Shown here: positions 1 through 64,000 of the stretch, piece by piece
Layout: the number at the start of each line of letters is the position of its first letter
Numbering within the stretch: position 1 is the stretch's first letter
Origin: Otis tarda
Taxonomy: Eukaryota > Chordata > Aves > Otidiformes > Otididae
Length of the DNA: 64,000 nucleotides
Assembly: GCA_026413225.1 (NCBI GenBank)
Contig: CM048552.1
Coordinates: forward strand, 1,012,001-1,076,000
Reading direction: 5' to 3'
Translations under genes and position numbers: made by a program
Notes under the pieces: model-generated
Told to the model about the DNA's origin: nothing
Databases searched by the model: none
What the model saw: the letters and a program-made list of their open reading frames with translations, nothing else

Positions 1-58
1 CTTTTCTTTCCTCTTTTCTTTCCTCTTTTCTTTCCTCTTTTCTTTTCTCTTTCCCTAA
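1..58. repeat. Polypyrimidine simple repeat (CTTTTCTTTCCT)n
   Basis: The window opens inside a run of C and T only, built from repeats of CTTTTCTTTCCT. It is a simple microsatellite, most likely within DENND6B intron 1, and its left end is outside the window. Confidence 0.85.
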
Positions 59-2548
59 AATGCTGAGCACACATCTCCAAGTGAAACACACACTCACCAT
101 ATCTTAAACTTGGACCCACGGAGCAGCTAGGAGCCGTCAGTATTCACTTCTGGTCTGCTCTGTTGCAGAAAGGCCTCCCAGAAAAGGCAGCGGGAGAATT
201 CGAAGTCTGTCTTGACTCTTGAACTTAAGTTTAGATCATCAGCAAGCTTTGCAGAAAGCACGGTGCTGTGAGATTCCTGAGCTTCTTGATGAATCAGCGT
301 CACATGCCCAGGTCTGCTCTTCCTGGTCTATCCGTTACTACCTGGGAATGAACGAACTAAATGTTTGTGTGATCATTAAATTAGTCATAACCACGAGAAT
401 TTATTCAGTCACTAATGCAAAAAAATAGCAAGCAGAGAAGTGTGTCTCCTCCTGTGGCGTCGTTGTAATGCATCCCTTCATGCTTCATCGTCTGCGAAGC
501 CTTCCTTCTCTCGCCGTGCCTTAATGTGCTGCCTCGTCGCTGTAACTTGTCTGTGAGAATTTTGCTCCTGTATTTTTGTAGCTTTCATCCTTCAGAGAAG
601 CTTTAACCGAAGGCTAATCCGCGTAATTTTTAATTGTTCGTTTGGCTGGCGCTCTGAAGCTGGTTAGATGACCTTGCCAAGGAATCAGTGGGGAATTGTT
701 CGAGCAAAGCGAGCGAGCCCAGTGAACTTCCAGCGCCCTGGCGCGGTGCCACCCTTGCTATTAATAGCCTGGTAAGAGGAGTCGAGCGCTGAAGAGAGCT
801 CCTGATGCGAGTACCAGATGACTCGCGCGCTGACCCGGCGCAGTCACTGCCTGCGAGCTGCAGAGCTGCGATGGGCAGATCTCCATTTCCCAGTCGTTCC
901 GTGCTAGTTGCTCTCTCATCCGCTGATTTAAAGGCACCTGCGATTTCTGCGTTTCCCGAGCAGTAAGCGCTAGAGGGGCTGTGTAGGTTACTCCTGCAGC
1001 TTTGTAAGTACTCCAGTTTCTGTCCTCTGCCCAGTGCCACGTGACACTGGTGATTGCTGGAGCTGTGTCGTTTCTCCCTTCTCGGTCTGAGTGTTTCTGT
1101 AGCGGATCTTGCCCGTGGATCTTGCCCGCAGTTCTGCCCTCAGCCCTGACCTGGGAAGCCTTGCCTTGAGCTCTCTTTTATTGGGTCACGGTAAACGCAG
1201 AAGCCGTGTTATCAGCATTTACAGAGCTCAGCTGCAAAGCCTGAGTCTTTAACTAGATGCTTTCAAATTCTTGACGACCTGCCCTGTCTGAAATGCTGGA
1301 TGATAAATGGGGTGTAACACCATTCAGCTGTCGCTGGTATGCTGACAAAGCATGGATCTTCAAGCCTCTGCCAGACTCACCTTTTTCTGTACAAAATAAA
1401 CCTGGGCTTGTCTTTCTAACAACAGATCTCAAAGCAGAGGGGCTAAACCAGAGCTCCAAACCCTCTCAGACTCCTCCTGCTGCCCAGTCTCTGCTTTTTG
1501 GTCACTGTGAACAGCGTCTCTAGCTGACCAGTCACCCAGGGCTGCTAAATAATTGTTTTCACTCTGGAGGCTAGGATACGGACCCAAGTCTGCGTCTACC
1601 ACCAGACTTCGTATTGTTTGCTGTACGTAGGAGATGGAGTACGTAGGAGATGATCTCTTCCCGCAGCTAAAACCTCTGTCCAGACTGTCTGATTGGTGCT
1701 GCCTCCTCTCCTCTGCCCTTGAGGACAGTGATCTTGCCCTGCCTGGGTCTTTGCAGAACCTTGCTGCAAAGGGTGCTCCCCAGCCACGGCTGCTAGCGCT
1801 CGCTGTGCCATCCTCCAGGGACTCCTCTTTCTGTCCCTCATCGCATCTACACATTGCTCCGTTCCTAAAGCCGGTCTTAGTCTGTCCCTGCCGTCTGTCT
1901 GCTCATGGCATTGCTGTGAAATCTGCTTTTACCTCTTGGCAGCTCCTCACTCCTTCAGAATATTTGATGGGCTTAGTGACTTGTGACTTTTTAGCAGGAT
2001 TTAAAAAATCAAAATAAAAAGTTACCCTCCTAGCAACAACTAGAAATACACAAAGTCCAAAGCTTTCTGCATAGGACATTATTTTGCGCAATTTTAAAAC
2101 TTGTATTTAGGTGAAAATTGTATATTAATGCTTTCCTGGCTTGGAGAGTAAGTATACGTTAACATCGCTTCGAGCAGCACTGGAATAGTCCTCTCCTGCC
2201 TGCTTTAGAGAAAACAGGTGTTTGCACACCAGGAATCTGCGCAGAGGAGTTAGCAACAGGGCGGTGGGGCCGTTCGTTCACCGGGCTATCAACTCTCAAG
2301 CTAAAATCTGAGGAAAATGTAAGCCATTTGGTCTGGCTCCAGGTCTGCTAGAACAAATCCAGATCCTGTGCCGGGTTCCGTGCGGTGGGCTCTTGGCAGT
2401 CAGATGTTAGCTGGGCAGATGTACCTTCTCGTGGGGTATCTTACTTTGGGAAAAATGAGGCGCTTGTATGGAAGCAGTGGTTGTAGATCTGTGCAGAAGT
2501 CACAGAGGAAACGAGTGGTTGACGTACTGCCCCTGGTCTCTTTTGCAG
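59..2548 (+). other. Probable DENND6B intron 1, no exon recognised
   Basis: No coding exon with family similarity is visible here. The next exon (2549) begins with the codons for LVYP, which in the human protein follow the GQALE end of the first coding exon. That first exon, carrying the N-terminal longin-like part, is therefore expected left of the window. The sequence is AT-richer than the right-hand three quarters of the window. Confidence 0.6.
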
Positions 2549-5500
2549 TTGGTGTATCCTTATGACTTCAGACTAACAGAGAAAGAGGTAATAACTTTTT
2601 TTTTTTCCTCTTTTCCCTGCTTTTAAAGATCCCGAGCAGCGGTAATGGAGGTTTTCTTACCGTGTCTTTGTGTTTGTTGCAGAAAACCAGTATCTGCTAC
2701 TTGTCCTTCCCAGACTCCTACTCAGGTAGGTGGCGTCTGCTGGCCCCGCCTGCAGCCTGTGGGATGGTTCGTTGCCGTTGTGAACGAAACGGGGTCGCGA
2801 TGGGAAGAGTGAGTCATCGCCTCTGACGCAGCAGAGACCGATGGCCTCCGTCTTCTAGAACGGTGACACCGAGGAGCTCCCGGCCCTTAGGTCTGAGCAA
2901 AGAGGCTTCTTGTCATTTTGATTGCTCTCTGGATATGGAATCTGCGATCTAGAGGGTGACAGGACAGTTTCTTGACCGTGTTGCACACTCATGCTTCACC
3001 CCTGCCAATAAAATATAAAAAATAGTCACGAGGGGTGGTTTCCCTGGGTTTGCAGCTGTCGACTGTCGGCGTTTCTGTGTTTGAGTGAAGTGCTCAGTGA
3101 AGAGAAATAGAAGGGGAGAGGATGCTTTCACAGCAGAAGTTTTCCCAAAGCTTAGTCCATGAATCAGAAAGGTGGCACTAAGAAATAAGCATGTTAATTC
3201 ATCCCAGAACCTGTTTCTTGAAGATTGGGTCCTGACTGTTAGATTTCTACAGCTTTGCCCAGTTTAGTTTTAAATGTTTTTAAGGATGTACTTTCACTGG
3301 TTTCTCAGAGCTTAGTGAACACTCAGGCTAAGTGTCCCTTTTATTTAAGTAAATTAAATTAAGTAAAATAAAGTAAATTATGTACCAGTAGTAGTATCTT
3401 CATAACATACACGGCAGTCTTTACTCTTCCTTGGAGCACAGCACCTGCAAACCGTGGGAAGGGAGTGTGTCCTCTCACCCCGTTGTGGTGCCTTCATCCG
3501 GTTAGCCTTGGATGTTGTTCAGTGAGCTTAGTGCGCTCAACTCGTCCCTCGTCACTGACCTCTCTGTGCGTACTCAGCCCTACTCCTCCTGGTGACAACT
3601 CCTGAGGACTTCTGCTGAAAACTCCTGCTTCTTCTTTTTTCCTGCTGTAGGAAGTATTCTTGGTGGGGAGGGGTGAGCAGTGTGGTGTGAGCTGGGAGGT
3701 GCCCCCCTGTCCTGCTTGTCTAGGTCACTTGCTGGAACTGTTGTGCAGGGGATTGGCGTTAAAATCCGCGTTTGTGTGCTCTTGGGGTAAGGCTGTCTGT
3801 GGGTTTTTCAGTCGGGTGGATAAAAGGCGGTAGCTGCAGCTGCGCAGGATAGATGATACCGGCCCGTAGCTGTAAATTTCCCAGGTGGCCTGGCAAGGTT
3901 TAGCCTGATGGTACCAGTTCTTGTGTTCAGCTGTGTGCTCTTCTGTCAAGCAGTGGGGTTTTGGCGTTTCTTTATGCTGTTACTTCCATTTAATTTCCAG
4001 AATTCCTTGTAAATCAGCGTCCCTGTCTCTGTCAGCATTTTGGACTTAACCAGTTTCCAGCTTTCTCTTCACTGAAACTTCTTCCTGAGCGTCCGTGATC
4101 TTCTCTGTCTCAGGTGGTCTGGGAGATACTCAATTTAGCTTCCGCCTCCGTCAGTCTGGGGGACAGAGGACCACTCATTACGAGGACGATGGCGAGTACA
4201 ATAGAGAAGCACCCCTTACGCTGCAGGTCAGTTGCGTTTCAATGCGCTACTTATACCTCCTAAGCAAGCAGTAGTGCTGTTAGGTTAAAATCCAAATACG
4301 AGTTATTCTAATAATTCTGCCCCCAGATTAGAGCAGTGGTCGTGCCGAGCTGCAGCGAAAAGATGAACGGTGGCACGCAGGTGACATCCAGCAGAGCACA
4401 GAGGTGCCTGTGCATGTACTGAGCAGCGAGATGAGAATATCCTTGTCACAGTAAATGAGATGTTTGCCCCTTTTGTTGAGGGATGACGGTTCTTTTCATT
4501 TATTGCAGGATGTATGTAGATAAAACCAGCTGGAATAATTGGCGTGCTGCAGATCCACGCTTTGCCTTGCTATATGTGGGCCATACCCAAGCACTAATAT
4601 CAGGAGTGTCCGTTAATTGTTTTTCCATCAATGAGCTGTCCGTTTCACGCGGAGAAGGGATGTGCTGAGCACTGTTGCTGCTTTTAATTGAGCAGATGGC
4701 GTCGGATCAACTTGTCCTCTTCTGCTTTCTCCTTTGAGATGCTGCTTCCTGTGCATGTGCCTTTTTAACACCTCTGCAGTCCTTTTGTGATACGCAATCC
4801 AGAAATGGATTCCTGGTCTCAGGGGGAGTAGGAGGGTTTCTTTTCTTAAATTCTAGTCTAGAGGTTTTTCAGCTTGCGTACATTTTTACTGCTTTGCAGC
4901 AATTGGTAGAAGGACACAGCCTCACAGATTCACTTGGCTGTAAAGAAGTGAGGATTCTGTTGTGGAAAGTGGAAGTCCTGGATTCTGTTGTGGAAACATA
5001 ATATTTGGGAAGAGAAAGGTGCTTAAACCGCTGGGACTGTGGGGCTTCAAAAAATGATACTAAGGATGGTCTTTGTGTTTGGTCCTTCTTCCTTGACGTC
5101 TGTGGGAACTTAGAAGACACAGCGTGTTTGAAATGATCGCTGGGGATTGGGGTTATATCTGAGCAAAGTCTGCCCGGTACTGCCTTAAATGCCTGACTGA
5201 AGAGGAATGCAGCAGTAGAGGACATCTCCTCTCAGGAGATGATGTATTCCTTCCTCAACAATACGTTATCCTCTAGCTGGCGAGGAAAACTGACAGGCCC
5301 AGCACATCAGTGGCAGCACTGGGTGCCAGGATGAGCTCGGGTTGGCTCAGCTGGTCCTATTAGTGGAAACCTCAATTAACCCTTTAGGTGATGGCCCTGA
5401 AGGTGCCTCAGAGAGGGGCTAGTGCAAAGTGCTACCCAGAGGCTGTAATATTTTGTGAATTTAGTTGTATCTCCTCTCTATCTTCCCGTTTGGCAACTCT

Positions 5501-8500
5501 CCCAGATAGCTGAGCGTGGATAGCTTTGGTAGAGAGGAGGGAGCGCTGTACTTGTGTCCCGGCAGGAGCGAGGTGTCTTGCTTGGTCAGTGGCTGGAGGG
5601 AGTTTGTCGGTAGTGGTAATGGCTTTGTTAATAAGAGCACTGTCGTTCTCTTGCAGCGGGAGTCAGCTCATTACTTCGGTTACGTGTACTTCAGGCAAGT
5701 CAAGGACAGCTCGATGAAGAGAGGCTATTTTCAGAAGGTAGGTACTGAAACCAGATAGCTTGCTACTCTCAGCGGGTGCGGAGCTGTAAAAAGGCACCTA
5801 TCCGTAGCTGTAAAATTGCTTCCTACATGACGCCCACAGTGTTTCTGCAGGAAACAGCAAAGGTCGGGGAGAACGGGAATATGTGGAAAGTGCGATTCCA
5901 AACAAACCTGGATGCGGTTGCCATGGTGTGCCAATCACATGCGCGGTGACCTGCTGGCTGAGTCATGAGGTCCCGAAGTGCTCGAACGTTTGCTTCGCTC
6001 TGTGCTCTGGTGTCACAGACAGTGAGAAGATATACTTCATTACTGCAGTCTGCGCTACTTACATCTTAACCTACTCTTCTTTTTGCATTAATCTTTATTC
6101 TCCCTGGTAGCCATCTGGGACTGGGTTTCCTGCTGGGCTGATTGCTTCTACCTAGGAGCATTGACACTGCCGGGGCCTCAGCAGCCTTGTCTCTTGTCAT
6201 AAATTCATTTGGCACAGGCACTGGAGAAAATAATATGAACTGCATGCTTATTTCAGCGTAAATACGCCAAGTGCTTTGTATTATTCAGACAGATAGTTAT
6301 GGTCACTGTGAAAGAGAGTGAAATTTCAGACTTCTAGAGAAGGAAAATATTTCATTTTGATGCCAAGGTCCATTTTTCTCCATGGGTCCGTGGAATTACC
6401 CTTTCAGTGGTTTTTTTTTCACAACAAAAGATAAAATATCATCCTCTCAAACAACTGAACTTTGAACACCTGCTCTTCAAAGAGCAGTGCTTCGTGGTAG
6501 ATCAGTCAGGTAACTCGCTGGAAGATGGGGACACCAGTCCGTCCCAGCAGTCACCTGACCTGCTGTGCTCGCTCCCCGCCATCTCTAGGCAGGGACACAG
6601 AGTTTCTTTCAAAGAGACGTGCTAATACACAAAGGAGTTTCATCACCTGCTAAAGCAGTGGATTGATCACGCAAAAAGCTGGAGGATTAGGGAGACTGGA
6701 CAGCGCGAGGACCTGCTGAGCAGATATCTATACCAGGCTGATGTGCTTGCTCTTTGGGAGGCGTACAAAAGTAGTGGGCACATCGAATGCCGCAGTGAAG
6801 TATGTTGTCATGCTTGGATGGGGTTTTTTAACGTAAAATTTTGCGTTGGAAAGGAGGTGTTTAAATGACTATTGTGGAAATTTTCAGTGGTTCCTAATTA
6901 ATGTATTCATTAATGAGTAGAGGAAGAGAATAATTAGCATAGTAATGAAAACTCCCAGTGGGCTGAGTTGGAAAAGTTGTAAAAAATAGTGTTGCATTTC
7001 ATAAAGAAGCATTAGAAGGAAGCCAGAACAGCAACAAAAAGGCATTGCCGGAAACAGATCAGCATGATTTCAAGTTGCTTTGTTTCATCTTCCCCAAAAT
7101 TCCTTTATTTTGTTTATCTACCTAATTTCAGCTTCAACCATCTGTTCCTTTGCACTTGTCTGTCTGAAACGGTTGTTTTGGTGGCTTGGAACCTATCAGC
7201 AATTTATTTTTATTTTTCCTCCAGATGAGCTTTTGCTAGGTCACAAACTCGGCCCTGTTAGGTGCAGTGGCTCCCTGGTAGAAGCTGCCAGCTGTGCTTA
7301 TTCCTTAAACCAAAAACTCCCTGCCTGTGTGGATACCCAGGGTCTCCCAAAGCCTGAGGGTTCAACGACTAGGTAGCTAGCAAGGATTCCATCAATAAAA
7401 GCGCTGCTTTTGAGCTCTTTCGTGGTTTTGATGTTGGTTTTTGAGTGTAGCCTTCTAGTAAGCAGTGTAAGTATATGCAGTGCTAGAAATGATCGCGTCA
7501 GGGGTCTGTGACTCTTCAATGTGCTTTTTTCCAGTCTTTGGTGCTGGTGTCACGCCTTCCCTATGTGAACTTGTTCCAGTCCTTGCTGCAGCTGATTGCT
7601 CCGGAATACTTTGACAAGCTGGAGCCGTGCCTGGAGGCAGGTGAGCCGTCAGATCCGGGAGGGATGGTTTGCATACTGAAATCTTTCAGAGGTTTTATCA
7701 GGAAGTTCTTGAAAGACAGCTGAAATGCTCCAAATTAGTTCATTCTGGAACAAATTCCAACAGGGAAAAACTTTTCATCCAAGTGGTTGGGTTGTCAAAA
7801 TTATAAGCAGCTGTGAGGTGTGCAGTAATGGGAAATGTCTGACAACCTGAATGGATTACGCTGTCGGTTTTGCATACAGTGTATTCCCAGGGAGAGGAGA
7901 AAACTGCTAATGCAGACATCTCTGTCTAGGCCTTTGCTGCACTGTTAAACTTGATCATGATTTATCAGCAGTACAGTGCTGCTGGGCCTGCTCTGGAAGC
8001 AGTGGTGCAGGCATAAGTCTGGTGTCTGGCCTAAGCCTGCACAATTATTTGATGCAGTGTTTGTCTGCAACTGGCCAGGGGGACACGCGAGCTGGGAATG
8101 AGCGATAATTGAGTTGGCAGAACTGCTGAATTACCTGTATTGACCTCCAGATTAAACGCTTTCCCTTGCCTGTGTCCCTGCAGTGTGCAATGAGATTGAT
8201 CAGTGGCCGCCTCCCGTGCCGGGACAGACCCTGAACCTGCCCGTGATGGGAGTTGTCATGCAGGTACTTGTTGCTGATGGTCTGTGCGCAACAGCAGGCT
8301 GAGGCAGCCTGGGAAGGGGAACACGTATCCCCTTCTCTTCTGGCTGTTAAAACTGCTTTTTACTCTAGATTCCTTCTCTTTATTCCTAACCTCTGTACAA
8401 TTAGAACTGATAATTGAGGAAGCTTTCTCACGTGGATTATTGTTAGGAAAGAAAGCAAAGGGTGCGTGCATGCTAACTGACTCCATCTCCCTGGATAATC

Positions 8501-11500
8501 TGTCCGTATCTGTCATCTAGGTGAGAATCCCGTCACGGGTGGATAAGCCAGGATCGAGCCCAGCGAAGCAGTTCAATCAAGAGGTGAGGTGCAGCGTGGT
8601 GTGACACAAGCCAGTGGTGAGCAGAATCTAGGCTGCTGAGGAAGGAGGGTGGAGAAGAGCTGGAACTGTTTCAGCCTTACCCTGTTTGAAAACACTTTGG
8701 CCTGGGATTAGTGTGGTTTAAGCTACCTGTCGAGTTCAGACTGCACTCTCTCTTGCCTGTGTCTTTCAGACAGGTCTCTCTGCGCAGAACTGGTGTGCTT
8801 CAAGTTCTGCATTTGCATTTTCTCACAGGTTTTGTTCACCTAGCCTTTCCTGGGAATTCATGCGTAGGTGGTACCGTAGTTTTCTCTGTTGTTTTGCAGC
8901 ATTTGCTGTCTGAGCATCTTTACTGCTTTTATTCAGCTTTGATTTTGATTCTTGTTCATTGGATTTTTTTCCCTTTTTCTCCCATATTACCAAACCTTAC
9001 TGTCTCTATCTGTATCTTAAACTCTGCCTCGCACCAGAGGAAAGTCTAGAAAATAAAGGAGCAGACACAGGAAGCCTTTCACATCTTGAAAAGAAGGGAT
9101 TCTTGGTTATCTTCTAGCAAAGGAAATTCATTTGGACTTGAACGCTCAATCCAGTTCTGTTCCTGGCTCATATCTCTTAAGTGTTAACTTTATTCTCTTC
9201 TTTTTATGCTTAGTGTAGAGGGAGCAACTTTGTGATTGATGTGGTCAGTTTAGATGGCATTTCAGTGAGGATGCTTCCATTTACTAACAATTTGGGGTTT
9301 GTTTTTTTCCCCTCCTCATTTAGAATCTGTTACCAGCCCCACTGGTTCTCCCCAGTATCCATGAACTGGACCTCTTCAGGTGAGAGCCACCATCCCTGCA
9401 ACCTCCTCCTTTCCATCTGCTTTTCCTGCTGATAGCATCCTATAAATCGTAGGTACAGCAAAAATGTCAAACGAGAAATCAAAAATTACTGCTTTGCAGC
9501 GTGTCATATAGAAGACTGGGCTTGCAGAGCTTGTGGGGCGTTTAAACCCGTGTGCAGTGCCCCTAACAACCCCTGTCCCCTGCTTAGAGGAGGGTTTCTT
9601 TTCTTCACCTCGGCTGGGGATCAGCTTAAGCTCTGAAGCATGCATGTTGTGTATCTGCATCAAACATTTCAGCGTTGTAGGTGCTGTGCTAATAGATGTA
9701 CGTCTGCTGTAATCCACGTGCATTTTCCTTTGCTGAGATGAAAAGACATCCTGAGAGCAATGTGATCAGCAGGTTGCTGTACAGGGCTGAAGGCATTTCC
9801 TTTAAACACGTATAAAATGGTTGAGCGACAGCACGTTGTAAAGACACACGTGTAAAGACACATGGCATTCAGGTGTGGGACGCTAAACATCAGTCCTGGA
9901 TTTCAGATTCCCTGACAGAAGCACATCTGGGTAGGCTTAGGTGCAATAACTGTGTCTGTTCTTTTCTGAACTGCTTTTCTAACCTCATTCTTCCTTTCAC
10001 TGACAGATGTTTCCAGCCAGTGCTAATTCACATCCAGATGTTGTGGGAGCTGATGTTACTAGGAGAGCCGGTTGTTGTAATGGCACCGTCCCCTACAGTT
10101 TCTTCAGAAATGGTCCTGGCACTTACCAGGTAATGCCCGCAAATTCTGAGATACAGGTAACGAGAATCATGAATTCTGGCAGTTTTTCTCTTTCGGATCC
10201 TCTCTTCTGCCCAGTTGATTGTTTTAGATTTAGTTTGCCTATGAAAGCATGTAAGACAAATAGCATAGCAAGAGAGTCTTGCTCATATTCCACCAGTGGT
10301 AGAGAGGAGTAAAAGTGGATCTCCCGTGCTGGGAATCCTGGAGGTTCATAGCCGTGAGGAGCTTTGTCCCTCAGCTTTGAACTCTGCTTTAGCAAAAAAA
10401 AAAAAAGCCTGGAACTCCTCCAAAGTGTTACCTCTGGCAGAACAGAACGCTGCTCTGGGACATGAACCTGACGTAAACACGCGTTCCTCCTCTGTGAAGC
10501 TTTTATGGCAGCTATTCTGCCTGTGTTACAGCTGCCTCGCTCCTCTGCGCTACTGCTGTGACTACCGCCCCTATTTTACCATCCACGACAGTGAATTTAA
10601 GGAGTACACCACCAGGACACAAGCTCCGTAAGTAGCCCGGAGACCCTTGCTACCCTCATGCGACCGTCTGTGTGAGGGAAACTGCAAGGTTAGCATCATT
10701 CTGCCTTTTTTTTTTCCTCCCCTCTTTCTAGGCCAAACATTGTTGTGGGAGTCACAAACCCTTTCTTTATCAAAACTCTCCAGCACTGGCCGCACGTTCT
10801 TCGGGTTGGGGAGCTCAGAATGTCAGGTAAGGGTGGAACCAGAGTCCTGTTGTTGCTGGTAGACTTGTTAGAGGCCAGTAGCAAGCTGACAGTTGCAGTG
10901 CTAGCCATCGTTTTACAGATCTTCCTTCCTGGGAGAGCTGAGAAACCACAGGGCGGTCTAGGCTCTGACTCAGTCCATGTGCAGGATGAGCACGAACAAC
11001 GGTGAAGACAAATGATTGAGAGGATAACTTGCTGTCTTTTTTTTCCTGAAGCATTAAGGAAAGAAGTCCTTCCTGAGCAGGAAAGAGAAAACTGTGTAGA
11101 GAAGAACAGAGAGGTGGAGAGAGAGACTCTGATTGCTGTCTGTGAAGGCAGGAAAAGCTCTAGGTTGAGGAGTGGGGCTTTTTGCAATGCCTGCTTAACA
11201 CCTTCCTGTTCCAAAATTTTCGCAGGAAAGTTAGCAGCCGAGAAGGCTTGTGCCAGGGTGGAGTTAAGGGAGGTTTTGATTTCAAGTGTTCAAGTGTAGG
11301 GCTGCATGTTCTCGAGTGCGGATCTCTGCTGTGCGTGCTGTGGCTGTGAGGGCAGGCTCCGCCTCAACTAGCCATTTGATGTCTTCCCACAGGAGACCTG
11401 CCCAAGCAAGTCAAGGTGAAGAAGCTAGCTAAACTAAAGACTCTAGACACAAAACCAGGTATGTCCTTTTATTGGACATCATTTAATTTTAGTTAGTCTT

Positions 11501-14500
11501 CCACGTGGGGGATTTTGCAGGTGTGCGAACATTGCATGCGTCATTTTTTGTGTCTCACAAACGGGCATTTCCGTGTTGGCATCTTCTCACGCGTAATCTG
11601 CTCCGCAGTAGCGGCATCCCCTGTCTCATGCAGGAAGGCTGTACATCTTTGTTCTGAGGTTGAAAAAGCCAATATAAATTAAATTATTTTAGCGTTGGGC
11701 GAGCAGCTTCTGATTTTCTTGGTTTTATGTTATATATCGTACCCGCTTTTTAGATGTGATGGAAGCCAGAGGAGCTTGCTTACCCTAGATACAGCCACCT
11801 CTCACCTAACTGTTCCCCTCGGGCCTAGCCGTAAGCTGACTCCAGTGAGTTATCGCACCGTAAGCTCAGCGTAAGAGGGCCCTTGAGGTAGTTCAGTGTC
11901 CTTTGATCCTGCTGCGAGTACTGGCTGCGTTAGCAATTTCATAATTTTTGTAATTATTTTAAAATAATTTTAGTGATTGTATACACAGAGCGAGCTGTCA
12001 GGGTTTGTGCTAGGAATTTCAGTTCTTAGTATCCCTGCACGGTATAGTAATACATAATCTAGCGCCTCCTCTAGATACACGGGCAAAGATTTGTTTCCAA
12101 CTTCTGGTTTTTTCCTGATTTTGTTTTTTACTTCAACCTAGGGATCTATACTTCTTATAAAACATTCCTTCACAAAGACAAAACCCTGATAAAAAGATTA
12201 TTAAAGGTAAGCACTTTCCACCCTTATCCCATATCCTGTACATCGTTCCGGGAAAGCCGTGCTGACAGCTTGGTTGGAACAGACAAAACTCTCCAAAAGG
12301 AACAGGTTTTTTACACTGTGTGATGATTTACTCAAGCATACTTGGACATGTTTATCATGCCAATTTTAAAATTTTTCACTCAATATTACAGATTAAATGC
12401 TGGGGCTAGTGATAGCCAGGTTGGACGGGGCTGTGAGCAACCTGATCTGGTTGGAGATGTCCCTGCTCCTTGCAGGGGCGTTGGACTGGGTGGGCTTTGA
12501 AGGTCCCTTCCAACACAAACCCTTCTGTGATTCTATGATTCTGTGGTTCCCTAAGTGAGAACAAATGTTATTAAAAAAAAAAAAGTCTGAAAAAACAGAT
12601 TCTATGCAGTGAAATGTGAGTGATACGTTTAACTAGAGAGTGGAATGTGTATTTTGGGCAGTACAGTGTTCCAGACTGCTCTGACCTGGTGCTTATAGCT
12701 GCGGGGTTTGCAAATTCTGCATCTGTCTGCACAACAGAGACAGCACCTCTGTGGACACGCTGCTTGTGCTTGCAGGGCATCCAGCGGAAACGCCCGTCTG
12801 AAGTCCAGAGCGCCCTTTTGAGGCGTCACCTCCTGGAGCTCACCCAGAGTTTCATTATTCCCCTGGTGAGTGGAGCAGAGGCTTGTCCGAGCGGTGCAAA
12901 GGTGAGGGGAGGCGAGCGGGAGGTGATGGAGTGACGGGTTTGCACGTGGCCTCTTCTATTCGCCCGTAGCTGAGCATCTGAAATAGATTCAGAACAGAGA
13001 CGTTTTACTCCATGGAAAGGAACTAAATGTCTCTTGGATGCAAATTTCAGTAACTGGCGTGAAAATCTGCAGGTTGGATATTCAGCACACCGTGCGTAGA
13101 GACAGAGCGTTGTTTCCTGCAATGCAGGAATAGGTGTCCCCTGGTTTTTTGATTTTAATGACAATTCTTTGCTCTTTTCAGCAGGTAGTCAAAGCAGATC
13201 TGTAGGGAAGGGGCAGGAGCCCAAAACATTCCTCTTCCCCTCAAACGCTGGCATGGAACCCATTGCCGGTGTGAAACCCTCCCTCCTGGCTTTGGGAAGC
13301 TTTGCTGCAGAGCGTGAGAGGCCTGTTCGCGTGGTGATCAGCACCTTGAGGCAGATCTTAGCAAATGCTTTCTTTCAAGGCCTTCCCTTTCTAGTCCCGC
13401 TAGAAAGCTGCTGGTGCTTTTGGGCGACCGTCCAGCTGGCCAAGTTTGGCTCCTCCACTTTCTTTTCTACACCGTCTGAGGAGGCAGTACATGGGACAGA
13501 GCATCTTCTCAGGTTCTAGTTCGTCCTGCCAGGTCCCACCTGACCTTTTCTCCCGTGGCACGCTTAGGATTCCTGCAGCATGGTTTTGTGACCTAGCCCC
13601 TGGTAGGCTCATGTAAAATGCAACCATGAAGAAAAAAACCACACAGAGTAGGAGGCTGCTGACAGGGCCTATGGTGCCCTGGAGAAAACCGTCACGCTCA
13701 GTGATCATGCAAGACACTCCTCGATTGTTGTAGCTTTTTTTAATTTTATTTTTTTATGTCATCTTAGGAGCATTATATTGCAAGTCTGATGCCTCTGCAG
13801 AGGGCCATTACTCCGTGGAAGGTATGTTCAGTTTTCCAACCGCTTCTGCTTTCCTTTCACTTTTGGGAATAGTTATGCCATATGCTGGTCACATACTCTA
13901 TACACTGTGTGAACTTCCCTCGTTGAAGGAAGAGGGTCATTACTCCTTTAAAAAAAAAAAACAAAAACCGTTGAGACAAACATTGGGACAGATGCTTCCT
14001 GTTTTGCAGTAAGCTCAGCTACTGTGAATCTAATTTGAATTTTACTAGCCAGGCTGGTTAAGATGTTTATGCCTTTTTCATTCTCTTAGTTACAGTCTGC
14101 CTCGTGCAGCCTCTCCCGTTGTAAATACAGACCTCATTTTCCCCTGGTTTCTTTTGGCTGTTGTGTAATGCGGCCTTTCTGCTGTGCAGAATCCTCCACA
14201 GATCCGTCCTTTCCGGCAGGAAGATTTCCTGAAGACCCTTGAGCACGCTGGTCCCCAACTCACCTGTGTACTTAAAGGGGACTGGCTAGGCCTTTACAGG
14301 TAAGATTTTGGTAACTCCTTGCCTTCTCCCCTTAGCAGCTGGTGCGAGTTACGATGAACATCAAATCCTGAATTACAATTGGGAGCAAAAAGGGAGTTTC
14401 AGAACAGATGGGTCTGAAGAATTCATTGACTAATAGTGGTCAGGAAGAGCATATGCAGGGCAGAATCCATCCTGCGTTTATGTAGTCTTTAAAATGAGTC

Positions 14501-17500
14501 AATATTGTCGGATTTAGAAGCTGTCAACTCCTCACCTTCGGGAAAACTAAGTCCTCACTGCTGGAGAAGAATGGGACTCATCTCTGACATCAATTATGTC
14601 ATTTATTGTCCTGCAGGGAATCTTTCTTTTCCAAGTGCCTGGCCCTGGGCAGAGGGGGTATAAAGACTTGTAGCTCTTCATCCAGTGAGGGTTGTATCTG
14701 TTTGTTCAGCATTCAGGACAACGGCCGTTTCATTTTTACTGCCTGGTGGCAATGCTGTTGGAACATAGAGGGGCGTAGCTTCTTCAGGGTGGGACTTAAG
14801 AGAGCACGCAGGAGAATTTGTCCATAGTTTTTGTAAAGGACAGTCAGATGCAAATTGGGATGGAGAAGCAGCTCATCACAATATGAGCAGGGAGAATCCA
14901 GAAACTGGATACCCACTGGGAAGGAAAATGGGAGAGGTATGGATATCAAGAAGTGAAAAAATTCCAGAAAGGGAGCAGAGACAGTAATCACGGATTAGTG
15001 TGTTTTGTGCTGTGATAGGGTTTGTACCATTTTGTGCTTTAATGTATTCAGCAGCAAACAAACAGTTCCACTGCTTAGGGCGTGGGTGTGACAGACAGTA
15101 AGGTTTAATTTTGGATGGCCAATATTTTGAAAAATACTGACAAACAACAAGTTGTTTCAATAAATTGGCTGAGGTTTGCAGACAGCTGATGTACATGCAA
15201 AAGTTTGCACGTTCCAGGGTTCTTAACCGTGCGAGGTTTTGTGCACATACTCTTTCTTGTGTTCCTGGGTCAAACCCTTAATTGAAAAATAAGTCTGTCT
15301 GTGTGACAGTGGCATCTTGGGATGCTGGCTGGGTTTAGGACTCCACCGTGCTGGGGAGAGCGCACCAGCAAGAGTCTTTGAGGTCGCAGAAAGAAACTAC
15401 AAACATGAGCCGAGTTCTGCTGGCCAAGTGCTCTCTGCAGGCAGCCTGAGGAAGTAGCCTGAGGAGCCGCTCGTAACAGAGGGAAACGTTGAGATGCACC
15501 TCTGAGAGATCCCCGCTGTCGGAGTCGCAAGGAACGTGCTGCTGAAGCGGCTGTACTCCGCTCTGTGTGCCATCTTAAACTTTCTGATCATTTTCTTTCT
15601 CTGCTGCCGCAGCCCTTGTCTCTCAGTTAGCGGCTTTTCAGTCCCGTTTTGAATTTGATCTGAAGTTCTGTAACACGCTGCCATACAAGCAGGTCGCGTG
15701 CCGCCCTCCGTTCATTTTCCTGCGCAGCTCAGTGAAAACAGAGGGTTATTGCTGAACTGCACTGGAGAGGTGTAAGCGACATCCTTTGACAAATCCTGGG
15801 TGACACCTTACGTAGCAGAGGTGTAAATCACTGATTATATGGGGCTTGGCTCCGTGCTAGCAAATGGTTGAAAGCTTTAAATGTCAGGAAAGCAGGGGAA
15901 TTCACAGTGATGCTGCAGAGGAATGTGACTTTTTTTCCCGTGTTGAACTCTGAAGGAAAAGTGGGCCAAAGTCAGGCTGCAGAAGGGCCAAGAGCACCGC
16001 TTCTCGCGTTGGCCGGGGCGTGAGCGGATGCAGAGGAAGGCGAGAGACTGGCAGGGTTGCCGCTCTCGTTGGTGACAATCTGTGTCACGTTAATGCCTGA
16101 CACAAGAGAAGCCCCCAGAGTAGACAAGATACGAAAAGAGCGGGTCAGCTCATAACTGGTCACCGTCCCTAGTGACCCTGGGGATCAGAACGTCTCTTCC
16201 TCTCACCTCTGTGTCTGCAGCGGTCGGGAGGGGAATCTGTGTGCGACAGAGCCAGCGTGATCTCTGGATGCCCCTCTGCCCCCCTCCATGTCACCTCTCG
16301 TTCTGCAGGCGTTTCTTCAGGTCTCCCAACTTCGATGGCTGGTACCGCCAGAGGCACAAGGAGATGACGCAGAAGCTGGAGGCCCTTCACCTGGAGGCGA
16401 TCTGTGAGGCGGTACGTTCCAGCTGCCAGCGTTAAACCCCTGAAACCTGGGGGACGAGGGCACTGCTGCCTCGGACGCTTCCTGGCGCATCTGGACTCTG
16501 CGCTGATGAGTGGGGGACAGTGCTTTGTGCCCTGGGGAATCGCAGCTCTGCCCCGTGTCTGTCAGCGCACGGGAATAGCAGCGCGGGTCGGGGACAAGAA
16601 CACGAGCAGCGCAGCTCCCCGCTTTGTCAGCCAGCGCAGGTCCTGCTCTGGCTGCTTCTATGATCGTTTTTCATTCAGCGGCCCCTTCCCAAGCCAGAGT
16701 GCCAGGCTGGAAGCGTCATCTGTTGCTGGCTTCCCTAATGCCTAATGAACGTAGGCAGGGTTTTCAGTACCGACTGCTGGTGCAGGCTCTTAACCTGCAG
16801 GAGCTCTGGGATCCCCCCAGCTTCGTCTTCAGCTGCAGCGCTGGCTTCGCTGGTCAGCGGCGCAGCTCCTCAGGCTCGGTGTGGGGAATGCCAAAGCTGT
16901 CTCCTTTTTTTTTTAACAGGCCTGGTTCCGGCAAGTAGATTTAAATTGTGAGCACAGCACAAGATTCACGGTGCTGACTGGAGGAGGGGAGCCCTGCACC
17001 GCCTGCGTATTACTGCATCTTTCCTTGGCTCTTCTCTTGCGGGCAAGAGCTTGATGCTGTCCTGCGCAGAAAAGTGGGGAGAGCTCTGTCTTGCTCATTT
17101 AGGCCTAAGCGCTGCGAGCAGAGTTGTGAAAGAGGATGAGAAACCTCCTCCTCGCTTTTATTTCAGGCTTTGCTTAGGGGTATCTCTTTGAGAAAAGCTT
17201 CTGTAAAGAAGAAATGTCCCTGAAGAAAGCTGTTCTCTCTCCTTAGAACATTGTGGCCTGGATGAAGGACAAGTCTGAGGTGGAGATTGTAGACCTGGTG
17301 CTAAAACTCCGTGAGAAGCTGGTAAGTTTTCCTCCCTTCTTCCTGCGCTCGTTCCTTTCTGTATCTCTGTGGCAAGGGGAGACCAGGGACACGGATCACG
17401 CTTGTTGCTTAGAAAACTTTGTTCTTGGAGAACTCTCAAATGGGACAGCCATGAAACTTTAGTGCTTGTGTAGAAAGGGATTCAAGGTTCTAACTCTTGT

Positions 17501-17777
17501 CATCTGCCTGAGGCTCAGGTGAGTTTCCTGTCTGTCATCTTGTGCCCTGAACTAAAGAGAGAACGTGAAGTTTACTCAGCCAACGGCAAAGCAGAAAGAG
17601 GAAATTTTAGGCTTTTTAAAAATTCCTCTGCTTCCCTCCTCTCTCTCCCTGCAGGTGAGAGCCAGGTGCCAGCACCTCCCTGTGAAGGAGGAGACGCTGC
17701 GGCGCGTGGGCCTGTACATCGAGACCATCATCGGCTCCTTGCCGGAGGATCTCCAGGCTGTGCTGCACCACCACTGA
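2549..17777 (+). CDS. DENND6B: DENN domain-containing protein 6B, 3' 19 coding exons (5' partial)
   Basis: This is a DENN-family protein; DENND6 proteins act as Rab guanine nucleotide exchange factors in endosomal recycling (DENND6A acts on Rab14). Coding exons, all GT-AG: 2549-2587, 2683-2725, 4114-4226, 5657-5737, 7535-7640, 8184-8263, 8521-8583, 9324-9379, 10007-10129, 10532-10627, 10732-10826, 11393-11458, 12142-12206, 12776-12865, 13768-13821, 14190-14299, 16309-16411, 17247-17321, 17655-17777 (TGA). Joined they give 526 codons in one frame, against about 585 residues in human, so only about 55-60 N-terminal residues are missing. Recognisable blocks include [65 protein letters not shown] and [15 protein letters not shown]. 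It matches human DENND6B, as recalled, better than DENND6A (for example [20 protein letters not shown]). No frameshift or internal stop was seen. Confidence 0.95.
12411..12546 (+). mobile_element. CR1 LINE 3' tail
   Basis: The segment in DENND6B intron 13 reads GGACGGGGCTGTGAGCAACC, then the TTGGAGATGTCCCTGCTC and GAAGGTCCCTTCCAACACAA blocks, and ends in ATTCTATGATTCTGTG. This is the 3' end of a chicken-repeat-1 retroposon with its terminal 8-bp (ATTCTATG-type) repeats. Only the tail is present, as usual for 5'-truncated CR1 copies. It is the strongest single sign that the host is a bird. It carries no coding part. Confidence 0.93.
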
Positions 17778-18645
17778 GCGCGGCGACGGGACTCTGATGG
17801 AGAAGGAAGCGCCCTCGCACCCTTGCTCCGGGCTGTGGGCAGCTGCGGTTGTGCGCGGAAAGGAAGGCTCTTCCCTGGTCCAGCCAGCCTGGCCTGATCT
17901 GGACCGTGCTCACAACTGCGTGTGCTTCTGAGCGCGCGGGTCAGAACTGCAGCAGGAACGGGGCGCTGTGTGCGTTGTTCTCTGTCTGGTCCTGCTTTGA
18001 GGAGCTGCCTTAGGGGGCTGTAAACGAGAAGCTGTTCCCTGTGTGCCTGTTAGTGGGTCAGAAAGTGACAGCCAGGCTTCCGGCAGCATGAGATAGGCTC
18101 TGCGAAACGCGCCTTGCCCGTATACACACATCCATCTCTGCCTAGTGCTTGGGCCCTCAAAACTTCGTCCCGTCATCCCGCCTGGAAGAGGCAGGACCAG
18201 CCCTGGACGGGGGAGTTGTTTTCAGGACAGCTCCTGCTGATAACGAGGGAGATGCTAGGCCCCCACGTAGAAGTGATGTGAAAAAGCTGTCACTGCCCGT
18301 TCAGCAGCCTGACTCACGCCGGCAAGAGCTGCAGCTGCGGTGGGAGTGGGAGGATGAGTTGCTGGATGTGCAGTGCTGTTGGTTTTTCCCCAAGGCAGAG
18401 GCAGACAGGGGGGTCTGGCGTGTGCAAGGAACAGAGCCCTCCGGAGATGGCGGCGGGGTGCTGCGTGAATGGCAACAGCTCCTGGCGCTCTGCAGAGAGG
18501 AGCTGGCCTCCAAATGTCATTTCTTCTGCTTGAAAAATCAAGTGTGTGTGCTCCAGTAATGTACAGGAGAGCTGGAGCTCTGCCTGGGGCAGTATCTAAT
18601 GTGGTCAGCCCGTTTGCCGATAAAACGTCTTGGAGAACCTGATTT
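17778..18645 (+). other. DENND6B: DENND6B 3' UTR (extent uncertain)
   Basis: Non-coding sequence after the DENND6B stop. No AATAAA was found. The variant GATAAA at 18619-18624 is the best nearby poly(A) signal and would give a 3' UTR of about 0.87 kb. The end is a guess; transcript reads would settle it. Confidence 0.4.
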
Positions 18646-21395
18646 TTACAGCCTGCATCAGCCTCGCCGCGCAGGAGCTCAGAGAGCGGCCCTCGCGCGG
18701 GTCGCGCCGTGAGAGGTGCGTTCTCGCCCGGGATCGGAGGGGAGCAACCTCTCCAGCTCTCGCCGCAGCTTGTTCGTACCGCAGCCCAGCTTCCAGCTCG
18801 GTCGTTCGCCTCGGGAAAGAGACAGGCGTGCGCGCTTCTGCCTGGGCGCAGGGAAGACGCGGGGCTCTGCGGCCGGCTTGGAGGCAGCCGCCCGCTGCCC
18901 GAGAGAGCGGTCCTGCCCGCTGCCTTGGAAGTGGAGCTGCCGTAACCCCAGCGTTGACTGCTGCTCCGGTAACTGCGTTTCACCAGCGGCCAGTCTGCCC
19001 GGGGCCCGAATGTTTGCCGTCAGAACGGGTTTTGGGACGGGGCTGGCAGCCTGATGCGCTCCTGCTCTGTGAGGAGCCCTGGAGCGTTGCCCCTTCCCCC
19101 GTGGCAGGAGAGTTCCGCGCCCCAGACGAGACCTGCCCAACGCTGCGGGCAGCGCCCGGCGCTCGCGGGGCGGAAGCTGTGCTGTTTCGCCGGCGGTCCC
19201 TGCCCGTGGCTGCCCTGCCTCCGCGCTGGGGAGGTGACGGGGAGTCTGGGAAGTGGTTGAACCCTCCCTGCTTTTCCCCTCCGGAGCCGGGCACGGACAG
19301 CGCAGCGGCAGCGGGGAAGCTGCTCGGTTTCCCACCGCCTCCAGCCTGGAAGCGGCCGAGCGAGGGGCCGCGGCCGCACAGGAATTCTGTACAACGCTCC
19401 CGCGTGGGCGCCTGCCTGTGCAGCGCGCATCCTGCGTAGAGAGGTGGCGCGTGCGTCGTGCAGCAGCTCTGCAGTGATGGTGGGGGACTGAAGCACTAAT
19501 GTACAGTAGAAAATACTAGTTTAAAAAAAAAATTAACCCAAGCTGTGTCCTAGTTCTGAGCCTTCCTAGATGTATTTGGTGGGGAGGGGCGTTTCTCTGC
19601 AGAGGTGCTGCTGAGCTCGGTCGCTCGTGGCCCTCGGTCTCCGTTAGCCGTCTGCCCGGGGCTCTCGGTCAGCGCGGCGGCTCCTGTCCCCCTGGGAGAT
19701 GTCTCCCTCGGGTTCACTGAGCTCTGCGAAGGGTGACTCGCGCCCTCTTTGTCCCCGGTGGAGTCCTCTTGGCTCTCGGGTGCTGGTTGCCGCTGCTGTG
19801 TGCGCCGTTTTCTCTCCGCCCAGCTCTGTTGCCGCTCCGTCAAGGATGGGTTTGTCCTGGCCCGGGGTGGGTACCCCGGAGCTGCCGCCACTCCTGGATC
19901 CAGCTCCTCGCCTTGTTCTACCTGCCTGTTGATTTCTGGCTTCTTGTCATGCTGGCTGGCTGCTCTTCCCTTTAACGCCCTCCGTCGCTGCTGGTTTGTC
20001 CCTTCACCTTCGCTGGGTGGGAATTGTGGCCCCGCCGTGGCGGTGCCCTGACCCGCAGCGCTGGCTGGGCCCTGCCCCACGCTCGTCCAACAGTATTTTC
20101 ACGGAAACATGGTGCTACTGAAGAGATGGGGAGCGTCACCTTGGTCTTCACAGTCTTGTGGTTTTGCTTCTCTTCTGCTCCCCCAGCCTCCTTACTCTTC
20201 TTCACGTTCCCCTGGGAATCTACGGGAGTGGGCTCTGGGGTCAACTCAACTTGTCCCCCCCATCCCACACCTCCGCCTCTGCTCCCCCAACCCGTTTGCT
20301 CCCATCCCTGGTCGCGGAACCTTTCCCTCCCCTTCGTTTGTTCCCGCTTCTCCTGGCAAACCTCAGCCCCCTTGGGCTGTGGGCGGGGGTGCGGGAGGGG
20401 GTCCCACCGCAAGCCCTGGTGCTGCTCCCCTGGCACCCGCAGGAGGCAGCTGGCGGCCTCGCGGCCTCAGCACCTGTGTTGCAGCGGGCTGTGCGGTCCT
20501 GCCACGATTCACCCCTCACACCCTGCGCCGCGCTGCCCGGACACCCCACGAGGTATTTCCCTTCTGTACCGGCACGGGCCGAACGGCCCCGGCGCTGTGC
20601 CCCGAGCTGGGCCGGTGCGTGAGCGCGCGCCCTTCGCTGCTGCAGCGCCAGCAGCCTCGCTCATCTTCCTGCCAGCGTGCAGCCGTTCCCCAGCAGCCCC
20701 AACGCCCTCCTTCGGGGAGTATTCCTCGGCGACGTAGCTTTAGCTGTGCATTCCTCCCAAGGACACGCGCTGCTGTTTCCTGCGAGTCCCACCGTTGTCA
20801 GCCTTTGCACAGGGGTCCCGGCGGTCACCGGGGCGGCAGACGGGACGCTTCCAGCAGATGCACTGGAAGGAGCCACGGCCAGGTCCGTGCTCCCACCTCC
20901 CCTGTGGGCCCCCGTCGCCCCACCGCAGCCCTCGGGGGCTCGGCGGTACTTGGGCCCGTCTCAGCACGGTCTCCATCCCCAGCCGCAGCAGCTTCCGCTG
21001 GCAGCTGGTGCTTGCCCAGAGCTTTTTCCCTGGGCCCGAGGTCTCCAAATTCTCTTTACGTGACCGTTTGTCTGTGCTGGCTGATGGAGCCATGCAGGTG
21101 AGCGTGGCCATCGTCTCCCCCGCTGCAAGGTTTGTCTTTGCACGGGTGCAGCACAGTGATAGCGCGCTCAGCCCCAGACGTAGATGAGGTACGAGCAAGA
21201 ATTTGGGCTGATTTCAACTTGGTAGTGGAGAACCTGGGGCCTGGCGGGAGGCTGTGGGGGCAGAATCACCCCCAGCCATGGCTCCTTCATCTCCATCGGC
21301 GTGGCCTTGGCCAGGAACCTTCCCGAGGCAGGAAGGAGCCGCCGGTTCTGTTCCTTACCGGAGAGCAGCAAAGCCCAGGCGCGCCTCAGCCGCGA
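18646..21395. other. GC-rich intergenic stretch, no gene recognised
   Basis: From about 18.6 kb the base composition changes to GC-rich with frequent CpG. Several open frames exist on both strands, but they overlap one another, are rich in Pro, Arg, Ala and Gly, and match no family I know. I treat them as chance frames in stop-poor sequence. Confidence 0.6.
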
Positions 21396-21399
21396 CACC

Positions 21400-21405
21400 T
21401 TTATT
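21400..21405 (-). terminator. Poly(A) signal AATAAA of the TMEM116-like gene
   Basis: AATAAA on the minus strand lies 579 bp past the TAG stop at 21984-21986. It is the first canonical hexamer downstream and defines a plausible 3' UTR of about 0.6 kb. Confidence 0.6.
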
Positions 21406-21983
21406 TGTAAGCACCGTCTCCCGCGCCCCGTGGGGGAATTTGATTGCGCTCCGGCAGAAAGCGTCGCACTGAAACAAGACGAAAATAACCCCAAAATAAC
21501 CGCCACCTGCCCTGGGATCGCACTTGATGTTCAGTTGCTGGAAGCCCTGGGGATTGCAAAATTATCTGCGTGCCACCGGCCTCCCACGGCACCGGACCGC
21601 TCACGAGCCCCGCAGCCGCCCGCAGCCGCAGCGCTGGTGGTGCCGAACGGGGATCCATCTTCCGGAGAGCTCCTGCCCCATCTCCCGTGCAGCGGCCGCT
21701 CGTGGTTTTGCCGTCTGCACGGCGCAGGCGGCGGGAAGCTGGGTTGCCCCCAGCAGCGAGGGGCTACGGGTGGGCTCCCCGCGGCGCAGGGCCGCCACAG
21801 CCCCTCACCGCTGTCGGAAACCTGCCCGGCGCTGCCTGCGCCTCCCTCGAACCTTTCCAGGCACGGAGGGCCCAGTCCAGAGAGATCCCACGCGGCCACG
21901 GCCGGGCTGCGGGGAGCCGCCGGGGATGTGCGAACCCTGCCCAGGCCCTGGGCAGCCCGGAGGCCGCGGGACAAGGCGGCGGC

Positions 21984-24900
21984 CTAAGGAACGGCCCCCA
22001 GGGACTCGTCGTAGAAAGCCTGGAGGCCGCGGTGGGGCTGCAGTGAGGGTCTCGCGCCCACCGCCTCCCGCCGGAAGTTGTGCCGCAGCCAGCCGTAGAC
22101 CAGGCTGTGCAGGAAGCCCTGCAGGGAGACGGTCAGGGCCTGCGAGGGAGAGGGCAGTGGCTTTTACCTGCCCCGGGGCCGCCCCGCGCTGCAGGAACGC
22201 TGCACGCCCCATCGCCTGCTGCACCCCCCGCCGCCCGCTCCGCGCCAGAGGGGAGCCACGTGGGATCGGCTGGCGAGGCGGCGCAGGCAGGGTGACACGG
22301 GGATGTGGAGGTGGCTTTCCTCCTGGCGTGGCCAGCTGAAACAAGGCAAGCGTCTGGGCAGAGCTGAGAGCGAAACTCAACCCCCAAAGCAGGGGGAAGC
22401 GCCCGGCAAAGCCCGGCTGGGACCTGGGCTGCCACCAGCAACCCGGGACTGTGCCCTCGTCGGTCCCTGGGTGTCACCGGCACAGGCTGGCAGCGCCCAC
22501 AGCGCTCACCTTCCCGGGCGGCATCGCCCTGGTCGGCGGGGACCGGCTCTCCTCGCCCGGCTCCCGCAGCTCTGCCCCTGCGGCCGCACACCTCACAGCC
22601 GCCCCGTCCCACCGGGGTCACCGCCCCGTCACCACTGACACGGCGATGGGGACAGATGTCCCAGCGCCGGAGCCCAGGAAATGGGGTTTTAACTCACTGT
22701 AGCCACGTAGAGGACAAAGAGAGAGGCAGGCCTGATGGTGGTGAAGGAGAGGAGGGTGAGGAGGAAGGCTGCGGATGGAAGACAAAAGAAAGATGCTCTG
22801 ATCTCCCCCGTAACACTTCGTGGCGCGTTTCCCTGGCAAATGCCCTTCCCGTCACAGCCCATGTCTCACGGCACAGGGCTCTGTGCAGGACGAGCGTGTG
22901 CGTGCACAGCGAGGCCCGTCCCACCGCGCCGCCCAGGGACCTTGGGGAACTCATCGCCGCGGGTTTCTGTGGCTGAAATCATAAACGGGCCCCCAACGGG
23001 ATGGGATATTGCTAAAAACCAGGTCCATCAAACACGACCCACCCTCCAGCTCAGGAAACACTGCTGGAAAAACAAAACCCTGTCGTTGTAAGAGCAGGGT
23101 GTGCTAAACCTGCCCGTGGGACCCAACGGCGCTGAGCGGGGCTGGCTCCAGGTTGGCCTCGCCACGCGCTCCCTCCGGCACCCGAAGGCTTTGCGGTTAC
23201 TCGCTCTGAACCTCGCGTCCCAGGCCTGGGCGCCGTCTCGGCCCAGGAATAAAGGAGCCGCGGTGGCTCTTGGCTGCCAGGGCCACGGACGTCCCCACCC
23301 CAACTTGCCTGGCGCCCAGCAGAGCAGGAAAACCAGCTGGAAGTAGTGGGAGACTTTGCTGACGCTGCGGATGCTTCTGCCGGCAAAGCCGTCCTTCTCC
23401 GGGGCCAGCAGCGGCGCCGCGCCGTTCCTCCGGCACCACAGCTTCACCCTGCGGTACAGGAGCTGGGCGGCGGGCAGCGGCGTCAGGCGGGGCGCGCTGG
23501 CTGCTGCGGCCGGCCCCGGTGTGCCGCGCTGCGCCGCCGGCTTACCGTGCAGCAGCTGAGCACCAGCAGCAGGTACAAGAAGAAGATGATCTTCCCCTCC
23601 AGGCCCACGTCCTTCCTCCCGACGTACTGCGAGGTGACGGGAAATCAGCGGGGCCACGGGCCAGCCCCGCCCTGAGCAGCTCCTTCCACCAGGACAGGGC
23701 TGAGCCGTGCCACGAGCCCCACGGCGTGGGGGCAGCCGGCGCCTGGGCAGCGCTGAGCAGCGGTGTCGGCTCGAGGGGGAACGGGAACGGCGGGAGGGAC
23801 GGCACCCGGCAGCGCTCACCGCGTAGCAGAGATCCTGGGCGCGGCGGATGAGGAGCAGGCAGCTGAAAGGCCAGAGGATGCTGGTGGCAGCCCCCTCATG
23901 CCATTTTTTAATTCCTTCCCCCACCCCGGAGGTGGCCTTCACCACCTTGCAGGGGCCGCAGCGTTCCCAAATCCATGGGGAAGGGAGAGGGGTGCCCACC
24001 GCGGCTCCCCCTCGGGGTGGGGGCGCCGGGCCGGCGGCGTACCTGGAGCAGTAGAGGCCGTAGGTCTCGTTGGAGCCGTTCCCTCTCCGCGGCGCGACGG
24101 GCCCGATGGGTTTGGGCGCGATGTCGGTGACGGAGGTGCCGCGGGCGACCAGCTGTCCCAGGAGCGTGAGCGCTGGCAGCAGCCTTGCGGGGACAGGCGG
24201 ACGTGAACGCGTCCGTCCCGCCCTGGGCAGAGCCGGAAGGGCAGGCGCTGCGCCCCAGCCCCGCGCGGGGTGGCGAGGGGCCGGCGCTGGCACCCACCAG
24301 GCCAGGATGTAGGGCAGCCCCTGCCACGCTCTCTCCAGGCACCCACTCCTCTCCTGCGCAGAGGAAACGGCCGGTGACCCGGGGCCGCAGGCTCGCAGCA
24401 GCTCCGGAGGAAGGAAGGGGGCTGCCCTCGGATTCCCCCCGCTGCCCCCGGGTCCTCGCAGGGATGGGTGCGCGGGAAGGGCGATGCCACGGCTGGGGAC
24501 CGCCAACCTGCAGAGCCGCCACGTGCCAGGCTCTCCAGCCGTGGACGGCGCGGTAGGCTTCGTACGCGTAGACGACAACCATCAGGAACGAGACGGCGTA
24601 GAAGGTCTGGGGGGAAGAGGGAGAGCAGGTTGGTGCCCAGCGCCCCAAAGCACCTTCCTCCTTCCCTCTGCTGCTCTGCACCCTGACATCCCGCTGCCCC
24701 TGCGCCAGGAGCCACGTGGCGCCACCACCAAACGGCCTTGTGCTGTCCCCGTGCCCCAACCCGGGGAGGGGGCCCGGGTGGCCGCTCTGGATGGCGAGCT
24801 GTGCTCTGCTTCGCGCCGGGGCAGGCGAGCGGCTGCGTTCGGGGTCGCCATCCCAGACCGGCAGCAGGGCACGGCGAGGTGAGGACACCACGCTCGCCTC

Positions 24901-26658
24901 GCTGCGGCTGGGGAGAAACGCTGGGCACACTTCCCCCAGGAACTGCTCTTCGCGGCTCGGGACAGCGACCGGGGGACAGGAGCCGTTTCTCAGCAGGAGA
25001 AATAATTCCCTACCCCCAGGCTTCCCCGGGGACGCTCCCGGCGGTTCCTGGCCACGCGGACGCCCAGGCCCGTGGCGCGAGCTGCCCCCTTACCGTGGCC
25101 AGCATCAGCCCGTAGGGGCAGGCAGCGTACGCCGGGATGAAGAGCGGGGCTGGCAGCAGCTGGATGGCGGCCGTGCTCAGCAGCGCGGCGGCAGCCAGGA
25201 AATCTGCCAGGGCGAGGAGGAAAAGGGGCCGAAGCTGGGGGACGGGACACGGCGTCAGCTCCGGCTGGCAGCGTCACCCCGTGCCGTGGCCACTGCCCTC
25301 CCCGGGCTGGCCGAGAGCGGAGCTGCGACCGGCTGCTCACGCTTGGGATGCATCCTACATCTCCTGCCCCGCTCCGGCCCCACCGTGCGTTAAGCCCAGC
25401 GGCAGCGGTGCCGGCCCAGCTCTGCCTCGGGCTTAACTGGGGCCAAACCCCGGCCCCGTGCCCCTGGGCGGCACCCACCTGGACGTGGCAGCATCGCCTT
25501 CGCCGGGAGGTGACAGCGAGCACCGACCCGCTGCCCAGGAGGCTGGAAGAGACGGGGCTGGCGGTTAACGGCCCCGCAGAGCGGAGCTCTTGGTGCCCCA
25601 ACGCGGTGGCCTCCCGCTGAACCCGTCCCAGCGAGGACCCCAGGCGGGCAGGGGCCGGCACGGGCAGCGGGGGGGGGGGTGGGGGTCCCCTCCCTGCAAG
25701 GGCGGCGGGGTGGGACAGAGACCCGGCGTGGTGCGAAGCCAGATCCCCGCGGCCCAGGGTTGGGGACCGAGCTGCGGGGATGCGGGCAAGGCCAGAGGGC
25801 ACGGGCGCGCGGGGCTACGGCCGCTGCCCCCACCCCCAGCACCGCAGGGCCCCGCCATCGCAAAGGGCTGGGGGGCAGGACCCACCTCAGCAGCGAGGCC
25901 GGCAGGTAGACGCACGTCAGCACGAAGACCTGGGGGACAGAGATCGAGAGGCGCGCGGGCTCAGGCGTCCCGCAGCGGGAGCCTCGGCTGCCCCACGGCG
26001 CCGGAGGACGCGGGGCCGGACTCAGTCCCTTGCGCGTCCCCGGCCGAAGCAGCAGCCAGGGCACAGCAAAGGCAAGAAAGGCGTCTTCCCCAAATTTGCG
26101 CTCGGGGGCCGGCGGTGGGCAAAGCGCCGGGGCCAGCGGCCGGTTCCCTGCCAGCCCCGCGTGGGACGAGCCCCTTGGCGGCGGCTGCGCGAGGGGGTTT
26201 CCCTGCTGCGTCCCCCCGAGCTCGCCGCTCCGCAACACCCGGGATTTCCTTGCCGGAGGCTGGGGAGCGTGGAGAAGCCGCGTCCCGCTGCGGGCCGTGC
26301 TGCCCAGACGGGCTCCCAGACAGCGCGGCGTGGGGCCGCTGTGAGGAACCGGCGAGGCTGCCGGGGCCGGATGGCTCCCGGAGCCCCGTGAGTCACGCAG
26401 AGCGCGGAGCCGGAGCAGCCGCCCCGGGCAGTGCCGCTCGGGCCCCAGCGAAGCCCTGCGCCGGGGAGCTGGGACCCCTTCACTGGCAGCCGCCGTCGCC
26501 ATTTCCAGCACCCCCGCGGCGCGGCCATGGCGGACGAGGCCTGAACTGCGTCGCAGAATTTGGCAGCGACTTTCCCAGGCCTCTGCAGAGTTCCCGCGCG
26601 TACGCGCCGTTACCTGGTTATCCGAGAGAGCCGACGGCTGCTCCGCTTCGTTCGCCAT
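21984..26658 (-). CDS. Seven-transmembrane, rhodopsin-like protein resembling TMEM116 (complete, 364 codons)
   Basis: Twelve coding exons in transcript order: 26614-26658, 25886-25929, 25479-25542, 25094-25234, 24508-24606, 24298-24353, 24043-24183, 23820-23862, 23546-23626, 23309-23462, 22698-22768, 21984-22139. Phases agree at every junction. Intron 10 uses a GC donor (CAG then GCAAGT). Predicted hydrophobic segments lie near residues 16-42, 55-77, 99-119, 143-164, 222-242, 278-300 and 302-330. Receptor-like marks are a Cys (ACPYG) just before segment 3, a CWAP motif in segment 6 (compare CWxP of class A receptors), Cys and two N-glycosylation sequons (NGS, NET) in the loop before segment 5, and a basic loop (YRRVKLWCRR) after it. 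The C-terminal stretch SLQGFLHSLVYGW resembles the end of TMEM116 as I recall it. No ligand is evident and DRY and NPxxY are absent or divergent. The start is the first ATG of exon 1, inside a CpG-rich region. Confidence 0.8.
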
Positions 26659-28002
26659 GGCCGGGCGGCTCGGAGGTGGGCGCCTTCCCGGCTCGTCTCC
26701 GCCACCGCGCGCAGCCTGGGGTCACCGCAGCGGCCCCGGCCGGCGGGAGCAGCCGGAGGAACCTGCCCGGCCGGGGCGGCTGCGGCTTCCCCAGGGACGC
26801 GCTGCTACGTGCGAGCCCTGCGAGCAGGGAGGGGATCAGCCCCGAGCGGCGCGGAGCGGGGGCGAACGCGCAGCCACCGCCTTCGCGCCTCCCCTCCCGC
26901 ACGCCCGGCGGCGAGACCGCAGCGCAAGGCCCAGCTTCCCGCGGGCGCCGGGCGCGCGGACGCGAGCACGGCCCCTCTCCATCCCCTGCCCGCTGCAAAA
27001 GGGGAAACTGAGGCACGGGAAAAGGCTCGGCGGCGCAGAGGCAGCCTGCGCAGGGCGAGCCCCGCAGCCCAGCGCCGAGGCCGCAGACGGTGCCGCCGTG
27101 TCACCGGAGGGCTGCTGTCTGCGCGGCGATCTGAGGGGACAGCGGTGCCCCAGAGAAGGGGCTCAGCCCCCGAGGGCAGAGCGAGACCCCCCTGCCACGG
27201 CACTGCGTCTCCCCTGCGCCCCAGCAGCGCACGCGGGGGCACGGAGCCGGGTGCTTCCCGGTGCAAACCCCTCCGCATCCGCTCGCAGCCCCAGAAACGG
27301 GGCTGAAGGCGGAGGAACGAAGCATTTGCCCTCCCCGACTCACAGGGGCCTCGGGAAATGAAGAAAATGGGCAATTCTTGCCTAATTTTGAAATGAAGGG
27401 GTTTCCGACAAGCCAGCAAACACCCCCCGGGCCAAGCGACGCCCAGTGCCACCCAGGCCCAGCCAAGCCCCCCCAGAAACCACCCAGCGCAAAACATTTC
27501 CCACTCAAGGGCGCGGACAAGGATCACCGAACCCGGAAAACCCATCCCTCTCTGTTCCGTCGCCTTTACGCCCGAACGCAGCACCTCCCTCCATCCCAGG
27601 CTGTCACCCAACGCTGTCCCCGAGGCAGAGCGGGGTGTTCCGTGCCCTCCCGAGGCGTTTCGCGCCCTCGTGCTCCACCTCCCGCGACGCTCCCATTTCC
27701 CGACGATCTGAAACCAAGAACAGGTCAAACGCACAAGCCGAAAATCTCGGTTTTTACACCTGCTCAAGCACAGCTTTTGCCAGGCCGGAGGAGGACACCG
27801 CAGCCGGGTCCGGTGGCTCCGGCAGAGCCCAGCACCGCGGGCACACGGCCGCGCGGCGCGGCAGAGCGGGGCAGCACACCGCGCGAGGCCGGGGCAAAGC
27901 GCTGCGCGCGCACGCGGCGGCAGGCAGCCCGCGCACGGCTCGCCACCTACACCCCGGGTCACCGAACGGCGAGCAGAGTTATGCTGCAAACAGGTTTTTA
28001 GC
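26659..28002. promoter_or_regulatory. CpG-rich 5' flank of the TMEM116-like gene and intergenic DNA
   Basis: Very CpG-dense sequence directly upstream of the minus-strand start at 26658, consistent with a CpG-island promoter. I could not place a TATA box or start site. Overlapping open frames here look like composition artefacts. Confidence 0.45.
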
Positions 28003-31000
28003 TTTATTTCTGAGGGATGAAAGAAGAGAGAGGGACGTGGGGGAAGGTGCGAGGGATGGAGGGAAACAGAGAGGAATCGCAGCGGGAGAGCTGCGCAGGG
28101 CTGACAGCAACCCACAGGACCCTGCTCGGGCAGCTCCTGGAGATGTTCCCCGCCGCCGCCGCCGCCGCCGTGGCCGCTCCCTTTCTCCTCCATCCGGTGA
28201 GGAAACGCTGCCCCAAGCCCGGGACCACAGGAGGAACGCGGACCCGCGGGTGGGGACGAGCCATCTCACGGTGCTCCAGGGACACCCGCGTTGGTCCTGC
28301 TGCACGAGAGCCATCACAAAACCCACCACGGCCGGGTCGCTCCGTTCTGCGGGCAGAGGCCCCTCCGGAAGAGCACAACGCAAAAGGAGAGCAGGGATCC
28401 CCCCTCAGCCTGCGCAGCGAAGCAGGAGGAAGCATCATCATCATCATCCTCAGGGACGGGCTCCTGCTGCTGCAGAGTAAGGTTCTGAGCAATCCCGGTG
28501 GATTCAGAGGCACCACTTGATTCAACCTTTCCAGACCAGGACCAGACCGGGCTCTCCTCAGCAGGCCCTCGGCCGAGGCACCACTCGGATGAGAAGAGCT
28601 GAGAAGAACAAGCACTCCCTGGAGCAACTCCCCAATTTCCACCCGGCTGCCTCCACCGGAGCAGCACCCGGGTCCCGGATGCGGATGCTCTCGGCCTGGA
28701 AACCACGTCCACGGCACCCCGAGGAACTGCTGGCTGCTCGGCTTTGTCGTCCCCTCCCGCGCCTCCAGCACGTTCCGCCTGGGGCACGCGTTCCCTGAGG
28801 ATTTTCCTGAGGAGAAACTGGCACCAAAGGCTGCGTTAGCCGGAGCACCGCCCTTGCCTTCAGCACGGAGGGGTTTGTGGACTCCGGGGAGTTCTGCCGC
28901 TGACAAGGACCGTCAGCGCAGCACCAAGAGGAGAAACGCCGCCGTCCTGCTCCGCCGCCGGAGCTCTGCGCGTCCCGGGCACCTGGACTGCAGAGGCTCC
29001 CTGCGCCGAGACGCTGCGAGCTGGGGAAGGGTGCGTCGGGCGGGGAGCCCCGCTCGGCTCCTGCGGCCTCTCAGCGCCCACGTCCTCTGCGAGAAAACCA
29101 GCGCAGGCCGCGCTGGCCGCACCGCGCGTGCCGGGACGCGCTCCGGTACGGGAGCGGCAGGAGCCGCAAAGCTGCGGCCGTGCGAGGACCGCGCGCTCGA
29201 GAGCGAGCGTGGGCAGCAGCGCTTGACCAGAGGCACGGCAGCTCCCTCCCGAAATGCCACCCAGGCCGCCTCGGCGCCGGGCCCTGGCGATTGCTCAAAC
29301 AGGACTTGCTGCCGGCGCTCACCAACGCCTTCCCTGTGCTCCGGGCTGGGGAAGCGGCGCTTTAGCAGGCAAGCTTTAATTAAAACCAAAGCAGGTGCGC
29401 GGAACCAGAACTGCAGCGAGATTTTGCCTACGCAGCTGGGAAAGCTCTGGGAGCTCCAGCAAAAGCACGGCCGGGAGTAACCGGTTCCCAGGGCCGCACC
29501 CAACCCCTCTGGAAGCCAAACGTCCCCCCTGGATTTACAGGAGGAGTGACCACAAATACCAGCACAAACGCTTCCTGACGGGCCGGCTTCCAGGAGCTCC
29601 AGCCAGCGCAGCTCCCCGGCCCCACAGACACGCTCCTTCCCGTTCTGGATAACGCAGTTCCAGCCGGCAGCACCGGACACACGGCAGCTGGCACGCTTGG
29701 TTTTTTTCCTCCTGACCTTGTGTACCCTGCGTTACAGAAAGCGGCAGCACCCAGAGCTCAGGAGCAGCTCACTGCGGCGGACGACGTTTGGGACAGAGAA
29801 ACCCACCCCGCTGAGCCCACAGGACCTCTCCCCCCGTGGAGCCCCCGCGTGCGCTGCCCCGAGAGACGGCGCCGCTTCCCTCGGCCACGCAGGACGCAGG
29901 CTCGGCCGCTGAGCCCTCTCCCGTCACCTCGCTGCTCTCCTTACAGGTCCCGTCCCAGCAGAGCAGGGCCTGGCAGCGCCGGGGGGGCTGCAGCGGGAGG
30001 GGTGCTGCGCCCCTGGGTCCCTGTCCCCAGGGAATGGGCAGTCAGTGGGTGCCCTCCGGTGGGACTGACACCCAGGGGCCCGGCTGGGGGGATCCCCAGG
30101 GACCCAGTCTGTCCCTCCAGACACACTGCTGCTTCCCACGTCTCAGCCATCAACCCGGCACGGGGAGACGGAAGGAAAAGGGAAGGCAACAGGGTAAAGC
30201 CCTCGATGGGTGAAAACGTATAGCCTTCCCCTTCCCCAGGCCGTCGGCTCTCCGGGCACCGGAGCGCAGAGCTCAAACAAAAGGAAAATCAGGTTCCTAC
30301 GGCAGCAGCGGGCAGAGGAGTTGGCTTGCGCCAGCCCTGGCTCTCCCCGGCCCGGGACAGGAGCAGGCAGCTCCTGCGGCACGCTCGCAGCGGCACGCCG
30401 CAGCTCCCCGAGGCCCGACCCTCCTCATGCAGCCCACGAACATTCGGAACACACGCTCCGCTTTGGAGTCTTACAGCCGCTCAGAAAACGCCGGAACAGC
30501 CCTCTTCCTGCCAAGCCACGGCTTTCAGCTCGGCCGTTCTGGGTCCAAGCAGATCCGGAGCACGAACGCAGAGCGCAGGAATGCCAGCGGGGAGCTGACA
30601 GCCGTCCGCTGAAGCCGGAGGCGTTTCAAAACGTTTTGGCGTCCTCGCTGCCGCGCTCACCAGTCCGCGAGCGAGTTACGCAAGAACTGCAAGGTCTCCG
30701 CAGCAGCGGGCCAGGCCGCAGTCCTCGCGCGGCGCTGACTGCGAGCCCAGGGCACGCGTCGCCCGCAGAGCGGTGCCCTTCCATCCCTCGCTGCTGCTTC
30801 CCTCTTCTGTCCCAGCAGGAGCAACACCTCGCTCCCAGAAACACCGCAGAACGTCCCAAACTTCACCAAACGGCTGCTGCGGGGTCAGCGTGCCCCTTCC
30901 AGCCCCTCCTCAGTTGGCTCTCTGCAATGCCCTGCTTCCCAGCTCAAACGGGGTCGGACAGCTCCGGGATCTGCTCGGAAAGATCTGCACCAGGGAAGCA

Positions 31001-31352
31001 CAGCCGGCACCACGGCCGTGACAAGAGTTCAACCTGCTAAACACTCCGGATGTCTGTTCTCCGTCCTGGGAAACGCCGATGACCGCAGGGAGAATCCCTG
31101 GAGAGCACAGCGGAACGTGCTGCGCCAGCGGATGGTCCCCGGCGCCGCAAGGAGCTGCTGAACCCTCTGGTATAAATTTGGCTCTGGGTAAAAAAAAAAA
31201 AAAACCAAAACCCAACAAACCCTTTTGAGAAATGGCTCAAGATTTTCTGCATTTGGATGACGGAGGTAGTTAAGACTCATCCTTCTTGCTGGCTTTCAGC
31301 TCTTTGTCTCACGTTATTTTAGCGCTGCGCTAAGTGCTTCCCCCGACCCGTC
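28003..31352. other. Intergenic stretch or distal GCC1 3' UTR, no gene recognised
   Basis: GC-rich sequence without recognisable coding similarity. A canonical AATAAA on the minus strand at 28003-28008 could end a long (about 3.7 kb) GCC1 3' UTR; a nearer ATTAAA exists at 31353-31358. Small simple repeats are (GCC)n near 28150 and (ATC)n near 28434. Confidence 0.45.
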
Positions 31353-31358
31353 TTTAAT
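31353..31358 (-). terminator. GCC1: Candidate proximal poly(A) signal ATTAAA of GCC1
   Basis: ATTAAA on the minus strand about 370 bp past the GCC1 stop. It would give a short 3' UTR. A canonical AATAAA further on (28003-28008) is the alternative, so both ends may be used. Confidence 0.4.
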
Positions 31359-31728
31359 TTTTCTGAGTCACAAGCCGGTGTCGTGTTTTAGGATACGAGC
31401 AAGCTCCCCACCCGACACCTGACAGGGAGATTTTTAAAAAATTGTGTTTAAAAAGCCATCGGTACCTTAAATTATTATTTTTTTTTTTAAATCAAGTTCC
31501 AGCTCAGAGCAAATTCTCACATCAAGGAGCAAGAGAGCACCGTGATCCCACCGGAACCGTTGGCACGACTCTATTTCAGATCAGCGCTACGGGCACGAGC
31601 TCAAGCCCAGCTTTGCTGGAAGCTCCCTGCTCCGTCGCCCGGGTGGAAAGGTTACAGCACAAGCGAGGTGGTCTCGGTTAACAATCAGAAACACGTTTTG
31701 AGGCAAAAGCAGCCAGGACTAAAAGCTC

Positions 31729-34700
31729 TCATCTCTTCCCGGACAGCCACCAGCTGCTGTGAGCCGACTGTTTCGTAATGGCTTGCTTCTCTTCCGGGCT
31801 GAAGTGCAGAATAGTCAATATGGCCGTCAGCGTCTGCTGGCGGCCCAGGAAATCCGGCAGCGTCAGGAACCTGTAGACAATGTTTTTGAGGTACTCCAGG
31901 TTGGCTCCCTCCCTGCTCTTATCTCTGAAATTCTTCTGGATTTCGCTCTGAAGCACGGAAACCTCCTCCCGGTGCTTCTCCTCCTCAATCAAGATTTTCT
32001 CCTGGAGCTGGTGAACTTGCATTTCCAGCTTGTGCTTCTGCTTCCTCAGCGCCACGATTTCCACTTCTTTGCGAGCCAGCTGCTCCGCGTACAAGATGAA
32101 GGTGGGCTCGCTGGCGGCGGAGAGGCGGAGAGCCTGGGGGAGGATCTCCGAGGAGTCGTTCCCTGGCGAGTCACTGCTAGGAAGGTCAGTCCCTGATGCC
32201 AGGTAGTTTTTGGATCCTTGAAGCCCGTAAGGCAAGGCGAGAGACCTCAGCTGCTCCAGCTCCTGGTCCTTTTCCGCCAGCACCGCCAGAGCTCGGTCCC
32301 GCTGCTTGTGCATCTCCTCCTCCAGCTTCAGCGCCCGCTCCCTGTAGTCCAGCTGGCACCGCTCCAGTTCCTGCCTGTGAATTTGCTGTAGCTGGGACAG
32401 CTCTTGCTTCTTGGCTTCCACGTCTTGCTGGTGCCGCTTCTCCATCTCGTCGGAGGAGAGCTGAAGCACGACGTACTTCTCTTTCAGGTCGGCCAGCTGC
32501 TCCTGAGCTTCCTCCAGTTCTTTAGCCAGATTGCCGTCTTTGGCTGACTTGTTCTTGAGAACCACTTGCGCCCTCATCTTGTACCTCTCAAACTCCTCCT
32601 TCAGCTGCTTCAGCTCCTGCTGGTAGTACAGAGCAGTGGCCTTCTCGCCATCCCCAGCCTCAGTGCCCTTTGGCAGCTCCAGCTCACACAGCTTCTCGAC
32701 GTCCAGAGCGGGCTGGCTCTTCTTAGCCGCCGCCTGCAAGAGCTTCTTCAGCTTCTCCATTTTATCCTTCAGAACGTTGACATCGAGATTGGCTTCTTCG
32801 ACGTGAATATCAAGAGGGGATCGGCTGGAGGCCGCGATGGCCAGGGTTTTGTTCTCCAGGTCCAGCTGGACGAGGCGGTCCTTCAGCTTCTGAATGACGG
32901 CTTGGTCCTTCTGCTTGGCTTTTTCGTAAGTGCCCAGCAGCTCGGAGACTTCGGAGACTTGGCCCTCCAAGTCGGCCACTCGCCGCTCCTCCATCTGGGC
33001 GCACTGGCGGAGCTGCTCCTCCACCTGCGCGGTCTGGGAGCGGAGAGACACGGGAGGGTTAGATCAGCGCAACGCTCCGGGGGGGTCTGCGGCTTACAGG
33101 GGGTTAATTCTGCTCCGCTCAGCTCCCAACCGGCGCAGGGCTATCCCTTCCCCGTGAATCCTACGCGAGCCGCCACGCTGACCTGCCTTTTCAGATATTT
33201 GCTCATTTGGGGATAAAATAAAGCAAAAGCGTTTTCGCTTCTGTTCGCTGCTCTGCGGAGCTCCTCGCGCCAGCGCGCCCTGCCCCGCTGTAGGTGCGGG
33301 GGGTGGGACGCAGCCAACCCGCCTCACAACCTGCGACAGGAATTTTTAAAAACGCGCGTGCGCTCTAAAGCCTTCATGCATCTAAGCTGCGTCTCACCTC
33401 AGCGCCACGCTCGGCTGCGCTGACGTTAACATAGCGCAGCGGTTTCTGAGTAGCAAACGCCTGCTGCTCACAGGTCCTTCAGTCTGAGGACAACGGCGGC
33501 GCTCAATAATTAACACTGTGAACTGCAACGCAGCCAGAGCCAGTCCGCTCCAGCTCCGTCACAGAGAAGCCGTTAGAGACCACCCAAAAACGGGGGAACT
33601 GCATTAAATCAGCCTGGTGCTTCGGGTCACAAAGGAGAAAACTCGCTCCTGACCGCAAGGAGACGAGGCAGATCCCGTTCCAGGCGCAAATTCGGTTACC
33701 GGTGCCAACCCCCGGGCGCGCTGCCCCGCAGCCCGCAGAGTTACGCGGGTTCCTCTCTCCCGCCGCACCCCTCTTCCCTAGCTCTTCGCTCTCCCCGGCC
33801 CGCGCGCAGCCAGAGCCCTTCTCCCGCGTTTACCCTTCCTCCTTCCCTACAGCGCCCGGAGCTCCACCGAAGCTCCACAAGCAGGTTTTATTTTCCCCAG
33901 CGACCACCACCCCATCAAAGCCACGATGCTCTCATTTATCTCAACCCTCTCTGACTCTGCGGGACCGGGAAGGGGAATTTGCTCCCCTCCAGCCTGCACC
34001 CCACCCCGATCGCTGCCGGGACACCGCACAGAGCGAGCTGCTACAGGGCCCAGGCAGGGAATTACCTTCCTCATCTCCTGCAGCAGCTGCGCTTGGAAGT
34101 GGTTCTTCAGGCTGGCCATCTCCTCCTGCAGGTCCTGCACGCGGGGGTCCGGCTTGCCGTTCTCCTCCTGAACGGCCTGCAGCTCTCTCTTCAGCTCTTC
34201 CACCTCCCGGCTCAGCTGCTTGACGCGCAGCTCGTAGCCCTCGGCGCGGTCGGCCGCGCACGCCCGCCCGGCCAACGCCTCCCTGGTCTCCTCCAGCTTC
34301 AGCTCTGCGTCCTGGCGCAAAGTCCTCTCGTTCTGCAGCAGCTTCTGCAGCTCTCGCAGCATAAGAGCGTGGTCGCCCTGCTCCTGCGCTCGGTCGTGCT
34401 GCTGCGCAATCAGACGGGCTTTGGTCTCGGCGAGCTGCTCCTGGACACACTTCAGCTCCGTCTCCAGCTTCTCGGTCTCGTCCTCTGCTTTCTTAACGGC
34501 GTCGTCCAGGTCCTGCTTCATCTTCCTCTTGTCTGCTTGGTAGGAGGCTTCCATGCGGGACTTCTCCTGCGTGACTGTTGACAGAGCGCTGGTCAAGGTG
34601 GCCAGCTGGCTCTTCAGCTGGAGCACTCTTTTATCGCCCTCGCCGGCGGCCGACGACACATCCCCGCCGCTCGCGCCGACGCCGCTCTCAGAGCCGCTCG

Positions 34701-35100
34701 TCTCCTCTGATTTAAGAGAGGAGGCGGCGGGCCTGTCGGCCTCGGGCCCCGCGTCACCCTTGCTGCTGGCCAGACTGGCAGCGGTGTCCGCGCTGGTGGC
34801 CGTCCCCGCGCTGTCTTCGCTGTGAACCGAGCTCCTGTCGTCGGCGGCATCGGCGAAGGAAGCGCCGGAGCCAGGCGCAGGCTGAGCGCCGCTCGAGCCA
34901 ACGTCGGCCTCGTGAGACACGGACAACACCTTCAGGCTGGCTTCCAAGGCCTCCTTCTCTTTGAGCAGGCTCTTGTAGGCCCTGACGACGTCCTTCAGCC
35001 GAACCTGGTACTGCAGCAGCTGCTTCTTCTGCGACTCAATCGTCTCCAGGAGGTCTTTTTTACTTGGGCCGCCTCCAAAGTTCATGCCGAACTTCTCCAT
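31729..35100 (-). CDS. GCC1: GRIP and coiled-coil domain-containing protein 1 (GCC88), complete
   Basis: Peripheral golgin of the trans-Golgi network; its C-terminal GRIP domain binds Arl1-GTP and the coiled coils help tether endosome-derived carriers. Two coding exons, 34066-35100 and 31729-33033, join in phase to 779 residues (775 in human). The exon holding the ATG starts at 35112 after a CAG acceptor, and a non-coding first exon ends at 36202. The protein starts MEKFGMNFGGGPSKKDLLET, as in human GCC1. A Ser/Ala/Asp-rich stretch follows at roughly residues 70-155. Then comes a long heptad-rich coiled coil with blocks such as EKSRMEAS, AQEQGDHALMLRELQKLLQ and GEKATALYYQQELKQLKEEF. The GRIP domain, near residues 715-765, contains NLEYLKNIVYRFL with the conserved Tyr, then GRQQTLTAILTILHFSPEEK. 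The open frame continues 5' of the ATG, but only by reading back through the acceptor, so the ATG at 35100 is preferred. Confidence 0.96.
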
Positions 35101-35322
35101 GATCCACGCAACCTGAAAGGAGAAAAACAGCACAGAGGCTGAACGAGCAGCAGAGATTTATTTTCCATCAGCAGGCGGCTAAGCGGGACCACCCTCCCGA
35201 ACCCCCCAGGACACCGCGCCGCTAACGACTCTTTCGGGGGTCCCCAGGGCCTCCTGCCACTGAGGGGTGGGGTGTCGGCGCCAGGGGCCGGAGAAGCCAT
35301 GAGAGGGGAGTACGGGTGGGTC

Positions 35323-35341
35323 GGGGGGGGGGGGGGGGGGG
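35323..35341. repeat. 19-base G homopolymer in GCC1 intron 1
   Basis: An uninterrupted run of 19 G on the plus strand. It begins the G-rich part of GCC1 intron 1. Confidence 0.9.
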
Positions 35342-35509
35342 CACAAGCTGGGCAGAGGGGGGTGGGGGGGGCCCACAGGGCAAGGTGGGGGGGGCGCGGA
35401 GGGAGGGAGAGGCCGTGGGGCCGTGGTGGAGGGACACGGGGGACAGGCGGGGCGGAAGGGCCGTGGGGCAGGGGGAAGCCGTCAGAGCAGGGGAGGGGGC
35501 CGTGGGGGG

Positions 35510-36065
35510 GTCCATGGGACTTTTGGGCTGGGGGGTGGCCCGTGGGGGGCAGCGGAGGCTTTTGGGCTGGGCGGTGGCCCGGGGGGACAGTGGAGGCTTT
35601 CGGGCAGGGGAGGGGGCCCGTGGGTGGCCCGGGGGGGACAGCGGAGGCTTTTGGGCTGGGGGGTGGCCCGCGGGGCTGGGGGGTGGCCCGGGGGGGACAG
35701 CGGAGGCTTTCGGGCAGGGGAGGGGGCCCGTGGGGCTGGGGGGTGGCCCGGGGGGGACAGCGGAGGCTTTCGGGCAATGGCGGAGAGGCCCGTGGGGCAG
35801 AGGAGGCTTTTGGGGAGGGGGCCGTGGGGGTCGGTGGGGCAGCGGAGGCTTTTGGGGAGGGAGAGGGGGGCCGTGGGGCTGAGGGGTGGCCCGTGGGAGG
35901 CAGCGGAGGCTTTCGGGCAGGGGAGGGGGCCCGTGGGGCTGGGGGGTGGCCCGGGGGGGACAGCGGAGGCTTTCGGGCTGGGGAGGGGGCCCGTAGGGCT
36001 GGGGGGTGGCCCGGGGGGGACAGCGGAGGCTTTCGGGCAATGGCGGAGAGGCCGGTGGGGCAGAG
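35510..36065. repeat. 60-bp G-rich minisatellite in GCC1 intron 1
   Basis: About nine copies of a roughly 60 bp unit. Each carries GCGGAGGCTTT, then CGGGCAGGGGAGGGGGCCCG and TGGGGCTGGGGGGTGGCCCG. The copies near 35640-35760 and 35940-36030 are almost identical and keep a 60 bp register, while others are shortened. Because 60 is a multiple of three, both strands stay open over hundreds of codons. These frames are Gly-rich or Pro-rich and not genes. Confidence 0.92.
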
Positions 36066-36201
36066 GAGGCCGCGAGGCTCGGGGTGGGGGGACCCTCGGA
36101 GGGGGAGGGGGGGGTGTCACGGGTGGCTGGGGGGGGGGGGGTGTCCCGGAGGGGGCGAGGCCGTTCCCAGAGCAACCGCCCCCCCCCCGCAGGCCCCTTA
36201 C

Positions 36202-36290
36202 CTGCCGGGGCCGCCAACGCGCCGCGCACGCGCAGAGCGCCGCGCAGCCCCTTCCGCCGGGCACTGCGCACGCGCGCCCGCGGGGCACGG
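36202..36290 (-). other. GCC1: GCC1 non-coding first exon (5' end estimated)
   Basis: A CAG|GTAAGG donor on the minus strand ends this exon at 36202, and the matching acceptor is at 35112. The upstream limit is not visible in sequence. I place it before the cluster of GGGCGTG boxes that starts near 36305. Confidence 0.5.
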
Positions 36291-36646
36291 GAAGGGCTGC
36301 GGGCTAGGGGCGTGGCCAAGGCGCGCGTCGCTGACCAATGGGGCGTGGCTATCAGAGTTGGGGGCGTGATTATAAGCAGTGGGGCGGGACCAAGCAGCAG
36401 AGGGCGTGACTAAGGCTTGGGGGCGTGGCTTTGTCCAAGAAGGGCGTGGTTTGACAGCGCAGGGGGCAAGGGGTGGAGGCCGAGGGGGCGGGGCCCGGTG
36501 CGCGGGGGCGGGGCCCGGTGCGCGGGGGCGGGGCCTGCGGCGCGGCGGAGCGCGGTGGCAGCGCGGCCGTCCCGTCCCGTCCCGTCCGGTGCCGTCCCGT
36601 CCCGTCCGGTGCCGTCCCGTCCCGTCCCGTCCCTCCCGCCGCCGCC
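36203..36646. promoter_or_regulatory. GCC1-ARF5 shared CpG promoter with repeated GC boxes
   Basis: About 440 bp separates the GCC1 first-exon donor (minus) and the ARF5 ATG (plus). It holds a CCAAT at about 36334 (GACCAATGGGG). At least six GGGCGTG-type boxes are spaced 15-40 bp apart between 36305 and 36450. Three tandem 20 bp copies of a GGGGGCGGGGCCCGGTGCGC unit lie at about 36485-36537. Neither gene shows a TATA box. A pentamer run (CCCGT)n at about 36568-36634 lies in the presumed ARF5 5' UTR. The head-to-head layout suggests a bidirectional promoter. Confidence 0.7.
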
Positions 36647-39860
<3,214 letters not shown>

Positions 39861-40665
39861 CCGGGCCGGCGGCACGGGGACCGGACGAGCCGGGGACGTC
39901 TCTCCCAACTGCTGTTTCCTTTGGTTTTCCCTGGTTTATTTGGGGAGGGGGGGGGCTGTGTTTTTCCTTTCTCCCCAGAGTGGCCTCGCCTCCGGTAGGA
40001 CTTGAACCTCGAGGACTGTTCGGGCAGCTCCGCTTCCCGGTGCCCTGCCTTCGCCCCCGCGGCGCTGCGTGCCGGCCGCCCTCCCCACCTGCATGCGTCG
40101 TCTGCCACAGCTTGCCCGGCTCTGCTGAGGTGGCACGTCCCCGAGCGTCCCTGCCGGCGTGGCACGTCCCCGAGCGGCACGTTCCCAAGTGTCCCTGCCG
40201 GCGTGGCACGTCCCCGAGCGGCACGTTCCCAAGTGTCCCTGCCGGCGTGGCACGTCCCCGGCGGCACGTTCCCAAGCGTCCCTGCCGGGGTGGCACGTCC
40301 CCGAGCGTCCCTGCCGGGGTGGCACGGCCGCAAGCATCCTTGCTGGGGTGGCACGTCCCCGAGCGTCCCTGCCGGGGTGGCACAGCCCCGAGCGTCCCTG
40401 CTCCTCGCCTGGAGCCGGCGGCGGGGGCTGAGCGGCGCTGGGAGGCAGGGACAGGAAGGATGGACCCTTTTATCCTCCCGGAAGCATCACGGTTCTCTTT
40501 CTCCTGGGGAGGGGGCGTGTGGCCGCGCACCGTGCTGTCGCACAGCGAGACATTAAACGCCACCACTTTGTACTCTGCGCGGCGCCCGTCTCCGGTGCCG
40601 CCTCCCAGCCCCGCGCCTCTGCCGCCGGCATCCCGGGGCGCGGGGGTCCAGGCCTCAATAAACCC
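39861..40665 (+). other. ARF5: ARF5 3' UTR with tandem repeat and two poly(A) signals
   Basis: Follows the ARF5 stop. At about 40128-40410 it contains a 29-44 bp tandem repeat of GGCACGTCCCCGAGCGTCCC units, several with an inserted GGCACGTTCCCAAGTGTCCC. Poly(A) signals are ATTAAA at 40552-40557 and AATAAA at 40657-40662; the second is canonical and probably the main one. Confidence 0.8.
40128..40410. repeat. GGCACGTCCCCGAGC tandem repeat in ARF5 3' UTR
   Basis: About eight tandem copies, 29 bp in the short form and about 44 bp in the long form. All contain TGGCACGTCCCCGAGCG or a close variant followed by TCCCTGCCGG. If transcribed, ARF5 mRNA would carry this array. Confidence 0.88.
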
Positions 40666-43576
40666 AACGTGCGCTGCGCTGGGACGCAGAGGAGGCGGGC
40701 AGGGGCTCCGGGATGCGTTCGGGATGCGTTTGGGAGCTGGGTTCTCCGTCCCCTGGTGCCGTGCCAGGGTCCGTGCTGCCTCAGCGCCGCGCTCGCTGCT
40801 GGTCCCGGGGAGCCGGGGCCGCACTGCGGGGAAGCCCTGCGGGGTCAGCTCAGGCTGCAGCAGCGCTAATTGGGTTGTAATTAGTGGGACTGGGCAAGGC
40901 CAAGGGTTTGGCAGCCCAGCGGCGGCCGTGCTCCGGTAGCGAGGGGCCGAGCTGCGGGCACCGGGGAGAAGGAGGAGCGGAGTGGTCCCAGGCGCTGCCC
41001 CCAAAAAGCCGAGGGCGGCGGGAGCATCCATGGGGACCGGCAGCAGCAGCCCCCTGCACCCAGCAGCGTGCTGCGTCGGGGGGACCAGAGCCCCCTCGCC
41101 TGGCTTTCGGAGAGCCGGGGGGCAAAAGGACAGCCGCTCGCCGCCAAATCATTTGCCGCCCCATTTAGCACCAGTTCCTCCAGTCCGGCCTGCCCATCGC
41201 CCTCAGGATGAGATGCTGCGCCCTGGAAATGCCAGCTGTACGGCCGGGGGTGTCCCGGTGGCACCGGCCGTCCCCACGGCACCGACCGTCCCTTTGCCAC
41301 CAGCCAGCCCTGTGGCACCGACCGTCCCTTTGCCACCAGCCACCCCTGTGGCACCGACCGTCCCGGTGGCACTGACCGTCACTGTGCCACCAGCCACCCC
41401 TGTGGCACCAACCACCCAGTGTCACCGACGGCTGCCACCTCCGAGCCATGGTCCCAGAGCGCGGGTGCCGCGATGGCCTCTGCAGCCCTGCCCTGCCCAT
41501 TCCCCACGGCCCCGCTGCCGGCGGGCGCCCGGCTGTGCCGGTGTCCCCTCTCCTCCCGCCGTGCGGCCCGGACGCGTCCCCTCGGCCACGCTCGCGTCCC
41601 CTCGGCGCTGCTGGTGCCGCAGGAACCCGGAGGCGGGAGCTCGCTGCCCGCTCGCGTCTCCAGGAGGGGTTTGCAAAATTTGTCAGTGCCCAGGGCACTG
41701 CATGGAGTCACAGCAAAGGGTGGGGGGCACCCAGCGCCCCCCTGCACCCCAAAACAGGGAAGCAGCCCCCCACCACACCACGGCTGCCGGCGAGGGCTCT
41801 CTGCGGTACGAGCTGCCGAAGGGCTTGGGGGTCCTGCCCTGCGCCCCCTCCCCGCGGCCGGGCACCCCGCTGGCTCCCAGCGCCCCGCAGCGTTTCGGGG
41901 GCCCCAGAGACCCACCCCCACGGGCAGCCCCCGCAAGCGAATCCCACACGGTGCGAACGGGCGCATCGGCAGCAGTGTCCCGTGCCGGCCGCTGGCCCCC
42001 GCCGCGGTCTCTCCTGGCAGGTCCGGTAATTTTGGTTTTTAAACATTTTGGCAGGGCTGGGTACGAAATCGTGGCGGTGCCACGGGGCCTGGGTGCCGGT
42101 GAAAAACGCAGCCGGACCCGGCCGGGTCGCTCCGTGTTTCCGGAAGAAGAAGGCTCCTCCGGAGCTGCCGTGGAGCGTTTGGAGGTCTCGGACTCCAGCG
42201 GGCGTCTCACAGCCGACCGCGGCTGCAGCTTCGGGTGCCGCCGGCCAGCGGTGGCCGCCGCACGTGCCGTGAGTTGGGCAGGTCTCAGCCCGGCTCTCCG
42301 CAGCGTGCTGCCCCGGGCCCAGGACGCTGCCGCAGCTCGGACGGACAGGCGGCCGAGACGAGGTGTGTTGGTGTCAACCGGCAGCGGCGTCCTCAGACCC
42401 GAGATTTTTGCGAGAACGATGGGGATAACGCAGCTGCCTACTCCTGGGACGGGTTTTTTGTACTTAGAAAAACCTGTAGAACGTTTTTCTCTTATAGAAA
42501 TTACTTTTTCTTGCTTAAAAAGACTCAAAATAAGCTGGAGCCTGACATTGTCCTGCGGAAGAGGGGCCCCCTGTGCTGCCCGGCCAGCGATGGGCGCCTT
42601 TACCCCGGCTCCACCCTTAAATTCAGCTCCTGATCAACCGGAAACCCCAAACTTTTACGCAGAGCGAGGATCGGCTGGCACCCGTCGGCTCTGCGAGCTG
42701 ATGGTGGAGGGAGCGGCGTGGGATCCAGGATGGCTGTGCTGCGCGGTCCTGCTCACCGATGTCCGGATGTCCGGATGCCGGGATTGAGCTCAAGCGATAT
42801 CGCAACTCGGGGGCTCGCCAGCGATTGCGGGGGGCGCAAACCAGCCAGGGCGAACCTTTTCTGGCTTGCCCGTCCCGGTTTCCCGGCCAGAAGCACTCCC
42901 TCCGGGATGGAGCTTTCTCCGGAGGCGCCAGGAAAAGCCCCCATTTAATTAATGGGGGTGTCCCCTGTTTCCGACAGCCCCCCGAGGAGAGGCGTCGAAC
43001 CGGGGTTAATTAACTTCTCCCAGGGTAATTAACGGTATTGTAACGAGGAGGGGGAGCAAAGCTTGGCGTGGAGGGAGGGATGCAAACTGGGGGAAGCGGG
43101 GCAGTGAAGCTGCCCACCCTTCCGCAGCATCCCAGGGGATGGGGCAGGGGCACGGCGCTGGGGACGGTGACAAACGCCCCGGTGTGACGTGGGGGGGTCC
43201 CAGAGGCACCCGGCTCCCCACCGCCCGACCCCAACCGCAGCCCCGGGGACGTGGTTGTGTCCCCACAAACCGCTCGAGGCAGCTGAGGAAGAGGCCGGGG
43301 GCGTCCAGCACGGAGCGGCCAAAATCCCGACGGGACGGACGCGGGTGGGCATCACCCCCCCATGTGCCCGCATGAGCCCCGGTACCCCAAACCCGGGCGG
43401 TGCGGTGGGACGCTTTCACCCCGGCACCCACCCCTTCTGCCCCGCTGGACCCCAGGAGGGTGATGGGGGGTCCCTCACCTCCAAAGGGGCTGAGGTGGTC
43501 CCGGTGAGGTGACGGTGGCCCGGCTGTCACCGACCTGCACCCGCTGCGCCGGAGCCCCCCGCTTCGCCGGGGCCCC
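40666..43576. other. ARF5-PAX4 intergenic region, FSCN3 position
   Basis: In human, FSCN3 lies here. I looked for fascin beta-trefoil blocks (for example the conserved GKYW and GGRYL type strands) in all frames and saw none. The stretch holds a 36 bp tandem repeat (41258-41415), an AT-rich island near 42455-42535 and, close to PAX4, three TTAATTAA or TAATTAA sites (42945, 43006, 43026). Open frames across it are repeat- or composition-driven. Confidence 0.55.
41258..41415. repeat. 36-bp minisatellite
   Basis: About four copies of a 36 bp unit: CCCCTGTGGCACCGACCGTC followed by CCTTTGCCACCAGCCA. Outer copies are degenerate. The length is a multiple of three and leaves an open plus-strand frame reading VAPTVPLPPA repeats, which I do not regard as a gene. 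Confidence 0.85.
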
Positions 43577-46500
43577 TCAGAGGCAGGGGCACCCCGGCGC
43601 GTGGAGGCGGGCGAGGGGCTGGGGCGAGCCGGCGTGGAGCGGGGGGCTCGGCGGGGGCCCGCGCAGCAGGCTGGCCGCGGGGGGCAGCTGGGCCCGGGGG
43701 GCAGCAGGGCGAAGGGGGGGCTCTCCAAGGGCTGCCAGGGTCCCGGAGGGGGGCTGCCGCCGGGGGCCAGGCCTGCGGGACGGAAAGGGGGCTGGGGCGG
43801 CGCGGGGGGAGCACCGCCCACCCCACGTCACCCCCCCCTCCCCGGGGGTCCCGCACCCCGCCGCCACCACCCACCCCCGCCCCGCTCCCGGCCCTTTTAC
43901 CGCAGCAAGCGTCGTCCCAGGCGCGGGGGTCGGGGGTGCAGAGGTGCAGCGGGGCCGGGGGGCTGCGGTAGGCGGCGAGGCCGTGGCCGTGACCGCCGAG
44001 GGGCTGCGGGGGGGGGGGGGGGGGGGGCGAGATGTCACGGGTGGGGATGCTGAGGTGACGCTGCCGGGTCGGGACGGCTCCGGAGGGGGGGGGGGGCAGC
44101 GCCCCGGGAGCTCGGAGCAGCCGGGCAGCGGGAGTGGGGGTCCCAGAGGGTGCCCGGAGCGCGCTGGGGGGCGGCGAGCCCTCCCCGCCCCCCCCCCGGC
44201 CGCCTCCTACCTGCGCGGAGCCCGCGGCTGCGGTGGTCGGGGGGCGGCAAGCGGCCGCGGCTGCCCCGCGGGGCGGGACCCACTGGCACCAGGAGCCTGC
44301 GTGGGGAGAGGCGGGGAGGGCAGCGCCCCGGCCCTGATTTTGGGGTGCGGAGGTCCTCTCCCCAGCTCCCAGCGGGGCTCTGGAGCCGGGAAGCAAAGCC
44401 AAGCATCCCGGCGCTCAGCGCCGAATTTCAGCCCCCCCCGGACCCCGGCCCCCCTCTTTGGCATGGCGTCCCCGTCCCCTCCGTCCCCCCCCCGTCCCCC
44501 CGGGGCTGTCACCTGCGCCGCCGGCCTCCAGCCTCTGCTTGGCCTCCCGCCTCCACTTCGCTCGCCGGTTGGAGAACCAGACCTGGGGAGCAGGGGGGAG
44601 GTCGGGGCTGGCAGCCCCCACCCCGCGGCACCCGCGCCCCGGCTCCTCGCCGCAAGGCTCAGCCCCGGGACGCGGGGCACACGGCGCGGGAGACACGCGT
44701 GTGCGCGGCGTGACGGCGGCCACGGGCAGCCCCGCAGGTACTCGCTGCCAGGGCCACCATGACGGCCGGCGGTGGTCTGCGGCTGGGAGGGGAAGGGGCT
44801 GCCGCCGGCCGGTGAAGGTTTGGACGTCTGCTGGAGCTACCGAGCGTGCCCGCGGCGCGTGTGCGAGAGGCGCGTGCCGGTGTGCCCGGGGGTCTGCCGT
44901 GGTGCGTGCCACGGCGTGCCCGGGAGCATACCGTGGAGCCTACCATGGAGCATGCCACGAAACGCGCCGTGCAATTTGCCATGGTGCCACAAAACGTGCC
45001 GCAGAGTTTGCCATGGAGTGCGCCGCAGCACATGCCATGAAACATGCCATGGAGCATGCCATGGTGCGTGCCACGAAACGCGCCAGGGAATTTGCCGTGG
45101 TGCACGCCATGGAGTTTGCCATGGAGTTTGCCACGCCGTGTGCCACGGAATGTGCCATGGAATGTGCCATGGAGCGTGCCACACAGTGTACCATGAGACA
45201 CGCCACGGCGCGTGCCACGGCGCGTGCCACAGCTCTGCAGCACTGTCCCGTCCCCCCCCCGGCCCTGTGCCACCATCCCGGGGTCCAGCAGTGTCCCCAC
45301 CACGGAGCGGGGGCTGCACCGGGAGGGGGCACACAGCAGGGCAGGCGCGCGGCCAGGGCACGGGCACAGGGGCTGCGGCCGAGGAGCAGCCCGAGGGTCC
45401 CGCGCCCCCGGCCTTGCCACGGCGGACGCGAGACACCGGCGCGTCCCGACGGAGTGCGGCGCGTCTCCTCTTACCCTGATGGTCGCGTCGGGAAGTTGGG
45501 TGGCCGCCACCAGCCTCTGCCGGGTGACGAGGTCCGGGTACTGTCCCCTCTGGAACTCTGCGAGGGGGACCGGGGTGAGATCGGCCCGTTGGGCGCAGCC
45601 ACCCCGCCGGCGACGCCGGGACGCGCGGCTGCAGCCGGTCCGTGGCCGGGTGCCGGTGCCCGCAGCGCAGCAGTGGCCGTGCCACGCGAAGGGCCAGGAG
45701 CCCATCCAGAAAGCGGCGATGCCGTCCCTTGGGAATGGCCCTGCTCCGTCCCGGCGCTCCACGCCGAGCGGGGAGCCGTACCTTTCTCCAGGGCCTCCGA
45801 CTGTTGGCTGGAGAAAACCGTCCGGTTCCTGTGCCGGGCGCTCAGCGGGAGCCGCTGGGTCCCCGGGGAGACGGCGGCGGTGGCACCGGCTTCGGCGGGC
45901 GAGCCGGGGGGGTGCGAGGCAGAGAGAGCGGCGAGGGGGGACACTGCGGGGACAGAAAGGCAGAAATTTTGGGGGTTCCCAGCTCTGGGGGCACGGGGTC
46001 AGTGTGGGGAGGAGCCGTGCGCACGCACACGCGTGTGTGCATGCGGATGCGTGCGCAGCCGGGAAGCCAACTGGGAGCAGGGGGCTCTCGTGGCGCGTCA
46101 CCCCCGGCAAAGCTCACCCCGGGGCGGCGAGTCCCCGGCGAAACCCCGCTCAGCCGCCAGCCGCAGGTGGCTCGGCAGGGTCCTCAGCACCCGGTTGATG
46201 GAGGAGACCTGGGAGGGGAGAGACGGGGCTGCGCCGCGGGCGGGGGGCATCGGGCAAAGCCCCCGTGGCGGCGGGCAGCCCTCCGCTCGCCACAGCGGCC
46301 GGGGACGTCGGCTCGGGGAGGCGTCGAGGCGGGGAGCGACCGAAGCCGACGCCCCAAAGCGCGGCCCCGAGGTGCCCTCCCGCCGCCGTGCCCGAGCACG
46401 CGCCGCCGATTCTCCGCAACCCTTTAATTTTGGCGGCGCCCTGACGCCGGAGACGACGGCCGAGCTCGCTGGGGACGCGGCTCTGCTTTAGCTGGGAGCG

Positions 46501-47511
46501 AGCGATTTTCTCCCCCCGCCGTCTCAGCGAGCGTCCTCCCCGCCGCCCCCTCGCCCACCCCGCAGCACCCCGGCCGCGGGGCCCGGACGCCGGCCCAAGC
46601 ACGCGGCCCCGGCGTGGCGGCGGCGAGGACTCACGCTGGGGGTCCGGTCGCTGGCGCAGACGCCTTCAGCGCGCAGCTGCCGGCGGATCTCCCAGGCGAA
46701 GAGCGAGGGCCGCTCCCGCTTCAGCTGGGCGATCCTGGCCACCACCTCGGGGGTGGCCATGCGGGGCTTGCTGCCCCCCGCCGCCATGGGCTCCACGGCC
46801 CCCGTCCGGTAGTAGCGGCCCAGGATTTTGCTGACGCAGCCGTTGGACACCTGCGGATGGGGCGGCTGCGGCACAGGCTCAGCAGGAACAGGATTTGGAG
46901 GGGGAACTCCCCCACCACCACCCGGGACCCTCCGACGCCGGCGCACCTTGAGGCTGCGGGAGATGTCGGAGGTCCGCACGCCGCACGCCGCCAGCTCGAT
47001 GATCCGCTGCCTCTTGCAGGCGGGGAGGGGGCGGCCGTTCACGAAGAGCCCCCCCAGCTGGTTCACGCCGCCGGGCCCTGGGGAGAAGCCGGGGTGGGAG
47101 GGGGGTGTCAGGGACCCCCCACGCACTGAGCGGGGGTTTGCAGGGGGCAGGAGGATTGGGAGCGATGTGGGGCTGGTTGCTGGGGTGGGGGTGCAGGCAG
47201 GGAGCGGGGGGACGCTGGCAGGAAAAATTCCCGGTGGAGGAGCACGGGGAGAAGCGGGGGGACTGGCTGGGGGGGTGAGAAGCACTGGGGGGCCGGGGGG
47301 CCCCGGGTTTATCAGCTTCTAGCACCCAGTGTGGGGGGAAAAGCAGCCCCGTTGATGGGGCGGGGGCTGACGCGGCACCTCCCCAATTCCCCCGGGATCG
47401 CGGACACCGGGATCGCGGACACCGGGATCATGGATACTGGGCTCGCGGATGCCGGCACCGCGCTCCCCGAGCCGCCGCGGCGCAGCAGCACGGCTCACCT
47501 CGGTGTTGCAT
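43577..47511 (-). CDS. PAX4: Paired box protein PAX4 (complete model, about 389 residues)
   Basis: Pax4/6-class transcription factor; in mammals it specifies pancreatic beta and delta cells and mainly represses. Exons in transcript order: 47499-47511, 46947-47077, 46635-46850, 46118-46208, 45782-45943, 45475-45557, 44513-44582, 44211-44296, 43901-44003, 43577-43791. All are GT-AG and in phase. Exon 1 codes MQHR plus one base. The paired domain runs from [15 protein letters not shown] through [20 protein letters not shown] and [20 protein letters not shown] to [12 protein letters not shown]. The homeodomain runs from [20 protein letters not shown] to [18 protein letters not shown], with Ser at position 50 as in Pax proteins. 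Exons 1-7 are firm. Exons 8-10 (Pro/Ala/Cys-rich, ending APGCPCL) rest on splice sites and phase only. A longer last exon from an acceptor at 43772 to a stop at 43006 is an alternative. Position between ARF5 and SND1 supports PAX4 over PAX6 or PAX10. No internal stop was seen. Confidence 0.93.
44008..44027. repeat. 20-base G homopolymer at a PAX4 splice acceptor
   Basis: Twenty consecutive G on plus. On the transcribed minus strand this is a C20 tract ending in GCAG, the polypyrimidine tract of the acceptor for the exon at 43901-44003. Confidence 0.9.
44870..45235. repeat. 12-bp GCCATGGAGNNT minisatellite in PAX4 intron 6
   Basis: About 30 tandem 12 bp units of the form GCCATGGAGTTT, GCCACGGAATGT, GCCATGGAGCGT and so on. 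Most carry CCATGG or CATGCC, so the array is rich in short palindromes. It lies between the two homeodomain exons 45475-45557 and 44513-44582. The unit length keeps frames open on both strands; these are not genes. Confidence 0.9.
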
Positions 47512-48360
47512 GGCGAGGCTTCTCCGGGCGCGTTCGGTGCCTGGGAATCGCCAAGCGGAGTCAGCGGCCGTCGTGAGGCCGGATAAACCGGTGACGGCGT
47601 CGGGGGCTCGGCCGCGGCCCCTGCCCGCCGTCCCGCAAGGAGAAGGGAGAGCACGGGCAGGGGATGGAAACGCTCCATCGTGTCGGGATGCTTGGGAAAT
47701 CGTCGCGCCCCAAGCCCAGCCGGGGTTTGAAGCGCTCGCTCGGGCGCCGGAGCAGCCGGCGAGATGCCGGGAACGCGGCCGGCGCCCAATGGCGCGCAGC
47801 AGAGCCGGCTTGGCTGGGCCGTGTCCCCATCGCTGCCTGCGCTCCCTCGGAGAACCCCCGAGGGACGGAGGGTTTCCCGGCGCGCCCACCCCGCCGGGGT
47901 CCCGCGCGGCGTCGGAGGGGCTGGAGGTGGCGGGAGACGGGGAACGGGGAGCTCCGGGTGCGCGTGCAGCGGCTTGGGTGCCGTCCGGGAGCCGTTTGCC
48001 ACCCGCTTTAACCCTTCCCTTGCATTCCCTCCCAGGTTAACCCGGGATTTCACCCGAAACACCCCAAAAACTCCTGGACACCCCCCAGCGCAGGGCTGTC
48101 CCCAAATCCCACCGCTTCCCCGCGACGGCTCGGGAACGGCGTTCGGAGACGCACGCGTGCCGGAGAGCGGGTGCAAATTGGGTGGGGGGGGGAGGGGGGT
48201 ACCTGCGGTGGGTCCGTCGAAGCCACGCGGGTGCTGCTGCCGGCGCGGGGCGGCTGGTGAGGGAGCGGGGCCGTGATGTCACGGGGCAGGAGGAAGAGGA
48301 GGATGGGGAGGAAGGGGAGGCCAGATGGGGAATGAGTGGCCGCGCCCGGGGTAAATCCGG
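47512..48360 (-). promoter_or_regulatory. PAX4: PAX4 5' flank
   Basis: GC-rich sequence upstream of the PAX4 ATG. No TATA box was placed. It includes three near-identical 17 bp copies of GGATCGCGGACACCG or a variant on the far side (47395-47450, intron 1). No other gene was recognised. Confidence 0.4.
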
Positions 48361-48431
48361 GTCGGGGGGTTCCGTCGGGGCTCGGGGCCGGCTCTTTGAG
48401 CCGGCCCCGAGCCCCGACGGAGCCCCCCGAC
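48361..48431. repeat. Near-perfect 34-bp inverted repeat (hairpin, 3-base loop)
   Basis: Arms 48361-48394 and 48398-48431 pair over all 34 positions except one T-G (48370 with 48422), around a TTT loop. The centre reads GGCCGGCTCTTTGAGCCGGC. It lies about 0.85 kb upstream of the PAX4 start codon. It matches no transposon end I know, and target-site duplications are not obvious. Confidence 0.92.
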
Positions 48432-48574
48432 CCAGGGAGTGATTCAGTACCGGTGTTGCCGTCGATATTCCAGCCGCAACACCCAGCATTCCCAGTATCC
48501 CCCGACGTTCGCTCCCACGTCTCCCATCAAGCGAAACAGGGACGGACAGATGGGATTCAACCATCAATCCAGAT

Positions 48575-48970
48575 TCGGCTTTATGACATTTATTTAATTT
48601 TTTTTTTTTGAGGAGGAGTGAGCAAATAGAAGGCGGCCCGGCTTTGGATGACGGGCAAGCGGGGATGTGCGACTGGAGGGACCGGCACAGATGGGACCCC
48701 CCCTTTTGCCTCCCCCCCCCTTTGCTTAGGAGATAAAAACCGCGTTGTAAAACCCTTTCAAATAAAATATTTGAAGAGCAAATATTAGCCAGCGAGGAGC
48801 CCCGCGCCGCGGCCCTCCGCGCCCGGCCCCACCGGTAATCCGGCGTTATTTGCAACCCCCCCGCCTCCGCCCCCCCCCGCATCCCCACCCCCCGGCCCCC
48901 GCATTCCCAGCACGAACTGGTGGCCTTTAACAAAATACCATATGCTCCCAATTACACATTAACCACGGCC
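48575..48970. promoter_or_regulatory. AT-rich island upstream of PAX4, candidate enhancer
   Basis: An AT-rich patch inside very GC-rich DNA, 1.1-1.45 kb upstream of the PAX4 ATG. It contains a perfect inverted repeat TTCAAATAAAATATTTGAA (48757-48775), FOXA-like GCAAATATT, an E-box CATATG (48939-48944) and ATTAAC (48958-48963, an HNF1 half-site on minus) near other TAAT cores. AATAAA-type hexamers also occur on both strands, so a transcript end is an alternative reading. Function is inferred only from motifs and position. Confidence 0.4.
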
Positions 48971-49489
48971 CGACGGGGCCCCGGCCTGGCCCCCCGGGAC
49001 CCCCCGCGCCGCCCCCGCGCGCTCCCCCAAACACCCCCCTCCTCCGCTCCACCCGCTCGTGTCCTCCCGTGGGGTCGGGGTCTCGGTGAGGGGGCGGCGC
49101 TGGCAGACCCTTGGACCCCCCCCCCGGCTCCATCCCGGCCCCCGGGGAGCCCCGACGGAGCCCCCGCGCCGGGGGGGCCCCGTGCGTAACGCGGCGGGGA
49201 GGGGGGCGCGGGGCGCAGCCCTGGGGCGGGGGGGGCCTGGAGGAGGGGAGAGGCCCCGCTGCTCCCCCCCCCACCCCGGGAGCGGCCGGGGGGGCGGCGG
49301 GAGGGGAGGGGGGGGCCGGGAGCGGGGAGCGCGGCCCCTCGGGGATGGGCGCACCGGGTGCGGCGCGGCGGCGGCGGGCGCGGCGCACGGGGAGGGGCGG
49401 GGGCGGGGGAGCTCAGCGGGCGAGGGACCGGAGGAAACGGGGGCAGGGAGACCCCCGGGGAGAGGGGAGGGAGGTGCGGGCCTGGGGAG

Positions 49490-50752
49490 AGGTGGAGGTG
49501 GAGCTGGAGAGGTGGAGAGGTGGAGATGGAGAGGTGGAGATGGAGAGGCGGAGATGGAGATGGAGAGGTGGAGATGGAGACGTGGGGAGGTGGAGATGGA
49601 GAGGTGGGGAGGTGGAGAGATGGAGAGGCGAAGATGGAGAGGTGGAGAGGTGGAGGTGGAGAGGTGGAGAGGTGGAGAGATGGAGAGGTGGAGATGGAGA
49701 GGTGGGGAGGTGGAGATGGAGAGGTGGGGAGGTGGAGAGGTGAGGAGGTGGAAATGGAGAGGTGGAGATGGAGAGGTGGAGATGGAGAGGTGGGGAGGTG
49801 GAGAGGTGGGGAGGTGGGGAGGTGGAAATGGAGAGGTGGAGATGGAGAGGTGGGGAGGTGGAGAGGTGGGGAGGTGGGGAGGTGGAAATGGAGAGGTGGA
49901 GATGGAGAGGTGGAGATGGAGAGGTGGAGAGGTGGAGATGGAGAGGCGGAGATGGAGATGGAGAGGTGGAGATGGAGAGGTGGGGAGGTGGAGATGGAGA
50001 GGTGGAGATGGAGAGGTGGAGATGGAGAGGTGGAGATGGAGAAGTGGAGAGGTGGAGATGGAGGGGTGGAGATGGAGGGGTGGAGAGGTGGAGAGGTGGA
50101 GAGATGGAGAGGTGGAGAGGTGGAGATGGAGAGGTGGAGATGGAGATGGAGAGGTGGAGATGGAGAGGTGGAGATGGAGATGGAGAGGTGGAGATGGAGA
50201 GGTGGGGAGGTGGAGATGGAGAGGTGGGGAGGTGGAGAGATGGAGAGGCGAAGATGGAGAGGTGGAGAGGTGGAGGTGGAGAGGTGGAGATGGAGATGGA
50301 GAGGTGGAGATGGAGAGGTGGAGATGGAGAGGTGGAGAGGTGGAGAGATGGAGAGGTGGAGAGGTGGAGAGGTGGAGAGGTGGAGAGGTGGAAATGGAGA
50401 GGTGGGGAGGTGGAAATGGAGAGGTGAGGAGGTGGAGAGGTGAGGAGGTGGAAATGGAGAGGTGGAGATGGAGAGGTGGAGATGGAGAGGTGGAGATGGA
50501 GAGGTGGAGAGGTGGAGATGGAGAGGTGGAGATGGAGAGGTGGAGAGGTGGAGATGGAGAGGTGGAGAGGTGGAGATGGAGAGGTGGGGAGGTGGAGAGG
50601 TGGGGAGGTGGAGATGGAGAGGTGGAGAAGTGGAGATGGAGAGGTGGAGAGGTGGGGAGGTGGAGAGGTGGGGAGGTGGAGATGGAGAGACCGAGAGACG
50701 GAGAGGTGGAGATGGAGAGACGGAGAGATGGAGAGATGGGGAGGTGCAGAGA
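49490..50752. repeat. 1.26-kb hexamer-based array (GGTGGAGATGGAGA)n
   Basis: An array of 6 bp words (GGTGGA, GATGGA, GAGGTG and variants) with larger 12-30 bp patterns. The plus strand is almost only G, A and T. It keeps both strands open for more than 350 codons (for example a plus frame over 49059-51044 and a minus frame over 48959-50767); these frames are artefacts. Confidence 0.95.
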
Positions 50753-51194
50753 CGCGCCAGGCCTCATGGTTCTCTCTCTCCATTCAGCCCTTCCTGCTCA
50801 TCTCCTCCCATCCACTGTCCTCCCGGCTCCGGGAAGAGCTTTCTGCAGACGTTTCTCCTGCGCCGGGCAGTGCAGCCCAGCGGATCTGGCGTTACGGATT
50901 TGTCCCTCCACAGCACGCGGGGGTGCCCGGGGACAGAGAGGGTTTGGGGGTGGTGGCCCCGGCGTGCGCCGCCATGGCCGTGCCTCCAGCTGCACCCAGA
51001 GCTGGCACCCTTCGGGCAGCACCCACACCCCGCCGGGCGTGTAGGTGTGATGTCCGGGGAGGGGCCGGAGGGGCCAAGCTGGGGTGCTGGGGTGGCCTGG
51101 GAGGGGTGGGGATGTGGAGCTGCCCTCAGGCAGGAGAAGAGCTCGGTGCTGCTCTGGGGCAGGACGGGGATACGGGGCTTCCCAGAGGAAGGAC

Positions 51195-51815
51195 AGGGAT
51201 GCTGAGCATCCCAGGGGGAGGATGAGGATGTTGTGCATCCAGAGGAAGGACAAGGATGCTGAGCATCCCGGGGCAGGATGAGGATGCTGAGCATCCCAGG
51301 GGGAGGATGAGGATGCTGAGCATCCCGGGGCAGGATGAGGATGCTGAGCATCCCGGGGGGAGGATGAGGATGCTGAGCATCCCGGGGGCAGGATGAGGAT
51401 GCTGAGCATTCCAGGGGCAGGATGAGGATGCTGAGCATCCCGGGGCACGATGAGGATGCTGAGCATCCCAGAGGAAGGACAAGGATGCTGAGCATCCCGG
51501 GACAGGATGAGGATGCTGAGCATCCTAGGGGGAGGATGAGGATGCTGAGCATCCCGGGGCACGATGAGGATGCTGAGCATCCCAGGGGGAGGATGAGGAT
51601 GCTGAGCATCCCAGGGGCAGGATGAGGTTTCTGAGCATCCCAGGGGGAGGATGAGGATGCTGAGCATCCCGGGGGCAGGATGAGGTTTCTGAGCATCCCA
51701 GGGGGAGGATGAGGATGCTGAGCATCCCAGGGGCAGGATGAGGTTTCTGAGCATCTCAGGGGGAGGATGAGGATGCTGAGCATCCCGGGGGGAGGATGGG
51801 GATGCTGAGCATCCT
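51195..51815. repeat. 28-30-bp minisatellite with a palindromic core
   Basis: About 21 units of GGATGAGGATGCTGAGCATC followed by CCAGGGGGA, CCCGGGGCA or similar. Each unit contains GGATGCTGAGCATCC, a 7 bp inverted repeat around one base, so every unit can fold by itself. Units near 51610-51760 alternate with a GAGGTTTCTGAGCATCC variant. Confidence 0.95.
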
Positions 51816-52315
51816 CGGGGTAGGAGGGGGGTGCTGGGCTGCCTGGGTTTCCAGCAGCTGGCACAGGGTGGTCCGGGGACCCCCAGGGACCCCCCCCCAG
51901 TGGCCCGGGGACCTCTCTGGCTGCTCAGCTCCCGACCGTACGAGCCATCGCGGCGCCAGCCTGCACACAGGGTGACCGGTGGGCACCGCAGCGTCCCCCC
52001 TCCCCCGCTCCTGACCTTCCCGGCCGCCGGGAGAGCTCTCTCCCCGGGACCCCCCTTCCCACCTCCACTCCGGGCCCCGCCGCGGGCTGGGCGCAGGATG
52101 AGCTTGGCGTGAGCATGGCACGGGCGTGGCAGGAGCCCGGCGCAGCTCCCTCTGCGCCCAGGGAACGCCCTGCCCCTCACCGGCAAGTACCGGGGGCACC
52201 TAGGGCGGGCTGGGCCCAGGGAGCTGCTCACGTGGAGGGAGAACGAGGGGAAGGGGACGGGGATGGGGATGGGGAAAGAGAAGGGGAAGGTCTCTCCCCG
52301 AAGCCATTGTCACTC

Positions 52316-52678
52316 CGTCTGTCTCCATCTCCATCTCCATTTCTGTCTCCATCTCCATCTCCATTTCTATCTCCATCTCCATCCCCATCTCCATCTTCAT
52401 CCCCATCCCCATCTCCATCGCCATCTCCATCTCCATCCCCACCCCATCCCCATCTCCATCTCCATCTCCATACCCATCTCCATCCCCATCCCCATCCCCA
52501 TCTCCATCTTCATCCCCATCTCCATCGCCATCTCCATCTCCATCTCCATACCCATCTCCATCCCCATCCCCATCTTCATCCCCATCCCCATCCCCATCCC
52601 CATCTCCATTTCCATCTCCATCTCTGTCTCCATCTCCGTCTCCATCTCCATCGCCATCTCCGTCTCCATCTCCTCCTT
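52316..52678. repeat. (CCATCT)n hexamer array, copy 1
   Basis: Hexamers CCATCT, CCATCC and CCATTT in tandem. On plus this is the reverse complement of the word set of the 49.5-50.75 kb array, so the two lie in opposite orientation. Frames rich in His, Leu and Pro or in Met and Glu across it are not genes. Confidence 0.95.
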
Positions 52679-53126
52679 CTGACGCAGCTTTCAGCTCTGG
52701 CTGATAACGACATCCACGTCGACAGAGGCCAACTGGATTTCTCTAAGGTGTTTGACACGGCACGGCGCGGCGGTTTGATTAAAGCCCCCGTTACGTGAAA
52801 TTAGGCGAGCGCACGTTAGGCAGATGAGAAGCTGGCTCTGCACCAACGGAGCCAGCCCGCAGCCGGGTCCGGCGCAAAGCCCTGGGATGCCCCGGGATGC
52901 CTGGGCTGTGGGGGACGTGGAGCCACCGGGCGTTTCCAGGAGGAGACGAGGGTGGACTGGAAAGCTTTCCTGGGAGAAGCGGCCCCGCTGTGCCAGCGGC
53001 CGGCCGGCACCACCGCGCCCGGGCTGTGCCTCTCGGCCGCGCCGCCCCCGCCCCAGTGACTCGCCAAACGCCCGGCTCCATGTCGCGTTAAAATGTCACG
53101 AAATATTGACAGGCTCTGCACTGAAA

Positions 53127-53261
53127 TACAGCCCGGGTGCTCCGCCGGCACGGGAAGGACACGGTGACGGCACCCTGCCGACCTGGGGCACGGAGCTTTG
53201 GGGTTGGGATGGACAGGCAGCAGCGACGGGGCCAGGTCCCTCCCTGGGGACCTGAATTTCT
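53127..53261. repeat. Direct repeat of about 135 bp, left copy
   Basis: This segment begins CAGCCCGGGTGCTC and ends with GGTCCCTCCCTGGGGACCTG then AATTT. It is repeated, diverged in its first half and almost identical in its last 75 bp, at about 53737-53873, on the other side of the CCATCT array. Confidence 0.85.
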
Positions 53262-53740
53262 ATCTCCATCTATCTCCATCTCCATCTTCATTTCCATCCC
53301 CATCTATCTCCATCTCCATCTCCATCTCCATCTCCATCTCCATCTCCATCTCCATCTCCATCTCCATCTCCATCTCCATCTCCATCTCCATCCCCATCTC
53401 CATCTCCATCACCATCTCCATCTTCATCGCCATCTCCATCTTCATCGCCATCTCCATCTCCATCTTCATTTCCATCTCCATCTTCATCGCCATCTCCATC
53501 TTCATCTTCATCCTCATTTCCATCCCCATCTATCTCCATCTCCATCTCCATCCCCATCTCCATCTTCATTGCCATCTCCATCTTCATTTCCATCTCCATC
53601 TTCATCTTCATCTTCATCTCCATCCCCATCTATCTCCATCTCCATCACCATCTCCATCTTCATCCTCATTTCCATCCCCATCTATCTCCATCTCCATCTC
53701 CGTCTCTGTCTATCTCCATTCCCATCTCCATCTCCATCCA
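53259..53740. repeat. (CCATCT)n hexamer array, copy 2
   Basis: The same hexamer family as the array at 52316-52678, including a pure CCATCT run at about 53299-53390 and CTATCTCCATCT interruptions. It is flanked by two copies of a duplicated segment of about 135 bp. Confidence 0.95.
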
Positions 53741-53873
53741 GCCCGGGCGCTCTGCCACCACGCAAAGGACGCGGTGACAGCACCGGGACGTCCCGGCGCG
53801 TGGAGCTTTGGGGTTGGGATGGACGGGCAGGGAGCGACGGGGCCAGGTCCCTCCCTGGGGACCCGAATTTCCA
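53737..53873. repeat. Direct repeat of about 135 bp, right copy
   Basis: Right copy of the segment at 53127-53261, in the same orientation. The shared end includes GCTTTGGGGTTGGGATGGAC and GACGGGGCCAGGTCCCTCCC. The pair suggests the whole block (segment plus hexamer array) was tandemly duplicated. Confidence 0.85.
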
Positions 53874-55930
53874 CCCAGGCTGGGCGCTGGCGAGAACAGA
53901 CCCCGTACGGAGACCCCGCGGGGACGGCTGGGACCTCAGGGCGGGACCGACGCCGGGAGCTGCGGCAGGCCTGCTACGCGCTCCAAGCCGCTCTGCGTCC
54001 CGCTGGGCAGCTGACCCTGCTCCTCAGCGAACACCGGCGACGCTGGAAAAAAACCCAAAAATTCCTTTATTTTCTCCTCCACGGGAAAGTTAAAAGCGCA
54101 GATGAGTCAGCCCACCGAGAAAACCTGGGTTTAAGCATTTCCACCTACATTTTAACTTCTCTTTCCATCAAAACGACAATTATTAAAATTTTCCGGCTAA
54201 AAGAGGCAACCTCGGGGCGGGACGACGCCTTCGCCTTCCCCGGAGAACGGGGCGCGGCCGGGAGCGGGCGCCGCAGGCGGTGGGTAACGGAGCGGCTCGG
54301 CCGGGTGTGGGGCAGAGGAAGGCGCCCCCCGCCCTCGGCACGCGAGGGCTCGCCCCGGCGCTCGGGGAGCGCGCTGCAAAACGTTACAAAGGAAAAAAAG
54401 GGAGAAAACAAAAAAAATGATGAAAAATGAAAATGATGAAAAGCGGCGGGAGGCCGCGGCAGGCGGGGAGGGGGCGGGGAGGACGATCCGGCCCGGCACG
54501 GGGTGGGGGACGTCGGCGAGGTGCCGGAACGAAACGTTGGGAACCTGGGGGACAACCCCGATCCCCGGCGGGACGGCCTCTCCCGCAGAGCCCCGACGCG
54601 TTCGGCGCGCCTGCGTCCCCAGGCTGGGGTCAGGCCGCTGGTGGGGGGACGCCGGGACCCCAGACCCCGCGGCCTTTGCCCCCCACGGCCGTACTGGGAC
54701 ATGGCACTGGTGGGCCTCGGGGTACCGGGGGCCCAGCGCCCGCTCCCCGCATCCGGCTGGGAGACGCTTCCACAAAACCCCGGGGCATCCCGGCCAGGCA
54801 GCGCGGGCGGGCTCACTCCCCACGCTCGGGGGGCTTCGGCGTCCGGCGCAACGGGTCACGGCGGCCCCACGGGCAAAGCCGGTGCCGCTCCGTTCCCGTT
54901 TGTCGGAACGCGGGGAGACGGAATTGCCTGGATCCCCATCCCGCGAGCGAGAGGAGAACGATCTGCCACCACCCGCGAACGACGCGACGCCGGGCCGGGC
55001 CGAAGGCTCGCGAGCCGGCAGAGGCGAGCGCCGAGCCACGCCGCGGGGCTGCCATCGAACGCCGCGACGGGCGCGAGGGACGGAGAAGGGCCGCGGACGG
55101 CGTCTCCGGCCCCGGTGAGCGCGGGGGGCACCCCCAAACCGCGTCCCAAGCGGGGCAGAGCGCTCGTCCGCGTGCGAAGGGTCAGGCGGACGGCGGCCCG
55201 CCGCGGTGCCGCGCCCGCAGCCGCGTGGCGCGCCGGGGCAGAGCGGGGGACCCCAGGCCCCAGCCCCGCGCTCGCTCCCCCGCGCCCCTCGGCTGCGCAC
55301 GGGGCGGTTTTGGGGTCACAGAACGGCGGGGGGGCCGGGCCGGCGTCACCGGGAGGCCATCCCGGGACAGGACGACAACGGGCGACTTCGAGCGGCCGAG
55401 GCCACGGGGGCCGGCCATCGCGCCACGGGACGGGCGCGAGCCGCGACGCTGCTGGGGGGCCCGTGGGGACCCTCGGGTGGGAGGAACCCACCCCGAAACC
55501 GGCCGCAAGCCCCCCCCAGCGCAGCTGAGCCTGGGTGCAGGTGGGGTCCCCGTTCTGCTCTCTTCCCCCCAAAACCGCTGCGGGAGGAGCTGCCAGGTCC
55601 TGGGGGGTGCACTGGGGGGGAACCCTGCAACCCCCCCCCCCAACGCGGCTGCGGGAGCCGGGGGGGGACATCTCGAGGGGGCAGAGCTGCTGGTCCCCCC
55701 GTGGACCCCTGGTCTCCCCGTGGGGCTGGGGGGGGTCCCCTTCCCCTGACCCCCCGTGGGGCTGGGGGGGACACCCCTCTCTGCCGGTCCCTCTGTGGGG
55801 CTGTGCTGGGGGGGTGCCCTCCCCCTGACCCACCCGTGGAGCTGTACTGGGAGTCCCCCCCCCCCGTGGGGCTGCGCTGGGGGATTCCCCAGCCCCCCCC
55901 CGCCATAACGCTGCCCCACAGGACCCCTCC
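53874..55930. other. PAX4-SND1 intergenic DNA, no gene recognised
   Basis: Mostly CpG-rich. A short AT-rich part lies at about 54045-54205 and an A-rich part at 54385-54440. Overlapping Arg/Gly/Pro-rich frames on both strands match no family I know. Confidence 0.55.
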
Positions 55931-55934
55931 TCCC

Positions 55935-56275
55935 CCCACCCGTGACGCTGTCCCCCGGGACCCCCTCACCCCGTCCCGCCCCCTCCCGCTCCCCCCCCCA
56001 CCCGTGACGCTGGCCCCGGGACCCCCTCACCCCGTCCCGTTCCCCCCCACCCGTGACGCTGCCCCCGGGACCCCCTCACCCCGTCCCGCCCCCCCCCCAC
56101 CCGTGACGCTGCCCCCGGGACCCCCTCACCCCGTCCCGACCCCCCCCACCCGTGACGCTGCCCCCGGGACCCCCTCACCCCGTCCCGACCCCCCCCACCC
56201 GTGACGCTGCCCCCGGGACCCCCTCACCCCGTCCCGACCCCCCCGTTCCCCCCCCACCCGTGACACAGCCCCCCG
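55935..56275. repeat. 49-bp C-rich tandem repeat with CGTGACG in each unit
   Basis: Seven units, with CGTGACG (or CGTGACA in the last) at 55941, 56003, 56052, 56102, 56151, 56200 and 56259. The unit contains CACCCGTGACGCTGCCCCCG followed by GGACCCCCTCACCCCGTCCC and a variable C run. It ends just before the SND1 CpG promoter. Confidence 0.93.
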
Positions 56276-56329
56276 GGACCCCCGTCCGCCCCCTCCCCCG
56301 GTGCCCCCCCCCCCCACCCCGGGGTGGGC

Positions 56330-56767
56330 GGGGCCGAATCCCGTCGGTGCGCGCGGTGACATCACAGGGGGCGGGGCCCCCTCCCGGCCCCGCCCCCGGC
56401 GCGGCGGGAGGCCACGTGGGAGCCGCGGGTGCCCCTTTGCCGACGTGTCCCTGGCGCCGCGTGCCCCGGAAGTCCCGCCTTTCCCCCGCCGCGGGGGCGG
56501 GGCGGCCCGTGACGTCACCTCCCCCGCGGCAGCCTCTCCGGCCGGGGGGCTGCGGCGCCGCGCGCCGCCATTGGCCGAGGCGCGGCGGGGCGGGGCGGAG
56601 CGGGGGGCGGGGCCGGCCTCCCGTTGGCCGTTGGCCTGGCGGAGGGGGCGGGGCGGAGGGGAGGCCCCGCCTCCTCCGGCGCCCCGCCCCGCGGCTCCCT
56701 TCCGCGCTCGCCCCGGGCCCCGTCCGCTCCGTCCGCGCTCGCCCCGTCCGCCGCCGCCGGCCCCGCC
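56330..56767 (+). promoter_or_regulatory. SND1: SND1 CpG-island promoter with consensus CRE
   Basis: GC-box-rich sequence directly before the SND1 ATG. It holds several GGGGCGGGG boxes, a consensus cAMP-response element TGACGTCA at 56510-56517, a TGACATCA variant near 56358, and ATTGGC (inverted CCAAT) near 56570. No TATA box was seen. This fits a housekeeping promoter. Confidence 0.75.
56510..56517. promoter_or_regulatory. Consensus CRE TGACGTCA
   Basis: Full palindromic CREB/ATF site, about 250 bp upstream of the SND1 start codon. Confidence 0.7.
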
Positions 56768-59700
56768 ATGGCCTCCGCGGCCGCCCCCGGGCAGGGCGGC
56801 TCCGCGCCGCCCCTCGCCGTCCAGCGCGGCATCGTCAAGATGGTAAGGGCCGTGCCCGCCCGCCGCCGCGCCCCCGGGGCCTCGCTGCGCTCCGCCCGCC
56901 GCCTGCACCCGCCGGGGCCCGGCCTGTGCCGGGGACTCCCCCTGCCCCCGCCGCTGCCCGGGCCCCCCCGTGCGGGCCCCTCCGGTCCCGGGACCCCGCT
57001 CTGCCGCCCGGAGCCCCCTCCGGTGCTGGGACCCCTGTGTGGGCCCCTCCGGTCCCGGGGACCCCCGCCCCACACCCGCAGCTCCCACCGGTGCTCGGGA
57101 TCCCCCCTACTCGCAGCAGTGCCCGGGACCCCCCGCAGACCCCTCCGGTACCGGGGACCCCCTGCCCCACGCAGCCCCATCCGGTAGTGGACACGACTTC
57201 CCCCCCTCCGGTGTCCGGGACCCCCATCCGACCCTGGCAGCCCCCTCCGGTGTCCGGGACCCCCCTCTTTTGCAGCCCCAGCAGCCCGGACCCCCTTTCT
57301 GCGCCCCGGGAATCTGCCCCCTTCCCCCCAGGGCGGGGGGTGCTGTGCCCGGGGACCCCCACCCCGTGCTGGGGCCAGGGGCAAGGCTGGTGCGGGGTGG
57401 GGGTCCGTACGACCCCCGCCACCCCCAGGTCCCCCCGCGTGCACCGGTGACCGCTCTCCTGGGGGGGGGGCGGTGGTCCCGCTGTGCTGCCGGCTCCGAA
57501 ACCCCAAAAAAGCTGGAGACTCCCCAACGCCGTGAGCGGGGATGTCCCGTGGGGACACAGCCGGGGGGGATGTCCCACCTGCTCCCCCCCCCCCGCCATG
57601 TTCCCGTGGGGGGACGGGGTCCCCGAACCCCTCCCCGTCGTGTCCCCCGGTGTGCCTGGAGGGCGCAGGCTGGGATCCGGCGGCTCCCGCTGGGATCGGG
57701 CCCTGGGATGGCGTCCGGGTCCCCGCGTTCCCTCCTGGCACCGGTCGCCTCAGCACGGAGCCCGCTGGAGGTTTTGGGGACAGAACCGGAGGTTTGGGGA
57801 CCTTGGAGGTTGGGGTTCCCCGCTTTAGCTCACCGGCGGCGCGGGGAACCGTTCCGGCCTCTCCGCGCTGTCTCGTGCCCGCCAAGCAAATTTTGGGATT
57901 CTCAGGGCAAACCTTGCCTGGGCGCTGGCGCCGGCTCCGGCGGAGGGGCCGCGGATCCGGAGCGTGATTTTGGGCAGGGCGGTTGGCGTCTGCCGGCGGA
58001 GGGGCAGCCGGCTCCCGGGGGGCCGCGCGCCGCCCCGGGCCTGGGGGGTGATCCCCTTCCCTTTCCGGGCCAACCGTCCCAAAATCCGGGCACGCCGGAG
58101 AGGTGGGGGGTCCCCGACTTCCCGCCGGCCCCGCTCTGCTTGGCGGTGCTGCCGGAGCGGCGCCGGCCGCGCGCCCGCTGCGGTTCCTGCTGCAACTTTT
58201 GGAACTTGCAAGGTTTTTGGGGGATTTTTTTTTGCACCTTCCTGACGCACGATATCCCCCGAAATCACAGCGGGGGCTGCAAAAGTTTGGGAATGGGGAG
58301 GGGGCTCGTCCTGGCAAGGAGGGAGAGCGGGAGCGGGGATGGGGCGGGGGTGGGAAGAGGCACCGGGAGCCGGGATGGGGCGGCAACAGGCTCCTTCCTT
58401 TTGGGGGGCTTGAGGAGTCCCGGGTGGGTACGGCTGGGCTCGGGGCTCCGGCTCCGCTCCGGGACGTCGGTGACGGGGCTGGAAGGAGCGCGGCGCAGCG
58501 TGGCGCGGCCATGACCGACGACACGGGGACCCGCGGCTCGGAGCAGAGCTGGGGCTCCGCGCGGGCGAGTCCGGAGGTGGAGGGAGAGCCGGGCCACCGG
58601 CCGGCGCCGTGGGACCCTGCCGTCGCGTTGTCACCCTCCGTCCCGTTCCTGCCGCCTCTGCGCCCCGCGTTTGCGGCTGTGCCACGGGAGCCGGGGAGCA
58701 CGGAGCGGCTCTGCTAACGAACCCGTCCCCTTCCCGGGATCCGGGGTTTGCGCTGGTGGTTGGATAAAACGGTTACGGCGTCGGGCTTCTTTCCGCGCGC
58801 CCGTCAATTAAAGCTGAGCGTTAATTACAGCGATGAAGCCTCTGGGTCCGTAAGCAGCGAGCGCTGAGGTTTGCCGGGGGATCGCCGTGCGCGCGGCTCG
58901 GGCTGGATGCGAAGCTCGATTCTCCGGAGCTCCCGCGGCGTGCCGGTCTCCGCCGTGGCCCGGGCGCGCGAGGCGGCAAGCGTGGTGCCGCCAGACCCTC
59001 GGAGTCGGCGCGGTGGGGCGCGTTTTGGCGAGGTTTGGCGCGAGCCGGCGTCCCGCGGTACGAGTCCTCTGGCTTCGGGACGCGCTGTGAGCACCCGTGG
59101 GGATTTTGGGTGGGAAACGGGCCAGGGCGCGTGCCGAAATCCAACCCGGAGGCTTTCCTGCGAGCGCTTCGGCGGCGTCGGCCCGCGTTGCCGGGAGCCG
59201 GTGCCGGTTGAAACGGGACCAGGGTGATTCCGGGAGCCCGGCTCGGCGGCCGGAGGGGGCCCCGCTGGCGCCGTGGGGTCTCGCACGGGGACGGAGCCAT
59301 TGAGAAACGCTGGGGTGCGTGCGCGGTGGGGCGACGCCGGTGACGGTGATCGAGTCGGGTGCGAGGAGGAGGGCTCCGGTTTGGGTCTCCGTCACTTTTG
59401 GGGACTTTTCCCGGCGGATTTTCTCCGTACGGGTTTATTTGACGGCAGCGCAGTTGCTGGACGAGGTCACTGCCCCTGGGCGCGGGGTGCGGGCAGCCCA
59501 ACGCCTGTGACCCCTCGCTCCCGGCGGATCGGATCCCTGGAAAAAAGGGACCCCCCCGTAACCCCCCTGTCTCCCCGCAGGTGCTGTCGGGCTGCGCCAT
59601 CATCGTCCGCGGGCAGCCCCGAGGCGGGCCGCCCCCCGAGCGCCAGATCAACCTCAGCAACATCCGCGCCGGCAACCTCGCCCGCCGCGCCGCCGCCGGC

Positions 59701-62472
59701 CAGCCGGATGCCAAGGACACCCTGGACGAGGTGGGTGCCTCCTGCGAGCCGCGCCGTGCGGACCCCCTGCCCCCGGCGTCCCGGGATGAGCCGAACGGGG
59801 GCGGTCTCAGGGCTGCTGGCCCTGCAGAGCACAGCGCCTTCGGCTCAAGCATCTTTTAAGAGCTCCTTTCCCTGCTCCGGCCGCCCGGTGTGGATTTTGG
59901 GGCGGGCTTCTCCTTTCTCGCCCTGCCACGGTGGGATGCGTGCCCAGGACGGGGCCTGCGGGGCCAGGGGAAGCTGGTGATGTCCCCTCTACGGGCTCGG
60001 GGGCGATGGGGGGGTTGCTTCGGCAGAGGGGGTGCCGGCAGGGGCACAGCGGTTTTGGGTAGGAGGGAGCCCGGCCACCCCTCCTCCCAGCGCCGGGGGT
60101 GGTGCGGAGCGCTGGCGGCTAATTGCTCTCCCTGGGGAGTTTGTCTTCTAAACGCTGCTTCAGCCTTTAAATGTCATTCTTTGAAAAAATTACGCCTGTC
60201 AGGTTTGCTAATTGTTTGCGAGCACGTCATGTTCTCTCCTCCGGACCGCGTTCCACACCCACCCGCTGCGGTGCGGCGGGGCTGAGCTCGCCGGGGGTGC
60301 CACAGCCCGGCTTCTCCCGGCCGGTCCCGCTCCGCTCCTTTGCCGCGGGCACCCGCGCAGCCTTGGGCGGGAGCCGGAGGAGCCGCCGCCGCGTCCCTGG
60401 GAGCCGGGGCTGGGCCGGCCCCGCGCGTTGCCGCAGCTCCAGCCCTGCTCCGGCAGCTTTCCGGGGCTCGGCCGGGTGGGTCCGGCTGCTCCGGCAGCAC
60501 GGCTGGAAAACCAACCCTGGCCCCTTTGCTGGGGACGGAGCGGCAGGGTGGGTTCCTCCGCAAGCTCGTGGGCCACAAGCGGCGTCCGGTGCGGTCCTGG
60601 GCCAACGCACCGCACCGCACGCGGAGAAGAGCGCGAATCCCGCGGCGGGGGAGGCTGTGGGATCTCCCGGCTGCCTTTCGCCCACGGGCTTCTTTCCTTC
60701 CAGCCCTGGGGCTTCCCGGCTCGCGAGTTCCTGCGGAAGAAGCTGATCGGGAAGGAGGTCTGCTTCACCGTGGAGTACAAGACCCCGCAGGGCCGGGAGT
60801 ACGGGATGGTGTACCTGGGCAAAGGTGAGCGCCGAGGGCTCCGCCGCGCACCTGAAGGGTCGGCGGGGAGCGTGCCGAGAGGTTTGCGGCGGGAGCGCGC
60901 GCTGCTGGCCCGAGAGGGCGGGCTGGGATGCGGCATCGGCGGCAGGAGGATGCCTGCCCGGTTTTTGGAGGGGAGCGATGCCCCACGGCTGTCCCGGCTG
61001 CCTCGGGGGGCTGCACTTTCCGGAGCCGCAGCCGCTGGTCGATGCGCCGCGGCACCGGGACGCAAGCCGTGACGTTAGGGGATCCCCTCTCACGGTGAGC
61101 GTGGTGCCCGGCGGCGCTCTGCCGGGTGCCGTGTCCCCTCTGCTGGCAGCCCTCTCCGGTTTTGGGTTCCAGCCGTGCAGGTGGGTGAATTTTTGGGCGC
61201 TCGCTCCCCGCGGTTAGCCCTCAGCTGGCGCCCGGTCTGGTGAGAGGAACGACGAGAGAAAGCAGCTCCGAGGTGACCGCGTCCCGCTGCCGGCTTCTGG
61301 GCCGTGCCGCTCTGCTGGGCCGGGCTCCCGGTTGGGCATCCCATGCCCTCGGGTTTCGAGGAGGAGGGTGAGACCCTCTCGACGCGGGACGGCCCCACGG
61401 CTGGGACGTCTGGGATACGTGCAGGTCCGGCTCGGCCGCGGCTCCTGGCAGCCTCCTCTCCCAAAGCCGTGCGTTTTGGGGAAGGAGGGGAGGACCAAGC
61501 GTGTGCAAGGGGCTGTGAAGGAGCTGGGGGGCTGCTGAGTTTTGGGCGTGCGTCTCCCACGTCGCTCCAGTGTGGGAACGCGAGACCCCCACGGTCCCCA
61601 GGCCGCAAAAAAGGGGAGCGGGGCCCTACGTCCTCCTGGGATGAGCCGGGACCTCAAGACCACCAATAACTGGATATCCAAGTGATCTCTGTGCTCATTC
61701 CCAAGCTTCCAGTTCGCTCGTGGGCCGGGGTACTGGGAAACCCTTTGGGATGGGGATCTCCTCCTGCGGAGCGGGGAAAACCATTGTTTTGGAGAGCTGC
61801 TCCCCACCCTGCGGGCCGTCCGTCAGCAGGGTCCCGGCAGGTCCCGGCGACAGATAAACCTCTGAAGGGGTTTTGGGTGACGCCGCCGTCAGTAGCGTTC
61901 CCTTGCCGCCACCTGCGGCCCCGGCCGTCCCGCCGGGGGCTCTCGCGCCCTGCCTCCCGCGTAGGTGTCGTTCGCCGTTGTTAAACCCCAGCCTGTCACG
62001 CCGCGGAGGTGAGAAATGAAGCGTAAAACGTTTCCTGATGAAGTCTGTCAAGGTTTTAAATGCTCCTTAATATGGAAACGCTGCAACAGCTTCCCCAGCA
62101 GCGACGCTGCGGCGCTGAGCTTTTGGGGGGGTGCCGGGGACGTCCCCTTCCCGCTTGCTTAGCCCCGGTCCGGGGAAATGCCGTGACGGTGGCTCCGCTC
62201 GATGCGTCGCGGCGGCCGCGGGACACTGGGACGCTGTGCTGGCGACGGGAGCCGCTCGCTCCCGGGTGGCTCCAGTGCTTTTTAGCCGGAATCGTTTTGG
62301 GAGCGCTTTCCGGGACACGGGGGTCTGCGTGCCCCCAGGCTGCCCCGCGCGCGGTCGTTTGTCTGGCTGACGACTCCTCTCCTCTCTCCGCAGACACGAG
62401 CGGCGAGAACATTGCCGAGTCCTTGGTGGCCGAAGGGCTGGCATCCCGCCGGGAAGGGATCCGAGCCAACAA
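56768..62472 (+). CDS. SND1: Staphylococcal nuclease and Tudor domain-containing 1, first four coding exons (3' partial)
   Basis: SND1 (Tudor-SN, p100) is a transcription co-activator and a RISC-associated, RNA-binding nuclease made of four SN-like domains plus a Tudor-SN module. Exons, all GT-AG: 56768-56842, 59581-59730, 60704-60824, 62394-62472, giving residues 1 to about 141. The start [15 protein letters not shown] has a Kozak-like CCGCCATGG. Then come [81 protein letters not shown] and [19 protein letters not shown], which cover most of SN-like domain 1 and are nearly identical to human. The alanine/glycine-rich first 20 residues are the only divergent part. The next expected exon (human PEQNRLSECEEQAK) was not found before 64000, so the gene runs off the window. 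Confidence 0.97.
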
Positions 62473-64000
62473 GTACGTACGCGCTGCGTCCCCGCGCTGC
62501 CCCGCTCAGCCCCGTCCTGCGCCGTTATTTCCCCGGGCGTGGAGCCCTTGGGTTCCTCGGCTTTGGCCGGGCAGCGCTCCTGCTCCGGGGCTCTCTGCGG
62601 TGCCCGGATTTTGCCGACATCGGCGTCCCAGGATGGTGACCCCTTGTTTTTAGGGTTGTGGTTTGGAGGGGGAGCCGAGTGCCTCCTTCCCCTGGATGCT
62701 GACGCACCAAAGCTGCGACCTTGGGCTGCAGAGCAGAAAAAAATCCTCTGAAGCTCGTGGTCGCTGGGAAATAACGCCTGGCGTGGAGCCGGGGTGCCGG
62801 AATTCGTGCTGGAGAGGCGACGTTCCTGCCCCCCGCCCTACACCCGGGCGGTGCGGTGCTTGCGCGCCGGTGCCGCGGGAGCCGATGCCGATCATTTGCC
62901 GTGGCCCCGTGTCCTGGAAAAGCCTGGCCGCGGCTGGGGTGTGCCCGCATCCCCGTGCACGGCCCCGGGCGCCGCCGGCTATCCGGTTCCAGGGGGCGCG
63001 AGTGGTTTCTGTGCCGCCGCTATAAATACCGGCCGGACGCTATTTCCAGCCCGGCGCCTGCTGGGCTGGAAGCTCGCCCGTGTCGCTTCCTAAAACCGTT
63101 CTGGCACGCTTGGATCCTTTCCACCCCGTGTTTTGGGTAGCGCAGCCCGTGAACGGGTACGCTGAGTGAACGGAGCGCGCGTTGCCAAGGGCGTGGACGG
63201 GTTATTTTGTGCCCAGGCTTGCCCGGTGCCGGCGGGTCCTGCCCAGGGGTGTGGTCCCCGTCCCGAGCCCGTGGGGTCCGCGCTCCCTGCCTGGTGCTGG
63301 TGGGCTCTGGGTGCCCTTGGCGGGGTTCAGTGGCTCTGCTTGGGCACAGTCGGGGACCGCCACAGGGCAGCGATGCCTGGGAGAGGCGTGACAGCCACCG
63401 TGCCCGTGCCGGAGGGGCCGGGGGCGAGGAACTGCCGGGAGAGCAGGCGAGGAGCCGGAACCGACAGCGTTTGTGGGACGAGTGGGGTTCAGCCGGGCTC
63501 GGCTCTCACCGCCGAGGTTCCCCGCCTCCTGCGTCGCGGTGGAATGAAGGGGAAAGCCGGGGAGGAGCCGGTCACCGCGGCCCCTGGGGTGACGGCGCGA
63601 CAGCAGGGCGATGCCGCTGCCGCACGCTCCATCGCCGGCGCGACGGGGCTGGCGCAGGGCGGTTGGCACGCAGCGGAGCTTCCCGCAATTGCGTATCGCC
63701 TGGAGCGCGTCGCCGCTCCGCCTTTGCGCTCCTAATTCTGAGGGCACGTTAATTAACGGGTGTGTGAGGTGCCTCTCAGCTCCTCGAGTCGGGCGCTCCT
63801 GCGGGGAATTTGGGACTCATCCGGTTGCGTGTTGTCCCGAGCTGGAACACGAGTATCACCGGATTTGTTTAAGGGGTTAGGATGGCGCTGGGAGGGGGCG
63901 GCTGCCGCTCTCTGCGTTTCGGTGGCCGCCTGCACGCGCAGGACCGGGGACGGGCTGCGGTTTGGTACGGCACGCGAGCCGCGGACCTGGGTTTGCCATC
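62473..64000 (+). other. SND1: SND1 intron 4 (incomplete)
   Basis: Begins with GTACGTAC after exon 4. No further SND1 exon and no other gene was recognised up to the window end. Confidence 0.6.

Follow-up and report, generated by a model that had tools for sequence, protein, structure and literature searches.

The PAX4 locus and its exons

A gene identified here as a PAX4 orthologue lies on the minus strand at positions 43,577–47,511 of the window, the 64,000-base stretch of Otis tarda DNA that was analysed. The window comprises bases 1,012,001–1,076,000 of contig C1 (216 Mb) in an assembly of 1.198 Gb and 116 contigs. The exons and the neighbouring genes are located as follows (window positions).

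47,499–47,511, minus strand: PAX4 exon 1, start codon, MQHR plus G, phase 1 donor gtgagc
46,947–47,077, minus strand: PAX4 exon 2, N-terminal part of the paired domain, GC3 of 1.00 in the coding frame
46,635–46,850, minus strand: PAX4 exon 3, middle and most of the remainder of the paired domain, GC3 of 0.96
46,118–46,208, minus strand: PAX4 exon 4, end of the paired domain and start of the linker
45,782–45,943, minus strand: PAX4 exon 5, linker and N-terminal part of the homeodomain
45,475–45,557, minus strand: PAX4 exon 6, middle of the homeodomain
44,513–44,582, minus strand: PAX4 exon 7, recognition helix with Ser50
44,211–44,296, minus strand: putative PAX4 exon 8, tentative, with splice sites and an open frame, GC3 tied with GC2
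43,901–44,003, minus strand: putative PAX4 exon 9, tentative, GC3 of 0.94 in the predicted frame
43,577–43,731, minus strand: tentative last PAX4 exon in frame B, stop at 43,577
31,732–35,157, minus strand: presumed GCC1, two open pieces, GRIP domain (E 3.7e-17) in the piece 31,732–33,063
36,647–39,857, plus strand: ARF5, located by tblastn with a provisional human ARF5 sequence
59,539–62,524, plus strand: early exons of SND1, located by tblastn with a provisional human SND1 sequence; the gene runs on past the window

Exon 1 has a length of 13 bases and is assigned solely from its start codon, phase and position. Mouse Pax4 begins with MQQDGLSSVNQLGG, and the part preceding its paired domain is equal in length to that of the window gene. 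All introns between exons 1 and 9 have GT/AG ends and consistent phases. As these introns are kept, a retrocopy is ruled out.

The last exon can be reached by two acceptors in two frames, and GC3 and homology favour neither of them. With the frame-B exon listed above, the ten-exon chain encodes 369 residues. The alternative acceptor at 43,772 leads into frame A, which is open to the stop at 43,006 and gives 573 residues in all; this possible model was not adopted. If exon 7 is left unspliced, its frame terminates at a stop at 44,415, beyond the homeodomain. Thus, the DNA-binding part of PAX4 is intact either way.

The sequence-only reading of this locus had described ten in-phase, stop-free exons with GT-AG borders. 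The chain does exist at the positions listed and exons 1–7 are firm, with no disabling mutation in the assembly sequence. For exons 8–10, on the other hand, no similarity to the C-terminus of mammalian PAX4 could be detected, and the last of them has two possible frames. Ten exons are therefore shown only in part, and the exon count is better stated as seven firm and three tentative.

Neighbourhood of the gene

ARF5 and SND1, the flanking genes that had been named for PAX4, are both present on the plus strand, with GCC1 on the minus strand beyond ARF5. The name GCC1 is deduced from the GRIP domain and the position of the gene. We take the order of the mammalian PAX4 neighbours to include SND1. 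The published block, as given in the accessible text of PMC3759438, is GCC1-ARF5-FSCN3-PAX4. No fascin match was obtained in the 4 of 35 open frames scanned for FSCN3 between ARF5 and PAX4 (39,858–43,576), and all ten fascin matches found genome-wide are located in two clusters, on C15 and C19.

A single leptin match is present at C1:1,186,210–1,186,422, approximately 130 kb from PAX4. In the available text of PMC5550943, chicken LEP, ARF5 and SND1 are mapped to 1p, with the GC-rich LEP group at the tip of chromosome 1p, and the gene order observed here agrees with this mapping. The same text contains no word starting with 'PAX'.

Repeats are found in and around the gene. Much of the stretch 49,486–53,738, in the interval separating PAX4 from the earliest SND1 exons located, is occupied by tandem arrays with units of 6–29 bases, and the GC skew is strong in the PAX4-SND1 interval (0.48 at 50–52 kb). 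Upstream of PAX4, at 48,359–48,433, a GC-rich inverted repeat is formed by 36-base arms that are 97% complementary and separated by a 3-base spacer. Intron 6 of PAX4 contains degenerate tandem repeats of 12 to 36 bases (44,953–45,229; unit e.g. TGCCATGGAGCG), and a minisatellite with about 33 copies of a 30-base unit occupies positions 36,903–37,903 in an ARF5 intron. On the 3' side of PAX4, at about 42,940–43,040, palindromes of the TTAATTAA type were seen by eye amid GC-rich DNA. They resemble HNF1 half-sites. A search of the window against Rfam gave no match at gathering thresholds.

Domains and coding signal

Pfam detects one full paired domain (PF00292, profile positions 2–125 of 125, E 3.9e-56) and one full homeodomain (PF00046, profile positions 2–57 of 57, E 4.7e-19). 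These matches are not due to chance. Both domains are complete, and the motif WFSNRR in exon 7 includes Ser50 of the homeodomain, the residue that had been pointed out from the letters of the sequence. Among the best 60 of 126 matches to solved structures, the closest are the paired domains of PAX6, PAX5, PAX8 and fly Prd, followed by the homeodomain of PAX6.

Four paired-domain residues that are invariant in 9/9 other rows of the alignment are changed in this PAX4 (V23I, P32T, C33S and I64A). In exon 2 (46,947–47,077) the paired-domain motif RPCDIS is converted to RTSDIS. The cysteine lost from this motif is presumably the redox-sensitive cysteine of PAX5 and PAX8. Reading the linker translation by eye revealed no EH1/octapeptide motif between the two domains; loss of EH1 is described for Pax4/6/Ey in the accessible text of PMC4901127.

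The absence of stops from exons 1–7 (255 codons) is weak evidence when taken alone, because 88 of 2000 dinucleotide shuffles at the same GC content are equally stop-free (mean of 2.7 stops). Codon-position GC is the stronger evidence for coding. Seven of nine exons (exons 2–7 and 9) have their GC maximum at the third codon position of the predicted reading frame, exon 1 being too short and exon 8 tied. GC3 amounts to at least 0.87 in each of exons 2–7 and to 0.92 over exons 1–9, compared to a mean GC of 0.74 in the introns.

The linker, exons 8 and 9 and both versions of exon 10 align with the provisional human and mouse PAX4 sequences no better than shuffled peptides do. Across ten such comparisons, the score of the C-terminal peptide was matched by 299 to 1994 of 2000 shuffles. 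Human PAX4 and human PAX6 (provisional sequences) are 74% identical in the paired domain, but only 10% in the linker and 17% in the C-terminus. As linker and C-terminus evolve fast in the PAX4/6 family, the absent C-terminal similarity does not conflict with a functional gene.

Phylogeny and copy number

For the phylogenetic trees, the mammalian and fly rows are provisional reference sequences and the bird rows were taken from the assembly, with names of the bird PAX loci assigned by us. Using the paired domain and the homeodomain of eight sequences, the window protein forms a group with human and mouse PAX4 that stands apart from every other row with a support of 100/100. With twelve sequences this support is 99.8/100, both for the paired domain alone and for both domains (four rows with a gapped homeodomain). 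A tree constrained to join the window gene to PAX6 is worse by 45.7 log-likelihood units (AU p 5e-7), and one that places it outside the PAX4/6 group by 40.4 units (AU p 2.5e-4). The phylogeny thus places the window gene with PAX4, in line with the sequence-only reading, and the AU test rejects both the PAX6 and the basal placement. Since PAX4 evolves fast, a tree of this small size may suffer from a long-branch effect.

In the paired domain and homeodomain there are 43 diagnostic sites at which the provisional human and mouse PAX4 sequences agree with each other and differ from PAX6. The window protein is PAX4-like at 19 of these, PAX6-like at 7 and like neither at 17. Its homeodomain is identical to the provisional human PAX4 at 45/60 positions. 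The introns agree with those of bird PAX6 in position and phase at all five paired-domain/homeodomain boundaries that were compared, two of them seen from one side only; the linker intron was left out of this comparison.

Searching the genome with the protein of exons 1–9 gave 68 matches (125 of 180 candidates scored). Eight of them are the gene's own exons 2–9 and none of the others exceeds 65% identity; thus, no second copy of PAX4 was seen among the candidates scored genome-wide. A scan of genome contigs for outside relatives produced pattern matches in 126 stretches, none of which was confirmed. The 14 paired-box matches in the genome fit PAX1, 2, 3, 4, 5, 6, 7 and 9 by our naming. PAX8 was not recognised among these 14, which agrees with the report that some birds and reptiles have lost it (PMC3759438, accessible text).

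Alternative explanations

The paired domain is identical to the provisional PAX6 at 88/121 positions, which nearly equals the 92/121 shared with the provisional human PAX4, as would be expected if a PAX6 or PAX10/PAX6.2 paralogue had been taken for PAX4. Such a confusion is very unlikely, as it is contradicted by the tree and the AU test and as bird PAX6 is present at a separate locus on C6. Furthermore, PAX10/PAX6.2 is described in the accessible texts as lacking a paired domain (PMC6925180) and as adjoining RCN3-NOSIP (PMC3759438). The paired domain of the window gene and its neighbours GCC1, ARF5 and SND1 rule out an identity with PAX10/PAX6.2. It is likewise hardly conceivable that the host is not a bird or that the contig is a contamination. 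A genome search for the Pfam family 'Keratin' yielded 279 candidates, and 150/150 of those scored match. This is the family of the feather keratins, which reptile beta proteins can match too. For an alpha globin exon, the best single-chain PDB matches are chains named alpha-A; fused alpha-chain constructs outrank them because they match twice. The best matches of a beta globin exon are chains of largely the same entries. Both exons match several avian chains about equally, the matched entries being presumably those of birds. The avian identity of the keratin and globin matches thus depends on this assignment of the family and of the PDB entries to birds, which is the point in favour of a different host. 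Against it, the beta-globin cluster, with its exon closest to bird chains, is located on the same 216 Mb contig as the window, and leptin is found in the synteny reported for chicken (PMC5550943, accessible text).

A recent pseudogene would have lost its function lately, with exons 1–7 still undamaged and the C-terminus already decayed. The missing homology signal of exons 8–10, the ambiguous last frame, the four unusual paired-domain changes and the published claims of avian PAX4 loss (PMC3759438 and PMC3563606, in the parts available) are consistent with this. On the other hand, the paired domain of the bird evolved no faster than that of mammals, in which PAX4 is functional: with PAX6 as outgroup, 9 private changes are found in the bird and 8 in human PAX4, and 6 versus 7 in the comparison with mouse. 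Of 75 positions that are invariant in seven non-PAX4 paired domains, 13 are changed in the bird, 12 in human and 11 in mouse PAX4; the divergence of the bird gene thus corresponds to the usual PAX4 level. Splice sites and GC3 periodicity are intact as well. Within the family, the linker and the C-terminus evolve rapidly, though human and mouse PAX4 share 71% identity in the C-terminus (provisional sequences). In a rough neutral model with assumed indel and splice rates, the 1,110-base ten-exon chain, which includes the tentative exons, would remain intact with a probability of 0.05 at 2% divergence and 6e-4 at 5%; without indels these values are 0.27 and 0.04, respectively. A recently decayed gene is accordingly improbable. 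Most likely, the window contains the bird's own single-copy PAX4 orthologue, with intact domains, in the ancestral gene order (GCC1-ARF5-PAX4-SND1...LEP) and close to an end of the 216 Mb contig.

PAX4 in birds

PAX4 is a known gene of pancreas development, found here where it had been published as missing. In the accessible text of a 2013 survey (PMC3759438), PAX4 is absent in some birds and reptiles and its loss is concluded for lizards and birds. The survey includes a fragment from the budgerigar whose paired domain seems complete; it yielded no predictable full functional protein and was called a putatively nonfunctional relic. A zebrafish pax4 paper of 2012 treats chicken and Xenopus as lacking PAX4 and takes this in support of a late gain of its beta-cell role (PMC3563606, accessible text). 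Within the main texts of open-licence PMC papers, supplements excluded, neither an intact avian PAX4 nor a later correction was found. In the accessible texts, open-licence papers on chicken tissues name PAX4 only in references or in discussing the work of others, a zebra finch paper contains Pax4 only as a binding matrix, and in further papers it appears solely among the references or in connection with EH1 loss. Avian PAX4 records may already exist in the current NCBI/Ensembl annotation.

The locus lies near the tip of the largest chromosome in DNA with a GC content of 75%, which probably caused older assemblies to omit or fragment PAX4. The proposal that the gene is hidden and not lost, at least in Otis tarda, agrees with the intact domains, the placement in the tree and the synteny, and its restriction to one species is appropriate. 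The bird gene is found on the same branch of the tree as mammalian PAX4 and presumably has SND1 as a common neighbour. It also shares the neighbours GCC1 and ARF5 (PMC3759438, accessible text). It differs from mammalian PAX4 in its linker and C-terminus, which align with the mammalian ones no better than shuffled peptides, in the four altered paired-domain residues and in that FSCN3 was not found between ARF5 and PAX4. The budgerigar fragment, as far as it is described (PMC3759438), resembles the Otis tarda gene in its association with ARF5 and GCC1 and in its apparently complete paired domain, whereas here the paired domain and the homeodomain are both intact in one contig. With PAX6 the gene has intron positions in the paired-domain and homeodomain regions and the overall domain plan in common; it differs in its separate locus, and a grouping with PAX6 is rejected. 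Avian leptin, an unrelated protein, is a precedent for a hidden gene, as it belongs to the same GC-rich syntenic group (PMC5550943, accessible text).

According to the accessible text of PMC3563606, mouse PAX4 acts as a repressor of Arx and promotes the beta and delta cell types at the expense of alpha cells, whereas zebrafish pax4 limits alpha cells via arx repression and is dispensable for embryonic beta cells. By analogy, the product of the window gene is a putative DNA-binding repressor that would be active in endocrine progenitors, as in mouse and zebrafish, and would hold down ARX. It may thus tip cells away from the alpha and, as in mouse, toward the beta or delta fate. PAX4 and ARX may also repress each other in the bird. 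An ARX gene is present in the same genome, on C1 at 129.70 Mb, with homeodomain stretches 90–100% identical to a provisional human ARX sequence and a C-terminal tail that ends in GKEVC.

It seems fairly probable that birds as a group never lost PAX4 and that the PAX4/ARX antagonism persisted in them, hidden in the GC-rich neighbourhood of leptin. If this is true, birds can no longer be cited as animals that form beta cells in the absence of PAX4. An intact PAX4 in birds would reduce the avian support for a late beta-cell role (PMC3563606, accessible text). The finding also suggests that other calls of gene absence in birds deserve rechecking in long-read assemblies. For PAX4 itself, the window provides a precise sequence on which probes and knock-outs can be based and with which single-cell data from the islets and gut of birds can be searched.
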